The notes under the pieces: generated by a model | Databases searched by the model: none | Told to the model about the DNA's origin: nothing | Seen by the model: only the letters and a program-made list of their open reading frames with translations | Part shown: piece after piece, positions 1-64,000 of the stretch | Layout of the letters: each line of letters starts with the position of its first letter | Numbering within the stretch: the stretch's first letter is position 1 | Assembly: GCF_003010965.1 (NCBI RefSeq) | Contig: NZ_PGGM01000003.1 | Span: 496,001 to 560,000, forward strand | Source: Phyllobacterium sophorae | Lineage (GTDB): Bacteria; Pseudomonadota; Alphaproteobacteria; Rhizobiales; Rhizobiaceae | Length of the DNA: 64,000 nt | Reading direction: 5' to 3' | Program-made: the position numbers and the translations under genes

Positions 1-416
<416 letters not shown>

Positions 417-477
417 TTACGATTGTTATTTCCAGGTGGTCTTGCCTGTCCTCCAACAGAGTTGGGCGCTCGGCAGA

Positions 478-1302
478 TCAGGTGATGCGCCGAATGCTTT
501 CCGTGATCTCGTCGTGATTAAATACGTCCAGCCAGTCCGGCTGCATGATCCGCGGTTTGCCATTCTCGATGGCCTTGTTGCAGGCGTCCGAGAAGACACC
601 TTCCACCTCGCCCATGATGACAGCACCAAGGATGTTCATATGGCCAAGCAGAAAATCACGGGCCGCGACCGGATCAACACCCCTGCGTACAACTTCATCC
701 AGTGCGTCTTTCATGGCGACGAGCAAGGAAGCGCAAACAGTTTCCGAAAGGCCAGGTTCAAGCAAAGCCATCTGCTCGACTGTAACCCGGTGGGATCGAA
801 GGATGGGCTTGTAGATCAGCTTGGCCACTTCCTCGCCTCGGGCGAAGTGCTCCTCGGGTCCTTGCATCAGCGCGCTGACAATCGACTGGGCGGCAGCCAC
901 GCCACCGAAATAATCACGCTTTGCAGATAGATCTGTCTCATCGTTGAAGATTGGCGGATGGCAGGGATGCGTGACGAAATACGTAATGTCGTCGCGCTTC
1001 GGCAGATGCCCGGCAAACGGGGCTGCCGCATCGAGAATGATAATCATCGCCCCGGCTTCTACCTTGTCGACGATCTGCTGGGACACTGCCCGGATTGCCG
1101 TATCGGGTACAGCCAGAATAACGATCTGCGCTCCCTTCAGGCCTTCGTCCGGCGTTACGCAATCAACCCCGAGTGTGCTCTTAAGGCGAGTTTTGGCAGC
1201 CTCGTTGACTTCGACATGATCCACTTCAAATCGCGATCCCTTGAGATTTTTCGCGAGCCGCGTGCCCATTTTTCCGCCGGCACCGAGAAGTGCAATTTTC
1301 AT
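478..1302 (-). CDS. apnO: D-apionate oxidoisomerase-like NAD-dependent dehydrogenase (ApnO family)
   Basis: This predicted 274-residue soluble dehydrogenase has an N-terminal Rossmann fold (MKIALLGAGGKMGTR at the N terminus) and a C-terminal domain like that of phosphogluconate dehydrogenase. In the known D-apiose/D-apionate pathway, ApnO oxidises and isomerises D-apionate to 3-oxo-isoapionate with NAD. The assignment rests on this architecture together with the divergent RuBisCO-like gene and DUF1537 kinase gene, which are the partners known from that pathway. The ATG start has a strong AGGGAGG ribosome site seven bases upstream. It appears to head a minus-strand unit with the sugar-binding protein. 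A different ketoacid or aldonate substrate remains possible, because apnL (the lactonase) and the apiose dehydrogenase are not in the window. Confidence 0.72.
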   Translation of the reverse strand: MKIALLGAGGKMGTRLAKNLKGSRFEVDHVEVNEAAKTRLKSTLGVDCVTPDEGLKGAQIVILAVPDTAIRAVSQQIVDKVEAGAMIIILDAAAPFAGHLPKRDDITYFVTHPCHPPIFNDETDLSAKRDYFGGVAAAQSIVSALMQGPEEHFARGEEVAKLIYKPILRSHRVTVEQMALLEPGLSETVCASLLVAMKDALDEVVRRGVDPVAARDFLLGHMNILGAVIMGEVEGVFSDACNKAIENGKPRIMQPDWLDVFNHDEITESIRRIT

Positions 1303-1429
1303 GAAGAAGCCTCCCTTGGATCATGTTGTGGCAATTTGTCGACCGGATATCACGTTGTCAACTGGTATAATGACTTGATAAGGTAATAATCGTACTGTTA
1401 TGTGTTTGGCGAGTGAAGGGGAGGAAAAA
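1303..1429. promoter_or_regulatory. Divergent promoter region between apnO and the RuBisCO-like gene
   Basis: This 127-base, AT-richer spacer separates two divergent catabolic units and must hold both promoters. GTTGTCAAC (1354-1362) is a near-palindrome and could be part of a -35 element or an operator. Read on the minus strand it gives TTGACA, with a weak -10-like ACAAAT 17 bases on. No strong -10 match was found for the plus-strand unit, so promoter positions are uncertain. Confidence 0.35.
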
Positions 1430-2686
1430 GTGGACAGGATTTACGCTGAATATGATCTTGAGACACCGGGCGATCTGATCGACACGGCGGCCATCATCGC
1501 TGGAGAACAATCGTCAGGCACGTTCATGAAGCTTGCGGGGGAGACCGAGGCCCTCAAGGAAGCCTTTGGAGCGCGCATCGAGTCAATCCTTGAGACAGGT
1601 CAATTCGATAAGCCATCCCTCCCGTGTAAAATCGCTGGAACGAAATACACCCGCGGTAGAATTCGCCTTTCCTGGTCGCTTGCGAATATGGGCGTATCAT
1701 TGCCAAATGTCCTGGCGACCGTCGCCGGCAATCTCTTCGAATTGCGCGAGGTATCCGCACTTCGCCTTCTGGATGTCGAGTTTCCCCAAGAGTTCGCTCA
1801 AAAATATGCCGGTCCGCAGGCGGGGATCGCCGGGACGCGGTTGCTCACTGGCGTATCCTCGGGACCTTTGATCGGCACAATCATCAAGCCGAGCGTCGGC
1901 TTGAGCCCGGCGGAGACGGCCAGCCTGGTCTTGGAACTTGCCGAGGGCGGAATTGACTTTCTGAAGGATGATGAGCTGCAGGCCAATGGTCCACACTGCC
2001 CCTTTGCCGAGAGGGTCCAGGCTGTCATGGCGGTTCTTGATCGTTTCGCAGACAGGACGGGCAAGAAACCGATGTACGCTTTCAACATCACGGGCGAGAT
2101 GGATGAAATGAAGCGAAATGCCGACCTCGTGCGGGACGCCGGCGGAAGCTGTGCGATGGTTGGCATTCACAGCGTTGGCCTGCCTTGCGTGACCGCGTTA
2201 CGACGCCATACCGACTTGCCCATTCACGGGCATCGCAACGGTTGGGGCCTGTTTTCGCGCTCGCCCGATATTGGCATCAGTTTCATCGCTTGGCAGAAAT
2301 TCTGGAGGATCGCCGGTGTCGATCACCTTCATGTCAACGGTCTGCGCAACAAATTCAGCGAAGATGGTGCATCATCCATCGCATCGGCGCGTCAATGCCT
2401 CACGCCGCTGTTTCGCGGCGCCAAGGATTTCAGGGTCATGCCGGTGTTTTCATCAGGGCAGTCGGCCGAGCAGGTCGAGGACACCTACAAGGCGCTCGAT
2501 TCAACCGATCTGATCTATTGCGCCGGCGGCGGAATAATGGGGCACCCGCAAGGGCTGGCTGGGGGTATCAGCAGTTTGCGCGAAGCGTGGCAGGCGGCCG
2601 TCGAGGGCGTAAGTCTTGAAGCCTATTCGGTGACACACCCTGCCCTGCGCGCCGCAGTTGAAACCTTTCGGCCGCGTTTCTCATGA
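1430..2686 (+). CDS. oiaX: RuBisCO-like protein, 3-oxo-isoapionate-4-phosphate decarboxylase or transcarboxylase/hydrolase (OiaX/OiaT type)
   Basis: This form IV RuBisCO-like protein has about 418 residues. The preferred start is GTG at 1430 with GGGGAGG five bases upstream; an ATG at 1400 lacks such a site. Conserved features are IIKPSVG (active-site lysine, second lysine of KPK replaced), DFLKDDE (the lysine that is carbamylated plus the metal ligands Asp and Glu), HGHRNGWG, a loop-6-like GLRNKF, and the phosphate-binding CAGGGIMGHP. The metal-binding lysine trio is intact, so it should be an active enolase-type enzyme. In the apionate pathway, RuBisCO-like enzymes either decarboxylate 3-oxo-isoapionate-4-phosphate (OiaX) or cleave it to 3-phosphoglycerate and glycolate (OiaT). 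The sequence alone does not tell me which. Its stop overlaps the start of the kinase gene. Confidence 0.78.
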   Translation: MDRIYAEYDLETPGDLIDTAAIIAGEQSSGTFMKLAGETEALKEAFGARIESILETGQFDKPSLPCKIAGTKYTRGRIRLSWSLANMGVSLPNVLATVAGNLFELREVSALRLLDVEFPQEFAQKYAGPQAGIAGTRLLTGVSSGPLIGTIIKPSVGLSPAETASLVLELAEGGIDFLKDDELQANGPHCPFAERVQAVMAVLDRFADRTGKKPMYAFNITGEMDEMKRNADLVRDAGGSCAMVGIHSVGLPCVTALRRHTDLPIHGHRNGWGLFSRSPDIGISFIAWQKFWRIAGVDHLHVNGLRNKFSEDGASSIASARQCLTPLFRGAKDFRVMPVFSSGQSAEQVEDTYKALDSTDLIYCAGGGIMGHPQGLAGGISSLREAWQAAVEGVSLEAYSVTHPALRAAVETFRPRFS

Positions 2687-4011
2687 CTGTAAGGCCGCAG
2701 ATCACCTTTTACGGCGACGACTTCACCGGTTCCACCGATGCAATGGAAGCTCTGAGCTCAAACGGCATTGAGACGGTTCTTTTCACCAAAATTCCCGATG
2801 AGGCGCGCCTGAAGGTTTTCAACAATGTAGCCGCAATCGGTCTGGCCGGAACAAGCCGCAGCCAGACACCTGAGTGGATGGATCGCGAGCTGCCCGGCAT
2901 TTTCGCGTGGCTCAGTTCGCTCCAAGCACCAATGGCTCACTATAAGGTATGCTCGACGTTCGACAGCGCCCCTGAACAGGGTTCGATCGGCCGCGCTATT
3001 GACATCGGTCTTCGAGCCTTCGCACAGGACGCCACCCCATTGATTGTCGGCGTGCCGCAACTTGGGCGCTATACGATGTTCGGTGAACTGTATGCGCGGT
3101 TTCGCAATGATGTTTTCAGGATCGACAGACATCCGGTCATGAGTCATCACCCTGCAACGCCGATGCACGAGTCGGATCTGCGCAAGCATCTGGCAAAGCA
3201 GACAGATGCTCCCATTGGCCTCGTCGACCTTCCATCGCTGCTTGCAGGCAAAGGTGCCATGGCGTGGCGCAAGGCGATGGCCGATTTAAAAAGAGTGATC
3301 ATGATCGATGTCGCCGATGCGATAAGCCAGCGTCTCGCAGGCGAAATCGTCACCATGCATCTTGCGAGCACCGGACCACTCATATTCGGGTCGTCCGGTG
3401 TCGAGTACGCCTACATTGAAATCTTGCGCGCGATGGGCAAACTTCCGCTACCTGCCCCACAACAACCATTGTCTGCCGAAGATCGCATTGCCGTTGTGTC
3501 CGGAAGCTGCTCACCAACCACGGAAGCACAGATCAGATACGCAAGCCAAAACGGTTTCGAGCCGGTCCAGGTTAATTATGAGGCGCTGGCATCGGGGGTC
3601 GGGGCAGGTATAGCAGAAACGGAAGCTGTCGAGCAGGCAGTGACAGTCCTGAAATCAGGCAAAAGCCCCCTGCTATTTACCTCACTTGGAGCGCCGTCAT
3701 TTCGGCCATCAGGCGGTTCAAACGAAAATGATCGGGTCGGGCGACGCCTTGGTGCCATGTTGAACCGACTTGCGCACGAAAACGACCTGAAGAGGGTCAT
3801 CGTCGCGGGCGGCGACACGTCAAGTCATGCATTGGAGGAACTCAAGATCGGGGCGCTCACGCTTCGCCACGCGATTCCCCAAGCGCCAGGTTCGCCTGTT
3901 TGTTTGGGCTACAGATTTGATGGATCAGCACCACTGGAACTCGCTTTGAAGGGCGGCCAGATCGGAGAGGAGGACTTTTTTGTGCGTGTCCGGGATGGGC
4001 GGCTGAACTGA
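2683..4011 (+). CDS. oiaK: 3-oxo-isoapionate kinase-like, DUF1537 (four-carbon acid sugar kinase) family
   Basis: This is a 442-residue DUF1537-family kinase, a family that phosphorylates C4 acid sugars and 3-oxo-isoapionate. The N-terminal sugar-binding motif TFYGDDFTGSTDAMEAL and the family motif KVCSTFDSAPEQGSIG are present. The C-terminal nucleotide-binding part shows VVSGSCSPTT and IVAGGDTSSHALEEL. Its ATG overlaps the stop of the RuBisCO-like gene (ATGA), which argues for translational coupling and a shared pathway. The kinase would make the phosphorylated substrate used by the RuBisCO-like enzyme. Related kinases act on threonate, erythronate or denotonate, so the substrate is inferred from the neighbour. 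Confidence 0.8.
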   Translation: MTVRPQITFYGDDFTGSTDAMEALSSNGIETVLFTKIPDEARLKVFNNVAAIGLAGTSRSQTPEWMDRELPGIFAWLSSLQAPMAHYKVCSTFDSAPEQGSIGRAIDIGLRAFAQDATPLIVGVPQLGRYTMFGELYARFRNDVFRIDRHPVMSHHPATPMHESDLRKHLAKQTDAPIGLVDLPSLLAGKGAMAWRKAMADLKRVIMIDVADAISQRLAGEIVTMHLASTGPLIFGSSGVEYAYIEILRAMGKLPLPAPQQPLSAEDRIAVVSGSCSPTTEAQIRYASQNGFEPVQVNYEALASGVGAGIAETEAVEQAVTVLKSGKSPLLFTSLGAPSFRPSGGSNENDRVGRRLGAMLNRLAHENDLKRVIVAGGDTSSHALEELKIGALTLRHAIPQAPGSPVCLGYRFDGSAPLELALKGGQIGEEDFFVRVRDGRLN

Positions 4012-4040
4012 TGGTGCTATCCGAAGATCACTCAGGACAA

Positions 4041-4331
4041 GGCTTGGGTACCCCCGTTTATGCCGTCGATGACAAGGTGCATATGTCTACGTCAGCGGTG
4101 CATTTTGACTTGGATGTCCTAGCCCCTACGCTTGGCGAGTTTCGACTTTGCCAAGATCCCGCCGCCGAGCCCAATACCTGCGTCGCGAAGGCCAGCATGC
4201 GCTTTTCGAAGGTCGCAAAAATTCTCTAAGCAATGGATGCCGAAGCCGGCATTGTTGGGCTGGCGATCACTGAATACATGCCGTGGAGCGCGGTCCACAT
4301 GGCTAAGTCGCTGCACACTTTCGCTGCTTGA
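4041..4331 (+). pseudogene. Remnant of an arginase/agmatinase-family gene (C-terminal third, with in-frame stop)
   Basis: In one frame this stretch reads HFDLDVLAP, like the metal-binding FDxDxLDP motif of ureohydrolases. After an in-frame TAA (4227-4229) it continues in the same frame as IVGLAITEYMPW and a terminal helix ending at TGA (4329-4331), which resembles the C terminus of arginase-family proteins. The aspartate usual after DVL is replaced by alanine, and the N-terminal two thirds are absent. It follows the kinase gene directly. I read it as a decayed gene; the short ORF starting at 4011 alone would not be a functional protein. Confidence 0.45.
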
Positions 4332-4432
4332 TAGGCGGTAAACGGGGTGGTCAAAGGTGGCGTCGTATGAAACCGCCCCATCAGCAAAACCGTCAATTTC
4401 ACACGCCCGTGAACATTTTTGACAAAAAAAGA

Positions 4433-4452
4433 GCCGGACTGGAAAGTCCGGC
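4433..4452 (-). terminator. Rho-independent terminator for minus-strand transcripts
   Basis: GCCGGACT / AGTCCGGC forms a perfect 8-bp stem with a GGAA loop. On the minus strand it is followed two bases later by a run of seven T (4424-4430 on the plus strand are A). It would end transcripts of the dpp-like operon, about 380 bases beyond that operon's last stop codon. Confidence 0.75.
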
Positions 4453-4491
4453 CTAATTGTGAAGGTCAAAAACCTCCAGAGGGGAACAGCT

Positions 4492-4522
4492 GATGCGGTT
4501 AAAATGGGAGGAGAACCGCATC
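4492..4522. repeat. Inverted repeat, 9-bp stem
   Basis: GATGCGGTT (4492-4500) and AACCGCATC (4514-4522) are perfectly complementary around a 13-base loop that contains GGGAGGAG on the plus strand. No gene follows on either strand that would use that ribosome-site-like loop. Function unknown; it may be an RNA structure in the trailer of the dpp-like transcript. Confidence 0.55.
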
Positions 4523-4641
4523 GGCTGCGCGGGGAGTATTCCCGATATCAGCGAACCTCAAGACGTTTTATTGCATAGCTGCTATGCAGAGTGCAAAATC
4601 CGTAGGCATCACTGGTGCTCTGGTTTGGCCAACCTCACTGA

Positions 4642-4665
4642 GGCCGCACCGTAAGCGGTGCCGCC
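4642..4665. repeat. Compact hairpin with TAAG loop
   Basis: GCACCG-TAAG-CGGTGC (4646-4661) is a perfect 6-bp stem. After a C-C mismatch it extends by GGC/GCC on the outside. It lies in the presumed trailer of the dpp-like operon. There is no T-run, so it is not a typical terminator. Confidence 0.45.
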
Positions 4666-4831
4666 ATGGCACTCTAGAATACACCGCGCTTCAAAAATGG
4701 CACAAGCAGGACACCGTGGCCGTGCCCGCTTAACCGGGCTCGTCGAAACAATGTGGACCGGGCACCCTCGCGTTGGCTTGGGCCCTAAAGCCACTTAAAT
4801 CAACACACCAACTCTTCTGTTTAACCCAACG

Positions 4832-5632
4832 TTATCGTTGAACTATAAGTTGCTCGCAGGCAGTTCCCAAGCGCCGTGGTCGCGCTGAAACATACCCCCG
4901 ACTGCCATCAAGCAGGGTTTTGGTATAGGGATGCGAAACTTTCCCCAGCAGCAGATTCCCACGTTTTGTGACTTCGACAAAAATTCCATTTTGCATCACG
5001 GCAACGCGGTCGCACAAATGCGCAATGACCGCCATATCGTGACTGACGAGCACATAGGTCAGATGTTCGCGATCGCGTAGGTCCTTGAGCAGGTTGAGTA
5101 TTTCCGCTTGAACTGAAACATCGAGAGCGGACGTGGGTTCATCCAGGAGCAAAATCTGCGGTTTCAAAATAAGCGCGCGGGCAATCGCGACGCGCTGGCG
5201 CTGACCGCCCGACAATTGATGCGGAAAACGATAACGAAAATTATGCGGCAGACCGACCTCCCGCAAAATCTGTTCTATTCGCTCCTCCCGGCGGTCGAGA
5301 CCATGGATTTCCAAAGGTTCGAGCAGGGTTCGGCCAATCGTATGGCGGGGATGAATCGACCCAAACGGGTCCTGAAACACCATTTGCTGCTTGGCGAGCT
5401 GAGATTTTGTCCGTTTCGGGTTTGCGGTTTCCCCATCGATGACGATTGAACCGCTCCAATTCTTGCTTCTTCCAGCCAAGGCACCAAGCACGGTGGACTT
5501 GCCGCAACCACTTTCACCCACCAGGCCGAATGTCTCGCCTTTTGCGACTTCGAACGAGATGTCCTTGACCACTCGGATCGTATTTTGTCCGTGGCCGTAG
5601 CTGACACCCAGATTATCGACTTTGATCATCAT
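4832..5632 (-). CDS. Dpp/Opp-type ABC transporter ATP-binding protein (DppF-like)
   Basis: This is the second ATPase of a five-gene importer, about 266 residues. An upstream-extended frame exists, but the preceding gene ends at 5634 and the ATG pair at 5632/5629 follows its stop directly. Walker A is GLVGESGCGKST, the signature is LSGGQRQRV, Walker B is LLLDEPTSALD, and the switch His is in SHD. The C-terminal HPYT motif is typical of oligopeptide/dipeptide ATPases. The tail is short compared with full DppF proteins. It energises uptake together with the DppD-like partner. The operon is divergent from genes for acid-sugar breakdown, so the cargo may be a sugar acid or conjugate and not a peptide. 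Confidence 0.9.
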   Translation of the reverse strand: MMIKVDNLGVSYGHGQNTIRVVKDISFEVAKGETFGLVGESGCGKSTVLGALAGRSKNWSGSIVIDGETANPKRTKSQLAKQQMVFQDPFGSIHPRHTIGRTLLEPLEIHGLDRREERIEQILREVGLPHNFRYRFPHQLSGGQRQRVAIARALILKPQILLLDEPTSALDVSVQAEILNLLKDLRDREHLTYVLVSHDMAVIAHLCDRVAVMQNGIFVEVTKRGNLLLGKVSHPYTKTLLDGSRGYVSARPRRLGTACEQLIVQR

Positions 5633-5633
5633 C

Positions 5634-6482
5634 TCAGTTCTCCAGCCACCGTGGATCGCGCGTGAGAACTTCAAGTCTTTCACGCGGCTGCTCCAGACTT
5701 GGAAGCGCATTGAGCAATCCCTGCGTATAGGGATGTGCAGCCTGTTCCAGATTATCGGCCTCGAGCGTTTCAACGATGCGTCCGGCATACATGATGATCA
5801 CCCGGTCGCAAAAGCTTCGCACCAGATTGAGGTCGTGAGAGATGAAGATCAGGCCGATATTGCGCTCGGTGATCAGATCATCGAGGATGCTGAGGACTTG
5901 CTGGCGTACGGTGACATCGAGGGCGGATGTCGGTTCGTCGGCAATAATCAGCGACGGCGATGAAATCAGCATCATCGAAATCATGATACGTTGCCCCATT
6001 CCGCCTGACACCTCATGCGGATAGAGGGTGTAAACACGTTCGGGATCGCGAATGTTTACCCTTTCCAGCATGGCGAGGGTTCGCATGCGCGCATCACGCC
6101 AGGAGGCGCCCTCATGCAGAACAACCGTTTCGGAAATCTGCTCGCCGACGGTCATGACCGGATTGAGCGAGTATTTTGGATCCTGGAGGATCATGGATAT
6201 GCGGCTGCCGCGAATGGTGCGCATCTGCTGTTCGCTTGCTGCCAAGAGGTCAACATCCTCGAACTGCATCCTGTCAGCAGTGACAATGGCGCCAGGTGGC
6301 TGAAGCTGCATGATGGCCCGGCCGGCCGTGCTTTTCCCAGACCCGGATTCACCGATGATCCCGACCTTTTCCCGGCCGACTTTGAATGAAACGTTTCGAA
6401 CGGCCGTGACCGAACCCGACAGGGCCGGAAACTGGACGGACATATTGTCGATCGATAAAATTGTGCTCTGATTGTCAGGCAT
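5634..6482 (-). CDS. Dpp/Opp-type ABC transporter ATP-binding protein (DppD-like)
   Basis: This is a 282-residue ABC ATPase. The chosen ATG (6482) overlaps the end of the DppC-like gene by eight bases and begins MPDNQSTILSIDN; longer frames upstream run inside the permease gene. Walker A GIIGESGSGKST, the Q-loop ILQDPKYSLNP, the signature VSGGMGQRI, Walker B LIIADEPTSALD and SHD are visible. HPYTQGLL near the end is the family mark. It would pair with the DppF-like subunit as a heterodimer on the cytoplasmic face of the two permeases. Confidence 0.9.
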   Translation of the reverse strand: MPDNQSTILSIDNMSVQFPALSGSVTAVRNVSFKVGREKVGIIGESGSGKSTAGRAIMQLQPPGAIVTADRMQFEDVDLLAASEQQMRTIRGSRISMILQDPKYSLNPVMTVGEQISETVVLHEGASWRDARMRTLAMLERVNIRDPERVYTLYPHEVSGGMGQRIMISMMLISSPSLIIADEPTSALDVTVRQQVLSILDDLITERNIGLIFISHDLNLVRSFCDRVIIMYAGRIVETLEADNLEQAAHPYTQGLLNALPSLEQPRERLEVLTRDPRWLEN

Positions 6483-7386
6483 TTCTCGGATCCATGATGT
6501 CGCGCAGGCCATCGCCAAGCAGATTGAACGCCAGGCTGACCACGAGAATGGCAACGCCCGGAACGGTGGTCAGCCACCAGGCATCCAGCAGATATTGGCG
6601 GCCCGATGCAGCCATTGCCCCCCATTCGGGCATTGGTGGCTGGGCACCGAGGCCGAGAAAGCCCAGACCGGCCGCTGTCAGGATGATGCTCGACATGTTC
6701 AGGGTCAAACGGATGATGATGGACGGAGCGCACAGCGGGACAATGTGGCGCAACAGGATACGTCCCATACCGGCTCCCTGCAGTTCGGCGGCAACGACAA
6801 AATCGGCTTGGCGAAATGTCAAGGTTTCGGCGCGTGCCAAGCGGGCAATTGGCGGCCAAACCGTCAAGGCGATAGCGATCACCGCGTTTTCGATGCCCGG
6901 GCCAAGGGCCGCGGAGAAAGCAAGCGCAAGAACGAGACTTGGAAACGACAAAAAGATGTCAGTGATGCGCATGAGGATGGTATCGACCCAGCCCCCGAGA
7001 TAGCCAGCCGTCGCGCCAATGATGAACCCGATCGGAGCAACAATGACGGTGACCAGAATGCTGATATAAAGGGTCGTGCGTGCACCATAGACAAGCCTCG
7101 AATAAACGTCGCGCCCGAATTCGTCCGTTCCAAACCAATTGGCCGATGACGGCGGCTGCAATGCCAGAGCCAGATCCTGCGCAAGCGGATCGTGGGTTGA
7201 AAGCAGTGGCGCCAGGGCCGAGACCATGACCAGCGCCGCCACAACAATCAGCCCGCCCAGGGCAAGGGGATTGCCGACAAGGTTGAGCCACAAGACATAC
7301 GCTTTGTGCAGGCGAGCCTGACGCGTTGAGGAAAAATCCTCGCTGATCAGCCAGTCGTGCAGGTCACCGAAATATCGTGTTGTCAT
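6475..7386 (-). CDS. Dpp/Opp-type ABC transporter permease (DppC-like)
   Basis: This is a 303-residue inner-membrane permease of the BPD_transp_1 family. The chosen ATG (7386, MTTRYFG) lies five bases after the stop of the DppB-like gene. It carries the DppC N-terminal layout: a cytoplasmic segment, a first membrane helix at about residues 38-58, then WFGTDEFGRDVYSRL, which is the hallmark of the DppC/OppC branch. The EAA-type loop is seen as AAELQGAGMGRILLRHIVP. Several hydrophobic helices follow, ending in the NLLGDGLRD motif shared by these proteins. Confidence 0.9.
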   Translation of the reverse strand: MTTRYFGDLHDWLISEDFSSTRQARLHKAYVLWLNLVGNPLALGGLIVVAALVMVSALAPLLSTHDPLAQDLALALQPPSSANWFGTDEFGRDVYSRLVYGARTTLYISILVTVIVAPIGFIIGATAGYLGGWVDTILMRITDIFLSFPSLVLALAFSAALGPGIENAVIAIALTVWPPIARLARAETLTFRQADFVVAAELQGAGMGRILLRHIVPLCAPSIIIRLTLNMSSIILTAAGLGFLGLGAQPPMPEWGAMAASGRQYLLDAWWLTTVPGVAILVVSLAFNLLGDGLRDIMDPRNA

Positions 7387-7390
7387 TGTT

Positions 7391-8452
7391 TTACCGGGTC
7401 CGTGGATCAAGGAAGCGATAGGCGATGTCCGACAAAAGGTTGATGGCAATCGAAATGATGCCGATCAGGAGGACACTGCCCAGAACGGCATTCATATCGG
7501 CAAAAAACAGTGCCGATGTGAGATATTGGCCGAGCCCTGGCCATGCGAACACGGTCTCGATCAGCACGGTACCATCGAGAAGGCCGCAATAGGCGAGCGC
7601 CACGATCGTCAAGAGCTGGACACGAATATTGCGAAATGCATGGCGCCAGACAATGGAACGTTGCCCCAGTCCCTTGGCCTTCGCGGTGAGGATGTATTCC
7701 TGGCGAAGCTGCTCCAGCATAAAGCTGCGGCTCATACGGCTAAGATAGGCCATCGCGGCATAGCCAAGGATCAACGCTGGTGCCATCACATGATGGAGGA
7801 CGTCGAAAAAAACACCCCATTCGCCCGCGATGGCCGCGTCGATCAGCAGAGAGTTGGTTGGCCCTTCGACAAGCCCTTCATTGAACACGTCGATGCGCCC
7901 GCTTCCTGGTATGAGCCCGAACTTCGCGTAGAAAACGAGGATGACGATGGTTCCCAGCCAAAATATTGGCGTGGAATGGCCGAGCAGCCCGACGATGCGC
8001 GCCAGATGATCGACCCATGTGCCTTTGCGAACGGCCGCGATGATCCCAAGCGGTATGCCAAACACGGCGCCGACGATCGTGGCAATCGTCGCCAATTCCA
8101 GCGTTGCCGGAAAGACTCGTGCCAGATCACTGGAGACCGCGTTCTTCGTGACGTTGGATTGCCCGAAATCCAGTCGCGCCACATTGCTCAGATATGTTGC
8201 GAACTGCTCGTAGAGCGGCCTGTCGAGACCCATCTGCTTGGAGACCCGTTCGTAGGTCGCCTGGTCTGCCTGGTCACCGATGACGGCGATGACCGGATCG
8301 GCCGGTACCATACGGCCGATGACAAACGTGATCACCAGCAGGCCCAACAACGTCGTCAGGATGACGGCAAAAGAGGTTGCCAGTTTTTGCAAACTTGACA
8401 GCACGGCTGAGCCAGCTGAAGAACGCGTAGAATGGTACTGCGAGATGCTCAC
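7391..8452 (-). CDS. Dpp/Opp-type ABC transporter permease (DppB-like)
   Basis: This is a 353-residue integral membrane permease. The start codon is GTG (8452) with AAGGAA upstream. A first helix (ILTTLLGLLVITFVIG) is followed by RMVPADPV, equivalent to the RxxPGDP motif of DppB/OppB proteins. The coupling loop reads LTAKAKGLGQRSIVWRHAFR, and the C-terminal DPRTR is typical. It begins 25 bases after the binding-protein gene. It forms the translocation channel with the DppC-like partner. Confidence 0.9.
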   Translation of the reverse strand: MSISQYHSTRSSAGSAVLSSLQKLATSFAVILTTLLGLLVITFVIGRMVPADPVIAVIGDQADQATYERVSKQMGLDRPLYEQFATYLSNVARLDFGQSNVTKNAVSSDLARVFPATLELATIATIVGAVFGIPLGIIAAVRKGTWVDHLARIVGLLGHSTPIFWLGTIVILVFYAKFGLIPGSGRIDVFNEGLVEGPTNSLLIDAAIAGEWGVFFDVLHHVMAPALILGYAAMAYLSRMSRSFMLEQLRQEYILTAKAKGLGQRSIVWRHAFRNIRVQLLTIVALAYCGLLDGTVLIETVFAWPGLGQYLTSALFFADMNAVLGSVLLIGIISIAINLLSDIAYRFLDPRTR

Positions 8453-8477
8453 GTCCGCGTTCCTTTTTTGAGCAAGC

Positions 8478-10073
8478 TCATTCGCCCTTGGATACCGTAT
8501 CCCAGCGGGTCAACCAGGTGGAATGACCTGTATAGCCGGTAATGTCCTTGCGCACCGCCTTTGCATCCGTTCTGAGAAACGAAGTCACAAGCGCCGGCGA
8601 GGCTGCGAGATAGGCCCTGTTGATTTTGCTATAAAGGTCCGTGCGCTTGGCCTGATCAGTCTCATGGGCTGCGGCGATTACCATATCCTGAATATCCTTG
8701 GGCACATCCCAAGCCGTGCGCCAAGCGTTCAGTCCGGTTAGTTTGGCTTCGTCCGAATTGTTGGCGTTTGTGGCATAGGATTGAAGGATGGCATGCGGGT
8801 CAGGCAATCGCTCGCCGGAACGCGCAGAAAATATTTGGAATTCGCGGCTGCGGAACTTGCCTATGTGATCACCGCCCTGAAGATCAAGCTTGATGCCGGC
8901 CTTGGCAGCGTTGGCCTGCAGCGACTGGGCAACCTCGTACTCCGGCGTTACCGGCGTTGCATAATAGACCTTGGAAAAACCGTCCGGGTATCCGGCCTCA
9001 GTCAGGAGTTGCTTTGCCTTTTCGATATCGAGCTTGTAGGGATTCTCGTCCACGGCACCGGGAAGACCGCGTGGAACGATCGTCTGCTGCTTGATGCCGT
9101 AATACTTCATGACCGTGCCGGCAAGCCCGTCATAGTCGATGAGATAGCGAAACGCTTCGCGAACTTTTGGATTCGACAGAATTTCGTCCTTCTGGTTCAA
9201 GGCGAGATAATAAAAGCCGAATCCAGGGGTCTTCTGGATCGTGACCTTGCCGCCTTGGTCAAGGGCATTGAGGTCGGTTGACGACAGGCGGGTAGCGACA
9301 TCGATATCGCCGGCCTCAAGCTGCAGGCGTTGCGCCGCCGATTCGGGCAGATGGCGCAGAATGACGCGGCGCATCTTCGGTGCGCCTTGCCAGTAATCCT
9401 TGAAGGCATCGGCAATGAGAATGTCGTTGGACCGCCAGGTACGCAGCGAATAGGGACCGGAGCCCGCATCATTGGCCTGCAGGAATTCGCGCCCCATGTC
9501 AGCATTCTTGTCATGCTGCGCCAAAAGCGCGCTATCCAGAATGGAGGTCGAAAAACTTGCAAGTGAAAACAGGATGAGGTTCGGATTCCACACGTCAGGG
9601 GTTTGAAGGACCAGCGTCGTGTCATCCGTCGCCTTGATCAGGGTTTCGACATTGTCTTCCTTAAAGCCCCACTGACGCAGATCGACGGACGGCGCCAGCC
9701 CAAGCTTGACGAGACGGCGTAACGACCATTCGACATCCTTGGCCGTCAGCGCGTTGCCGGAATGAAATTTGACGCCGGAACGGATCTTGAACGTGAAGGT
9801 CTTACCATCAGCCGAAACGGTCCAGCTTTCCGCAAGTCCAGGTGCTGGCTGCGCGATATTGTCGGCGGGCAGAACCACAAGACGGTCATAAAGATTGGCG
9901 ACCACTTCGGCCGTCTCCAGCTGGTTGATCTCGTTGGGATCAAGCCCGCGCATCGAAGACATCGTCAAAGCGATCACCAGTTGATCGTCCGGTGTTGCGG
10001 CGGAAGCCGTGATTGGTGCGGACGAAATTGCGGCAGCAACGGCCGTGGTTATCAAAAAATGGCGCCTTAGCAT
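8478..10073 (-). CDS. ABC transporter extracellular solute-binding protein, family 5 (DppA/OppA type)
   Basis: This is a 531-residue periplasmic binding protein of the SBP_bac_5 family and the first gene of the importer operon. The preferred ATG (10073) begins MLRRHFLITTAVAAAISSA, a signal peptide with a twin-arginine-like RRHFL and a cut near ASA. A GTG at 10079 is an alternative, and GGGAGGAG lies upstream. The family motifs LAESWTVSADGKTFTFKIR, VKFHSGNALTAKDV and REAFRYLIDYDGL are clear. Ligands of such proteins range from peptides to opines and sugar conjugates. The divergent dehydratase and aldolase genes suggest a sugar-acid-containing ligand. Confidence 0.9.
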   Translation of the reverse strand: MLRRHFLITTAVAAAISSAPITASAATPDDQLVIALTMSSMRGLDPNEINQLETAEVVANLYDRLVVLPADNIAQPAPGLAESWTVSADGKTFTFKIRSGVKFHSGNALTAKDVEWSLRRLVKLGLAPSVDLRQWGFKEDNVETLIKATDDTTLVLQTPDVWNPNLILFSLASFSTSILDSALLAQHDKNADMGREFLQANDAGSGPYSLRTWRSNDILIADAFKDYWQGAPKMRRVILRHLPESAAQRLQLEAGDIDVATRLSSTDLNALDQGGKVTIQKTPGFGFYYLALNQKDEILSNPKVREAFRYLIDYDGLAGTVMKYYGIKQQTIVPRGLPGAVDENPYKLDIEKAKQLLTEAGYPDGFSKVYYATPVTPEYEVAQSLQANAAKAGIKLDLQGGDHIGKFRSREFQIFSARSGERLPDPHAILQSYATNANNSDEAKLTGLNAWRTAWDVPKDIQDMVIAAAHETDQAKRTDLYSKINRAYLAASPALVTSFLRTDAKAVRKDITGYTGHSTWLTRWDTVSKGE

Positions 10074-10156
10074 TTTCACAAAACTCCTCCCAGAGCCCCT
10101 CACCGGCCGGATCGCCGATCCGATGGACAAAAATTCAGTATCGACATTGAACTGAA

Positions 10157-10172
10157 ATCTGGTATATCAGAT
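10157..10172. promoter_or_regulatory. Palindromic operator candidate for the GntR/FCD regulator
   Basis: ATCTGGTATATCAGAT carries inverted ATCTG/CAGAT arms and a TGGTATATCA core, close to operators of FadR-type GntR proteins (TGGTNTACCA-like). It sits in the 138-base spacer between the importer operon and the divergent GntR gene, 40 bases before the latter. That is where a local autoregulator controlling both units would bind. Confidence 0.6.
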
Positions 10173-10211
10173 CTCACAGAATGCAACGCACGTCAACCAG
10201 GAAATTGCCAG

Positions 10212-10922
10212 ATGAGGGAAGAAACCGAGCTAGCGCCCCACGACGATCGGATTGAAAAGCTTGATCCGCGTTTCTTGACGACGCTGCGCGACCATGTTCA
10301 CCGCACGCTTCGAAGCGCGATATTGTCGGGTCGATTTGGGGTGAACGAGCGCGTAAACGAACGCCAGCTCGCAGAACAGCTTGGCGTCAGCACGACGCCG
10401 ATCAAGGAGGCATTGCGACAGCTTGAGACGGAAGGACTTGTCGAGACATTGCCGCGCCGCGGCGTCCTTATCCGCTTTAATTCCGGGTGGGCCGAGGAGA
10501 TGATCCTAGCGCGCGCCGCCCTTGAATCGATGATCGCACACCTTGCCGCAAAGCGATTGACGAAACCCGCCGCTGCCGAGCTTCAGACCACCATCAATTT
10601 AATGATGGAGGCGACGAAGGCGGGGGGGGCTGACGACCTTATCGCACTGAACGAGAAGTTCCACGATCAGATCCATATAGCCTCCCAGTGTCAGTATTTG
10701 GCGCGAATGATCGAGCGGCAGCAGTTCTATGACGCCAGCATCCGGCGCGTCATCCATTCCGATCCGGCCGAGCGGGAAATAGCACTTAATGAACATTCGG
10801 CAATCGCTGCTGCGATTATCTCCGGAGATACCGACACGTCCGAGCGCGCGATGCGCGATCACGTCGTTCGGTCGGGGGAAACATATTTGAAGATCGTATT
10901 CAAAAACAAAAGGGAAGTTTGA
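10212..10922 (+). CDS. GntR-family transcriptional regulator, FCD (FadR) subfamily
   Basis: This predicted regulator has 236 residues. A winged-helix GntR domain lies at about residues 20-90, with NERQLAEQLGVSTTPIKEALRQLETEGLV as recognition region (shown here only as landmarks NERQLAEQLGVS and ALRQLE). An all-helical FCD ligand domain follows, with conserved acidic and His residues (NEKFHDQIH and NEHSAI) that would bind a metal and a carboxylate ligand. It is the first gene of an operon with the aldolase and dehydratase and is divergent from the importer. It therefore probably represses both until a sugar acid or its breakdown product is present. Confidence 0.88.
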   Translation: MREETELAPHDDRIEKLDPRFLTTLRDHVHRTLRSAILSGRFGVNERVNERQLAEQLGVSTTPIKEALRQLETEGLVETLPRRGVLIRFNSGWAEEMILARAALESMIAHLAAKRLTKPAAAELQTTINLMMEATKAGGADDLIALNEKFHDQIHIASQCQYLARMIERQQFYDASIRRVIHSDPAEREIALNEHSAIAAAIISGDTDTSERAMRDHVVRSGETYLKIVFKNKREV

Positions 10923-10923
10923 C

Positions 10924-11844
10924 GTGAGTGAAGCTGTTGCAAGAGTTCGGCGGGCCCTGACGGGTATCTCAGGGGTTCCGGTAACGCCTTATGCGGCCGA
11001 CGGGAGCGTCGATACCGCAAAACTGAAAGCGTTAATCGAGAGATTGGCAGCTGCGCAGGTCCACAATCTGATGGCGGCCGGCAATACAGGCGAGTTCTTT
11101 ACCTTGTCGCTCGATGAGGTGCGCCTTGTCCACCGCACGACGATCAAGGCGGCAGGCGGCAAGGCCTTGGTCAGCGCCGCAGTCGGCCGGTCGCTGACCG
11201 AAGCAAAGGCATTGGCGCGCGACGCGATTGCCGAAGGTGCGGATGCAATCATGGGCCACCATCCCATGGATCCCTTTGCCGGCCCCTCCTATCAAGCGAA
11301 ATATTTCCTCGAGCTGGCCGATAGCTGCAGCGTGCCGGTCGTCGCTTATGTCAGGAACGATACGTTTTCCGTGGCCGACTTCCGCACACTCGCGCTTCAC
11401 CCGAACATCGCCGGCATCAAGTTTGCATCTGGAAATCTGATGCTGCTTGCCGATGTGATCCGCTCGACGAAAGATGCCCCGGCAATCTGGGTTTGCGGAC
11501 TGGCGGAGGGGTGGGCCCCGGCATTTTACGCAATGGGCGCGCGCGGGTTTACGTCGGGTCTCGTCAATGTTTTCCCCGAACGCTCGCATGCGATTCACCG
11601 CGCACTGGAAGCGGGCGACTATGCAAAGGCGCGGGATTTGATCGATGGGATCGCCGGATTCGAAGCGATGCGCACCAAATACCTTAATGGTGCCAACGTC
11701 ACCGTCGTGAAGGAAGCGCTTGGAATGCTTGGAGCCGATGTCGGCCCGGTTCGACTGCCGGGTGTGGAAACCCTCGATGAAGCAGAGCGAAAGAACTTAA
11801 GGGAAATCCTTGAGCGCGTCGATAGTGACAATTGCGCGGCTTGA
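10924..11844 (+). CDS. Dihydrodipicolinate synthase-family aldolase/dehydratase (2-keto-3-deoxy-sugar-acid type)
   Basis: This is a 306-residue TIM-barrel class I aldolase of the DHDPS/NAL family, starting with GTG one base after the GntR stop, with AAGGGAAG upstream. The pyruvate-binding motif is AAGNTGEFF (normally GGTGE), the catalytic tyrosine is in VVAYVRND, and the Schiff-base lysine is in AGIKFASG. The altered substrate motifs argue against true lysine biosynthesis. With the acid-sugar dehydratase next to it, the likely job is cleavage or dehydration of a 2-keto-3-deoxy sugar acid in the cytoplasm, yielding pyruvate or an alpha-keto acid. The exact substrate is not visible from sequence. 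Confidence 0.85.
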   Translation: MSEAVARVRRALTGISGVPVTPYAADGSVDTAKLKALIERLAAAQVHNLMAAGNTGEFFTLSLDEVRLVHRTTIKAAGGKALVSAAVGRSLTEAKALARDAIAEGADAIMGHHPMDPFAGPSYQAKYFLELADSCSVPVVAYVRNDTFSVADFRTLALHPNIAGIKFASGNLMLLADVIRSTKDAPAIWVCGLAEGWAPAFYAMGARGFTSGLVNVFPERSHAIHRALEAGDYAKARDLIDGIAGFEAMRTKYLNGANVTVVKEALGMLGADVGPVRLPGVETLDEAERKNLREILERVDSDNCAA

Positions 11845-11857
11845 GCGGAGAATTGAG

Positions 11858-12997
11858 ATGCACATAACTGCTCTGAAAACATTCATGCAGCGCGTGGATG
11901 ATCGTCCCCGCCTTCTTGTCAAAGTCGAGACCAGCGAAGGAATCTCTGGGTGGGGCGAAGCGTATAATCATGGTCCGGATTGGGCGCTTCCGCCCATGCT
12001 CGAATACCTGTTTCATCAGATCGAAGGCGAGGATCCTTGCCGCGTCGAATACCTGATCCTGAAACTCAATCAGCAGGCTCGCTTTCCCCCGGGGGCCCTG
12101 GGGCTGGCAGCAATCTCGGCAATCGACCACGCATTGTGGGATATTGCCGGAAAGGCCGCCGGCTTGCCAGTCTATATGCTGTTGGGCGGCAACGTTCGCG
12201 AACGCGTCAGGATCTATTGTGGCCTCTACACAGCGCCCGATCCGGAAGCGGTCCTGGATCAGACCCTTCAGCTGAACCAGGATCATGGTTATACCGCATT
12301 CAAGCTCAGCCCCTACCGGCGCGATTTGCACAACAGCCGCTGGGGAGAACTGGTCAGGGAAACTGGTGATTATTTCGGCAGGATTCGCGAGATTACCCCT
12401 TCGCTTTTCGAGTTTGCATTTGATGCTCACGCAAAGATCTACGAACCTTATCAGGCCGTACAGTTGGCAGCGGCAATCGCGCCTTATGATCCACTCTTCT
12501 ACGAAGAACCAATCCGGCCCGAACACATTCCTGCCTGGGCCGAACTCAAATCAAAAGTGACGGTACCGCTGGCAACGGGAGAATCGCTTTATAATCGCTT
12601 TGAATTCCTGGCCCTTCTAACAGCGCGTGGCGCCGATATCATTCAGCCGGATATTTGCGTGGTTGGGGGGATGACGGAAATGCGGCGGATCGCGGCGATC
12701 GCCGAAGCACACTATGTTACCGTTGCCCCGCACAATCCGATGGGACCACTGGCAACAGCCGTGAACATTCATTTTTGCGCCGCGCAGCCCAATTTCAAGA
12801 TTCTCGAGTATAAGCCGCACGTGCATGCGCCCTGGGCCCTCGACCCCTACATTCCGGTGGACGGTCATATGGAGCTTCGTCCTGACCGCCCTGGTTGGGG
12901 AATTGAGATCGATGAGAAAGCCCTGGTCGAAGAAGACCACATTCACTGGGAGCGCAAAATTACCAAAAAGCCCGACGGATCAACCGCATACCCCTAA
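11858..12997 (+). CDS. Enolase-superfamily acid-sugar dehydratase (galactonate dehydratase-like, MR/MLE family)
   Basis: This predicted enzyme has 379 residues, with its start at ATG 11858 preceded by GGAGAATTGAG. Capping domain residues 1-120 precede a TIM barrel. Metal ligands are Asp in FAFDAHAK, Glu in YEEP and Glu in ATGES. The DxH motif and the APHNPMGP motif match galactonate/mannonate-dehydratase-type members. IIQPDICVVGGMTEMRRI is the usual barrel segment. The KxK base pair is KLS here, so the second lysine is missing, as in the dehydratase subgroup. It should remove water from an aldonic acid to give a 2-keto-3-deoxy acid for the adjacent aldolase. The specific sugar is undetermined. 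Confidence 0.85.
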   Translation: MHITALKTFMQRVDDRPRLLVKVETSEGISGWGEAYNHGPDWALPPMLEYLFHQIEGEDPCRVEYLILKLNQQARFPPGALGLAAISAIDHALWDIAGKAAGLPVYMLLGGNVRERVRIYCGLYTAPDPEAVLDQTLQLNQDHGYTAFKLSPYRRDLHNSRWGELVRETGDYFGRIREITPSLFEFAFDAHAKIYEPYQAVQLAAAIAPYDPLFYEEPIRPEHIPAWAELKSKVTVPLATGESLYNRFEFLALLTARGADIIQPDICVVGGMTEMRRIAAIAEAHYVTVAPHNPMGPLATAVNIHFCAAQPNFKILEYKPHVHAPWALDPYIPVDGHMELRPDRPGWGIEIDEKALVEEDHIHWERKITKKPDGSTAYP

Positions 12998-13002
12998 GAT
13001 TC

Positions 13003-13035
13003 ATGCTTGTGCCCTCTTAAAGGGGGCACAAGCAT
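13003..13035 (+). terminator. Strong hairpin, probable terminator of the dehydratase operon
   Basis: ATGCTTGTGCCC and GGGCACAAGCAT form a perfect 12-bp stem with a 9-base loop, starting six bases after the dehydratase stop codon. The T-run after it is poor (TATCTACC), so it may act as a transcript 3-prime end stabiliser as well as a terminator. Confidence 0.65.
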
Positions 13036-13438
13036 TATCTACCTCGGTCCTGAGTGTGAGCGGCGAAAGCCTCCTCAGCCTCAGGACTCCTACGGCCAGT
13101 TTTCGGGGCCATAGGAGCATGCAACAGAAAGCAAGTTCGGCCGTAACATGACGCCTGGCGAGCACCAGTAGCTGTTCTTTTGAAAATGCCGATAATTGCC
13201 AATGTCAATTGGTGCAAAAAATCCTCTTCTGCGGACGTATATGGATCCCGCGCGTGCCTAACTCTGTCTACAACCAGCCGCTTGCACATGGTCTCAGGTC
13301 GCCGAGGCTGATGAAACCGTCAAAACGGCCTGCATGCATCAGCCGGAACCAAGTGCTGCCGCCCTGTTCGTCCAATGGCAGTTCGGGCCGCAAACGGACA
13401 TAGTGGCAATCACGATGTGGCCGGGTGGCCGCCGCCGC
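13036..13438. repeat. Gene-free stretch with two nested or tandem hairpins
   Basis: No gene was recognised. Directly after the terminator hairpin lies GTCCTGAG (13047-13054) paired with CTCAGGAC (13080-13087). Then CTCCTA-C-GGCC (13087-13097) pairs with GGCC-A-TAGGAG (13107-13117). The remaining 320 bases show no motif. The structured part could be a small RNA or a decayed element. Confidence 0.45.
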
Positions 13439-13936
13439 TTACTTCTGTTTGGCTTGACACTCTCGCAAAGCCTTGAACGCAGCATCGGTGCCGGTGAGCT
13501 GCAACACGATGGGATCACGTCCCTTCGCGGTGATCGTCAGGGCTTTCTTCTTGGCAAGATCATAGATGAAATCGAGATTGTTGAAGGGCACGACTGCGCC
13601 GTCGAATCCCTCCATCTCCTGTCCCGTTGCCACGCCGGTGAACTTTTGACCATCGACATCGAACTCTACCGAGAGTTTTTCGCCAGCGGTAATCTTTTCA
13701 GGTTTCTTGGAGTAGAGCGCCAGATAGCCGCGCAGATCGGCGGTCGCATCAATACCGATCTCCACCTGAGTGCCATTGGCGGAATTTTCCCGCGCAATAA
13801 GGCAACCAGGGCCCATCTTCTCATTGACAAAAATGTCCCAGCCCGCCGCTGAGCCATATTTTTTGAACGTTTCCGCGGCTTCACACGGAACGGCGAGGAC
13901 TGCAGCTGCTAGGGCAGTCCGAGCGACTAAATGCAT
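13439..13936 (-). CDS. Secreted protein of unknown function
   Basis: This is a 165-residue protein whose start (ATG 13936) has GGAGGAG three bases upstream; the longer frame before it has no such support. Residues 1-21 (MHLVARTALAAAVLAVPCEAA) make a signal peptide. The mature part is about 145 residues, mainly beta-prone, with two cysteines (GPGCLIA and RECQAKQK) that could form a disulfide. I recognise no catalytic motif and no named family. It stands alone, with gene-free DNA on both sides, and its codon use looks like that of its neighbours. Confidence 0.75.
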   Translation of the reverse strand: MHLVARTALAAAVLAVPCEAAETFKKYGSAAGWDIFVNEKMGPGCLIARENSANGTQVEIGIDATADLRGYLALYSKKPEKITAGEKLSVEFDVDGQKFTGVATGQEMEGFDGAVVPFNNLDFIYDLAKKKALTITAKGRDPIVLQLTGTDAAFKALRECQAKQK

Positions 13937-14340
13937 GATCTCCTCCTGTGCTCTGCATTGAATGAGAACGCGCGATGATGTCTGTGACGGATCAAGATCT
14001 CCAAGATTTATTCCCCTAAAGGCGTTATTCCCGGCTTCATGAGCAAGAGCCATCGTGGCGGATCTTCTTCCCCAACATCGCGGCCGCGAAACCGCCTTGC
14101 GCATCGTCCCCAAATCGATTCACCAAAGACGAACGCTGTTTAGCACACTTCAGCCTAAACACTTTCACCCGCGGGGGTGAACGGACAGGCGTGTGGGATC
14201 GTGCACGACTGAAATCACGGTTCCGATCGACGCCTTGCGATTGTCGTTCTCACAGGGCTTTCGCCGCAAATTCCTTGGAGAGCCAATATTGTGCTACTTT
14301 CGTTCGACAATTGCACCACCGATCACAGGAGCGTTGCGGA
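13937..14340. other. Intergenic stretch between the secreted protein and the SulP gene
   Basis: The 404 bases carry the promoters of two divergent genes. The only clear structure is a hairpin TTCACCC-GCGG-GGGTGAA (14164-14181), about 160 bases before the transporter start. No RNA gene or coding sequence was recognised. Confidence 0.5.
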
Positions 14341-16047
14341 ATGCCATCCGAGCGCACGGACAACCCATCCCACTGGCCCGACAGCAGCTTGCGTCCCGAC
14401 TTGGTCGCCGGCCTCACGGCCGCGGCCGTTGTCCTGCCCAAAGCCATGGCCTATGCAACGGTCGCTGGCCTGCCAGTCAGTGTAGGGCTCTACACGGCCT
14501 TTGTTCCGATGGTTGTCTATGCCCTGCTGGGCACGTCACGGGTCCTGAGCACCAGCTCAACCACCACCTTGGCGATCCTGACCGCCGCAGAGCTGGGCAT
14601 GGCCGTGCCGGACGGAGACCCCGGGAAGCTGATCACAGCGACTGCGACGCTCACCGCGCTCACCGGGGCCCTGCTTCTTGTGGCTTCGGCCCTTCGTCTC
14701 GGGTTCGTTGCAAACTTGATTTCAGCGCCGGTCCTGACCGGCTTCAAGGCCGGCATTGGTCTGGTGATTGTGCTTGATCAGGTGCCGAAGCTTTTCGGTT
14801 TTCACATAACGAAAGACGGCTTCCTCCTCGACTTGATTAGTCTTGTCCAACATCTTCCCGAGACCTCCCTCGTTACGCTGGCCGTTGGGGCAGCGGCCCT
14901 GGTCTTGCTCCTGGTTACCGAGCGGCTCTGGCCGCACTCGCCAGCGCCCCTGGCGGTGGTCGGCGCTGGCATCGCTGCTGCCTGGTTGGGCGATCTGAGT
15001 GGGGTTGGCGTGGCAACGGTCGGCCTCATTCCCCAATCATTGCCCTCCATAACGCTGCCGACCCCCGACCTGGCGATAAAGCTGCTCCCGGGGGCGATCG
15101 GCATAGCGCTCATGAGCTTTACGGAGACAATCGCGGCCGGCCGCGCCTTCGCAGCCCCGTCGGAGCCGCCGATCAGGGCGAACCGGGAACTCCTGGCCAT
15201 CGGCGCAGCCAACCTGTCTGGCGCCTTCTTCGGGGCCATGCCCGCCGGTGGCGGGACATCGCAGACGGCGGTGGTGCGCGCCGTTGGAGGACGCACGCAG
15301 AAGGCATCTCTCTTCACGGCTGGGGTTTCGGCGGCAACCATGCTGGCTTTGGCGCCGCTGTTGGGGCTTCTGCCGCAAGCCGTTCTTGCGGCCATTGTCA
15401 TCGTCTATTCAATTGGTCTGATCCAGCCGCTCGAATTCGCAGCGATCCGAAAGGTCCGAACAATGGAATTCCGGTGGGCGCTCGCGGCCTTCTTCGGCGT
15501 GCTCGTATTTGGTACGCTTCAAGGCATCATCGTTGCGATCGTGCTGTCGCTGCTTGGCCTGTCCAGTCAGGCGGCGCATCCGCGCATCCACGTGATCGGC
15601 CGCAAACGCGGGGAGGACCTGCTGCGGCCGGTATCGCCGGAACATCCCGATGACGAGACCTTCGAGGGACTTTTGATGGTGCGTCCGGAAGGAAGGCTCT
15701 TCTTCGCCAATGCCCAGCAGGTCGGCGACCGGGTCCGGGAACTCGTTGCCAACAACAAACCAAGCGTCCTTGTAATCGACCTCAGCCGGGTCTTCGATAT
15801 CGAATATTCGGCGCTGCAAATGATGGTCGATGGCGAACGTCGCTTTGCGGAAGAGGGAGTCGCGATCTGGCTCGCAGGCCTCAATCCGGACGTCCTTGAC
15901 TACATTCGAAGGTCCGGCTTTGCCGACCGCGTTGGCAAGGATCGCATGTTTCTCAGCGCCCAAGCGGCTCTCCGGCGCTACCTCAATACCTCCGCGCCGC
16001 TCCCCACCATGGTTGCGAAAGCGGCGCCCAAACCAACGAGAGACTAG
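14341..16047 (+). CDS. SulP-family anion transporter with C-terminal STAS domain
   Basis: This is a 568-residue inner-membrane transporter of the SLC26/SulP family, starting at ATG 14341 with AGGAG ten bases upstream. The N-terminal RPDLVAGLTAAAVVLPKAMAYA is the sulfate-transporter signature. About 12 hydrophobic segments span residues 20-430, followed by a cytoplasmic STAS domain (about 445-550, with VLVIDLSRVFDIEYSALQMM). Substrates in this family include sulfate, bicarbonate and C4-dicarboxylates; nothing here picks one. No carbonic anhydrase or sulfur gene is adjacent. It appears monocistronic. Confidence 0.9.
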   Translation: MPSERTDNPSHWPDSSLRPDLVAGLTAAAVVLPKAMAYATVAGLPVSVGLYTAFVPMVVYALLGTSRVLSTSSTTTLAILTAAELGMAVPDGDPGKLITATATLTALTGALLLVASALRLGFVANLISAPVLTGFKAGIGLVIVLDQVPKLFGFHITKDGFLLDLISLVQHLPETSLVTLAVGAAALVLLLVTERLWPHSPAPLAVVGAGIAAAWLGDLSGVGVATVGLIPQSLPSITLPTPDLAIKLLPGAIGIALMSFTETIAAGRAFAAPSEPPIRANRELLAIGAANLSGAFFGAMPAGGGTSQTAVVRAVGGRTQKASLFTAGVSAATMLALAPLLGLLPQAVLAAIVIVYSIGLIQPLEFAAIRKVRTMEFRWALAAFFGVLVFGTLQGIIVAIVLSLLGLSSQAAHPRIHVIGRKRGEDLLRPVSPEHPDDETFEGLLMVRPEGRLFFANAQQVGDRVRELVANNKPSVLVIDLSRVFDIEYSALQMMVDGERRFAEEGVAIWLAGLNPDVLDYIRRSGFADRVGKDRMFLSAQAALRRYLNTSAPLPTMVAKAAPKPTRD

Positions 16048-16463
16048 GCGCGCCGAACCAGCATCATACTGAGCTCGGTTTGATATTGGCCAATGAGTTC
16101 TCGCTCGCTCTGTTGGCTTAAAGACTACAAATGCCTATGAACCGCATGCAGTACGCGGACAGCGACTCCTTGATGCGTTGGACGGTCACCGTTCGGCTAC
16201 CTTTCCGATTCTTGCAACGCCAGAGAGGGTTGCACCAAAAGGTTGCCCTGTTTGCCCTGACGGATTGGATATTGCGTATCAACATCAGCGCTGCTCCAAG
16301 CATGCTCTTGATGCCAAACGTGTTGTGTTTGGGACCGGCACCCTTCAAGATGGTTTGATCACGCCTGAAGCGCAGAAGGGATTCCGGTAAGCCGTTCGCT
16401 TTGTGGTAAAGAAAAACCGCCAGGGACGAACCGTGGCGAGCGTTAAGCAGGGAAACCTCTAAA
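16048..16463. other. Gene-free stretch before the CAP-domain gene
   Basis: No credible gene is visible in 416 bases. Short reading frames on both strands, including one on the minus strand that overlaps the CAP gene start, lack ribosome sites and family motifs. It presumably holds the promoter of the CAP gene. Confidence 0.5.
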
Positions 16464-16898
16464 ATGAAAGTCTCACAGAAAATTGCAATTGCGGTCCTGG
16501 TAGCCAGTTGTGCAGGTACGACACAGCCGATGGCTGCGACGTCCGATTTTGGCGCCCAGACACTAACCCTCATCAATTCCTACAGGGTGAGCCGTGGCCT
16601 TTCTCCCTTGGCCTCCCATCGCACGTTGATTGCCTTGGCGCGGCAACATAACCGCTATCAAGCAGCCCGTAACACCATCAGCCACGATGGCTTCCGCCAG
16701 AGATCAGCCCAAGCTAGGGCGGCTGGACTGAGTGGAGTATGTACAGAAAACGTCGGTGTTAGATATAAAAGTGCGCAGCAGCTTTTTTCTGGGTGGAGGA
16801 ATTCCACGGGCCATAACACGAACTTGCTTCGACCCAACATGCGGTATGCAGGGGTTTCTGTGGTCGGGGCCTATTCGACTTTTTTCGCTTGTGGATAA
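16464..16898 (+). CDS. CAP/SCP-domain secreted protein, possible lipoprotein
   Basis: This is a 144-residue exported protein. Residues 1-24 are a signal sequence whose VASC could be a lipobox (Cys17). The rest is a single CAP (SCP/PR-1) domain: LTLINSYRVSRGLSPL, then ARQHNRYQAARNTISHDGF with the conserved His, then CTENVG and GWRNSTGHNTNLLRPNMRYAGV. His, Glu and His of the CAP pocket are present. Bacterial CAP proteins are extracytoplasmic and often linked to the envelope or host contact; no specific activity is known for this type. It stands alone. Confidence 0.85.
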   Translation: MKVSQKIAIAVLVASCAGTTQPMAATSDFGAQTLTLINSYRVSRGLSPLASHRTLIALARQHNRYQAARNTISHDGFRQRSAQARAAGLSGVCTENVGVRYKSAQQLFSGWRNSTGHNTNLLRPNMRYAGVSVVGAYSTFFACG

Positions 16899-17096
16899 CC
16901 CCGTCACTATTGATAGCAAATGCCCTATAGCGCGGACTGATGAAGTGTTTTTTGCAAGTGCGGCTCGAAACTGTCCACGAACAGCCGGCACATGAGCGCA
17001 GTGGAAGGGACCGGTTGCAAGCCGCCAGGTTGTCGACCGCGACGCGCGTTGTTATGGTGTGAATGGAGCAGCTGAGTGGCTTTATCGGAGGTTGCC

Positions 17097-17492
17097 ATGA
17101 CATCCGCAACGAGTAAGACAGACAGCGAAGCTTATGAGTTGGCAAGCAGGACGGCTGACGCACAGCGCGCAAAGCTTCACGAGTGGCAGCGCAATCAAAT
17201 CAGCGACGTCGACATGCAAACCGGAGAAACCTGGTTTGTTTGGGGCTTTTTCAGCGCGATGACCGATGACATCGAGCGCCGGAAACGGCTGCTGATGACC
17301 TACTTGAACAGGAAATATCCAGACGGGGGAAATAAGCAACAACGTGTGGACGAAATTGTCAAAACGGCACAAGAGGAAAACCGCCTGTTCGATGCGATCG
17401 TGGCCGCGGGCCATCAGGCTTACCGTGAGGGTGGCGATGGGCATCTCGCCAGCATCGCAACGATCTTTCTCAACGTGATCAGAAACCACTAA
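17097..17492 (+). CDS. Conserved-looking small protein of unknown function
   Basis: The predicted protein is 131 residues, with ATG at 17097 and GGAGG five bases upstream; an in-frame start at 17076 is less supported. It is mostly helical and charged, soluble, with no signal peptide or membrane segment. The middle reads DMQTGETWFVWGFFSAMTDD and the end YREGGDGHLASIATIFLNVI. I do not recognise a family. The clean ribosome site and normal composition support it being real. Neighbours (CAP protein, VOC protein) give no functional clue. Confidence 0.65.
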   Translation: MTSATSKTDSEAYELASRTADAQRAKLHEWQRNQISDVDMQTGETWFVWGFFSAMTDDIERRKRLLMTYLNRKYPDGGNKQQRVDEIVKTAQEENRLFDAIVAAGHQAYREGGDGHLASIATIFLNVIRNH

Positions 17493-17690
17493 GCGCTTTT
17501 ATGGCGTTGCGTCCACGAAACGCCGACCGACATTGCGCGATAGCACGGGCAATGATTGGACAACGTTCATAAGCGCAGGTTCTGCCGTATCGACAGGCTA
17601 TAATGCATTGCGATAATGTTCGTAACGGCGAATGGTCTTTCTTTCTTGACCATCGCCACATCACCTGTTCAACACAGGGAGGATCAAGCA

Positions 17691-18071
17691 ATGTCGAATG
17701 ATTTTGTCAGTGTCCGCTACATCGTCGATGATGTAGCCGCTTCCATAGAATTCTACACGACCTTGCTCGGTTTCACCGTTCAACGGGATGCGAGGCCTGC
17801 CTTCGCATCGGTAATCCGCGGCAATCTGCGGTTGCTGTTGAGCGGCGAGGCCAGTTCCGGTGCGCGAGCAATGCCCGACGGTCGACAACCGGTCCCGGGA
17901 GGCTGGAACCGCATTTTGCTTGTCGTCTCTGATATCGCCGCAGAAGTCGCGCGGTTGCGCGAGGCTGGATTGTCGTTTCGTAACGACGTTCTCAAAGGCG
18001 TCGGTGGCAGTCAAATATTGCTCGATGACCCGTCCGGTAACCCGATTGAGTTGTTCGAACCTGCCCGCTAA
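17691..18071 (+). CDS. VOC-superfamily (glyoxalase/bleomycin-resistance-like) protein
   Basis: This is a 126-residue single-chain VOC protein starting at ATG 17691, with GGAGG eight bases upstream. Two beta-alpha-beta-beta-beta modules are seen: VRYIVDDVAASIEFYTTLLGF at the start and WNRILLVVSDIAAEVARLREAG in the second half. The end, ILLDDPSGNPIELFEP, is the usual VOC motif carrying the metal-binding Glu. The first metal His is not obvious (VRYIVDD), so the metal site may be incomplete. The substrate is unknown. Confidence 0.85.
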   Translation: MSNDFVSVRYIVDDVAASIEFYTTLLGFTVQRDARPAFASVIRGNLRLLLSGEASSGARAMPDGRQPVPGGWNRILLVVSDIAAEVARLREAGLSFRNDVLKGVGGSQILLDDPSGNPIELFEPAR

Positions 18072-18161
18072 GGGCTTTCGGGGCCGTGGACATTCACCAT
18101 GTTGCCAAGCTGAGTTCTTCTGTCCTGCGCACGGCATTGCAAAACTTGCGCCGTCTCGCGG

Positions 18162-18383
18162 CTACTTCGGTGCGTACGCCTCGACAATTTTTTTGCACTC
18201 GGGCGTCAGTTTGTCCAACTGCTTGGCCAGGCACTCGAAAATACGGCCACCACCCGGCGCAACGCCGGCACAGTATTTTTGATAATCTGGCATGCAGGCC
18301 TCCCGCTCGGCTGCTGTCTGCGCGGCCGCCGCGCCGCCAAGAAGACCCACGCTAAGTGCAGCCATCGTCAACACTATCCGCAT
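18162..18383 (-). CDS. Small cysteine-containing secreted protein
   Basis: This is a 73-residue protein with ATG at 18383 and GGAGG upstream. Residues 1-21 (MRIVLTMAALSVGLLGGAAAA) are a signal peptide. The mature 50 residues hold four cysteines spaced as ACMPDYQKYC, FECLAK and PECKK, like a single Cys-rich repeat of the Golgi/GLG1 type found in small periplasmic proteins of Hyphomicrobiales. Two disulfides are likely. Function unknown. It lies between the VOC gene and the efflux operon, on the opposite strand. Confidence 0.75.
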   Translation of the reverse strand: MRIVLTMAALSVGLLGGAAAAQTAAEREACMPDYQKYCAGVAPGGGRIFECLAKQLDKLTPECKKIVEAYAPK

Positions 18384-18486
18384 TGCACTCCTCCCAAGTT
18401 TGCCAATAAAGACCTATCCCTCTGTTGAGGAATAACGTAACATCGACGCCGAGTTTCCTGCAAAGGCCAATCGGGGGATCGGCAAC

Positions 18487-19722
18487 TTGGGGATGCATGC
18501 ACAACGGCGCGAGTCCAGCGACGATCGCTCCAATGAACGTGGGGCGTCAGACTTTGTAGGGCCTGTGTTTCAAACAACCGGGGTAATAGTTTGTTGTTTG
18601 GTATTGGCATTTTCACTTGCTGCCTGCAATGAGCAAAACACCTATGTGGCGCCGCCGCCACCCAAAGTCGACGTTGCGCTCCCTTTGAAACAGAATGTGA
18701 CGCCATATCTGGAAGCGACCGGCACAACGGCATCGGTTAACGAGACCGCACTTGTGGCGCGCGTGCAGGGTTTCATCCAGGAAATAGATTACCAGGATGG
18801 CGATGCGGTCAAAGCGGGTACCGTGCTGTTCGTCATCGAGCCCCAGCCCTACCAGCTGGCGCTCGACCAGGCAAACTCCGCAAAGGCCTCTGCCGATGCT
18901 GCCGTGAAGCAATCCGAGGCGGAATATGAACGCCAGGCTGCCCTTGTCGCCAAGACTTTTGCCACCAAGCAGGATCTCGAAAAGGCAGAAGCGGCGCGCG
19001 ATGCCAATGTCGCTGTGCAACAGCAGGCAGACGCCAACATCAAGCAGGCCCAACTCAATCTGAGCTATACGCAAGTGAAGGCTCCATTTGATGGTATCGT
19101 CACGGCAAGGCAGGTCTCAGTTGGCGAACTGGTTGGCCCCAACAACACGTCAGCGCTCGCAAGCATCGTCCAGTTCAATCCGATCTATGTAAATTTCAAT
19201 GTCAGCGAAAAGGATGTGCTTCGTATTCGCGCCACCATGCAAAAGCGCGGAATAACTGCCCAGGACCTGAAGAAGATACCGGTGGAAATTGGCCTGCAGA
19301 CAGAAACCGGGTACCCTCACAAAGGAACGCTCGACTACGCGGCGCCAACGATCACAGCAGCAACTGGCATGCTCCCGGCCCGTGCTGTTCTCGACAATGC
19401 GGAACGGCAATTGCTGCCCGGCTATTTCGTTCGCGTGCGCGTGCCCCTGTTCGAGGAACCGAACATGATGCTCGTTCCGGATCGTGCCATCGGCAGCGAT
19501 CAAAGCGGACGCTATGTGCTTGTCGCGCGCAACGACAATGTGGTCGAGCAACGCACCGTCCAGATTGGCCAGCTGGTTGGCGAGCTGCGCGTCATAACGT
19601 CAGGCATAACAGCTGCCGACCGCATCGTCATTTCGGGTTTGCTTTCAGCAGTACCCGGCCAGAAGATCGAGCCACAGCTGAAGGATGTCAGCGCCATTGC
19701 CGCTGACAGCGCTTTGCAATGA
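18487..19722 (+). CDS. RND efflux periplasmic adaptor (membrane-fusion) lipoprotein
   Basis: This is a 411-residue adaptor of an AcrA-type tripartite pump. The start may be TTG (18487) or ATG (18493). A hydrophobic segment ends in the lipobox SLAAC (Cys47), so it is probably a lipoprotein tethered to the inner membrane. The barrel-sandwich segment VQGFIQEIDYQDGDAVKAG, a coiled-coil hairpin (about 115-190) and LSYTQVKAPFDGIVTAR are diagnostic. Its stop overlaps the start of the RND pump gene (ATGA). No outer-membrane channel or TetR regulator gene is adjacent. Confidence 0.9.
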   Translation: MGMHAQRRESSDDRSNERGASDFVGPVFQTTGVIVCCLVLAFSLAACNEQNTYVAPPPPKVDVALPLKQNVTPYLEATGTTASVNETALVARVQGFIQEIDYQDGDAVKAGTVLFVIEPQPYQLALDQANSAKASADAAVKQSEAEYERQAALVAKTFATKQDLEKAEAARDANVAVQQQADANIKQAQLNLSYTQVKAPFDGIVTARQVSVGELVGPNNTSALASIVQFNPIYVNFNVSEKDVLRIRATMQKRGITAQDLKKIPVEIGLQTETGYPHKGTLDYAAPTITAATGMLPARAVLDNAERQLLPGYFVRVRVPLFEEPNMMLVPDRAIGSDQSGRYVLVARNDNVVEQRTVQIGQLVGELRVITSGITAADRIVISGLLSAVPGQKIEPQLKDVSAIAADSALQ

Positions 19723-22700
19723 TCTCGAAATTCTTCATCGAGCGGCCGGTTCTGGCCAACGTCATCGCAATCCTGATGGTTGTCATCGGCTTTGTGTCGC
19801 TCTACCAGCTTCCGGTTGCGCAATATCCAAACGTCGTGCCACCAACTGTGCAGGTGACGACCCGCTATCCCGGCGCCAGCGCACGCACCCTGATCGATAC
19901 CGTTGCACTGCCAATTGAGCAACAGGTCAACGGCGTCGAAAACATGCTTTACATGCAGTCCTTTGCTGCATCCGATGGCAGTTACACGCTTACTGTCACC
20001 TTTGCGATCGGTACCGATCTCGATGCGGCGCAAGTGCTGGTCCAGAACCGTGTCTCGACCGCCCTGGCATCGTTGCCGCAATCTGTGCAAGTCCAGGGTG
20101 TAAACGTCCAGAAGAAATCGACTTCGATCCTCGAGATCGTGACCCTGACATCGCCGGACAAGCGCTATGACAGCCTTTACCTGAGCAATTACGCAACGAT
20201 CCGGCTCAAGGATGAAATCGCCCGCTTACAGGGCGTGGGCAATGTCAGCGTCTTCGGAGCTGGGCAATATTCCATGCGCATTTGGCTGGATGCCGAAAAG
20301 ATGCAGGCGCGCGGCCTGACGGCACAGGATGTTGTTCAGGCGCTGCAACAGCAAAGCGAACAGGTCACTGCTGGTCAGGTCGGCATTCCGCCGGCGCCTG
20401 ATGATCAGTCGTTCCAATACACGATCAATGTCGAAAGCCGGCTGGATGATCCGGACCAATTCGGTGCTGTGATCGTCAAGACCGGCGCTAATGATGACTA
20501 TACGCGGGTGCGCGATATAGGGCGTGTCGAGCTTGGCGCCCAAACCTATAGCCAGTCCTTTAAACTGGACGGGCAAGAGGCGGCGGGCCTTGCCATTTTC
20601 CTGTCGCCGGGTGCCAATGCGCTCGACGTGGCCGCGCGCGTGAGCACCAGGATGAAGGCGCTTGCCAGCGAATTTCCCCAGGGCGTTGCCTATTCAATCC
20701 CGTTCGACACCACCACGTTTGTCAGCCAGGCGATCGAGGAGGTTTACAAGACGCTGTTCGAGGCGGCGATCCTTGTGTTGATTGTCATCCTTGTCTTCCT
20801 GCAAGATTGGAGGGCGATGCTTGTGCCGGCAACGACGGTGCCTGTGACAATCATCGGTGCCTTTGCTGCAATGGCGGCCATGGGTTTTTCGGTCAATCTC
20901 TCGACGCTGTTCGCCATCGTGCTCGCGATCGGCATCGTCGTCGATGATGCCATTGTCGTGGTTGAGGGTGCTGCGCATAATATCGAGCACGGAATGTCCG
21001 GTCACGACGCTGCCATAAGTGCCATGAACTTGCTGTTCGGGCCGATCGTCGGCATCACACTGGTCTTAATGGCGGTATTCCTGCCGGCCTCGTTCTTGCC
21101 TGGGATTACAGGGCAGATCTTCGCGCAATTCGCACTGGTGATCGCGGCGACGGCCCTGATCAGTGCGATCAACGCCGTTACCTTGAAGCCGACACAGTGC
21201 GCCATGTGGCTGCGGCCAACAGTGCCGATGGAGCGACGAAATTTCTTCTATCGCGGCTTCAACGCCGTCTATCGGCGCATGGAGAATGGCTATGTTCGCC
21301 TTATTGGTTGGATGGTCAGGCGCAGCGGCATCATGGCTCTTCTCGCGCTGGCGATCATCGGCGCCTCCGCTTACGGCCTATCGCGTGCACCGACAAGTTT
21401 CTTGCCCATCGAGGATCAAGGTTACCTGCTCGCGGCCGTGCAATTGCCCGATGGCGCAGCGTTGGGGCGGACAGAGAAAGCGCTGGAAGACATTGGAAAG
21501 ATCGCCAAGGCTACACCGGGGGTCGACCAGGTTATCACCATTGCGGGCCTGTCCGCTCTCGACAACAACTCCAGCCTCGCCAATGCCGGCCTGGTCTATA
21601 TCATGCTCAAGGATTGGAGCGAACGCGGCAAGGGCGAAGATCTCGCTTCACTGTACGCGAAGCTCAACGCCAGTCTTGCGTCAAGTGGTGAAGCCCGTAC
21701 GATCGTGCTGCCACCTCCGCCGATCCAGGGCATTGGAAATGCCGGCGGCTTCACGATGCAGGTTGAATTGCGTGATGGAAGCTTTGATCTTGCCAAACTG
21801 CAGAGCGCAACAAACGCCGTCGTAAAGGCTGCGGAAACACAATCCGGAATCCAACGTGTGAGCGCGCCCTTCCGGGCAACCGTGCCCCAGTACGATGTCG
21901 AGATTAACCGCGAGAAGGTGGAAACACTGTTGCTGACGACGGATCAGGTCTTTGACACGCTGGCAAGCTATCTCGGCTCAAGCTACGTCGATCAGTTCAA
22001 CAAATTCGGCCGCGTCTTCCAGATCTACGTCCAGGGCGACGCTCAGTTTCGCCTTACCCCGGAGAGCATCAACAGTCTGACGGTGCGCAACAAGAACGGC
22101 GACATGATCGCTCTTGGGACTGTTCTGACCATAACACCAAGCGTCGGCCCGTCGCTGATCAGCCTCTATAATCTCTATCCATCCGCCTCGATCACCGGCA
22201 TACCAGCGGCCAACTTCTCATCGGGCGAGGCAATGGCCTTGATGGAGGAAATCGCTGCCAAGACCTTGCCTCCTGGCCTGGGCTTCGATTGGACGGCGCT
22301 GTCCTTCCAGGAGAAGATCGTCGGCAACCAGATGTATCTGGTCTTCGCTCTTGCGCTGCTTCTTGTCTATCTCGTTCTTGCCGGACAATATGAGAGCTGG
22401 ATTGCGCCAGTGTCGGTGTTGTTAGCCGCGCCATTGTCGCTGGTCGGCCCGGTATCGATCCTTCTGGGCGCGCATGTGCCGATCAACCTTTATGTGCAGA
22501 TTGGACTGATCCTGCTCATTGCGCTGTCGGCAAAGAACGCCATTTTGATTGTCGAAATGGCGCGTGAGCTCAGAGCATCGGGCAAGTCGATTGCTGACTC
22601 GGCGATGGAAGCAGCGCGGTCGCGTTTCCGGCCGATCCTGATGACCTCCTTCGCTTTCATCCTCGGCGTCGCGCCGCTGGTCGTTGCCTCCGGTGCCGGG

Positions 22701-22862
22701 GCGAGTGCCCGTCGGTCGATCGGCATTACCGTCTTCAGCGGAATGATCGCCTCGACCTGTCTTGCCGTACTTTTCGTACCGTCATTCTTTACAATCATGC
22801 AGCGCTTTGAAGAGTGGCGTACTTCGCGCAAGCTTCCGGTCAAGGCGGACGTTTCCGGTTAG
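19719..22862 (+). CDS. RND efflux pump inner-membrane transporter (HAE-1, AcrB type)
   Basis: This is a 1047-residue proton-driven multidrug exporter of usual length. The N terminus FFIERPVLANVIAILMVVIG is the family signature. The proton-relay aspartates sit in LAIGIVVDDAIVVVEG, and the partner lysine is in IALSAKNAILIVEMA. Two sets of membrane helices flank large periplasmic loops. It overlaps the adaptor gene by four bases and probably uses a TolC-like channel encoded elsewhere. Substrates cannot be predicted; plant antimicrobials are plausible given the overall gene content. Confidence 0.93.
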   Translation: MISKFFIERPVLANVIAILMVVIGFVSLYQLPVAQYPNVVPPTVQVTTRYPGASARTLIDTVALPIEQQVNGVENMLYMQSFAASDGSYTLTVTFAIGTDLDAAQVLVQNRVSTALASLPQSVQVQGVNVQKKSTSILEIVTLTSPDKRYDSLYLSNYATIRLKDEIARLQGVGNVSVFGAGQYSMRIWLDAEKMQARGLTAQDVVQALQQQSEQVTAGQVGIPPAPDDQSFQYTINVESRLDDPDQFGAVIVKTGANDDYTRVRDIGRVELGAQTYSQSFKLDGQEAAGLAIFLSPGANALDVAARVSTRMKALASEFPQGVAYSIPFDTTTFVSQAIEEVYKTLFEAAILVLIVILVFLQDWRAMLVPATTVPVTIIGAFAAMAAMGFSVNLSTLFAIVLAIGIVVDDAIVVVEGAAHNIEHGMSGHDAAISAMNLLFGPIVGITLVLMAVFLPASFLPGITGQIFAQFALVIAATALISAINAVTLKPTQCAMWLRPTVPMERRNFFYRGFNAVYRRMENGYVRLIGWMVRRSGIMALLALAIIGASAYGLSRAPTSFLPIEDQGYLLAAVQLPDGAALGRTEKALEDIGKIAKATPGVDQVITIAGLSALDNNSSLANAGLVYIMLKDWSERGKGEDLASLYAKLNASLASSGEARTIVLPPPPIQGIGNAGGFTMQVELRDGSFDLAKLQSATNAVVKAAETQSGIQRVSAPFRATVPQYDVEINREKVETLLLTTDQVFDTLASYLGSSYVDQFNKFGRVFQIYVQGDAQFRLTPESINSLTVRNKNGDMIALGTVLTITPSVGPSLISLYNLYPSASITGIPAANFSSGEAMALMEEIAAKTLPPGLGFDWTALSFQEKIVGNQMYLVFALALLLVYLVLAGQYESWIAPVSVLLAAPLSLVGPVSILLGAHVPINLYVQIGLILLIALSAKNAILIVEMARELRASGKSIADSAMEAARSRFRPILMTSFAFILGVAPLVVASGAGASARRSIGITVFSGMIASTCLAVLFVPSFFTIMQRFEEWRTSRKLPVKADVSG

Positions 22863-22986
22863 CGGCAGTTGACTTTGGTATCGACAAATGCGCAAACAGC
22901 GGCGAGAAATTCCTCAATCCCAATCCGTCCATCGCTGCTTTCCCCACGCAAAATGACCTCGGCAAATTCGATCGAGGGGTTCGTGA

Positions 22987-23937
22987 TCAAACCACCTCCA
23001 GACACCTTAAACAAATCTGCTCGATATGACGGTGATCCGTGCCGCAGCAGCCGCCAAGCACGTTGATGTGCCCGAAACGGCGTCGCAGGTCACGATACTG
23101 GGCTCCAAGTTCGATCGGATCACCGTCGTCAAGTTCCGTGGCCTCGTCGAGTTCTGCGTGACTGCGTTTTGACGCGTTTGCGCGCAATCCGCCGATTCGG
23201 TCGACCCATGCTTTTCCCGGGGTGAGTTCACGCTCGAAATGAGTCGGGTGGGCGCAGTTGATCATGAAATAGGCCGGACCGCCTTCGGTTGCGCGGTCGA
23301 CCGTTTCGATCGCTTGCCCCAGGCCTTCACCCGACGGCAGGCGCCCGTCTGTCTCGACAGTGAACGAGATGACCACGGGAAGCCCCAAAGCCTGCGCGGC
23401 GCGCGTGACGCCAATTGCCTCATTGGTGTTGGTCATGGTGATGGCCGTCACCAGATCGACTTCGGCTTGCGCAAAGACGCTGATCTGCCGAGCGTGATAG
23501 GCCTCGGCTTCCCCCACGCCCATGATCGTGCCCGCATCGTAGCCATCGCCGCGCGGACCTACGCATCCGCTGATCACCATCGGCGAGCGGTCTGTCTCGA
23601 ATGTCACCTTTAGGTCGTGCAGGAGCGCGACAGCTTTGCGGTTGGCCTCGTCAAGTTCCGCCGGCGTGTAGCCGAGCTTGTTGCCCCAGTCGGCATTGGC
23701 TCGCCAGGTCGCGCTTTCCAGGATAAACCCGGTGCCGTTGTCCCGGGCGATGGCTGCGTGACGAGCATAGTAATTGCGCAGGGCCTCGGTGCCTTTTTCA
23801 TCTTTGAGGAGATGGAAGGCGGCGAAATACGGCAGTTCAAGTCCCTCATGAAAGATCAATGTTGTCTCAATGCCGCCATCGGTCAAAAAAATACGATCAC
23901 CGAGTTGCGGCAGACGATGTCTGGATCCGGTCATCAT
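22987..23937 (-). CDS. Homocysteine S-methyltransferase-family protein
   Basis: The predicted protein is 316 residues with ATG 23937 preceded by GAGAGGA. It is a zinc-dependent TIM-barrel methyltransferase of the BHMT/MmuM type: FLTDGGIETTLIF at the N terminus, SGCVGPRGDGY, then the zinc cysteine in MINCAHP and the cysteine pair in LGGCCGTDH. All three zinc ligands are present. The reaction would move a methyl group from a donor such as S-methylmethionine or a betaine to homocysteine. It is alone and convergent with the RND operon; the donor is unknown. Confidence 0.88.
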   Translation of the reverse strand: MMTGSRHRLPQLGDRIFLTDGGIETTLIFHEGLELPYFAAFHLLKDEKGTEALRNYYARHAAIARDNGTGFILESATWRANADWGNKLGYTPAELDEANRKAVALLHDLKVTFETDRSPMVISGCVGPRGDGYDAGTIMGVGEAEAYHARQISVFAQAEVDLVTAITMTNTNEAIGVTRAAQALGLPVVISFTVETDGRLPSGEGLGQAIETVDRATEGGPAYFMINCAHPTHFERELTPGKAWVDRIGGLRANASKRSHAELDEATELDDGDPIELGAQYRDLRRRFGHINVLGGCCGTDHRHIEQICLRCLEVV

Positions 23938-24174
23938 GCCATTCCTCTCAATCTTGAAGGGCAAAGCATCACGAACTATAGCAGAAACATACGCGAAATT
24001 CGCCTGTGGATACCCCACTCTGTCATGGGGCAGGATGATCGTGTCGAAGACATTCCTGAACCAAGGTCAGTGTCGATCATTGAATAAAGGCAGGCGACAC
24101 TGTGATGGCATTGCGCGCGGTGCCTCACCGTTGTACCGTGCACACTGATAGATGCGAAAAGTGCTCGGTCAGTA

Positions 24175-24193
24175 ACCGGAGCTAAAGTCCGGT
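24175..24193 (+). repeat. Hairpin in the leader of nuoH
   Basis: ACCGGA-GCTAAAG-TCCGGT forms a 6-bp stem 38 bases before the nuoH start. It is in the 293-base spacer that must contain the nuoH promoter. No T-run follows. A leader RNA role is only a suggestion. Confidence 0.35.
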
Positions 24194-24230
24194 CGCGCGT
24201 TTCACCCCGTTGAGTAAGTAGCCGCGGATC

Positions 24231-25217
24231 ATGGAACTTATCGTCGCTCTTGGCCTGATCGTCTTCAAGGTCGCGTTGCTCATCGCGATCCTGTTGCTGC
24301 TGCCCTTGCCGCTCACCTGGCTGGAGCGCAAGATCGCCGGGCACATCCAGCAGCGGATGGGGCCGATGCGCGTGGGATGGCACGGGCTGCTGCAGCCGGT
24401 GGCGGACGGAATCAAACTCTTATCCAAAGAAGACCATATCCCGGCTGAGGCCGACCGTTTCCTGTTTAAACTGGCGCCAATCCTGGCGCTCGCCCCTCCC
24501 TTTGTGGTGTTCGTCGCCATCCCCTTCGGCGAAACTGTCTCGGTCCTCGGCGCCGAGATCACGCTCTACGTTTCCAACATGAATGTGGCACTTCTTTTCG
24601 TTTTCGCCGTGATCGGGCTTGAGGTCTACGGCGTCATCTTTGGCGGCTGGGCCGCAAACAGCAAATACGCTGTCCTTGGCAGCCTCAGGACCTGTGCGCA
24701 GATGATCAGCTACGAGATCCCAATGGGGTTCGCGGTCATCGGCGTGGTCATGCTAGCGCAATCCATGAGTCTGCTCGATATCGTGCGGGCGCAGGCCGAT
24801 GTCTGGAACATCGTCTACCAACCGGTCGGCTTCTTCGTGTTTTTCGTCGCCGGATTGGCCGAAGCGCAGCGCATCCCCTTCGACCTGGCGGAAGCGGAAG
24901 GCGATCTTGGCGCCGGGTTTCATACCGAATACAGCGGTATCCGCTTTGCGTTCTTCATGGTCAGCGAATACGCCATCGTGCTGCTGGTATCAGTGTTGGT
25001 GGTGATTTTATTCTTCGGCGGTTGGAACGGCGTACTGGTGCCCTTGCCACCACTCCTGTGGTTTGTGCTCAAGGTCGCATTCTTCATCTATTTATTCATA
25101 TGGTTCCGCTTCACTTTCCCCCGCTACCGCTACGACCAACTGATGGCGATCGGATGGAAAGTCTTGCTTCCTTTGTCGATGGCGAACATAATAATAACCG
25201 GTATTGTTTTGTTTTAG
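24231..25217 (+). CDS. nuoH: NADH:quinone oxidoreductase subunit H
   Basis: This is a 328-residue membrane subunit of complex I that links the peripheral arm to the pump modules and lines the quinone tunnel. Typical motifs are LTWLERKIAGHIQQRMGP at the N terminus, NSKYAVLGSLRTCAQMISYEIPMG, and the RIPFDLAEAEGDLGAGFHTEYSG loop with conserved acids. Length is normal. It is unusual in position: on the strand opposite to the other thirteen locus genes and placed beyond nuoG, in an operon with nuoI and a CBS-domain gene. Its ribosome site is weak. Confidence 0.95.
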   Translation: MELIVALGLIVFKVALLIAILLLLPLPLTWLERKIAGHIQQRMGPMRVGWHGLLQPVADGIKLLSKEDHIPAEADRFLFKLAPILALAPPFVVFVAIPFGETVSVLGAEITLYVSNMNVALLFVFAVIGLEVYGVIFGGWAANSKYAVLGSLRTCAQMISYEIPMGFAVIGVVMLAQSMSLLDIVRAQADVWNIVYQPVGFFVFFVAGLAEAQRIPFDLAEAEGDLGAGFHTEYSGIRFAFFMVSEYAIVLLVSVLVVILFFGGWNGVLVPLPPLLWFVLKVAFFIYLFIWFRFTFPRYRYDQLMAIGWKVLLPLSMANIIITGIVLF

Positions 25218-25247
25218 GGGGCCGCAGCGGCTCCTAGCGAGGCGGCG

Positions 25248-25814
25248 ATGTCGCGCGCACAGGAACGAATAGGTGCATGGATTGGATGGGCGTTCTTCGC
25301 CGATCTGGCGAGCGCCTTGGCTTTAACGTTCGGCTACATGTTCTCCAGATCCGTGACCATGCAGTATCCGGACAAGGAAAAATGGTTGCCCTACGCACGT
25401 TACCGCGGGCATCATTTCCTCAAACGCGACCAAGAGGGCGAGATCAAATGCGTGGCCTGCGAACTTTGCGCGCGGATCTGTCCCTGCGACTGCATCGAAG
25501 TCATCCCCTACCAGGACGACAAGGGTAATCGTCGCCCGGCAAAATTCGAAATCGACATGGCGCGGTGCCTCTTTTGCGGGCTGTGCGAGGACGCCTGCCC
25601 GGCGGACGCGATCGCACTTGGCCAGCAATACGAATTCTCTAGTTTTTCCTCGCGTGACCTGGTGATCGGGCGTGACAACCTGCTCGGCAAGCCGGGCAAA
25701 GCGGCGACCGGCGGCGGCGTGGTTGCTGCGCGACTGAACACCGAACAGGACGTTCTCGTCGAGACGAGCGAGCCGCACGGGTACAACTGGTGGCGCAATA
25801 TCCGGCAAACGTGA
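25248..25814 (+). CDS. nuoI: NADH:quinone oxidoreductase subunit I
   Basis: This is a 188-residue ferredoxin-like subunit carrying clusters N6a and N6b in the peripheral arm. Both 4Fe-4S motifs are complete: CVACELCARICPCDC and CLFCGLCEDACP. An amphipathic N-terminal helix precedes the MQYPDKEKWLP segment typical of NuoI. It follows nuoH by 30 bases. It has a somewhat long C-terminal tail (VVAARLNTEQDVLVETSEP) after the cluster domain. Confidence 0.95.
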   Translation: MSRAQERIGAWIGWAFFADLASALALTFGYMFSRSVTMQYPDKEKWLPYARYRGHHFLKRDQEGEIKCVACELCARICPCDCIEVIPYQDDKGNRRPAKFEIDMARCLFCGLCEDACPADAIALGQQYEFSSFSSRDLVIGRDNLLGKPGKAATGGGVVAARLNTEQDVLVETSEPHGYNWWRNIRQT

Positions 25815-25859
25815 ACGCGCGCTTGCCGTCAAGCCGGCGCGCGCAGACAGGAGGCTCAG

Positions 25860-26300
25860 ATGCATGTCTGCCAAATCTTGAAGACCAAGTCGCCCGAGCT
25901 CATCTCGGTCACACCGGATCAGCCGATGATAGAAGCCTTGCAGCTGTTTCGGGACAACAACATCGGCTTCGTGGTCGTCAGCCGTTCGCCCGGGGAATGC
26001 CTGGGCACGCTGTCGGAGCGCGACTGCTGCTATGCGATGGCTGAATTCGGAACCGAGGCACCCTTAATGCGGGTCGCCGACGTCATGAACCGCAGTGTGG
26101 CGACCTGTTCGGCACAGGATTTCCTGCCCTTTGTAATGGCGGTGATGACCGAGCGGCGCACGCGTCATGTCTTGGTCATGGATGGCGACGAGGCTGTCGG
26201 CGTGGTGAGCATCGGCGACGTGGTCAAGCACCGGCTCGACGAAGCGCTTCGCAACGAGCAGGCGCTGCATGAATACATTGCCGGGACCGCCCATCACTGA
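25860..26300 (+). CDS. CBS-domain-pair protein linked to complex I genes
   Basis: This is a 146-residue stand-alone Bateman module. CBS1 covers about residues 10-65 (ELISVTPDQPMIEALQLF, NIGFVVVS) and CBS2 about 75-135 (VADVMNRSVATCSAQDF, RRTRHVLVMDGDEAVGVVS, ISIGDVVKHRL-type end). Such modules bind adenosine nucleotides or NAD(H) and act as sensors. It lies 45 bases after nuoI with AGGAGG upstream and is very likely cotranscribed with nuoHI. A role in sensing energy state for this oxidoreductase is an inference from position. Confidence 0.88.
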   Translation: MHVCQILKTKSPELISVTPDQPMIEALQLFRDNNIGFVVVSRSPGECLGTLSERDCCYAMAEFGTEAPLMRVADVMNRSVATCSAQDFLPFVMAVMTERRTRHVLVMDGDEAVGVVSIGDVVKHRLDEALRNEQALHEYIAGTAHH

Positions 26301-26362
26301 TGTGACCAGATCGAGGTGCAGGCGCAGATCCAGGCTGGTGGCCGCGGGATCCCCGTCATGCC

Positions 26363-28945
26363 TTATCTCAGATTTTCAGGTCCCGTCCCTGCTGCAGCGA
26401 CGGCGGCGATCTCGAAGACCGCCTGCGCCTTTTGAACGTCCACCGGACATGGGTATTCGCCCCGCCGCATCAGTGCGTTGAGACGCAGGGCCCGGTAATT
26501 TTCGGGAACGAACACAAGGCCCTTGGGAAAGTGCTTGTTGACCTTAAGCTGGGCGGTAAGCTCACCCTGGGCCGATCGCACGACCACCTGATCACCCTCC
26601 TGGAGACCGAGCTGCACGGCATCCCACGCGCCCATCTCGACATAGGGGTCATCGGCGACCGTATTGAGGATTTCCGAGTGCTCGGAAAGATATCCGTTGT
26701 GGAACAGGCAGTTGCCGGTCATCAGCATGAGGCGGTCCGTTGCAGTGGAGCTGGCAGGCGGAGGGGTGAAGAATGCCCCACCTGGCGGCACCAGGGACGC
26801 CCTGGTGAATGCTCCCTCGCTACCAAGCCCGGTAAGCGTTAGCCCCGCATAGGCAGGAACCAGCCGGGCAATCTCGTCGAATATCTCGCTTTGCACCGAT
26901 GACCTTAAACTTGGGTTGCGAAGCCCCGCGACAAAGTCGAAAATCGCCAGATTGCCCCGTGCCGCAAAAGTTGGTTCGCGGAACTTGCAGACCTTCTGGA
27001 TACGGCCTTCGTTGTTGGTGAAAGTACCGGACTCCTCGCCATAGCTTGCTGCGGGCAGCACCACATCAGCAAGGCCCGCAGTATCGGTGAGGAAAGCGTC
27101 CTGCACGATCAGGAGATCGGCGGCACGAAGCGCACGCTGCACGAATTCCCGGTCGGGGTAAGACATCACGGGATCGCTTGCGGCAATATAGAGCGCGCCC
27201 ATTTGGCCCGTGTCACAAAGCTCCAGCATGGCATCGAAATCCGCGCCCGGTTCAGAGGGGATCTGAGCGCCCCAGGCGCGTTCGAGTGTCGTACGCGCCG
27301 TGTCATCGGCAACGGCGCGAAGGCCCGGCAGCGCCGCCGGCAAAACCCCCATATCCCAGGCACCGAGCTGGTTGGCACGGTCGAAGAGGAACTGCACCGC
27401 AAGTCCCTTGCCGAGTGCGCGCAGAACCTGCAAAAGGTTGTGGAGCTGTTGTAACGTCGCGCGTGCGAGCGGCGGCCTCAGAAGATCGGCGCTGACAAGC
27501 ACGGTGACGCTCCCGCCTTCCAGCAGCGCGGTGGCAAGACGGCCTGGTTCGTCACTGTCGGGGTGCGTTGCTCGCCCGTCAATGCCCGCGCGCATGTTCG
27601 CCGGCAAGGCCTGACCGGCCGCTGCCACAAGCGCGGCCACCACCGCAGCAATGCTCGCGGCCTCACCGCCTGGCGCAACGCGAACGACCACGCGGGCATC
27701 GGCGTCCAGACGCGATGGCCGGGCCGAGAGCATGAGTAACCCCGTCCGGCGCCGCCGCGCGCCGTCCCGCAGCAGGTATTCGGTGACCGGGTTTTCGTCG
27801 GTCACGTTGCCACCAACGACAAGCACGCAGTCGTTGCCGATCACTTCCTCCAGTGGCGCGCGCGTGTAGAAGGCCGCCACCAACGGCCCGAGCGTATCGA
27901 AAGGCGTGGACCAGCGCGACGCGCTGTCTATGTTGTTGGTGCGAAATACCGTCCGCATCACTTTTTGAAATTGATAAAGCACCTCGTTGGGAAGGCGCGG
28001 CGATGCCAGCCCACCCGCAGCCTTTCCCTCGACCGCCGACAGGCGCCCTTGCAGATAATCCCCCGCCTCCTCCCAGGAAACCGGGACGAGGGCGTCATCG
28101 CGGCGGACCATCGGGCGCTTGATCCGCTCCCGGCTCATGACGAAATCGAGGCCGAAGCGCCCCCGTACGCAGAGCGTTTCGCGGTTAACGCCGTGATCTG
28201 CTTTCGAGCGAACCCGCATGAACTCGCCCTTGCGCGTGCCGACGGTCAACTGGCAGCCGGTGCCGCAATGCGGGCAGACCGTGTCGGTCTCGGCCAGATC
28301 CCAGGGCCTCGCCTTGTAGCGATACGGAAAGCTCATCAGCGCGCCAACCGGACAGACCTCGACGCAATTGCCGCACTGGTCGCAACTGGCAAGACTGCCC
28401 TCAAAGCCCGTCACTGCGGTATCCATGCCTTTTTCAACCGTGCCCAAGGCGACTGCACCGACCACCTCCTCGCACATCCGCACGCACCGCTGGCACTGGA
28501 TGCAGCGGTTGACATTCATGATGATGACCGGGCTGAGACGGATGTCCCTGGAGTGGAACACACGTTTGGCATCGCGGAACCGGCTTTCCCGCGGCCCGTA
28601 TGCCATCACCAGATCCTGAAGCTCGCACTCGCCGCCCTTGTCGCAAATGGGGCAGTCAAGAGGGTGGTTGGCGAGCAGCATGTCGAGCATGGAAGAGCGT
28701 GTTTCGTCGATCAGCGGCGTATTCGTCCGCACGACCATGCCGTCTGTGACAGCGGTGGCACAGGACGGCTGCAGTCTGCGCTGCCCCTCGACCTCCACCA
28801 GACACATGCGGCATGAGGCCAGCGCCGGCAACCGCTTCAGATAGCAGAAGGTCGGGATGTCAATGCCCAAACGCTCGGCAGCCTGCAGTACCGTTGAGCC
28901 GGGCTCCACTTCCAGCGTTTGTTGATTTATCGTGATGCTGACCAT
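26363..28945 (-). CDS. nuoG: NADH:quinone oxidoreductase subunit G
   Basis: This is an 860-residue iron-sulfur subunit. The N-terminal 2Fe-2S ferredoxin domain (CYLKRLPALASCRMC) is followed by the HxxxC-type 4Fe-4S site (HPLDCPICDKGGECELQD) and two further 4Fe-4S motifs (CIQCQRCVRMC, CDQCGNCVEVCPVGAL). Then comes CPHCGTGC with a distant Cys in ETLCVRGRFG, matching the N7 cluster site. A molybdopterin-oxidoreductase-like domain and a C-terminal molydopterin-binding-like domain follow. N7 and this length are absent from the standard alphaproteobacterial NuoG of about 690 residues. This points to a separately inherited, E. coli-like or formate-dehydrogenase-like complex I type. Confidence 0.93.
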   Translation of the reverse strand: MVSITINQQTLEVEPGSTVLQAAERLGIDIPTFCYLKRLPALASCRMCLVEVEGQRRLQPSCATAVTDGMVVRTNTPLIDETRSSMLDMLLANHPLDCPICDKGGECELQDLVMAYGPRESRFRDAKRVFHSRDIRLSPVIIMNVNRCIQCQRCVRMCEEVVGAVALGTVEKGMDTAVTGFEGSLASCDQCGNCVEVCPVGALMSFPYRYKARPWDLAETDTVCPHCGTGCQLTVGTRKGEFMRVRSKADHGVNRETLCVRGRFGLDFVMSRERIKRPMVRRDDALVPVSWEEAGDYLQGRLSAVEGKAAGGLASPRLPNEVLYQFQKVMRTVFRTNNIDSASRWSTPFDTLGPLVAAFYTRAPLEEVIGNDCVLVVGGNVTDENPVTEYLLRDGARRRRTGLLMLSARPSRLDADARVVVRVAPGGEAASIAAVVAALVAAAGQALPANMRAGIDGRATHPDSDEPGRLATALLEGGSVTVLVSADLLRPPLARATLQQLHNLLQVLRALGKGLAVQFLFDRANQLGAWDMGVLPAALPGLRAVADDTARTTLERAWGAQIPSEPGADFDAMLELCDTGQMGALYIAASDPVMSYPDREFVQRALRAADLLIVQDAFLTDTAGLADVVLPAASYGEESGTFTNNEGRIQKVCKFREPTFAARGNLAIFDFVAGLRNPSLRSSVQSEIFDEIARLVPAYAGLTLTGLGSEGAFTRASLVPPGGAFFTPPPASSTATDRLMLMTGNCLFHNGYLSEHSEILNTVADDPYVEMGAWDAVQLGLQEGDQVVVRSAQGELTAQLKVNKHFPKGLVFVPENYRALRLNALMRRGEYPCPVDVQKAQAVFEIAAVAAAGTGPENLR

Positions 28946-28966
28946 GACTGTCCTGCGGCCTTCTCC

Positions 28967-30232
28967 TCAGTGAAACGGGCACCTTCGCGCCTCGATATGG
29001 GCGACAAATTCATGCTCGAAATGCGTCAGGGCTGCTCGCAGTCCCATGGCAGCGCCGTCGCCCAGGGCGCAGAACGTATTGCCGAAAATGCCCTTGCAAA
29101 GCGCTTCCAACTGCTCCAGATCGCCCGCCCCCCCCTGTCCCGCCTCGACGCGGCGCAGCACTTTTACAACCCAATTTAGTCCTTCGCGGCACGGCGTGCA
29201 CTTGCCGCAGGACTCATGGTGAAAGAACTCGATAATCCGGGTGGCAACCTTGACCATGCAGGCAGAGTCGTCGATCACGATGACGCCGGCCGAGCCGAGC
29301 ATCGAACCGGCAGCGGCGAGCGAGTCGAAATCCATCGCAACGTCCAATCCAGACGCCGGGATTAGCGGCGCCGAGACCCCGCCGGGAATCACTGCCTTGA
29401 TCTTGCGCCCCGGCAGCGGACCGCCGGCGCACTCTTGCACCAGTTCGCGCAGCGGTATCCCCATCGGCAGCTCGTAAAGTCCCGGTTTGCGCACCTGACC
29501 GCTCATGCAATAGAGCTTCGGGCCAGGGCTTTTGTCGGGGCCGATGCCGCGGAACCAGTCTGGGCCCCGTGCTATGATATGCGGAACGCAGGCCAACGTC
29601 TCGACATTGTTGATCACGGTCGGGCTTGCGTAGAGTCCTTCGACCGCTGGAAACGGCGGTTTCAGGCGTGGCTGCGCTCGCTTGCCTTCGAGCGAGTCGA
29701 GCATTGCCGTCTCCTCGCCGCAAATATACGCACCGGCGCCGCAATGGATGTGAACGACGAAATTGAAATCCGAGCCCAGAATCCGCGGTCCCAGATAACC
29801 CTTGGCGTGGGCCTCGGCGATTGCCTGCTCCAGCCGCCGGATCGCCAGGGCGTATTCCCCGCGGATGTAGACATAGGCGGTTTCGGCCCCGATCGCGTAG
29901 CCACTGATTGCCAGACCTTCGAGGAGCTGGTGCGGGTCGCGCTCCATGATGATCCGGTCCTTGAAAGTGCCCGGCTCGCCCTCATCGGCGTTGCAGCACA
30001 GGTATTTCGGCTTGTCGGCGCGTGTTGGCACGAAGCTCCATTTCATCCCGGTCGGGAATCCGGCTCCGCCGCGACCGCGAAGGTTGGATTGCTTGACCAG
30101 GTCAATGATCTCGTCGGGCGTGTGCTCGTGAAGCGCCTTTGCCAGTGCCTGGTAGCCGCCGCCGGCCAAATAGGTCGCAAGCAGGTGGCCATCGGGCACG
30201 TCCACATTCATCAAGAGCACCGGTTTGAACAT
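28967..30232 (-). CDS. nuoF: NADH:quinone oxidoreductase subunit F
   Basis: This is the 421-residue flavoprotein that oxidises NADH. The NADH-binding GRGGAGFPTGMKW, the FMN-binding region around CNADEGEPGTFKDR and GAGAYICGEETAML, and the N3 cluster motif SCGKCTPCREG plus a later Cys (GNTFCALGDGA) are all intact. Length is normal. The gene sits between nuoE and nuoG with short gaps (4 and 21 bases). Confidence 0.95.
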   Translation of the reverse strand: MFKPVLLMNVDVPDGHLLATYLAGGGYQALAKALHEHTPDEIIDLVKQSNLRGRGGAGFPTGMKWSFVPTRADKPKYLCCNADEGEPGTFKDRIIMERDPHQLLEGLAISGYAIGAETAYVYIRGEYALAIRRLEQAIAEAHAKGYLGPRILGSDFNFVVHIHCGAGAYICGEETAMLDSLEGKRAQPRLKPPFPAVEGLYASPTVINNVETLACVPHIIARGPDWFRGIGPDKSPGPKLYCMSGQVRKPGLYELPMGIPLRELVQECAGGPLPGRKIKAVIPGGVSAPLIPASGLDVAMDFDSLAAAGSMLGSAGVIVIDDSACMVKVATRIIEFFHHESCGKCTPCREGLNWVVKVLRRVEAGQGGAGDLEQLEALCKGIFGNTFCALGDGAAMGLRAALTHFEHEFVAHIEARRCPFH

Positions 30233-30236
30233 GGGG

Positions 30237-30749
30237 CTAGGCTCCCGGCGGCGCTGACGCGGCGAAGTCGGCGCCCGTCGCTTGCGCCGTCACCGCGCGC
30301 AGCCCGTCCAGCAGCGCGTCGATCCGCGCGATGTCAAGGTCGCCGTGATAGTCGTCACCGAGCTGCATCACCGGGGCCATCTCGCACGCGCCGAGGCATT
30401 CAACGGTGGAAAGCGTGAAAAGCCCGTCCGGCGTCGTGTCGCCCCTGTTGATTCCCAGCACTGCCTCCAGGTGCGAAAGCAGGTCTTCGGATCCACGCAA
30501 CATGCACGATAGATTGTCGCAAAGTTGCAGGTGGAACATCCCCACTGGCTCGGTATGGAAAAGCGTATAGAAAGTCGCCAGCTCATAGACCCAGATCCGT
30601 TCGACATCGAGGATGTCGGCGACCTCTTCCAGCACGGGGCCAGGCAGATGGCCATATTCCTTCTGTGCGATCAAAAGCGCGGGCATGATCGCCGAACGCT
30701 GGTCGGGATACCGCGCCGCCGCCGCTTCGATCTTTTCGCGCATGTTCAT
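30237..30749 (-). CDS. nuoE: NADH:quinone oxidoreductase subunit E
   Basis: This thioredoxin-like 2Fe-2S subunit (cluster N1a) has about 170 residues. Cysteines are in LCDNLSCML and VECLGACEMAP, the standard C-x4-C and C-x3-C set. The N-terminal helical part AQKEYGHLPGPVLEEVADIL is typical. The start is either ATG 30749 or a TTG at 30758; an AGGAG lies upstream of both. It precedes nuoF by four bases. Confidence 0.93.
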   Translation of the reverse strand: MNMREKIEAAAARYPDQRSAIMPALLIAQKEYGHLPGPVLEEVADILDVERIWVYELATFYTLFHTEPVGMFHLQLCDNLSCMLRGSEDLLSHLEAVLGINRGDTTPDGLFTLSTVECLGACEMAPVMQLGDDYHGDLDIARIDALLDGLRAVTAQATGADFAASAPPGA

Positions 30750-30767
30750 CGCGTGCAAAATCTCCTG

Positions 30768-31982
30768 TTACTTGTCCACCTCCGCCATCACCGGGTCGAG
30801 GCTGCCCAGCACGGCGATCATATCCGCCAGGTAGTGCGCATTGCTTGTCCCGAACAGTCCCTGAAGATTGACGAACGACGGTGCCCGCACCTTCATGCGG
30901 AACGGTTTTTCCGACCCGTCGCTGATGATGTAAAACCCCAGCTCGCCCTTTGGCGCCTCAATTGCCGAATAGACCTCACCCTTCGGCACTTTGAATCCAT
31001 AGGCCGACAGGTCGAAGTGCTGGATCAGCGCCTCCATCGAGCAATGCACCTTGTCCTTGTCCACAGGGAAAGCGATCGTCGGCATATCGATCTGGAACGG
31101 CCCTTCCGGCATCTGGTCAAGGCATTGTTCAATGATCCGCACGCTCTCGCGCATCTCCTCCACCCGGCATTGCCAGCGCGCGTAGCAATCGCCCTCCTCG
31201 CGGGTAATGACATTGAAGTCGAGCCGGTCGTAGATCTCATAGGGTTCGTCGCGGCGGATGTCCCAGTCGACGCCCGAGGCGCGCAGGTTCGGGCCGCTCA
31301 GCCCGAGATCAATTGCGTCTTTCGCCGAGATAACCCCGATCCCCTGTGTGCGCTTGAGAAACACCCGGTTGTTCTCGACCAGCCGTTCATAGTCACGGAT
31401 CCGGTTCGGGAAGATGTCGCAGAACTCCCGGATCTTTACGAAAAAACCGTCGGGCAGATCCTCGCGCACACCGCCGACGCGGCAAAAGGAGGTGTGCATC
31501 CGCGCACCGCTGATCATCTCAAACAGATCCATGATCATTTCGCGCTCGCGCATGGCGTAAAGCAACGCGGTCATTGCGCCGAGGTCGAGTGGCAGTGCGC
31601 CAGTGATCAATAGATGACCGGAGATCCGCGCCAGTTCGGCCATCAGCACGCGGATATATTGCGCGCGGATCGGCGCTTCGATGCCAAGGAGCTTCTCCAC
31701 CGCCAGCGCGAAGGCGAGGTTGTTGGAAGGCGGGCAGAGGTAATCGAGCCGGTCGGTTAGCGGAAAAATCTGGGTATAGGTGAAGCTTTCGGCCAGCTTT
31801 TCTGTGCCGCGGTGGAGATAGCCGATGTGCGGGTCGACGCGCGCAACATATTCGCCCTCCAGTTCAAGGACAAGCCGCAGGACGCCATGCGTGCTGGGAT
31901 GCTGCGGGCCCAGATTGAGAAGCACCTCCTTGGTGTCGAGCGCTTCGCCTTCCGGCCTGGTGAGTTCCGTGACTTCGGTCAT
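30768..31982 (-). CDS. nuoD: NADH:quinone oxidoreductase subunit D
   Basis: This 404-residue 49-kDa-type subunit forms the quinone pocket with NuoB. The quinone-site motif GPQHPSTHGVLRLVL is near the N terminus. LDYLCPPSNNLAFALAVEKLL, RVGGVREDLPDGF, and the C-terminal RAPSFVNLQGL and DPVMAEVDK follow. It is separate from nuoC, unlike the E. coli fusion. Length and all landmark residues are normal. Confidence 0.95.
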   Translation of the reverse strand: MTEVTELTRPEGEALDTKEVLLNLGPQHPSTHGVLRLVLELEGEYVARVDPHIGYLHRGTEKLAESFTYTQIFPLTDRLDYLCPPSNNLAFALAVEKLLGIEAPIRAQYIRVLMAELARISGHLLITGALPLDLGAMTALLYAMREREMIMDLFEMISGARMHTSFCRVGGVREDLPDGFFVKIREFCDIFPNRIRDYERLVENNRVFLKRTQGIGVISAKDAIDLGLSGPNLRASGVDWDIRRDEPYEIYDRLDFNVITREEGDCYARWQCRVEEMRESVRIIEQCLDQMPEGPFQIDMPTIAFPVDKDKVHCSMEALIQHFDLSAYGFKVPKGEVYSAIEAPKGELGFYIISDGSEKPFRMKVRAPSFVNLQGLFGTSNAHYLADMIAVLGSLDPVMAEVDK

Positions 31983-32009
31983 CTTACGTTTCCGGTGCAG
32001 CGGCCTCCT

Positions 32010-32540
32010 TTATGGAATGTTCTTGGTGGCGAGATCGGGCTGTGACGGCGGCGGGCCTTCGGCACCAAACGGGTTGAGCTTGTCCTTGTAGCCCCGCAGC
32101 GGAAAGTCCTTGCGCTGCGGGAAGCCCTCGAAGCCTTCCCACATGTAGATCCGGCGCAGGTCTGGGTGGCCCTCAAACCTGATCCCGTACATGTCCCAGG
32201 CTTCGCGCTCATGCCAGTTGGCGGTCCGCCACACCCCAATCACAGATGGAATCTGCGGCGGATCGCCGAGGCGGCACTTGATGCGAACGCGCCATTTGTT
32301 CGGCAGCGAATAGAGGTGGTAGACTGCCTCGAAGCGCGGCACGTCAGGGTAATGGTCGACCCCGCAGATGTCCGATAGGAAATTGAACTGCAGCGCCGGG
32401 TGTTCCTTCAAAAATCGGCAAAGCGCGAGGATCAACTCGGGCGCAGCGGTGAAGGCATGAACGCCATGAGCCAATCCAAGATCCTCGATTGCCTCGCCGA
32501 AGCGCTCCGTGATCAGGTTGAAGGGCATGCGCACGCTCAT
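32010..32540 (-). CDS. nuoC: NADH:quinone oxidoreductase subunit C
   Basis: This is a 176-residue 30-kDa-type peripheral subunit. The start (ATG 32540) overlaps the nuoB stop by ATGA. Signature segments are [13 protein letters not shown], then [23 protein letters not shown] and [17 protein letters not shown]. No cofactor is carried. The upstream-extended frame runs inside nuoB and is not used. Confidence 0.94.
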
Positions 32541-33040
32541 GGCACTGCGATCCGGTCCAGGGGCGTCCCGGCCAGCGCCCGGGATTTCTTGATCTTCTCC
32601 TGAAGCAGAAGGAAGCCATGCATCAGCGCCTCCGGCCGCGGCGGGCAGCCGGGCACATGCACATCGACCGGCACGAAGGTCTCCGCCCCCTGCACCACCG
32701 CATAGGTGTTGTAGACCCCGCCCGAGATCGCGCATGTGCCCATCGCGATAACCCAGCGCGGCTCTGGCATCTGGTCATAAAGCCGGCGTACGACGGGAGC
32801 GAATTTCCGCGTCACGGTGCCGGCGATAATCATGACATCGGACTGGCGCGGCGAAGGGCGGAAGACCACGCCGAACCGGTCGAGATCATAGCGCGCGCAA
32901 CCGGCCGCGATCATCTCGATGGCACAGCAGGCAATGCCGAAGGTCTCAGGCCACAGCGCCGACCGTCGGCTCCAGCTGATAACGCTGTCGGCCGTGGTGA
33001 ACAGCACGCTGTCGCGGATCGTATCGTTTACGCCTCCCAT
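32537..33040 (-). CDS. nuoB: NADH:quinone oxidoreductase subunit B
   Basis: This is a 167-residue subunit holding the terminal cluster N2. The tandem cysteines are in [10 protein letters not shown], the third is in [10 protein letters not shown] and the fourth in VPGCPPRPE. The start ATG 33040 begins [10 protein letters not shown] and overlaps the end of nuoA by 13 bases. The N-terminal amphipathic part is shorter than in typical alphaproteobacterial NuoB. Confidence 0.94.
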
Positions 33041-33393
33041 TCCAGCGCTCCCTTCAGCCAGGCGTAGGCAAAGCCCACAATAAGCAGCAACATGAACACA
33101 AACATCTCGACATAACCGACCAGCCCGATGTCTTTCAGCACGACGGCCCAGGGAAAGAGGAACATCGTCTCGACATCGAAGACCACCAACAGGATCGCCA
33201 GTATAAAGAACTGCACCTTGAAACGGCCGCCGGCGGCTTCGCCAGCCGGGTCCATGCCGCACTCATAGGGCATGTTCTTATCGAAATAGGGATTGGACGG
33301 GCGCAACAGCGAGGAGACAAATAGCGTCACTCCCGCCACCAGAACAATTCCAGCGACCATGAAAAGAACCGGCAGGAATTCCATTGCAGTCAT
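33028..33393 (-). CDS. nuoA: NADH:quinone oxidoreductase subunit A
   Basis: This is a 121-residue membrane subunit with three helices (about residues 5-25, 58-80 and 88-108). The loop carries [16 protein letters not shown], with the conserved Cys and acids of the NuoA/ND3 loop. [21 protein letters not shown] is the second helix signature. It begins the nuoABCDEFG run; a spacer of 150 bases separates it from nuoN. Confidence 0.95.
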
Positions 33394-33437
33394 ATCGCAT
33401 GGCCTCGGTCACTCCGAGCATTTTCCTCAGGGCCGCA

Positions 33438-33459
33438 ACCGGTCCCAATTTGGACCGGT
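33438..33459. repeat. Perfect inverted repeat between nuoN and nuoA
   Basis: ACCGGTCC-CAATTT-GGACCGGT is an 8-bp perfect palindromic hairpin in the only sizeable gap of the minus-strand run, about 45 bases upstream of nuoA. There is no T-run. It could be an operator, an mRNA processing hairpin or part of an internal promoter region for nuoA-G. Confidence 0.6.
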
Positions 33460-33543
33460 AATGCGATCGCCCGGGAAGCACTTGGGCAACCTTTCTTGAA
33501 CTGGCAGTTTATTCCGCCGCGCGGTTCATTGCAAATCCAATGA

Positions 33544-34983
33544 TCAGCCGCCAAACACCGACTGCTGAGCAAGCCTCAGAAACCACGCGGGAAATAGGCC
33601 GATGCCGATGGTGGCGGCAGCAGTCAAGGCGAGCGTGGCGCGAACCAAGGGCGTCAGCGCCGGGTCGAACGCCCTCTCCGGCTCGCGCATGTAGATCACC
33701 ATGACGATGCGGATGTAAAAGTAGGCGGCAACGGCACTCAGCAGCACTGCAATCACCGCCAGCATGACGAAACCTCGCTCGACGAGCGCGACCAGCACGT
33801 AGAACTTGGCGAAAAACCCGGCTGTCGGGGGAATACCGGCCAGCGAGAACAGATAGAGCAGCATCAAAAGCGCCAGGGCAGGATGCAACTTGGCGAAACC
33901 CGTGTAGTCTTCGATAATTTCGCCCGAGAAATCGCCGTTGCGCATCATGATGACGGTGGCGAAAATACCAAGGGTCATGAAAGCGTAGATCAGCAGGTAG
34001 AGCATAACACTGGCAATCCCATCGGCACCGCCAGCCACCACCCCGAACAAGGCGAACCCGGCATGGGCGATGCTGGAATAAGCCAAGAGGCGCTTGAAAT
34101 TATCCTGCACCAGCGCCACGAAACTACCGAGCGCCATCGTTGCTACCGCGATGACCGCGACGATAATCCATACGTGCGAGGATGCGACCAGCGGGTTGAG
34201 GAACACGCGCAGGATCACCGCAAACCCGGCTGCCTTGGGGCCCGCCGACATGAAGGCGGTAATCGTCATCGGCGCGCCTTCATAAACGTCCGGCAACCAC
34301 ATATGGAAGGGCACCGCGCCAACCTTGAAGACCAGTCCCGCGACGATGAAGACCACCGCCAACAACAATCCGGGATCGAGTGGATCGCCGGTCACCGCCG
34401 CTGCCACCGCGTCCAGCTGCGTGGTACCGGTCAGTCCGTAGATCAGCGAAACGCCGTAAAGGAAGATTCCGGTCGAGACTGCGCCAAGGATCACGTATTT
34501 CAGCGCCGCTTCATTCGACCGCCGCTGCTGGCGCAGAAAGCCAGTCAGGACATAGGTGCACAGCACCATCAGTTCGAGGCCGACATAGATCGACAGAAGA
34601 TCGGTCGCCGAGGCCATGATCATCATTCCCGACAGCGCCAAGAGCAAAAGGACGTAGTATTCGCTGCTCTGGATTCCTTCGATATCGGCATATTTTGGCG
34701 AGAGGAGAAACGTCAACACTGTGGCTATGTAAAACAAGAGCTTGAAGAAGGTTGCGAAGCGGTCGACAATGAACATACCCGCGTAGGCTGGCCGCACCTC
34801 GTTTGCCAGCATGAGTGTCCCCAAGACGGCAATCAACACGATCGCGATGGAAGCACAGACCAGGAAATATGCCTGCCCCTTTGGCACAAACTGTCCCAGG
34901 ATCAGCAGGACGCATGCCCCAGTGACCACGACGATCTCGGGCAGGCTTGCCAGGATCGATTCAAAGAGCGCGGCTTCGGTCAT
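33544..34983 (-). CDS. nuoN: NADH:quinone oxidoreductase subunit N (antiporter-like)
   Basis: This is a 479-residue polytopic proton-pumping subunit with about 14 helices. The start ATG 34983 overlaps the nuoM stop (ATGA). Landmarks are YVGLELMVLCTYVL with the helix-5 Glu, a KVGAVPFHMWLPDVYEGAP segment with the channel Lys, and LLAYSSIAHAGFALFG. Length is normal. Confidence 0.94.
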   Translation of the reverse strand: MTEAALFESILASLPEIVVVTGACVLLILGQFVPKGQAYFLVCASIAIVLIAVLGTLMLANEVRPAYAGMFIVDRFATFFKLLFYIATVLTFLLSPKYADIEGIQSSEYYVLLLLALSGMMIMASATDLLSIYVGLELMVLCTYVLTGFLRQQRRSNEAALKYVILGAVSTGIFLYGVSLIYGLTGTTQLDAVAAAVTGDPLDPGLLLAVVFIVAGLVFKVGAVPFHMWLPDVYEGAPMTITAFMSAGPKAAGFAVILRVFLNPLVASSHVWIIVAVIAVATMALGSFVALVQDNFKRLLAYSSIAHAGFALFGVVAGGADGIASVMLYLLIYAFMTLGIFATVIMMRNGDFSGEIIEDYTGFAKLHPALALLMLLYLFSLAGIPPTAGFFAKFYVLVALVERGFVMLAVIAVLLSAVAAYFYIRIVMVIYMREPERAFDPALTPLVRATLALTAAATIGIGLFPAWFLRLAQQSVFGG

Positions 34984-36455
34984 TGGCCGCTCCCCTTGCT
35001 GTGCACCTGAGCCAGCAAATGCTTCACAGAGGCGTCGATGATGTTGAGAAAGGGCTTTGGATAGAGCCCGACCCAAAGCACGAAGAGGGCCAGAGGCAGG
35101 ATCGCAGTCATCTCGCGGCCATTCACGTCGCGTATCTTGAAGCGGGCGCCGACGCTGGCTGGACCCAGCGCAACGTTCCTGTACATGCCCAGCAGATAGG
35201 CCGCGCCCAGCAATGCCCCGAAAACGGCGGCCGCACCGACGGCCAGATTGGCCGCAAATCCGCCCGACAGCACCAGCAACTCACCTACGAATGAGTTGGT
35301 TCCCGGCAGCGCCATCGACGACAGGGTGAACAGGGCAAGAAACACGGTATAGACCGGCGCTACCTTCATCAGCCCGCCATAATCGGCTATGCTGCGCGTG
35401 TGTGTTCGCTCGTAGATCAAACCGACGAACAGGAACAACGCGCCCGTCGTTACGCCATGGTTGAACATTTGCAGGATGGCGCCCTCGAGGCCGCGGAAAT
35501 TCAACGCAAAAATCCCAAGCGTGACAAAGCCCATGTGGCTGATACTGGAATAGGCCACCAGTTTCTTCAGGTCGTCCTGCGCCAGCGCAAGCAACCCGCC
35601 ATAGACGATCGCAAGCGCCGAAAGCGCCAGCATCAGCGTCGAATAGTGCACCGATGCCTCCGGCAGCATGGGCAGTGAGAACCGCAGGAATCCGTAGGCA
35701 CCCATCTTCAGGAGCACTCCGGCAAGGATGATGCTGCCCGCCGTCGGCGCCTGTACATGTGCGTCCGGCAGCCAGGTATGAACCGGGACCATCGGCACCT
35801 TGACGGCGAAGGCGACCAGGAAGGCAAAGAACAGAAAGGACTGGACTGGGAACGGCAAATCCTGGGCAGTCAGAGCGAGAATGTCGAAGGTCTTGCCGCC
35901 TTGCAAATAAAGCACGATGACACCGATGAGGAACAGCAGACTGCCCGCCAGCGTGTAGAGGAAGAACTTGATCGCGGCATAGACCCGGCCATTGCCGCCC
36001 CACACACCGATGATCAGGTACATGGGGATCAGCATCGCCTCCCAGAAGACGTAGAACATGAACAGGTCGAGCGCGCAGAACACGCCCAGCATCAGCGCCT
36101 GCATGACCAGCAGGCTGACCATGAACTCCTTTACGCTGCGTTCGATAGCGACCCAGGAGGCAAGCACGCAGACCCAGCCCAAGAGGGCAGTCAGAAACAC
36201 GAAGAGCGCGCTGATCCCGTCGACGCCAAGCGCGTAAGTAATTCCGAGCGCTGGCACCCACGGGCGGCTCTCGGTAAACTGCATCTGGTGGGTATCAGTG
36301 TCAAAGCTGGCCAGCATCGCGACGCACAGAGCAAGATCGAGCATGGTGACACCCAGCGCTGTCCACCGCGCCGCTTCGTCGCTGCGCAAAAACATCAAAA
36401 CCGCTGCCCCTGCGGCCGGTGTGAATATGATGAGGCTAAGCAGCGGGAACCCCAT
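34980..36455 (-). CDS. nuoM: NADH:quinone oxidoreductase subunit M (antiporter-like)
   Basis: This is a 491-residue proton-pumping subunit, with ATG 36455 preceded by AGGAGG. Landmarks are FYVFWEAMLIPMYLIIGVWGG (helix-5 Glu), VPMVPVHTWLPDAHVQAPTAGS (His/Lys channel), and KKLVAYSSISHMGFVTLG. It sits between the NuoL-like gene and nuoN in normal L-M-N order. Confidence 0.94.
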   Translation of the reverse strand: MGFPLLSLIIFTPAAGAAVLMFLRSDEAARWTALGVTMLDLALCVAMLASFDTDTHQMQFTESRPWVPALGITYALGVDGISALFVFLTALLGWVCVLASWVAIERSVKEFMVSLLVMQALMLGVFCALDLFMFYVFWEAMLIPMYLIIGVWGGNGRVYAAIKFFLYTLAGSLLFLIGVIVLYLQGGKTFDILALTAQDLPFPVQSFLFFAFLVAFAVKVPMVPVHTWLPDAHVQAPTAGSIILAGVLLKMGAYGFLRFSLPMLPEASVHYSTLMLALSALAIVYGGLLALAQDDLKKLVAYSSISHMGFVTLGIFALNFRGLEGAILQMFNHGVTTGALFLFVGLIYERTHTRSIADYGGLMKVAPVYTVFLALFTLSSMALPGTNSFVGELLVLSGGFAANLAVGAAAVFGALLGAAYLLGMYRNVALGPASVGARFKIRDVNGREMTAILPLALFVLWVGLYPKPFLNIIDASVKHLLAQVHSKGSGQ

Positions 36456-36463
36456 CGCACCTC

Positions 36464-38224
36464 CTACCGCCACGCCACGGCGAAGACGACGATGGCTGCG
36501 ATCACACCGACAATCATCGCCAGCGCGTAATGGGTCACGACACCGGTCTGGAGCTGCCGCAGCATCCCGCCGCCGCGCAAGACCGAGCGGGCGACGCCGT
36601 TCACAACGGCGTCCACGCCGGTGAGATCGATCCAAAGCCCCACACGTGCCGCCCCATGCAGGAAGGGGAGCGCCGTGGTCTCGGACACGTCGCTCACCGC
36701 CTTCTCGTAGCGCGCCAGCGGTTTTTCGGCGAACCACATGAAGCGCCGCGCGCCCTTGCGGTAGAACCAGTCAGTGTCGATGCTGATCGTGTTCTCGGGG
36801 TCGAGCGCTTTCAAGAACAGCACGAACCCCAAGGCGGTAAACATCAGCACACCAAGGCTCTCGGTGATATGAACACCGGTGTAGGGTTCAAAATCGACCC
36901 GATAGGGCAGCAATGCGTAAAGCGGCTGGGGAAACACCCCGATCGCAATGCACATCACCGCGGCCATGCCCATCGCAACCAGCATGTTGCGGGGCGGCTC
37001 CCGCGCCTCCAGCCTTCGGTCAGTGCCAAAGAACATGTAATACGGAAGCTTGAGTCCCGTGTGCAGGAACGTCCCCGATGATGCCATGGTGAGTGCCAGC
37101 ACCACCAGCGCACGCTGGTCCTGTCCGGCGGCAGCCACCACCATCGATTTGGTGACGAAGCCTGAAAAGAATGGAAATGCCGAAATTGCAAAAGCGCCGA
37201 CCATGTAAAGGACAACGGTCACGGGCATGGTCTTGTAGAGCCCGCCAAGCTCGGTGAGCTTGCGCCGCCCGGTGACGTGGATCACCGCCCCTGCCCCCAT
37301 AAACAGCAGCGCCTTGTAAAGGATATGAGCGAAGGCATGGCTGACTGCGCCGTTCACCGCCATCTCGGTGCCGATGCCGACGCCGGCCACCATGTAACCC
37401 ACCTGGCTGACGATATGATAGGCCAGAAGCCGGCGGCAATCGTTCTCCAGAACCGCGTAGACGACGCCGTACAGCGCCATCGCGGTGCCCAGCCAGACCA
37501 GAAGCTCGGTCCCCGGAAACGCCCGTGCCAGAACATACACGGCCGTCTTGGTGGTGAAGGCGCTCATGAACACCGCTCCCGTGACGGTTGCCTCCGGGTA
37601 GGCGTCTGTCAGCCAGGCGTTGAGTGGTGGCACTGCGGCGTTGAGTGTGAACCCGGCAAGGATCAGGTAGGCAGCCACGCCCTTTTCCCCAAAGATCGGG
37701 CCGAAGAGCACCGAACCGGTGGCGACCCCGTAAAGAATGATGCCACCGAGCAGAACAACGCCGCCGGTGATATGGACCATGATATAGCGGAATCCAGCGC
37801 GGATCGCCTGTTCGCCGCGTTGCGCGAAGATCAGATAGGCAGAGGCAAATGCCATACCTTCCCAAAACAGGAACAAAGTGAGGTAGTCGCCGGCGAATAC
37901 CACGCCGAGCGCACTGCCGACGTAGATGAATGCCGCCACATGCTGGCCCGGGCGCGTCAGGTGCAAGGCATAGACGATCCCGATCTGCGCCATGACCGTG
38001 AATACGGTGGCAAAGACGATACTCAGCTTGTCGACCTTCGCGATAAGGATTTCCTGCCCGATGATCTGTGCTGTGCCGTAGTTGCCCGGCTGCATCGTGA
38101 GCACGGCAAGGATTGCCAATGCCGGAATCAGCAGCAGATAAGCTTTGCGGATCGGGCCTTTGAGGAAAGGGATCGGCAGGGCGCCGAGAACGAACAGCAG
38201 GGTCGGATGGACAAAATCAGTCAT
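36464..38224 (-). CDS. NuoL-like / MrpD-like antiporter subunit of complex I with C-terminal lateral-helix-type tail
   Basis: The predicted protein has 586 residues. The core looks like the D subunit of Mrp/Pha-type Na+/H+ antiporters: LFLFWEGMAFASAYLIF (helix-5 Glu), LNAWLTDAYPEATVTG and LLAYHIVSQVGYMVAGVG. The last 100 residues (WFYRKGARRFMWFAEKPL ... VNGVARSVLRGGGM, then LQTGVVTHYALAM and a terminal helix) resemble the lateral-helix end of NuoL. It occupies the nuoL position before nuoM, and no other NuoL is present. I therefore infer it is the distal pump of this complex I. The HTWLPDA motif of normal NuoL is changed to NAWLTDA. Confidence 0.8.
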   Translation of the reverse strand: MTDFVHPTLLFVLGALPIPFLKGPIRKAYLLLIPALAILAVLTMQPGNYGTAQIIGQEILIAKVDKLSIVFATVFTVMAQIGIVYALHLTRPGQHVAAFIYVGSALGVVFAGDYLTLFLFWEGMAFASAYLIFAQRGEQAIRAGFRYIMVHITGGVVLLGGIILYGVATGSVLFGPIFGEKGVAAYLILAGFTLNAAVPPLNAWLTDAYPEATVTGAVFMSAFTTKTAVYVLARAFPGTELLVWLGTAMALYGVVYAVLENDCRRLLAYHIVSQVGYMVAGVGIGTEMAVNGAVSHAFAHILYKALLFMGAGAVIHVTGRRKLTELGGLYKTMPVTVVLYMVGAFAISAFPFFSGFVTKSMVVAAAGQDQRALVVLALTMASSGTFLHTGLKLPYYMFFGTDRRLEAREPPRNMLVAMGMAAVMCIAIGVFPQPLYALLPYRVDFEPYTGVHITESLGVLMFTALGFVLFLKALDPENTISIDTDWFYRKGARRFMWFAEKPLARYEKAVSDVSETTALPFLHGAARVGLWIDLTGVDAVVNGVARSVLRGGGMLRQLQTGVVTHYALAMIVGVIAAIVVFAVAWR

Positions 38225-38471
38225 AATAGTCCTCGCGCCGCATCAGCCCACCCTGATGGCCAAGGAATTTGGAAACGAAAATCAGCAGCACGCAGGAGCC
38301 GAAGCCGTAGAAGGCGGACCAGCCAGGCAGGCGCTCCCACAGGTAATGGGCGTGGTTGCGGGAGACAAGAAAGTCGGCGGCAACGATCAGAACGAGAACC
38401 AGGTAGAACAGCCGGTGGCGCTGGTTGACGTATTTTCTGTCACCAAAGAAATCGACAATGTGTTTGATCAT
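38217..38471 (-). CDS. Small two-helix membrane protein embedded between two antiporter-subunit genes
   Basis: This is an 84-residue protein with overlaps on both sides: its ATG (38471) overlaps the stop of the MrpD-like gene, and its end overlaps the start of the NuoL-like gene. Two hydrophobic helices are predicted (FYLVLVLIVAADFLV and AFYGFGSCVLLIFVSKFLG), with a short HAHYLWERLPGWS loop and a charged C terminus (RREDYYD). I do not know a named family. The tight coupling suggests an accessory or assembly subunit of the membrane arm. Confidence 0.75.
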   Translation of the reverse strand: MIKHIVDFFGDRKYVNQRHRLFYLVLVLIVAADFLVSRNHAHYLWERLPGWSAFYGFGSCVLLIFVSKFLGHQGGLMRREDYYD

Positions 38472-39931
38472 CGGACAACTCCTTCGGCCAGGGCGAGGAA
38501 ATACTCGGGAAAGATGCCCATCAATACCGACAGGACGGCGGTTGCGACGAGCGGGATCGTCATCATCGGAATTTCGCGCACTGTTGCCGGGCTTTCCTGC
38601 GCTTCCGTTCCGAAAAAAGCGAGGTAGCTGACCGGCAGGAAATAGGCAGCGTTCAGCACCGAGCTTGCCAGGAGCACGATCAGGAACGCAATTTCCCCCG
38701 CCTCCACAGAGCCAAGCGCCAGATACCACTTGCTGACAAAGCCCGCCGTCGGCGGCACCCCGATCATGCTGAGCGATCCGACAAAAAACGCCCCCATCGT
38801 CCAGGGCAGTCTGCGGCCAATACCGGCCATGTCGCTGATGTTGCGCTTGCCAGACGCGCAATAGATCGACCCGGCGCAGAAAAACAGCGTGATCTTGGAA
38901 AATGCATGCGCTGCAATGTGGATGATCCCGCCAACCATCGCGACTGGAGACAGAAGAACCGCGCCCAGCACGATGTAGGAGAGCTGGCTGACCGTCGAAT
39001 AGGCGAGTCTCGCCTTCAGATCGTCCCGCGTCAGGGCATAGATGGACGCCATCAGGATCGTGAATGAGACCAGATAGGCCGTGGTAATCCCGAGGCCCAG
39101 CCCCTCCACGAGACCCGCGCCGAAGATGTGAAACACCACCCGCAGCACGCAAAACACGCCCATCTTGACCACTGCAACGGCATGCAAGAGCGCGCTGACG
39201 GGCGTCGGCGCCACCATCGCGGCAGGCAGCCAGGCGTGCATCGGCATCACGGCGGCCTTGGCGAAGCCAAAGAGATAGCAGAAATACACGACCGTCAGCA
39301 GTGACGCCGAGGCATTGACCCCGGCCAGCAGTCCCCCCGCTACAAAGTCGAGTGACCCTGCAAGGTGGTAGGTCAGCGCCAGCGCGGCGAGTAGCACGCT
39401 CTTCGACGCGCCCATCAAATAGACGAGGTATTTGCGGCTGCCCGTCCATCCCTCCTTGTCCTCGTGATGGTAGACAAGCGGATAGGTTACGAGGCTGAGC
39501 ACCTCGTAGAAGATGACCAGCGTGAACAGATTGGCGGCGAAGGCGCCCCCGACGGCCGCCGCGAGGCTGGTGGCGAAACACGCGAAGAACCGGGTCTGTG
39601 CATGTTCTTTCAAATGCCGCATGTAGCCGATGGAATAGATCGCAGCCACGATCCACAGCAGCGACGAAACGGTGGCAAACACCATGCCAAGGGCATCGAC
39701 CCGGAACGCGAAGTCGATACCGGGCAGAATCTCAAACAGGTGCAATTCGACCGTCCCGCCTGCAAGCACGGTTGGCGCCATCGAGACGACAATGGCGAAC
39801 ATGGCGGTTGCGGCCAAGGGCGAGACGACATCGCGGAGTTTCTCGTGCCTGTTCAGAAGTAGAACTGCCAGGGCCGCCAGACCTGCGACGGCGACGGCAA
39901 GCAGCGGCCGGATCGATACCACCGGGTCCAA
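38468..39931 (-). CDS. Additional MrpD-like antiporter subunit in the complex I locus
   Basis: This is a 487-residue polytopic protein of the proton-conducting membrane transporter family. Landmarks are LVIFYEVLSLVTYPLVYHH (helix-5 Glu), KAAVMPMHAWLPAAMVAPTPVS, LHAVAVVKMGVF, and KARLAYSTVSQLSYIVLG. It is closest in look to monovalent cation/proton antiporter subunit D and lacks a NuoL lateral helix. Placed directly after nuoK, it is a fourth antiporter-like gene besides those for NuoN, NuoM and the NuoL-like protein. Either it is a fourth pump module, or it works with the NuoL-like protein as a split distal module. Confidence 0.82.
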   Translation of the reverse strand: MDPVVSIRPLLAVAVAGLAALAVLLLNRHEKLRDVVSPLAATAMFAIVVSMAPTVLAGGTVELHLFEILPGIDFAFRVDALGMVFATVSSLLWIVAAIYSIGYMRHLKEHAQTRFFACFATSLAAAVGGAFAANLFTLVIFYEVLSLVTYPLVYHHEDKEGWTGSRKYLVYLMGASKSVLLAALALTYHLAGSLDFVAGGLLAGVNASASLLTVVYFCYLFGFAKAAVMPMHAWLPAAMVAPTPVSALLHAVAVVKMGVFCVLRVVFHIFGAGLVEGLGLGITTAYLVSFTILMASIYALTRDDLKARLAYSTVSQLSYIVLGAVLLSPVAMVGGIIHIAAHAFSKITLFFCAGSIYCASGKRNISDMAGIGRRLPWTMGAFFVGSLSMIGVPPTAGFVSKWYLALGSVEAGEIAFLIVLLASSVLNAAYFLPVSYLAFFGTEAQESPATVREIPMMTIPLVATAVLSVLMGIFPEYFLALAEGVVR

Positions 39932-39935
39932 GCCG

Positions 39936-40241
39936 CTATCCTTTCATCATGGTCACATCGTCGACCTTGAGCGTGGATTTGTTCCTCACAAGGGCGACCA
40001 GGATGCCAAGGGCGACGGCAACCTCCGCCGCCGTGATTGCTATGACGAAGATCGCGAAGATCTGTCCGCGAAAGTCGTCGTAGGTCCGCCCGAAAGCGAT
40101 GAAATTGATATTGACCGAGTTGAGCAGCAACTCCAGCGACATCAGCACGACCAGAATATTGCGCCTGAGCAACACGCCCGCGGCTCCGATCACGAACAGG
40201 ACCACTGCGAGCACAATATACCAGGACAGCGGAACCATCAC
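39936..40241 (-). CDS. nuoK: NADH:quinone oxidoreductase subunit K
   Basis: This is a 101-residue, three-helix membrane subunit. The two functional glutamates are in [13 protein letters not shown] and [16 protein letters not shown]. The start is GTG 40241 (or the adjacent ATG 40238), overlapping the nuoJ stop. Length matches the family. Confidence 0.94.
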
Positions 40242-40738
40242 CCCGGCTCCTTCCGCGCCAGCATGATGGCGCCTACCAGAGCCGCCAGCAGGATGACGGA
40301 GGCGGTTTCAAACGGCAGGAGGTAGTCGGCGAAAAGTGTCGTGCTAAGCTGCCTGATTTCATCGCCGCTTGGCCTTGCGATGGGTTCTGTGACCGAAAAG
40401 CGGGCGCTGGAGAGCACCAGCACGAGCATCTCAACCCCAAGCAGGACGACCAAGACGAGGGCTGGCAGATTGCCGCCCGGCATGAACCGCTGCAACACGG
40501 CTTCGCGAACATCGATCATCATGATCACGAAGAGGAACAGGACCATGATCGCGCCGACATAGACGAAGACCTGAATGACCGCGAGCAACGGCGCGCCGAG
40601 CAAGACGAAGATTGCCGAGATCTGCAGGAAGCACGCCATCAGCGCCAATGCGCTGTGAACCGGATTCCGCGCCAGGACCACCGTCAGGGCGGTAATCACG
40701 GACACCGTAGCGAACAGAAGAAAGAACCCCTGATCCAT
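40238..40738 (-). CDS. nuoJ: NADH:quinone oxidoreductase subunit J
   Basis: This is a 166-residue, five-helix membrane subunit. The conserved helix-3 segment [21 protein letters not shown] and the early [11 protein letters not shown] are typical of NuoJ/ND6. The start ATG 40738 has GGAGG ten bases upstream. It is the first gene of the long minus-strand run, so the locus promoter should lie in the spacer to its right. Confidence 0.93.
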
Positions 40739-41246
40739 CGACGCCGAGCCTCCAACGCGAACTGTCACTCGGCGCAAGACGGGCGTAGTTGAGACAGCGC
40801 CGCACTTCAGATGCGTTCACAAAGTGTGCCCTAGTATCGGATTTTTCACAAGATTATTGTCATTGTGGGCGTTAAACCATGCCACTGCCGATGTGGCGAG
40901 GGCAGCTTGCGGACCGCGCCCTTGCGATCCGTTCGTTGGCCAGGAGGGTTTTGAGCGCGCCGATATTGTCGGCTGCGACTCGTGCAGCAGGCGAGTTTCG
41001 ACGCCTCGGAAGGTCGTTTCACTTTGCCCCGCTTCGAGGGCTCGCGGGTCTGTCCAGGTAAGGTCTCGGCATCCTTGTCTTCAACTCCTTGTGTGCGATC
41101 CGAATGCACAAATTCATTGCCCGCACAGCTATGATCAGGCTTTCGATTTTCGATCGGCTCGGTGACTATTGCTCATCCCGATCAACTGACGCAGATCCAG
41201 CCCCAATCAGCGCCTTTTCGTCCTGAGTCTGAAAGGTTACGATGCG
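40739..41246. other. Intergenic stretch between nuoJ and the dedA-like gene
   Basis: The 508 bases separate divergent genes and must carry the nuo promoter and that of the DedA-type gene. Reading frames within it lack family motifs and ribosome sites. No FNR-type TTGAT-N4-ATCAA box and no clear -35/-10 pair was found by eye. Confidence 0.5.
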
Positions 41247-41801
41247 ATGGCAAATGACGTCCAAACTGAAGGACTGCCCGTGGATTTCCTGCACGACGGC
41301 GCCTTGTTCATCGAACCCTTTATCCGCCGGTATGGGCTATATGCGGTCTTTGTCGTAATCTACTTAGAGTCGTTAGGCGCGCCGCTGCCTGGCGAAAGTG
41401 CGGTGATTGCGACGTCGCTTCTCGCCATTCGAGGTGACTTGGCCGTCACCAGCCTGTTTCTGGTGGTCTGGATTGCCGCTGTCCTTGGTGACAGCACCGG
41501 CTATGCCATTGGGCGCTTCGGTGGCCGGCCGTTGCTTGTGCGATATGGCTGGCTCGGCAAACTCACTGCCGAACGGCAGGCAAAATTGGAACAACTGTTT
41601 CGGCGCCGCGGGCCAATCCTCGTCGCTGGTGCACGTTTCGTCGTCGTCCTGCGCCAGTTGAACGGCCTGGTAGCGGGGTCGGTGGGGATGCCTTGGCGCA
41701 GTTTCCTTTTGGCAAACGTGCTCGGCGCCGCGCTCTGGGCCGCGCTCTGGAGTTTTGGACCCTACTTTCTTGGCGACCTGGTCAAAGCAGTCGGGCATTA
41801 A
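41247..41801 (+). CDS. DedA-family membrane protein
   Basis: This is a 184-residue inner-membrane protein of the DedA/SNARE-associated family, which includes lipid-carrier flippases and envelope-maintenance proteins. The N-terminal YLESLGAPLPGESAV carries the family acidic residue in a re-entrant segment. The second signature is GARFVVVLRQLNGLVAGSVGM with the conserved arginine. Four to five hydrophobic segments are visible. It is not in an obvious operon. Confidence 0.88.
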   Translation: MANDVQTEGLPVDFLHDGALFIEPFIRRYGLYAVFVVIYLESLGAPLPGESAVIATSLLAIRGDLAVTSLFLVVWIAAVLGDSTGYAIGRFGGRPLLVRYGWLGKLTAERQAKLEQLFRRRGPILVAGARFVVVLRQLNGLVAGSVGMPWRSFLLANVLGAALWAALWSFGPYFLGDLVKAVGH

Positions 41802-42063
41802 CCGCAGCAAGCCCTTTTTGCTTAAGGGGCGCGCGAGATTGCACTGGTGTACGGCGCCGGCATGAAACGGGCAAGCGTGCGCTGAACCTGCCTGGCCACC
41901 TCGAGGATGCCCTGAGGACAAGACCAGCCTTCCACGGCGACGTGCCCGCTTGCTGCCTAAACATTGACCCCGCCTGCATAAAAATGGTCAGAACTGACGG
42001 GAGTTAAGCAATAACCCGTTGAAAAGATTGGATCATACATCTGGCACGAGACTTGCTTACCTG

Positions 42064-42077
42064 TCTTGTATGCAAGA
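42064..42077. promoter_or_regulatory. Palindrome TCTTGTATGCAAGA at the start of the GntR gene
   Basis: The inverted repeat with TTGTATGCAA core resembles FadR/VanR-type GntR operators (TTGTATACAA). It overlaps the only ATG (42070) in frame near the N terminus, so binding by the encoded regulator would block its own gene. Confidence 0.45.
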
Positions 42078-42795
42078 TGCACATGTTCAGATCACATCGC
42101 AGGACGCAATCGAAACGGCCATCGTCTCGGGGATTCTCTCCGCGCGCATCAAGCCTGGTACCCGCCTGAGCGAAAACCAACTTGCCACTTTATTCGAGGT
42201 GTCTCGCACGCGCGTCAGGGAAGCGATGATGCGCCTTGAGACCAGGTGCATAGTGCAGGTCAGCCCGCGGCGCGGCTGGTTCGTCGTGGAACCTTCTGCG
42301 GAAGAAGCGATGGCCGTGTATGAGGCTCGCCGCATCATAGAAGCCGGGCTTTTGCGCAGCATGCGCACGCTCACCGACAAGGGCATTACCGCCCTTCACG
42401 GCCATCTGGCGGAGGAGAAAGCCGCGATGGCTGCCGGTGACCGCCAACGGTTGACCTGCCTGATGGGCGATTTTCATATTCGCATTGCCGAGTTGGCGGG
42501 AAACCCTGTTCTCATCGAAATTCTCCGCGATCTCACGGCGCGGACAATTCTCATCTCCATGCTCTATCAGTCGGATTTCCATGCCATGCAATCCCATTTT
42601 GGGCATTGCCGGATCGTTGAGGCCATGGAGAAGCGTGACTTTTCCAAGGCTGCGAGGCTGTCCATCCAGCATCTCGATGAGGTCGAGACCGGTTTGGACC
42701 TGACGAAACGTTCCGATCCCCTGGCCGAACTGCGAAACTCGCTCTCGCTTGCTCCCAAAAAACGTCCGGCCACGGTTTCGGGCGGACACAATTGA
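42070..42795 (+). CDS. GntR-family regulator, FCD subfamily
   Basis: The predicted protein is about 241 residues from ATG 42070; a TTG at 42019 would add 17 residues, and neither has a good ribosome site. The winged-helix domain has LSENQLATLFEVSRTRVREAM. The FCD domain follows with acidic and His ligands (MGDFHIRIAELAGN, then HFGHCRIVEAMEKRD). It ends 33 bases before the amino-acid binding-protein gene on the same strand and probably controls that importer and itself. Confidence 0.83.
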   Translation: MQDAHVQITSQDAIETAIVSGILSARIKPGTRLSENQLATLFEVSRTRVREAMMRLETRCIVQVSPRRGWFVVEPSAEEAMAVYEARRIIEAGLLRSMRTLTDKGITALHGHLAEEKAAMAAGDRQRLTCLMGDFHIRIAELAGNPVLIEILRDLTARTILISMLYQSDFHAMQSHFGHCRIVEAMEKRDFSKAARLSIQHLDEVETGLDLTKRSDPLAELRNSLSLAPKKRPATVSGGHN

Positions 42796-42827
42796 CAAAC
42801 CCACCACCTCAAAGGAGAACAAATAGA

Positions 42828-43613
42828 ATGCTTGCACGTAACATCTTCATCGCCTTGGCGACCTTTGCCGCAACCCTCGGATTCACTTCCCTCTCCTACG
42901 CGGACGCCTTGGCCGACATCACGTCGCGCGGCACAATCCGCGTCGCCGTGCCACAGGATTTTCCGCCATTCGGAAGCGTGGGCACGGACATGGCGCCCAT
43001 GGGTTATGACATCGACATGGCCAATCTGATCGCCGAACAGCTCGGCGTGAAGGCAGAACTCGTGCCGGTCACCAGCGCAAACCGCATTCCCTATCTGCAG
43101 ACCAACAAGGTTGATCTGGTTATTTCCAGCCTCGGTAAAAACCCGGATCGTGAAAAGGTCATTGATTTCTCAACAGCCTATGCGCCCTTCTTCAACGGCG
43201 TTTTTGCCCCTGCCGGGCTTTCTGCTGCAAAGGCTGACGATCTTGCGGGCAAGATGGTCGGTGTCACCCGCGGCGCCGTGGAAGACCTCGAACTTACCAA
43301 GATCGCACCGGCTGACACCGTGATCAAACGCTACGAGGATAACAACGGCACCATCTCGGCATTCCTTTCCGGTCAGGTCGAAGCGGTTGCGACTGGTAAC
43401 GTCGTCGCAGCTGCAATCCTTGCCAAGAATCCTCCCAAACGCCCGGAGCTGAAATTTCTTATCAAGAACTCGCCTTGCTATATTGGCCTCAACAAGAACG
43501 AAACGGCACTGCTTGAAAAACTGAACGCCATCATCGCCGCCGCCAAGTCTGACGGGAAGCTCAACACCGTCTCGCAAAAGTGGCTCGGCACCGATCTTCC
43601 AGCTGACCTTTGA
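42828..43613 (+). CDS. Polar-amino-acid ABC transporter substrate-binding protein
   Basis: This is a 261-residue family 3 binding protein, with ATG 42828 and AAGGAG ten bases upstream. Residues 1-25 are a signal peptide ending SYA. The mature start DITSRGTIRVAVPQDFPPFG, then MGYDIDMANLIAEQLGVKAELV, and the DLVISSLGKNPDREKVIDFS segment are classic for this family. It is the first gene of an importer with two permeases and one ATPase. The ligand may be a polar or cationic amino acid or an opine-like molecule. Confidence 0.92.
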   Translation: MLARNIFIALATFAATLGFTSLSYADALADITSRGTIRVAVPQDFPPFGSVGTDMAPMGYDIDMANLIAEQLGVKAELVPVTSANRIPYLQTNKVDLVISSLGKNPDREKVIDFSTAYAPFFNGVFAPAGLSAAKADDLAGKMVGVTRGAVEDLELTKIAPADTVIKRYEDNNGTISAFLSGQVEAVATGNVVAAAILAKNPPKRPELKFLIKNSPCYIGLNKNETALLEKLNAIIAAAKSDGKLNTVSQKWLGTDLPADL

Positions 43614-43635
43614 CGAAGGCGCCATTTATGGCCGG

Positions 43636-43663
43636 GTCGTCCCACAATTCGTCGTGGGATGAC
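43636..43663 (+). repeat. Intercistronic hairpin after the binding-protein gene
   Basis: GTCGTCCCAC (43636-43645) pairs with GTGGGATGAC (43654-43663) over ten base pairs, one of them G-T, around an 8-base loop. Such a hairpin between a binding-protein gene and its permease genes usually protects the upstream mRNA and lowers expression downstream. It covers the ATG at 43659, which argues for the later permease start. Confidence 0.65.
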
Positions 43664-43697
43664 AAGGCTGCCATCGGCCAAAACAGGGGGCATTCTC

Positions 43698-44369
43698 TTG
43701 AGCTATCATTTTGAATTTAGCTGGCTGCTTCAGTACTACCCGCAAATCCTCAAGGGTATCCTGATCACTCTCGAGCTTATCGCGATCGGAGGAGTGCTCG
43801 GCATTTCGCTCGGCATCATCTGCGCCTGGACCCGGGCTCTTGGGCCCGCATGGCTAAAACCCGTCGTGGCGGGCTATGTCGAACTTATCCGGAACACACC
43901 CTTTTTGATCCAGCTCTTTTTCATCTTCTTCGGCCTTCCATCCCTCGGGTTACAGCTTGACGAACTCACTGCCGCCAACATTGCCATGGTCGTCAATCTC
44001 GGAGCCTATAGCTGCGAAATCATCCGGGCGGGCATCCAGGCGACGCCCAGGGGTCAGTTCGAGGCTGGCGCGAGTCTGGCCATGACACCTTTTGAGACCT
44101 TCAGGCATGTCGTGCTCGTGCCCTCACTGCAGCGCATCTGGCCGGCATTGTCTTCGCAGGTCGTCATCGTCATGCTCGGCTCGTCGGTCGTGTCGCAAAT
44201 CGCCGCCGAGGACCTGACATTTGCCGCCAACTTCATCCAATCGCGCACGTTCCGGGCTTTCGAGGCCTACATCGTCTCGACGGCGATCTATCTCGTGCTG
44301 GCGATCCTGCTCAGGCAGGTTCTTGGCATCCTTGGGAGGGTTATTTTTCCAGGGAGGCTTGCACGATGA
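43698..44369 (+). CDS. Polar-amino-acid ABC transporter permease (first)
   Basis: The predicted protein is about 223 residues. I prefer the TTG at 43698 with AGGGGG seven bases upstream over an ATG at 43659 that lies in the hairpin. HisM/HisQ-type features are YYPQILKGILITLELIAIG, then VELIRNTPFLIQLFFIFFGLP and the EAGASLAMTPFETFRHVVLVPSLQR coupling loop. About five helices. It pairs with the next permease. Confidence 0.88.
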   Translation: MSYHFEFSWLLQYYPQILKGILITLELIAIGGVLGISLGIICAWTRALGPAWLKPVVAGYVELIRNTPFLIQLFFIFFGLPSLGLQLDELTAANIAMVVNLGAYSCEIIRAGIQATPRGQFEAGASLAMTPFETFRHVVLVPSLQRIWPALSSQVVIVMLGSSVVSQIAAEDLTFAANFIQSRTFRAFEAYIVSTAIYLVLAILLRQVLGILGRVIFPGRLAR

Positions 44370-45025
44370 TCGAATTCACGACCTGGGATATTATCCGCAA
44401 CCTGCTGCTTGCAACGCGCTGGACGGTTCTCCTGTCGCTCGTCTCCTTCGTGGGCGGCGGCACAGCCGGACTGCTTCTTCTGTTCCTGCGCATAAGCAAG
44501 CGCAAGGCACTGCGCGGTTTCGCCAGATACTACATTGAGCTCTTTCAAGGCACGCCGCTTTTGATGCAGCTCTTTATTGCCTTCTTTGGGCTTGGACTTT
44601 TCGGGATCGACGTGCCGGCATGGCTGGCTGCCGGACTGGCTCTCATCTTGTGGACCGCATCCTTTCTTGCTGAAATCTGGCGCGGCTGTGTCGAGGCGGT
44701 CGCCAAGGGACAATGGGAGGCTTCTGCCAGCCTTGGCATGGGTCGATTCCAGCAGATGCGCTACATTATCCTCCCCCAGGCATTGAAAGTCGCCATACCG
44801 CCGACGGTCGGCTTTTCCGTTCAGGTCGTCAAGGGTACTGCGCTGACCTCCATCATTGGCTTCGTCGAATTGTCGAAGGCCGGAACGGTCGTAACCAATG
44901 CAACCTTTCAGCCCTTCACCATCTACGGGCTTGTTGCTCTCATCTATTTCGCGCTCTGCTGGCCATTATCCAAGAGCAGCCAGATTCTGGAAAGGAAGCT
45001 CAATGTCGCTCATCGAAATCACTGA
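44366..45025 (+). CDS. Polar-amino-acid ABC transporter permease (second)
   Basis: This is a 219-residue permease whose ATG overlaps the stop of the previous gene. It has the same family features: NLLLATRWTVLLSLVSFVGG, YIELFQGTPLLMQLFIAFFGL, then the coupling loop EASASLGMGRFQQMRYIILPQALK. Its end overlaps the ATPase gene by 23 bases, so the three genes are translationally linked. Confidence 0.9.
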   Translation: MIEFTTWDIIRNLLLATRWTVLLSLVSFVGGGTAGLLLLFLRISKRKALRGFARYYIELFQGTPLLMQLFIAFFGLGLFGIDVPAWLAAGLALILWTASFLAEIWRGCVEAVAKGQWEASASLGMGRFQQMRYIILPQALKVAIPPTVGFSVQVVKGTALTSIIGFVELSKAGTVVTNATFQPFTIYGLVALIYFALCWPLSKSSQILERKLNVAHRNH

Positions 45026-45728
45026 AGTCAGGAAGAGCTTTGGTTCAACCGAGGTCCTGAAAGGCATCAATCTCGATGTCGAACCGGGGGAAGTGATTGC
45101 CATCATCGGCAAGAGCGGATCCGGAAAATCGACGCTGCTTCGCTGCATCAATGGGCTTGAAACGATCAACAACGGCTCGATTTCCGTGGCTGGCGCGCAG
45201 TTCATTGATGATGAATTGCATCTGAAGGCGTTGAGGTTGAAGGTCGGAATGATCTTTCAGCAGTTCAACCTCTTTCCGCACCTGACCGTTGGCGGCAATG
45301 TCATCCTGTCGCAGACTGTCGTCAAGAAAACGCCGAGGCCTGAAGCGGAAACAATGGCTCGCAAAATGCTCGAGCGGGTTGGGCTCGGGCACAAATTCGA
45401 TGCCTATCCAGACGAGCTCTCCGGCGGTCAGCAGCAGCGTGTAGCGATCGCCCGGGCCCTGGCCATGCAGCCGATCGCGCTGCTTTGCGACGAGATTACA
45501 TCGGCACTCGATCCGGAACTGGTGTCAGAGGTGCTGGCGGTCGTGCGCGAGCTTGCCACCGAGGGCATGACCCTCCTGATGGTGACCCATGAGATGAAAT
45601 TCGCGCGCGACGTCTGCTCGCGCGTCGTCTTCATGCACCAGGGCCGCGTGCACGAAATCGGGCCGCCAGAAGGGGTCTTCGCCAATCCCAAGACGCCGGA
45701 GTTGAGGCAGTTTCTTGGTGTGCACTAA
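45003..45728 (+). CDS. Polar-amino-acid ABC transporter ATP-binding protein
   Basis: This is a 241-residue ATPase of the GlnQ/HisP type. Walker A IIGKSGSGKSTLLRCINGLE, the Q-loop MIFQQFNLFPHLTV, the signature ELSGGQQQRVAIARAL, Walker B LLCDEITSALDPELV (the usual DEPTSALD is DEITSALD), and THEMKFARDV are present. It begins with ATG 45003 inside the second permease gene. Confidence 0.92.
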   Translation: MSLIEITEVRKSFGSTEVLKGINLDVEPGEVIAIIGKSGSGKSTLLRCINGLETINNGSISVAGAQFIDDELHLKALRLKVGMIFQQFNLFPHLTVGGNVILSQTVVKKTPRPEAETMARKMLERVGLGHKFDAYPDELSGGQQQRVAIARALAMQPIALLCDEITSALDPELVSEVLAVVRELATEGMTLLMVTHEMKFARDVCSRVVFMHQGRVHEIGPPEGVFANPKTPELRQFLGVH

Positions 45729-45923
45729 TATGGCCGGATATTCGGTGGAGAGCATGATGGCCATTGTTAGAGGGAATATTGACCCGATCCGCTTTGACAT
45801 ATTGCGTTGGATTTAGGCTGGCTGCAGCCCTGTGTTTCCAATAGAGAGCTGCGAACCCCATGCACCAAGGCTGATGGCTGCAGTGCCTGGCAGAGCTCTG
45901 TTTCAAGCCCAATGCGAGGAACG

Positions 45924-46850
45924 CTAGCTCCGACGATATGGATCTGAGCGCTCACGCAAATCGCTGGATTCCAGAAATTCTGCGACCGTCCCAAGGCACA
46001 GTTCTTTTTCCTCGACATGCGGCATGTGACTGGACTGCTCAAAAACGACCCAACGGGCATCGGATATGTTTTCGACATAGGGTCTGACAACCTCTGGCGT
46101 AGCTTCGTCATAGCGTCCCGATATCACGAGTGTCGGTGCCTTGATCCGGTTCAGGCGATCGACAATTGTCCAATCTTTCAGTGTTCCAATGACATGGAAT
46201 TCCGTCGGGCCGTTCATATTGCGATAGACTGTGGAGTCCTCGTCCATAATGGCAAATGTCCGTGCGACCTCTTGCGGCCATGGCGCCACCCGGCAAACAT
46301 GACGATCGTAAAAGACGCGTGACGCGGCAAGGTATTCAGGGTCTGTCAGCGTCCCAGCCTGTTCGTGCTTTACAAGAGTGGCCTGGACCTCTTTTGGCAA
46401 CTCACGACGCAGGCGATTGGCTTCTGCAACCCAGGTGTGCATGGAGGCAGGGGAATTGGCAATGATCAGAGCCTTCAGCCCGTCGGGCTGGCGCACAGCG
46501 TGCTCGGCGCCAAGCATACCGCCCCACGACTGGCCGAGGAGGGCATAACGGTCTTCAATACCAAGATGTTTCAGCAATGCATCAAGCTCTTCGAGGAACA
46601 ATGAGACCGTCCAGAAATCCGCGCCTTTTTCCGGCAAACGGGTCGAATAGCCATTGCCGAGCTGATCGTAATGGATGACGGCTCGGCCGCTAGCGGCCGA
46701 AAGATGTTTAAATGAATCGACATAGTCATGCGTGCAGCCGGGTCCGCCGTGAATGACCACCAGTGGCAAAGAGGAAGAGTCAAGTGACCCGGTTATGCGG
46801 TACCAGGTCCGGTAGTCGCGAAAGGGCAGATAACCTTCCTTTGAACTGAC
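45924..46850 (-). CDS. Proline-iminopeptidase-like alpha/beta hydrolase (first copy)
   Basis: The predicted protein is 308 residues from ATG 46850, with GGAG 12 bases upstream; ATG 46871 would add seven residues. The alpha/beta hydrolase is of peptidase family S33. The oxyanion [10 protein letters not shown] motif, the nucleophile elbow GQSWGGM, a late acid (SGRYDEATP) and His in SSHMPH give a complete catalytic set. It would release N-terminal residues, often proline, from short peptides or cleave related amides. It is next to the LuxR solo gene on the same strand, with a lux-box-like element upstream. That matches the pip-gene context of plant-responsive LuxR solos. Confidence 0.88.
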
Positions 46851-46922
46851 CATTTGCAAATTTTTCTCCATCAATTGCAGACAATGGAGAAAAGGATAGC
46901 GTGCCGGGAACGCGCAAGGCAG

Positions 46923-46938
46923 CTATCATAAGTTATAG
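46923..46938 (-). promoter_or_regulatory. lux-box-like element upstream of the first hydrolase gene
   Basis: CTATCATAAGTTATAG has the CT-N12-AG frame of lux boxes and near-symmetric CTATNA / TNATAG arms. It shares CTATCA-N4-TTATAG with the element at 47761-47776. It lies about 70 bases upstream of the hydrolase start and just past the end of the LuxR gene. It is probably bound by that regulator; no clear -10 element is seen. Confidence 0.6.
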
Positions 46939-46951
46939 GATGAGGTCCGCT

Positions 46952-47713
46952 CTAATCGAGCAACCGGTAATGGGCAGCACGAACAACCGCCTGGACCCGG
47001 TTTCTTGCTCCGAGTTTTTTAGCCGCCGCATTGAGATGCATAACGACTGTGGGCACGGAACGCTGGATATGGCGCGCGATTTCCTTGGCGGAGAGGCCAT
47101 CTGCCGAGTAACGCAGGCACTCCCGTTCCCTTGCGGTCAGATGAACGGTGGCACAGCTTCGCGTCTCCTCATCGAATACCGAAAATGCCGCCTCGTGGAA
47201 CACATGCGCCAGCAGACCGAAATCGGCGATATGACGGGCAGCATCGCGTTCGTAGCCCCTGCCTGCACCAAACCGGACGCCCGTCACGGTCGCATAGTCG
47301 CCGCGAGGCAAATGAATCGGAACTGTTGTCCCGCAGAGCATGTCGCGCTCGCGCAGATAGTGTACGACCGGCGCATGATCGTCGTTCATGAACCGGTTAA
47401 TAACCGTGTCCGCTTCGGCGCTGTAGTTCCAGAAAAAAGGCGTGGTTGTCCCGATGGCTTGCTGTTGTACCGGATCGATGCGGAAATATTCCCTTTCGCA
47501 CCAGTATTCACGCATTTCATCCGAGATATTCCTCAGTTTGAGCAGCGACGGTATCATCAAGGCACCGTCGTGGTCGAACGGAACTGGCGTATAATCGTAT
47601 ATGAGCGCATCGAAGCCGAAGGCTTTCATCGCCTCGAACGCTTCATCGATCCTTCCTTCCAGCGTCTCCCGCGCGGTGAACTGCCCCTTGATGTGATCGA
47701 TATCGTTTAGCAT
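46952..47713 (-). CDS. LuxR-family solo regulator of the plant-responsive (PipR/OryR) type
   Basis: This is a 253-residue transcription factor with an N-terminal autoinducer-binding domain (about 20-165) and a C-terminal LuxR helix-turn-helix (about 185-245, LTARERECLRYSADGLSAKEIA). Aligning by DP and W to TraR gives W85, D70, P71 and G113 conserved. Position 57 is Met (MREYW) and position 61 is Trp. These two changes mark LuxR solos of plant-associated bacteria that respond to plant-derived compounds instead of acyl-homoserine lactones. No luxI gene is near. Flanking proline-iminopeptidase-like genes and a peptide-type ABC transporter fit the same group. The start is ATG 47713; a TTG at 47728 is possible. 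Confidence 0.88.
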   Translation of the reverse strand: MLNDIDHIKGQFTARETLEGRIDEAFEAMKAFGFDALIYDYTPVPFDHDGALMIPSLLKLRNISDEMREYWCEREYFRIDPVQQQAIGTTTPFFWNYSAEADTVINRFMNDDHAPVVHYLRERDMLCGTTVPIHLPRGDYATVTGVRFGAGRGYERDAARHIADFGLLAHVFHEAAFSVFDEETRSCATVHLTARERECLRYSADGLSAKEIARHIQRSVPTVVMHLNAAAKKLGARNRVQAVVRAAHYRLLD

Positions 47714-47760
47714 CCGTGTGCCTGTCAATCAGAAACTCAGGCAATCCGCCTGGGGAGACC

Positions 47761-47776
47761 CTATCACTTCTTATAG
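47761..47776 (+). promoter_or_regulatory. lux-box-like element upstream of the hydrolase/ABC operon
   Basis: CTATCACTTCTTATAG shares CTATCA-N4-TTATAG with the element at 46923-46938. A -10-like TATATC (47794-47799) lies 17 bases after its right end, so the right arm occupies the -35 position, as in LuxR/TraR-activated promoters. It is 81 bases before the second hydrolase gene and 47 bases upstream of the divergent luxR gene, and could control both. Confidence 0.65.
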
Positions 47777-47806
47777 CTGGTGTTGAGTGCGGATATATCT
47801 AAAAAT

Positions 47807-47835
47807 TAGCCATGCTCAAATCTTGAGCAAGGCTA
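47807..47835 (+). repeat. Inverted repeat in the leader of the hydrolase/ABC operon
   Basis: TAGCC-AT-GCTCAA-ATC-TTGAGC-AA-GGCTA forms a two-part stem with a 2 by 2 internal loop. It starts about where transcription from the TATATC box would begin. It could be a 5-prime stem that stabilises the mRNA or a second operator. Confidence 0.55.
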
Positions 47836-47857
47836 AAGATCCTTCGGAGACAGCTGA

Positions 47858-48751
47858 ATGTGGCGTGAAATGAAGCCGGACCAGCGGCACGAAGTGCAAG
47901 TCGATGGCTATCGTGTCATCGCCTACAGTTTTGGTGCTGGCGATGAGGTGGTGTTCTGCCTCAATGGTGGCCCCGGTTTGCCATGCGACTATCTGCGCGA
48001 AGCCCACTCCTGTCTGGCTGACAACGGCTATCGCGTCGTGGCCTTCGATCAGCTAGGCACCGGTGAATCCGATCGTCCGCAAGATCTTTCGCTGTGGACA
48101 ATCGACCGATACGTCGAAGAGACGGAAACTGTGCGCAAGGCGCTGGGTCTTGGCAAGGTGCATCTGCTCGGCCATTCCTGGGGCGGCTGGCTGGCTATTG
48201 ATTATGCCCTCGCCTATCCACAGAACCTGAAAACTCTCATCCTTGAAAACACGGTTGCCGACATGCCACATCTGATCTCGGAGCTTGAGCGCCTGCGATC
48301 AGCACTCGGTTCCGAGACGGTTGGCATGATGCACAAGCACGAGGCGCAGGGAACACTCGATCATCCGGAGTATATGGCGGCAATCACCATCCTCAATTAT
48401 AGGCATGTCTGCCGGCTGGCCGACTGGCCGGCACCGGTAAAACGCTCGCTGGATGACTGGAACATGGATCCGTACGGCACAATGCAAGGTCCCAATGAGT
48501 TTCTCTACACCGGCAATCTGAAAGACTGGAACCGGCTTGCAGACCTTCCCAAAATAGCAGTTCCAACGCTCGTCACCGTCGGCGAAAACGATGAGCTTAC
48601 ACCCGCCTGCGCCTTGCGCATGAAGCTTGCCCTTCCCGATGCCGAATTGAAAGTCTTCGCCAATGCGAGCCACATGCCATTTTATGAACAACCGCAGAGC
48701 TATTATCCAGTTCTTCTAGACTTTCTCTCGCGCCACAGGACGGCGCTATGA
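47858..48751 (+). CDS. Proline-iminopeptidase-like alpha/beta hydrolase (second copy)
   Basis: This is a 297-residue S33-type hydrolase, with ATG 47858 and GGAG eight bases upstream. Motifs: CLNGGPGLPCDYLREAH (oxyanion region, NGGPG instead of HGGPG), GHSWGGWLAIDYA (nucleophile Ser), VGENDELTPA (acid), ASHMPFYEQP (His). It is clearly related to the first copy, sharing the PEYxAA, RHVCR and GTLDHPEY-type segments, but diverged. It leads an operon with a Dpp-type ABC transporter, so it likely processes what that transporter brings in. Confidence 0.9.
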   Translation: MWREMKPDQRHEVQVDGYRVIAYSFGAGDEVVFCLNGGPGLPCDYLREAHSCLADNGYRVVAFDQLGTGESDRPQDLSLWTIDRYVEETETVRKALGLGKVHLLGHSWGGWLAIDYALAYPQNLKTLILENTVADMPHLISELERLRSALGSETVGMMHKHEAQGTLDHPEYMAAITILNYRHVCRLADWPAPVKRSLDDWNMDPYGTMQGPNEFLYTGNLKDWNRLADLPKIAVPTLVTVGENDELTPACALRMKLALPDAELKVFANASHMPFYEQPQSYYPVLLDFLSRHRTAL

Positions 48752-48793
48752 ATCGGGCAATGTTGCTTCAAACAAATCACTGGGCGCGCAACA

Positions 48794-49732
48794 ATGCACC
48801 GCTATAAATTCATCCTTTATCGGCCCCTGCAGTTTCTGCCCGTTATTTTTGGCGTCAGCCTGATCACATTCATCCTGGTGCGGCTCATTCCCGGCGACCC
48901 GGCAAGGGTTCTTCTTGGCGCCCGTTCCACACCCGCGGCAATCGCCAACATTCGCGCGCAGTATGGTCTGGATGAGCCCTTGTGGCTGCAATATTTCTAT
49001 TTTCTTAAAAACCTTGCCAATGGCGAGATGGGAAAATCAATACTTTACAAGATCGATGTGCTGAAGCTGATCGCCACCCGCATCGAGCCGACGATCACGC
49101 TCATCGTGTGCAGTGTTTTCCTGTCAATTTTAATTGCCATCCCGCTCGCTGCAATTGCAGCACGCAACCGCGGCGGCATACCGGATCACGCAGTCCGCCT
49201 CATTTCGACGATGGGCATTGGCTTTCCGCCATTTTGGCTGGCACTGATGCTTATAATCTTGTTCAGCGTCAAACTCGGCATTGTGCCAGTGTCGGGCTAC
49301 GGCGAGAACTTCGGCGACAAGCTGGCGCACCTCATCTTGCCCTGCCTCACCATCGCCCTGTGCCTGTCCTCGGTCCTGACCCGCAGCCTACGCGCCAGCA
49401 TGGTTGTTGAGTTGCAGTCAGATCTTGCAACCGCGGCGCGCGCGCGCGGAATGCCCGAAAGCATCGTATTCTGGCGGCACGTCCTGCCCAACTCGCTTGT
49501 TCCTGCGGTCAACCTCCTTGCCGTCAATATTGGTTGGTTGATCGGCGGAACGGTGGTCGTCGAAACAGTCTTCGCCATCCCGGGCATGGGGCAGTTGCTG
49601 GTGCGCGCCATATTCTCTCGCGACTACATGGTGGTTCAGGGTGTGGCGATGGTCTTTGCCTGCGGCACAGTGCTCGTCAACTTCCTCGCCGACATTTTGA
49701 CAGTGACGATCGATCCGCGGGTGAAGCTATGA
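48794..49732 (+). CDS. Dpp/Opp-type ABC transporter permease (DppB-like), PipR-linked operon
   Basis: This is a 312-residue permease with the family opening ITFILVRLIPGDPARVLLG and about six helices. The coupling loop is TAARARGMPESIVFWRHVLPNSLVP and the terminal motif IDPRVKL. It follows the second hydrolase gene by 42 bases, and its stop overlaps the next permease (ATGA). Confidence 0.92.
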   Translation: MHRYKFILYRPLQFLPVIFGVSLITFILVRLIPGDPARVLLGARSTPAAIANIRAQYGLDEPLWLQYFYFLKNLANGEMGKSILYKIDVLKLIATRIEPTITLIVCSVFLSILIAIPLAAIAARNRGGIPDHAVRLISTMGIGFPPFWLALMLIILFSVKLGIVPVSGYGENFGDKLAHLILPCLTIALCLSSVLTRSLRASMVVELQSDLATAARARGMPESIVFWRHVLPNSLVPAVNLLAVNIGWLIGGTVVVETVFAIPGMGQLLVRAIFSRDYMVVQGVAMVFACGTVLVNFLADILTVTIDPRVKL

Positions 49733-50576
49733 GCACCGGTCACGCCTTCAGCGCCAAGATTGGCTGGAGCCGGTGGCTGGGTCAGCGGTTGACGCTTGTC
49801 GCCGGCATGGCCATCCTGGGACTCTTCATTTTCATGGCGATCGCAGCACCGATGATCGCCCCTTATGACCCCATTGCCCAAAATGGTGATCTACGTCTCG
49901 TTCCACCGTCATTTCTTCATCCGTTCGGCACCGACAATTTCGGCCGCGATATCCTGTCCCGCATCATCTGGGGCGCGCGTATAGATCTTCAAATCGCCTT
50001 TATTGGAGTGGCCTTTCCCTTCCTCATCGGAACGGTTCTCGGAACGATCTCCGGCTATTTCGGCGGAATTATCGACACCGTCTTCATGCGGTTGATCGAT
50101 ATTATTCTGGCCTTTCCCTTCCTCGTCCTGATGCTATCGATTATAGCCATTCTCGGACCGGGGCTTCTCAGTTTCTACATCGCCATGGCGCTCGTTGGTT
50201 GGGTATCCTATGCCCGGCTTATCCGGACACAGATGCTTGTCCTGAAGAACAGCGACTATGCTGTCGCTGCCGTGAGCCTAGGCTTCAGCAATGCGAGGAT
50301 CATGTTCCGGCACTTGCTTCCCAATGCCATCGCTGGCTCCGTTGTCTTCTCCATGTCGGACGCCGTCCTCGTTCTGCTAAACGGAGCGGCAATCAGCTAT
50401 CTCGGACTAGGCGTTCAGCCCCCGTTGGCCGAATGGGGCGTCATGGTTGCAGAAGGGCAGAGTTTTATCAGCACCGCCTGGTGGATCACTCTTTTTCCCG
50501 GTCTGTCCATCGTTGTCCTGGCCTTTGGTTTCAGTTTATTCGGTGACGGGCTTGGCGAAGTGCTGGGGGTACGCGA

Positions 50577-50580
<4 letters not shown>
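49729..50580 (+). CDS. Dpp/Opp-type ABC transporter permease (DppC-like), PipR-linked operon
   Basis: The predicted protein is 283 residues, with ATG 49729 overlapping the previous stop. FGTDNFGRDILSRIIWGARIDLQIA is the DppC landmark. The coupling loop AAVSLGFSNARIMFRHLLPN and the end FSLFGDGLGEVLGVRE complete the fold. Both ends overlap neighbouring genes by four bases, so the operon is translationally coupled. Confidence 0.92.
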
Positions 50581-52336
<1,756 letters not shown>

Positions 52337-52340
<4 letters not shown>

Positions 52341-53851
52341 ACAGGAAATGGATGCGTCTCAGCATAGCGACGACATTGGCGGTGTTGACATTCGGTGTCA
52401 GCATGGCAGAGGCCCAGGGGGTGCTGACCATTGGCAGGCGCGAGGACAGCACCACATTCGACCCGATCAAATCCGCACAAAATGTTGACAATTGGGTATT
52501 TTCAAATGTGTTTGATGTCCTCGTGCGTGTCGACAAAACCGGCACGAAGCTGGAGCCGGGCCTTGCTCAGAGCTGGACGGTCTCTGAAGATGGGCTGACC
52601 TATACGTTCATCATGCGTGGCGCGAAGTTCTCCGATGGCTCGCCTATAACGGCAAATGACGCTGCCTATACCTTGTTGCGTATCCGTGACAATGAGGGCT
52701 CGCTCTGGAGCGACTCGTACAAGGTCATAGACACTGCCGAGGCAAAAGACGACAAGACCCTTGTCGTCAAGCTCAAAACGCCATCCGTGCCCTTCCTGTC
52801 GACCCTGGCATTGCCGAATGTATCGGTGATTTCGCAAAAAGCTATGGAAGAACTTGGCGAGGACACATTTGCCGAAAAACCGGTCGCGTCCGGCGCATTT
52901 GTCGTGAAGGAATGGCGTCGCGGTGACCGCGTCATTTTGGAGAAGAATCCGAATTTCTGGCAGGCGGACCGGGTGAAACTCGATGGCGTCGAATGGATTT
53001 CCGTGCCCGATGACAACACCCGTATGCTGAACGTCCAGGCCGGCCAGCTTGACACGGCAATTTTCGTGCCGTTTTCCCGCGTAGAGGAATTGAAGAAAGA
53101 CCCGAACCTCCATGTCGAAATCAACACCTCGACACGTGAAGATCACCTTTTAATCAATCACGAACATGGTGCGCTGGCCAAGAAGGAAGTCCGCCAGGCG
53201 ATCGATATGGCTATCGACAAGAAAGCGATTGTTGACACTGTCACGTTCAACCTTGGTGAGATTGCCTATTCCTATATTCCGAAAGGCTCGCTCTACCACT
53301 ATGCCGGCAATCTTCAGCGTCCCTATGATCCGGAAAAAGCCAAACAAATGCTAGCGGATGCCGGAGCAAGCGCACTGTCGCTCAACTATGTCGTCAATGC
53401 AGGAAATGAGACCGATGAACAGATTGCCGTTCTTTTGCAACAGCAATTGCAGAAAGCCGGAGTGAGTGTCAATCTGCAGAAGGTCGATCCAAGCCAGAGC
53501 TGGGACATGCTGATCGCCGGCGATTATGACATCTCGGTCATGTACTGGACCAATGACATCCTCGATCCCGACCAAAAGACAACATTCGTCCTCGGGCATG
53601 ATACCAATATGAATTACATGACCCGTTACAGGAACGACAAGGTCAAGGATCTGGTTGCCGCGGCCCGCCTGGAACAGGACCCGAAGCAACGCGAAGCTAT
53701 GTATGTGGATTTGCAGAAGATGGCCAAGGACGACGTCAACTGGATCGATCTTTACTACAGCCCCTACATCAACGTCACACGCAAGAACATTGAAAACTTC
53801 TACCAGAATCCATTGGGAAGGTTTTTCCTTGAGGACACGGTGAAAAACTGA
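52337..53851 (+). CDS. ABC transporter substrate-binding protein, family 5, PipR-linked operon
   Basis: This is a 504-residue periplasmic protein whose ATG overlaps the ATPase stop. Residues 1-30 are a signal peptide (LSIATTLAVLTFGVSMAEAQ). LEPGLAQSWTVSEDGLTYTF, GAKFSDGSPITANDAAYTL and VRQAIDMAIDKKAIV are family 5 landmarks. In related plant-responsive LuxR systems, a binding protein of this type is needed to import the plant signal or peptides. That role is inferred here from the operon and its lux-box-like promoter. Confidence 0.92.
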
Positions 53852-53858
53852 GGAAGCG

Positions 53859-53887
53859 GACGGCCATACGAGAAATCTCTGGCCGTC
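53859..53887 (+). terminator. Probable terminator of the hydrolase/ABC operon
   Basis: GACGGCCA (53859-53866) pairs perfectly with TGGCCGTC (53880-53887), seven bases after the stop of the binding-protein gene. The loop is 13 bases. The following ACTCTTATT is only moderately T-rich, so strength is uncertain. Confidence 0.6.
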
Positions 53888-54239
53888 AACTCTTATTGCC
53901 AAGATCTCAAAACAGGCCGAATTCGCAAAACAAACCGCGTTTTGACAGATCGGAGAAGGTGGTGCCCCGGTTTAGCCGTGGACGATGAGCGTGCTGTGGG
54001 CTGATGTCAGGCCGCACCCCGCGAAGGGGTGCCCTGCCGATGCATCACCCGCCGCCTCCAGGAGCAGCGGATACGCATCCCGGCGCGAGCCGGCTATTAT
54101 GACGATCGCGCGCAGGAGGCCGAGCCGTCCGGTCATGCGTCCTGATCTATAGCATATCCGTTAGAGTTGGTATGCGGGCAGGTTCCCTTGCAGTGGGGCA
54201 AACATATGCTTGCGACCCGCCTGAAGTTATGACAAGCGA
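53888..54239. other. Gene-free stretch with a strong hairpin
   Basis: No gene recognised. GCACCCC-GCGAA-GGGGTGC (54014-54032) is a very stable 7-bp GC stem. Part of the segment on the plus strand reads like coding sequence in short pieces but matches nothing I know. Confidence 0.45.
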
Positions 54240-54866
54240 TTAGCCGACAAGCAGATCCGTCGCTGACATGACACCATAGATCAGCCCTGCTGTGGTTCCC
54301 AGAGCAACAATGGCAACGCCCACACCAATCAGGGCCGCCAGTCCGTCGCGTTCGAGCAATGCGCCCGCAATGATGACAAGCGCAAGGACAGGCAGGACGT
54401 TACCGAATGGAATAGGCAGCGCGATGATGATGGCTAGAACGAAGACCGGGATGCCAAGCATCATCTGAGCTTTGCGTCCGGCCAGCGTCCGCAGCCTATC
54501 GGGACGCAACACTCTCTCCACCCGTGCAATCATTGGAGCGGTGTAGCGCACGATAAGGATGACCGTAGCGGCGGACAGTCTGCGTTTGCCGACGAATTGC
54601 GGAAGTTGCAGATGCTCGGCGCCGACAGTGATCTGCAAAGAGATGATGGCAAGACAGCTGCCGAAGACCATGCCGAATGGGCCCGGCAGGGGTGCGAGCG
54701 CGGGCAGCGACAGTATAAGGATCGTGAACGCGATGCTTGAGTTTCCCATCACGGTCAACATCTCCTCGATGGTGATGCTGCCGGCCCGGGCAGCGTGCTC
54801 GGCCACGTTGTGAAGAAGGGTGGACGTTGTGCCCCGAGGTTTGGTATCCGTGTGTTCGCCTCTCAT
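54240..54866 (-). CDS. exoD: ExoD-family membrane protein
   Basis: The predicted protein is 208 residues from ATG 54866; the ribosome site is poorly spaced, so the start is uncertain. The ExoD family is known from rhizobia, where loss affects exopolysaccharide and nodule invasion. Landmarks: ITIEEMLTVMGNSSIAFTILILSLPALAPLPGP is split here as ITIEEMLTVMG, then LILSLPALAPLPGPFG, then MMLGIPVFVLAIIIALPIPFG and a glycine-rich last helix. Four to five membrane segments. It stands alone. Confidence 0.85.
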   Translation of the reverse strand: MRGEHTDTKPRGTTSTLLHNVAEHAARAGSITIEEMLTVMGNSSIAFTILILSLPALAPLPGPFGMVFGSCLAIISLQITVGAEHLQLPQFVGKRRLSAATVILIVRYTAPMIARVERVLRPDRLRTLAGRKAQMMLGIPVFVLAIIIALPIPFGNVLPVLALVIIAGALLERDGLAALIGVGVAIVALGTTAGLIYGVMSATDLLVG

Positions 54867-55497
54867 ATTCCCGCCACTGGTATAGTCGCCGATCGTTATG
54901 TCGGTTGAACGCCATATGAGTTCAAAGTTTTTCGATCTGTTGTCAATGTGTCGCTTTGATGGGCTTCTCCTGCCTGTTCCACACAGGCCTGCTGTCAGTC
55001 TTGATGTCAATCGCGGCTGGAGTATGACTTTCTCCGGCCAAGGGTCGTACTTAAAGCTTAGTATCCTCAATTGATGTTCCAATTACCAAAGGCTTATGGT
55101 CATACCTGAGCAATGACGCTCACGGCACCTTTAACGTCACTATCCATTGCGAAGAGATCCGGTGGCGCCCCACGTCGGCTTTCAGCGCAAACGTCAGTAA
55201 GCCCGTGGGTCATGTAAAAAGTGCAGATTCTTTGCCTAAGAGATCAGCCTTCTCCTGTTCCAAGCGCTATCGCTGGCCCTTGGTTGTACTCATCAATGCC
55301 AAGATCAGTAAAATGGCGAATTCGATAAACGATCGACGCCGCAAAGCGCCTTTGCAACCTCAGTGAAGTCGCGTTTGGCGCGCGTTGCGACTTTCGCGGC
55401 GGAAGGCTGCCGTGCTGGGCCGCCGCGGTGCAAATGCCGTCCAAATATCGAGCGTCAGCATTAGGTGCGTAAATGGCTCTGGCAACCGCTAGTGGGC
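54867..55497. other. Longest gene-free stretch of the window
   Basis: The 631 bases lie between two minus-strand genes, exoD and the AraC-type gene. They contain no reading frame with a ribosome site and family motif on either strand and no obvious RNA or repeat. It may be eroded sequence. Confidence 0.5.
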
Positions 55498-56556
55498 CTA
55501 TCGCGGTCTGGTCGAAAGGCCCGGCTGGGCATAATCGGGAATTTTGAAGCGGCGGCGGTAGGCCCCGGGTGCCAAGCCGGTAACCCGCTTGAAGAGGCGG
55601 CGAAAAAAAGCGGATTCCTCGTAGCCGATCTGCCAGCTGATTTCATCGACCGAAGCCTCCGTGCGCTCGAGACGTCGCTTCGCATCCTCGATTCTCAGGC
55701 GCTGCACATAGGCAAGCGGACTGAGCCCGGTTGCACTTGTAAACCGGCGCTTGAAGGTGCGCTCGGAGAGTCCGGTACGTCGGATCATCTCTTCCAGAGG
55801 ATTCGCCACCGGAAAATTCCCGGCGATCCATTCCTGAGCAGCCTGGACTGCCAGGTCGCCATGATCGTTGCGCCCTTCGAACACGATATAGGGGGCAAGC
55901 CCGTCCTGATGCCACTGCAGAGCGAAGAACCGGGCCACGGCCTGTGCTTCGGTCGCACCGGCATAGCGCCCTATCAGGTACAACACCAGATCGTGCCATG
56001 TCATGGAAGCACCGGAAGTGACGAGGTCTTCATGTTTGCCCGAGATGACCAGCACACGCTCCGGGTGGATTGGCACCGCAGGAAAGGCAGCCGCGAATGC
56101 ACTCGCGTAGCCATAGTGCACCGTCGCGTCCATACCGTCGAAGAGGCCTGTCTCGGCAAGCAGGAAAATGCCCGAGCAGGCTGAGCAGAGAATGGCGCCG
56201 CGGCGATGCATCGCTCGCAGCCAATTCACCAGTTCCGGATGGCAGCCTTTTTTCCAGCCCCCGGGCTCGAGCAGGATCGAAGGGACGATGATGATATCGG
56301 TTGCATCGAGTGCGGCGACGCTACGCTGCACCATGACAGGCACGCGACTGGCGAGCTGAAGGGAACCGGGCCGGAGCCCCACGATCTCGACGCGAAAGGG
56401 CGGCGCGTGAAACCTGGTGTTGCCCGAGGCAGGTATCATCGCAAAGGCGTTCATCACGTCGAATATACCGCTGAGCGTCGACATGACCGCCTCGGGAATA
56501 GCGACGAGGCTGACATGAATTGGCTCCGATGTCATCGAGGCGGCGTGAGGCAGCAT
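55498..56556 (-). CDS. GlxA-type AraC-family regulator with DJ-1/PfpI domain
   Basis: The predicted protein is about 352 residues (ATG 56556; ATG 56535 is an alternative). The N-terminal DJ-1/PfpI-like domain (about 15-200) includes GAILCSACSGIFLLAETGLFDG with the elbow cysteine and ATVHYGYASAF. The C-terminal AraC double helix-turn-helix includes EEMIRRTGLSERTFKRRF and EISWQIGYEESAFFRRLFKR. This architecture is common for regulators of nitrogen-compound catabolism, but the ligand is unknown. It is divergent from the methyltransferase gene, which it may regulate. Confidence 0.88.
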   Translation of the reverse strand: MLPHAASMTSEPIHVSLVAIPEAVMSTLSGIFDVMNAFAMIPASGNTRFHAPPFRVEIVGLRPGSLQLASRVPVMVQRSVAALDATDIIIVPSILLEPGGWKKGCHPELVNWLRAMHRRGAILCSACSGIFLLAETGLFDGMDATVHYGYASAFAAAFPAVPIHPERVLVISGKHEDLVTSGASMTWHDLVLYLIGRYAGATEAQAVARFFALQWHQDGLAPYIVFEGRNDHGDLAVQAAQEWIAGNFPVANPLEEMIRRTGLSERTFKRRFTSATGLSPLAYVQRLRIEDAKRRLERTEASVDEISWQIGYEESAFFRRLFKRVTGLAPGAYRRRFKIPDYAQPGLSTRPR

Positions 56557-56766
56557 TCCCGATCCCCTGGATACAGGACGACACAATAACATCCGCACTG
56601 CGGTCGTGCCACCATTTGGGAAACCGGGGGTATTCAACCATGTTGCCATGCCAAGTGGCATGAACGACCCGATTGTGGCCAGTGTGGCTCTGCCACTTTG
56701 CCAATGCAACTGTAATCCTTTGCCAAGCCTCAGGCCCTTCTGGGGTGGTTAACAGGAGACATGGAC

Positions 56767-57840
56767 ATGGACAGCATCCAAGTCGGGGCAATCGACCCTG
56801 CAAAACTCGATGCGTTCCTCGCGCGTGCAGTCGGCGATCTGTCGGCCGGATACGGGGGTGTGATGGTAAGCATTGGCAACAGGCTCGGCCTCTATAAGGC
56901 GATGGCAGGGACCGGCCCGCTCAGCTCACGCGAAGTGGCAGAGCGCACGGGCTGCGCTGAACGCTATGTGCGCGAATGGCTGGGCTCACAGGTTGCCGGC
57001 GGCTACATTGTCTATCACGCCATCAGCGACACCTATGAGTTGACACCGGAGCAGGCCTTTGTCCTTGCCAACGAGGAGAGTCCCGTCTTCATCCCCAACG
57101 CCTGGGCGGTCCCCGCATCGATGTGGTTTGACGAGGACAAGGCGGTGGAGGCTTTCCGAACCGGCAAAGGTATCGCCTGGGGGGATCATGACGGTCGGCT
57201 CTACTGCGGCGTCGCAGGCTTTTATCGCAATGCCTATCGCGCCAGCCTGGTTTCGCAATGGCTGCCGGCCCTCGATGGAGTGGTTGACAAGCTCCGGGCC
57301 GGCGCTTTGGTGGCCGATGTTGGCTGCGGCCATGGTCATTCGACTGTGCTGATGGCCCAAGCCTTTCCAGCGTCGCATTTCCGCGGCTTCGACACACATG
57401 CGCAATCGTTGACCGAGGCTCGGCAGATCGCGGCTGAGGCAGGCGTTGCACGGGCAACCTTCACCACAGCTCGGGCGGACGAATATCCGGGAACCGGCTA
57501 CGACCTAATCTGCTTTTTCGATTGCCTGCATGACATGGGCGACCCACTCGCCGCAGCGGTACACGCCGCCAGCGCGATTGCACCCGGCGGCACCGTGATG
57601 CTTGTGGAGCCGTTCGCCAACGACCGTATAGAAGAGAACGTCTCTCCGGTGGCCAGACTCTACTACGCTGCATCGACCACAATGTGCTGCGCCCACGCGA
57701 TCTCTGAAGGTGGTCGCTTGGTGCTTGGAGCCCAGGCCGGTGAAGCCCGCCTTGCCGAAGTATTCCGCAAAGCGGGCTTCGCCCATTTTCGCCGTGCTGC
57801 CGAGACGCCTTTCAATCTTATCCTTGAAGCGCGTCTCTGA
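56767..57840 (+). CDS. Class I SAM-dependent methyltransferase with N-terminal winged helix
   Basis: The predicted protein is 357 residues from ATG 56767 (AGGAG eight bases upstream); ATG 56761 is too close to that site. The N-terminal 90 residues form an O-methyltransferase-type dimerisation/winged-helix region (GPLSSREVAERTGCAERYVREWL). The SAM motif I is VADVGCGHGHSTVLMA, then RGFDTHAQSL and DLICFFDCLHDMGDP. It resembles small-molecule methyltransferases of the Rv2258c type. The substrate is unknown. It is divergent from the GlxA-type regulator. Confidence 0.88.
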   Translation: MDSIQVGAIDPAKLDAFLARAVGDLSAGYGGVMVSIGNRLGLYKAMAGTGPLSSREVAERTGCAERYVREWLGSQVAGGYIVYHAISDTYELTPEQAFVLANEESPVFIPNAWAVPASMWFDEDKAVEAFRTGKGIAWGDHDGRLYCGVAGFYRNAYRASLVSQWLPALDGVVDKLRAGALVADVGCGHGHSTVLMAQAFPASHFRGFDTHAQSLTEARQIAAEAGVARATFTTARADEYPGTGYDLICFFDCLHDMGDPLAAAVHAASAIAPGGTVMLVEPFANDRIEENVSPVARLYYAASTTMCCAHAISEGGRLVLGAQAGEARLAEVFRKAGFAHFRRAAETPFNLILEARL

Positions 57841-58050
57841 TATTTCGGTCAAGGGGAAGGCGACTGGGGTCGTCGCGCATGATCGGCTGGCACAGGTTGT
57901 GCGAAAACCTGCCCCGGCGCCTTTCTCCTGCGCGCATCAACCCACCGCCAGCCACTTCGCATTTGCGAGCGATAAACGTGCCCGTGCAAAGCCGAAAGAC
58001 GTCACAGCAGCGCCAATGCTTGTTGCAACCATAGAAAAAAGGCCGATACC

Positions 58051-58263
58051 ATGAATACATCATTTCTCGCCAGAGCAATCGGGTTTGTGCGGCGGCATCA
58101 CGCGCCAAGCGCGTCCGATCAACGCCTGCTCGAACAGCTTGATGATTATACCTTGCGCGACATCGGTTTGTGCCGCGGGCCTTCAATCCGCGTGCGAATT
58201 GATGGATACCGACTGACGCCAAGGCGAAGTGCCGCTTTTTATAGAGCGCCCCCCACAATTTAG
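58051..58263 (+). CDS. DUF1127 (YjiS-like) small protein
   Basis: This is a 70-residue basic protein with the DUF1127 core LLEQLDDYTLRDIGLCRG near residues 27-44. Members of this family in alphaproteobacteria bind RNA and affect phosphate, nitrogen or carbon control. The C-terminal extension (RIDGYRLTPRRSAAFYRAP) is longer than in the minimal 47-residue forms. It stands alone. Confidence 0.85.
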   Translation: MNTSFLARAIGFVRRHHAPSASDQRLLEQLDDYTLRDIGLCRGPSIRVRIDGYRLTPRRSAAFYRAPPTI

Positions 58264-58489
58264 ATTATAGTCCAGGCGATCTTTTGACGAAGAAACAACA
58301 GTTGCAATGACGCCGCGTTGGCATGCTCCTCTCACGCAGCAACAGAACATGAATCGTCACGGATGCTATGGAGCCACGGCTGCAGGTTCCCGATAAACGT
58401 CTACTAGCAACTGTCTTGCGCGCCATGCCCGAGGTTGGATATGGACTGTTTCAGCTTTCAAATCGAATTGGGATTGAAAGGAGAATGCG

Positions 58490-59540
58490 TTGAGAATTCG
58501 TCGTTTCGATCGCGTGGGTAACGGTGGTCTTGGCTTTACAGAGCTAGGTTTTGGCGGCGCACCGCTCGGCAATCTCTTCAAAAACGATCTCCGATGAGGA
58601 CGCCTTCGGCATCCTGAACGCTGCTTGGCAAAGCGGGGTGCGATACTACGACACGGCGCCCCTTTAGGGGCTCGGTCTTTCAGAACGTCGCGTCGGCAGA
58701 TTTCTGACCACCAAACGTCGAGACGACTTTATCATATCAACAAAGGTTGGCAGACTGTTGCAAGTCTGTCCTCCAGGACAGAGAACTGGCATCGGCAAAT
58801 TCTTTGATACGCCCAATCGCCGCGAGGTTTACGATTACAGCTATGACGGCGTCATGCGCTCTTTCGAGATATCGCTGGAGCGGACGGGGCTCGATAGGTT
58901 CGACATTCTTTTTGTCCATGATCTGGATGTCTTCAATCACGGAACGACCGATAAGTGCCAAGCTTATTTCGACCAGTTTATGTGTGGTGGCTACCACGCG
59001 ATGCTGTCGCTCAGGGATCAGGGTGTGGTGAAGGCCATCGGCGGGGGCATAAATGAATGGCAAATGTGCCAAGCTCTGGCCGAGCGGGGCGACTTTGATC
59101 TCTTCCTGCTCGCAGGCCGATATACATTGCTCGAACAGGATGCCTTGGAAAGCTTCCTGCCCCTGTGCGAAGAACGCCAGATAGGCATCGTGTTGGGAGG
59201 TCCTTACAACTCCGGGATCCTCGCTCGCGGGCCAGCCACAGATGCCCAATACAACTACTCACAAGCGCCACTGAACGTCATTGAGCGGGTAAGGCGTATC
59301 GATTCCATCTGCAAGAAGCACGATGTTGCATTGATCGAGGCTGCACTGAATTTTCCACTCTATCATCCTGCTGTCGTCTCAGTGATCCCGGGAGGGCAGA
59401 GCATTTCAGAGGTCACGGCCAATAAGGCAATTCTTGGAAGAGAACCGCCGAGCGCACTATGGGCCGAGCTTAAGGCCGCTGGATTGATGAGACGCGATGC
59501 GCCAACCTTGGGAAATGTTGCTTTCAACGGCAAAGGTTGA
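58490..59540 (+). pseudogene. Aldo/keto reductase pseudogene (fucose/threo-aldose dehydrogenase-like), one frameshift and one nonsense codon
   Basis: The gene starts with TTG 58490 after AAAGGAG and reads RRFDRVGNGGLGFTELGFGG. An extra A in the run at 58580-58584 shifts the frame. After it, ISDEDAFGILNAAW and RYYDTAPL continue in the new frame. TAG (58665-58667) then replaces the tyrosine of the DTAPLYG motif, which is the catalytic Tyr of the family. The remaining 290 codons are open, with ISTKVGR (catalytic Lys), DILFVHDLDV (His) and GGGINEWQM intact. Two independent lesions mean loss of function. Intact relatives oxidise L-fucose, D-arabinose-like aldoses or pyridoxal. Confidence 0.9.
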
Positions 59541-59761
59541 TGTCTTGAAGGCAATCGTCCGAAGACCGGTCCTTGCACGATTGTTCCCGGTGGGCGGTTG
59601 GCCCAATTGCCGTTCAGCGGTCAGTGGCAGCACCGAACATGGAGGCCAACAGAACTGAGTCATGGCTTGCATTGGGCTGTTTAATCGCCGTTGACTTCGC
59701 AGGTTATGAGAGGAAAATGTCTTTTTATGCCTCACCACACAACAAAGGGGGCGGTCCTTCC

Positions 59762-60232
59762 ATGACAATTGCAAGGAAACTTCAGGACTATATCGACGCT
59801 CAGGGCATCGCCTACGACACCCTCGCGCATCATCGTACAGCAACAACCAGCCAGTCGGCGCACGCGGCGCGGGTTCCGGGCAGCAAGCTGGCCAAGTCCG
59901 TGGTCGTGCATCACGAAATGGGCTACGTCCTGGCCGTTGTTCCAAGCACGCACCGGATCGAGCTCTCCACCTTGCAGGAAGTGGTGGACAGGCGTCTTGG
60001 TCTCGCCTCGGAGGAAGAGGTCAGCGCGCTCTTTGCCGATTGCGACATTGGCGCAGTGCCGCCCATCGGATCGGCCTACGATGTGCCGGTGATCCTCGAC
60101 GAAAGTCTCGGTGAGGCCAGCGACGTCTATTTCGAAGGCGGGGACCACAAGACACTGGTGCATGTCAGTGGACCGAACTTTCGCAGCCTGATGAAGGATG
60201 CGCGCCTCGCCCGCTTCAGCCACGTATCCTAG
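59762..60232 (+). CDS. YbaK/EbsC-family aminoacyl-tRNA deacylase-like protein
   Basis: The predicted protein is 156 residues from ATG 59762. It is a stand-alone prolyl-tRNA-synthetase-like editing domain: YDTLAHHRTATTSQSAHAA at the N terminus, SKLAKSVVVHHEMGYVLAVVP with the conserved Lys, and the later PPIGSAYDVPVILDESL. Such proteins hydrolyse mischarged tRNAs in the cytoplasm. Some stand-alone members have other targets. It is convergent with the antiporter gene. Confidence 0.85.
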   Translation: MTIARKLQDYIDAQGIAYDTLAHHRTATTSQSAHAARVPGSKLAKSVVVHHEMGYVLAVVPSTHRIELSTLQEVVDRRLGLASEEEVSALFADCDIGAVPPIGSAYDVPVILDESLGEASDVYFEGGDHKTLVHVSGPNFRSLMKDARLARFSHVS

Positions 60233-60419
60233 ACGGCGTGATCGCTGGCCCCAGAATACCTCCGTCGCAATTCCGACTATGGTCGATGAAGACCGATCCT
60301 TTCGACTTTGGCGGAACCGGCCGCCCTCGTATCGCATATGATCTTCTTGCCATCATCGATCTCCACCCTCATCTCGCCGTTGCGAACGTGCTCCCAAGGT
60401 CTGTCGATCTGGATCTGCT

Positions 60420-62135
60420 TCAATGCTTTGTGCGGCTCGCCCGAATGTGTTGGACAATGCCGCGCGCAATTTCTTGCTCTCCCATGATGATAAGGTTCGC
60501 TCCAAACTTCCCAAGGTGTTCAACCTCAGCGTCAGTGTGCGCACGTGCAATGATCTCCAGATTCGGATTTGCAGCCCGCGCCTGTTGGACCAGATTTCCT
60601 CCTTCGAAAGGATTGGGGATGGCACTGATAAACCAGCGCGCGTGCGCAAGATTTGCGGCATTCAAGATATCAGGCTGCAAGCCATTTCCGGAAAATGCCT
60701 CTATGCCACGGGCATGCAACTGCTCGACAACTTCCTGGCGCTCTTCAATAACCAGCAAGGACACATGGTCAGCAAGCAAAGCTTCAGCGACACGGCTTCC
60801 AACACGGCCATGACCGACAAGGACCGCATGACCAGTGAGCTGTGTAATATTCGCTTCACCTTTCCTTGCAACAGATTCAGGCTGATCAGGCGTATTATCT
60901 TCTCGCTCATGTTCGGCAATCCACGGTATTGCACGATTGAGAACAGCAAAGAGTAACGGATTGACAAGAATTGATAGAATTGCACCAGCCAAAATGAGGT
61001 CGCGCCCCTCCTCTGGCAACAGCTTGAGAGCGACGCCAAGTCCGGAGAGAATAAAGGAAAACTCGCCAATTTGCGACATGCTCGCGCCCATCGTCAGCGC
61101 GGCCCGAAGCGGATAGCGGAGAGCAAGGGTTATGAAGAACGCGACCATGGCATTGCCGGCGACAATAACCAGGAATGTGGCAACGATCGGCACCGTCTCG
61201 CGCACGAGAATTGTCGGATCAAACAACATCCCGACAGAAACAAAAAACAGAACTGCAAATGCGTCGCGCAACGGCAGCGTTTCTTGCGCCGCCCGCTGGC
61301 TAAGCCTTGACTCTGCAAGGATCACGCCCGCGAAGAAGGCTCCCAGAGCAAGCGAAACACCAAATAATTCCGCAGCGCCATAGGCAACCCCGAGTGCCAC
61401 GGCCAACACTGCTAGCCGAAAGAGTTCGCGCGAACCGGTGTGGGCGGAGTAATGAAGAACCCATGGGATTACCCGCTTTCCAACCACCATCATCAGCAGC
61501 ACAAACGCGCCGATCTTGACGACGGTGAGGCTGAGCGCACCCCACACGGTTTGCGTCTCGAACCAACCGAACAGCCCAGTGGTCCGTGTCGTGCCTTGTC
61601 CCAGCCCTCCCAGAGTCTCGGCGAACAGCGGCAGCAATACAAGTGCGAGGATGACCGCTACGTCTTCGACGATCAGCCAGCCAACCGCGATGCGTCCCCG
61701 CTCCGTTTCTAACAATCTGCGCTCTTCGAGGGTCCTCAAGACGACGACGGTACTTGCAACCGATAGCGAAAGACCAAAAACGATGGCTGCTCCAATGGTC
61801 CAGCCCATCGCATGAGCCAACCCGCCGCCGAGCAGCGACACGAGCCCGATTTGGCCAAAGGCCGCGGGCACTGCGATTGCCCGCACCGAGAGGAGTTCCT
61901 GAACCGATAGATGAAGCCCAACGCCGAACATTAGGAGCAGAACGCCGACTTCAGCGAGTTGTTGCGCGAGCGCCTGGTCTGCAACGAAACCGGGGGTGAA
62001 AGGCCCAATCACCACGCCCGCGATAAGGTAGCCCACGATCGTCGGCAGGCGCAGCCTATTGGCAATCGTACCAAAAACGAATGCAAGCCCTAAGGTTGCG
62101 ACCAAAGTAGCAATCAGCGGTGTTTGGTGGATCAT
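60420..62135 (-). CDS. KefB/YbaL-type monovalent cation:proton antiporter with RCK (TrkA-N) domain
   Basis: This is a 571-residue transporter of the CPA2 family. The first 400 residues hold about 12-13 helices, with RLPTIVGYLIAGVVIGPF, LLLMFGVGLHLSVQELL, then LFGVSLALGAFFAGVILAES. The C-terminal NAD-binding RCK domain starts near residue 430 (GHAVLVGHGRVGSRVAEALL). It probably exports K+ in exchange for protons under electrophile or pH stress. It is next to oxyR on the same strand, 226 bases downstream. Confidence 0.9.
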   Translation of the reverse strand: MIHQTPLIATLVATLGLAFVFGTIANRLRLPTIVGYLIAGVVIGPFTPGFVADQALAQQLAEVGVLLLMFGVGLHLSVQELLSVRAIAVPAAFGQIGLVSLLGGGLAHAMGWTIGAAIVFGLSLSVASTVVVLRTLEERRLLETERGRIAVGWLIVEDVAVILALVLLPLFAETLGGLGQGTTRTTGLFGWFETQTVWGALSLTVVKIGAFVLLMMVVGKRVIPWVLHYSAHTGSRELFRLAVLAVALGVAYGAAELFGVSLALGAFFAGVILAESRLSQRAAQETLPLRDAFAVLFFVSVGMLFDPTILVRETVPIVATFLVIVAGNAMVAFFITLALRYPLRAALTMGASMSQIGEFSFILSGLGVALKLLPEEGRDLILAGAILSILVNPLLFAVLNRAIPWIAEHEREDNTPDQPESVARKGEANITQLTGHAVLVGHGRVGSRVAEALLADHVSLLVIEERQEVVEQLHARGIEAFSGNGLQPDILNAANLAHARWFISAIPNPFEGGNLVQQARAANPNLEIIARAHTDAEVEHLGKFGANLIIMGEQEIARGIVQHIRASRTKH

Positions 62136-62361
62136 TCTGCCCTTATGCGTCTCTTGACGGTCGATGCGTTGTCTAGAGACAGCGCACCCTCAAGCCTCCG
62201 TGCCGATGCAATGCATGATAACGGTGCCACCCAAGATTGAAAGCGGATAACGTCGGAAGGAAAGGTTTGTCAGAGAGAAATGCTCTTCTTTTGATCCTGA
62301 TTTCCATGCAGGCGCGTCACCCGTCATTGGCCATACAAATGTCGCACAACCGACTTGGACG

Positions 62362-63300
62362 TCAGGACAGAGACATGCGCGATGTCGATGCTTGACTGTG
62401 CTGCTCGCGCAACGCGGCGGCCGACTGACGAACGACTTCAGAAATCTGCAACAGCTGTTTGGCAATCGGACTCGTCTTGCGCCATATCATGCCAATGGTC
62501 CGCGAGGGCTGGGGGCTCGTGAAACGGGAGACAGATACTGACGCCGAGCGTGTCTCCACCGCCACTGCCATTTCCGGGATCAGAGTAACACCGATGCCGG
62601 CGCTCACCATTTGCACCAGTGTCGACAAAGAGCTCCCATCCAGCAATTCCCGTGGCCGTGCCGAATGCAAATTGCAAAACGACAGTGCCTGATCGCGGAA
62701 ACAATGCCCCTCCTCCAGCAGAAGCAGCCGCATTTCGCGTAACATTTCGCGATTGGGCACCGGCTTTCCCTCATCCTCTCCTGGCCGGACCAACACAAAA
62801 TTCTCTGTAAACAGCACAACCTCCGTCAGCGAAGGTTCGGACACCGGCAGAGCGACAATAGCCGCGTCGAGCCGACCTTCGGCCAGTTCTTGGATCAGCC
62901 TCTGCGTCAGCGTTTCGCGCACGTGAATATCAATGCCGTCATGCATGCTGGCTAGGTTGCCGATTATGGTCGGCAGCAGGTAGGGCGCGATCGTCGGGAT
63001 CACGCCCAGTCGCAGCCGTCCCACCAGCTGGTCCCGTGAGGCGCGTGCCAGGTCGCCCAGTTCATCGACCGAGCGCAGGATGTCGCGGACGCGCAGGGCA
63101 AACTCTTGTCCGAAGTTGGTCAACCGAACCTGCCGGGCGCCTCTTTCGAAGAGCTCCGTGCCCAGCGTTTCTTCCAGTTCCTTTATTTGCACCGAAATAG
63201 CCGGCTGAGAGATCGAACAGGCATTCGCCGCACGTCCGAAGTGGTTAAGTCGTGCCAATGCCTCGAAGTAACGAAGCTGCTTCAGCGTCAGGTTTGTCAT
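62362..63300 (-). CDS. oxyR: Hydrogen-peroxide-responsive LysR-family regulator OxyR
   Basis: This is a 312-residue LysR-type regulator. The N-terminal helix-turn-helix reads HFGRAANACSISQPAISVQIKELE in pieces (RAANACSISQ, QPAISVQIKELE). The effector domain contains LLLEEGHCFRDQALSFC, whose two cysteines correspond to the peroxide-sensing pair Cys199/Cys208 of E. coli OxyR. It is divergent from katG, its classic target, which supports the name. Confidence 0.93.
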   Translation of the reverse strand: MTNLTLKQLRYFEALARLNHFGRAANACSISQPAISVQIKELEETLGTELFERGARQVRLTNFGQEFALRVRDILRSVDELGDLARASRDQLVGRLRLGVIPTIAPYLLPTIIGNLASMHDGIDIHVRETLTQRLIQELAEGRLDAAIVALPVSEPSLTEVVLFTENFVLVRPGEDEGKPVPNREMLREMRLLLLEEGHCFRDQALSFCNLHSARPRELLDGSSLSTLVQMVSAGIGVTLIPEMAVAVETRSASVSVSRFTSPQPSRTIGMIWRKTSPIAKQLLQISEVVRQSAAALREQHSQASTSRMSLS

Positions 63301-63571
63301 AACAATATATTATCCCAGCAATCAGTAAATCGAACTTAAATTAATCAATCCGCTCTGCTAAGGATTTGCAAGGGAGATCATGGGCAGCCAATGTCGCAAG
63401 CGCCTTGGGTTTTTTGCACTGATTTGTCCACACTGTCCGGATGATTGGCGCTCTCAGGCATTTTTGCTTCAGGCTTTTTGTCCAAGGCAGATCAAAATAG
63501 TGGGACATTCCACAAATTTGGCTGAAACGGACTGTTTTAAGGGCATTCCCGCAGCAGTTCCAGCAACGTAG

Positions 63572-64000
<429 letters not shown>

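Follow-up and report, generated by a model that had tools for sequence, protein, structure and literature searches.

Systems close to the locus reported here are known among the PAB LuxR solos (OryR subfamily). In Pseudomonas sp. GM79, PipR lies with AapA-F and PipA; its response is lost in an importer mutant and is stronger in peptidase mutants (PMC4981722), and the structure of Pseudomonas AapF was solved with the ethanolamine derivative HEHEAA (7KZ9; PMC11168924). Xanthomonas OryR, XccR and XocR are described as having M57 and W61 and an adjacent pip gene, with no linked ABC importer reported in Xanthomonas (PMC4981722). PAB solos with the gene arrangement of the locus reported here have been described from Rhizobium, Agrobacterium, Shinella, Aureimonas and others (PMC10134790; PMC4338825). 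ExpR/AHL binding has been described at the nesR promoter of S. meliloti, and the NesR ligand was called uninvestigated in a 2018 review (PMC5977203). Phyllobacterium was named, among literature matches on LuxR solos, for the VjbR type only.

The window (the whole 64,000-nucleotide stretch of Phyllobacterium sophorae DNA that was analysed) carries a 7.9-kb block of this kind, and our main reading, to which we give a probability of about 0.8, is a Phyllobacterium copy of the NesR/PipR-type module, combining amide import, LuxR sensing, activation from two boxes and peptidase feedback. The genes of the block, all of them open reading frames, are as follows.

45924..46871, minus strand: pipA-type proline-iminopeptidase-family hydrolase, downstream of luxR (TIGR01250, 279.2 bits; ATG start, TTG possible at 46874)
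46952..47713, minus strand: luxR-type solo, predicted NesR/PipR ortholog (M57, W61, Q73, V101, L105; Pfam domains, alignment and tree)
47858..48751, plus strand: aapA-type proline-iminopeptidase-family hydrolase (TIGR01250, 281.4 bits)
48794..49732, plus strand: aapB, ABC permease (domain matches and locus comparison)
49723..50580 (start approximate), plus strand: aapC, ABC permease (domain matches and locus comparison)
50577..52340, plus strand: aapDE, two ABC ATPase domains in a single ORF (domain matches and locus comparison)
52337..53851, plus strand: aapF, substrate-binding protein of family 5 (identical to solved AapF, 7kz8, at 355 of 479 residues)

The luxR ATG matches the annotated start of a 95% identical P. 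zundukense protein (762 bases), and a TTG at 47728 gives an alternative ORF of 46952..47728 on the minus strand. The protein matched Pfam Autoind_bind (93.8 bits) and GerE (51.8 bits), both above cut-off. The segment NISDEMREYWCEREYFRIDP aligned without gaps to RhlR, QscR and LasR, and also to TraR (1h0m) using MAFFT, giving M57, W61, D70, P71, Q73, W85, V101, L105 and G113 in TraR numbering. The initial annotation had placed Met57 and Trp61 by anchoring on D70-P71, W85 and G113, and both the anchors and the two residues hold in this gap-free alignment to structurally solved AHL receptors; fold comparison supported the family, but did not yield a residue-level alignment. The canonical AHL-receptor pocket W57/Y61 (TraR/LasR type) is absent, and Q73, V101 and L105 are the residues that PsaR2 and OryR are described as having at these TraR positions (PMC3909224).

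For phylogenetic placement, a 52-row tree was assembled by hand from 9 of 80 named loci, 20 further regions, two plasmid records, the genome's own paralogs, LuxI-paired proteins and references. The LuxI-paired rows were 12 LuxR ORFs found beside luxI at 30 luxI loci, the other 18 having no LuxR within 1500 bases, and the 6 references were two TraR, QscR, SdiA, and variants of RhlR and LasR (four partial, two engineered variants). The tree covers S. meliloti and three Pseudomonas-type (PipR-like) rows, without OryR, XccR or PsoR; several long branches were flagged, and one relative (L008), whose matched range contains a TGA, was for that reason excluded from alignments. Twenty-nine PAB-like rows formed one side of a branch with support of 100/99, recovered in 100% of 200 bootstrap trees, and the opposite side held the 12 LuxI-paired proteins, the 6 references and the two own paralogs. 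Inside the PAB clade were the S. meliloti 4H41 row and the three Pseudomonas-type rows, whose AapF proteins are 94-95% identical to solved Pseudomonas AapF, and the window LuxR grouped with P. zundukense and P. endophyticum (99/98). The placement check proposed in the initial annotation, for which a position among canonical AHL receptors would have spoken against a plant-responsive solo, thus leaves the LuxR outside those receptors, and residues, tree and neighbours agree that it almost certainly belongs to the PAB LuxR solos, as had been claimed.

A luxI profile search of the assembly (99.33% complete, so that a missed gene is possible) returned no match, in line with the earlier claim of a solo. 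The search had no match in its own 14 control genomes, and an alternative control with the same model matched 85 of 151 same-family genomes. An AHL receptor and a luxI-paired system were set aside on the residues, the tree and this luxI search of the assembly. A solo whose altered pocket still takes an acyl-homoserine lactone, eavesdropping on other cells, is a separate idea, and a highly improbable one: W61 and Q73 occur in all 29 PAB-clade rows and W61 in 0 of the 20 others (12 LuxI-paired, 6 solved receptors, 2 own paralogs), the PAB rows form a separate clade, and AHLs are reported to elicit no response from OryR or PipR (PMC4981722). Three proteins of the genome carry Autoind_bind. The two LuxR-type paralogs of this luxI-less genome (L001, G000:C1:148329-148772; L003, G000:C2:159481-159942) both have W57 and Y61, and L003 additionally carries I85 and F113, which are given as substitutions of VjbR-type solos, those of Phyllobacterium among them.

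Residue 57 varies within the PAB clade, being M in 25 of 29 rows, W in the three Pseudomonas-type rows and L in one, so M57 is not universal there. The initial annotation had counted PipR among the holders of both substitutions, and this did not stand: PipR is reported with W at both 57 and 61 (PMC7301841), its conserved tryptophan is stated to be unchanged (PMC4981722), and our own Pseudomonas-type rows have W57 in 3/3. PipR and the window LuxR share W61 and differ at 57, so the same ligand is not to be assumed, and the Pseudomonas-type LuxR rows are 46% identical to the window protein. The two systems otherwise have gene order, an AapF ortholog and a box-like site between luxR and aapA in common, with aapD and aapE fused in the window (50577-52340), whereas they are two genes in GM79. 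From Xanthomonas, the window shares M57, W61 and the adjacent pip gene, but differs in having a linked ABC importer. In S. meliloti, the 4H41 LuxR (L085), which we infer from the published arrangement to be NesR (SMc04032), is 70% identical to the window LuxR with M57 and W61 in both, and the seven-gene order and both boxes are shared with the window; by sequence, the window protein is the Phyllobacterium ortholog of this NesR-type protein. The ExpR/AHL binding at the S. meliloti nesR promoter contrasts with a Phyllobacterium genome in which luxI had no match. The PAB solo type and its gene arrangement were already known; new here are the Phyllobacterium member, to which the finding extends the system, a near-invariant operator pair and a two-site genome scan.

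The neighbours had been described as proline-iminopeptidase-like genes flanking luxR plus a peptide-type importer, in a complete locus, and this description was confirmed. A pip gene lies on each side of luxR, the two (TIGR01250, 279 and 281 bits) being the sole matches above the cut-off of 168 among 16 in the genome, and the unit divergent from luxR comprises a hydrolase followed by an ABC importer of the peptide/nickel class, made up of a pair of permeases, a double ATPase and a binding protein of family 5. AapF is 74% identical to 7kz8 (E 3e-245), the next solved protein scoring 1e-47. The order pipA-luxR-aapA-aapB-aapC-aapDE-aapF was kept in 80/80 rhizobial loci, with pipA at the same position in 80/80; these named loci represent the 80 best among 349 relatives confirmed in a single scan, a choice that favours close kin. 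Among 20 more distant regions, 10 were complete, one lacked aapA, three lacked pipA, two had luxR and pipA without the Aap importer, and four had luxR alone. A Rahnella plasmid has luxR, pip and importer, with aapA absent. The distant relatives L179 and L180 (also L184) have two tandem aapA-like pip genes ahead of the importer, giving at least three pip-family genes per locus.

To delimit regulatory sites, 81 intergenic sequences (the best 80 of 349 loci and the window) were aligned, giving one near-invariant block per gap. The elements concerned are listed below.

46893..46898, minus strand: -10-like TATCCT, starting 33 bases from the box B centre (TATG in relatives; putative promoter function)
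46922..46939, minus strand: box B, CCTATAACTTATGATAGC, candidate operator of CT(N12)AG form between luxR and pipA (centre 46930.5, ~59 bases before the pipA ATG)
47760..47777, plus strand: box A, CCTATCACTTCTTATAGC, candidate CT(N12)AG operator in the luxR-aapA gap (centre 47768.5, ~89 bases upstream of the aapA ATG)
47800..47805, plus strand: -10-like TAAAAA, starting 32 bases from the box A centre (putative promoter function)
47806..47836, no strand: inverted repeat with 14-base arms, TTAGCCATGCTCAA-ATC-TTGAGCAAGGCTAA, within the predicted aapA leader, directly after the predicted -10 of aapA

Both boxes match, as sequences, the CT(N12)AG pattern given as the motif of las and pip boxes (PMC4471428), and box A (47760-47777) occupies the position of the promoter named at 47761 in the initial annotation. 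Among the best 80 of 349 relatives, box A was unchanged in 79/80 loci and box B had at most 2 mismatches in 80/80, with no further site of box quality found in those loci; the pattern was derived from the same loci, so this fit is not independent. The -10-like stretch that follows each box is conserved, and its spacing from the box resembles the position of -42.5 that lux boxes are stated to have (PMC4471428). For GM79, the literature gives one site ahead of pipA, centred at -71.5, and a possible further one centred at -91.5 (PMC4981722), compared with ~-59 (pipA) and ~-89 (aapA) in the window, so the idea of two-sided control is not itself new; an operator pair in rhizobia was not seen in the literature searched, with subscription papers mostly outside reach.

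Scanned with up to 3 mismatches, the window gave 3 box matches against 0.07 expected from shuffles, and the genome gave 10 sites, of which the two at the locus were exact and the remaining 8 had 3 mismatches; a reversed-pattern control gave 42, so these 8 are background. Beyond boxes A and B, no site with at most 2 mismatches was found in the genome, and in 9 other genomes two 2-mismatch sites lay away from the locus (G032:C15:17240, G028:C30:343086). In 149 relatives, allowing at most 1 mismatch, 14 sites were found in 9 genomes, 13 of them at the locus of 8 gene-carrying genomes; such boxes occurred in 8/12 genomes with the gene versus 1/137 without it, and the reversed pattern gave 12 single sites. 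No box of this quality was found in four of the 12 gene-carrying relatives (G026, G046, G056, G061), so the box drifts outside rhizobia. When a matrix built on 160 sites was applied, each of the three Pseudomonas-type regions had its best site between luxR and aapA (scores of 6 to 15), and the enterobacterial-type regions L176 and L193 scored near or below zero in that gap, so the box is not general across the whole family. A wide regulon, sought by the scan of the window genome, was set aside, the 8 extra sites being background, though degenerate sites are possible.

That only two good boxes occur in the genome suggests a closed local circuit of import, sensing and hydrolysis. In the mechanism we propose, AapF-AapBCDE would import a small peptide-like or ethanolamine-derived amide, most likely of plant origin; LuxR, in which Met57, Trp61 and Gln73 replace AHL-receptor pocket residues, would bind this compound or a close derivative and then the two near-identical 18-20 bp boxes, activating aapA-aapF rightward and pipA leftward; and the two peptidases would hydrolyse the ligand, closing a negative feedback. 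Import, activation and feedback we infer from PipR of Pseudomonas GM79, and a plant origin of the ligand is likely.

The two-box result also suits a regulator that senses imported peptides or amides generally, turning on uptake and hydrolysis as a nutrient circuit with no plant-signal sensor, since the good boxes lie only at importer and peptidase units. PipR also responds to peptone and Ser-His-Ser, GM79 PipA and AapA are aminopeptidases (both PMC4981722), and NesR has been tied to nutrient deprivation and stress (PMC5977203). Leaf macerates nevertheless trigger PipR-type regulators, OryR also governs motility genes via pip-box-like sites (PMC4399327), and the phylogenetic group is reported chiefly from plant and terrestrial bacteria (PMC10134790), and we regard a general nutrient circuit as possible but rather doubtful.

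Several published negatives, together with the drift of the box, count against the module with a plant-derived ligand. Kosakonia PsrR, with M57 and W61 like the window LuxR, is reported to give no response to rice macerate, ethanolamine or HEHEAA (PMC7301841), pip was not regulated by PsaR2 in vitro (PMC3909224), and a close AapF homolog is described as not binding HEHEAA (PMC10134790). Unresponsiveness of some PAB members to plant extracts (PMC7301841, PMC3909224) would also fit a ligand-independent or decayed regulator, a box-bound activator or repressor whose pocket has gone out of use; every gene of the block is open, however, and the whole block with both boxes is kept in three Phyllobacterium copies (window, P. 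endophyticum, P. zundukense), and we consider such decay quite improbable. For the NesR/PipR-type module, the locus offers exact, near-invariant candidate operators that could serve in a reporter, along with a close relative of a binding protein of solved structure, and Phyllobacterium, as a luxI-free background, makes the ligand question approachable without endogenous LuxI-type AHL.

The repeat at 47806-47836 was dropped as the operator, since it is the 18-bp box flanking it that recurs at pipA. Of the 81 intergenic sequences (best 80 of 349 loci and the window), 71 gave a match to a related TGCTCA..GCA element and 10 did not. As RNA on the window strand, the repeat folds at -20.2 kcal/mol (z -3.6), and its commonest relatives break one pair there; lying below the -10, it could be a repressor site or an RNA hairpin. 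An ExpR site in the aapA leader was considered as a possibility; no ExpR consensus was found. A further inverted repeat (46862-46893), whose arms TTTTCTCCAT / ATGGAGAAAA are 12 bases apart, spans the pipA start region.

Window positions 36000-60000 matched a plasmid record of Phyllobacterium sp. A18/5-2 at 98.3% over all 24,001 bases, with LuxR 99.2% identical, and the nearest records are Phyllobacterium from root nodules. At the P. zundukense and P. endophyticum loci, the sole matches to the window were 45961-53851 (90%) and 45972-53852 (78%), that is, the block from pipA through the end of aapF, and the flanks differ. The gene is carried by 3/20 Phyllobacterium genomes and by 153 plasmid records, mostly Rhizobium. 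This pattern suits exchange of a compact block, and loss in other genomes is also possible. Whether the locus of rhizobia and Phyllobacterium is a private, mobile and self-limiting circuit, with two operators genome-wide, both at its own locus, and exchanged as a precise 7.9-kb block with near-unchanging operators, is to us an evenly balanced proposal; if true, the sensor would serve a single plant-derived amide as its dedicated uptake-and-processing switch, and would not be a community-wide signalling regulator.

Beside pipA, and outside the block shared with P. zundukense, lie a GntR/FCD regulator and a family-3 amino-acid ABC importer (42019-45728). Farther off, 26363-40777 holds nuoG, nuoN and nuoM matches, small ORFs that by eye resemble nuoK/nuoJ, plus two extra subunits of antiporter-D-like type (NF006236, 841 bits; NF009310, 791 bits), and by its predicted gene content is a second-type complex I with additional antiporter subunits replacing the normal nuoL.
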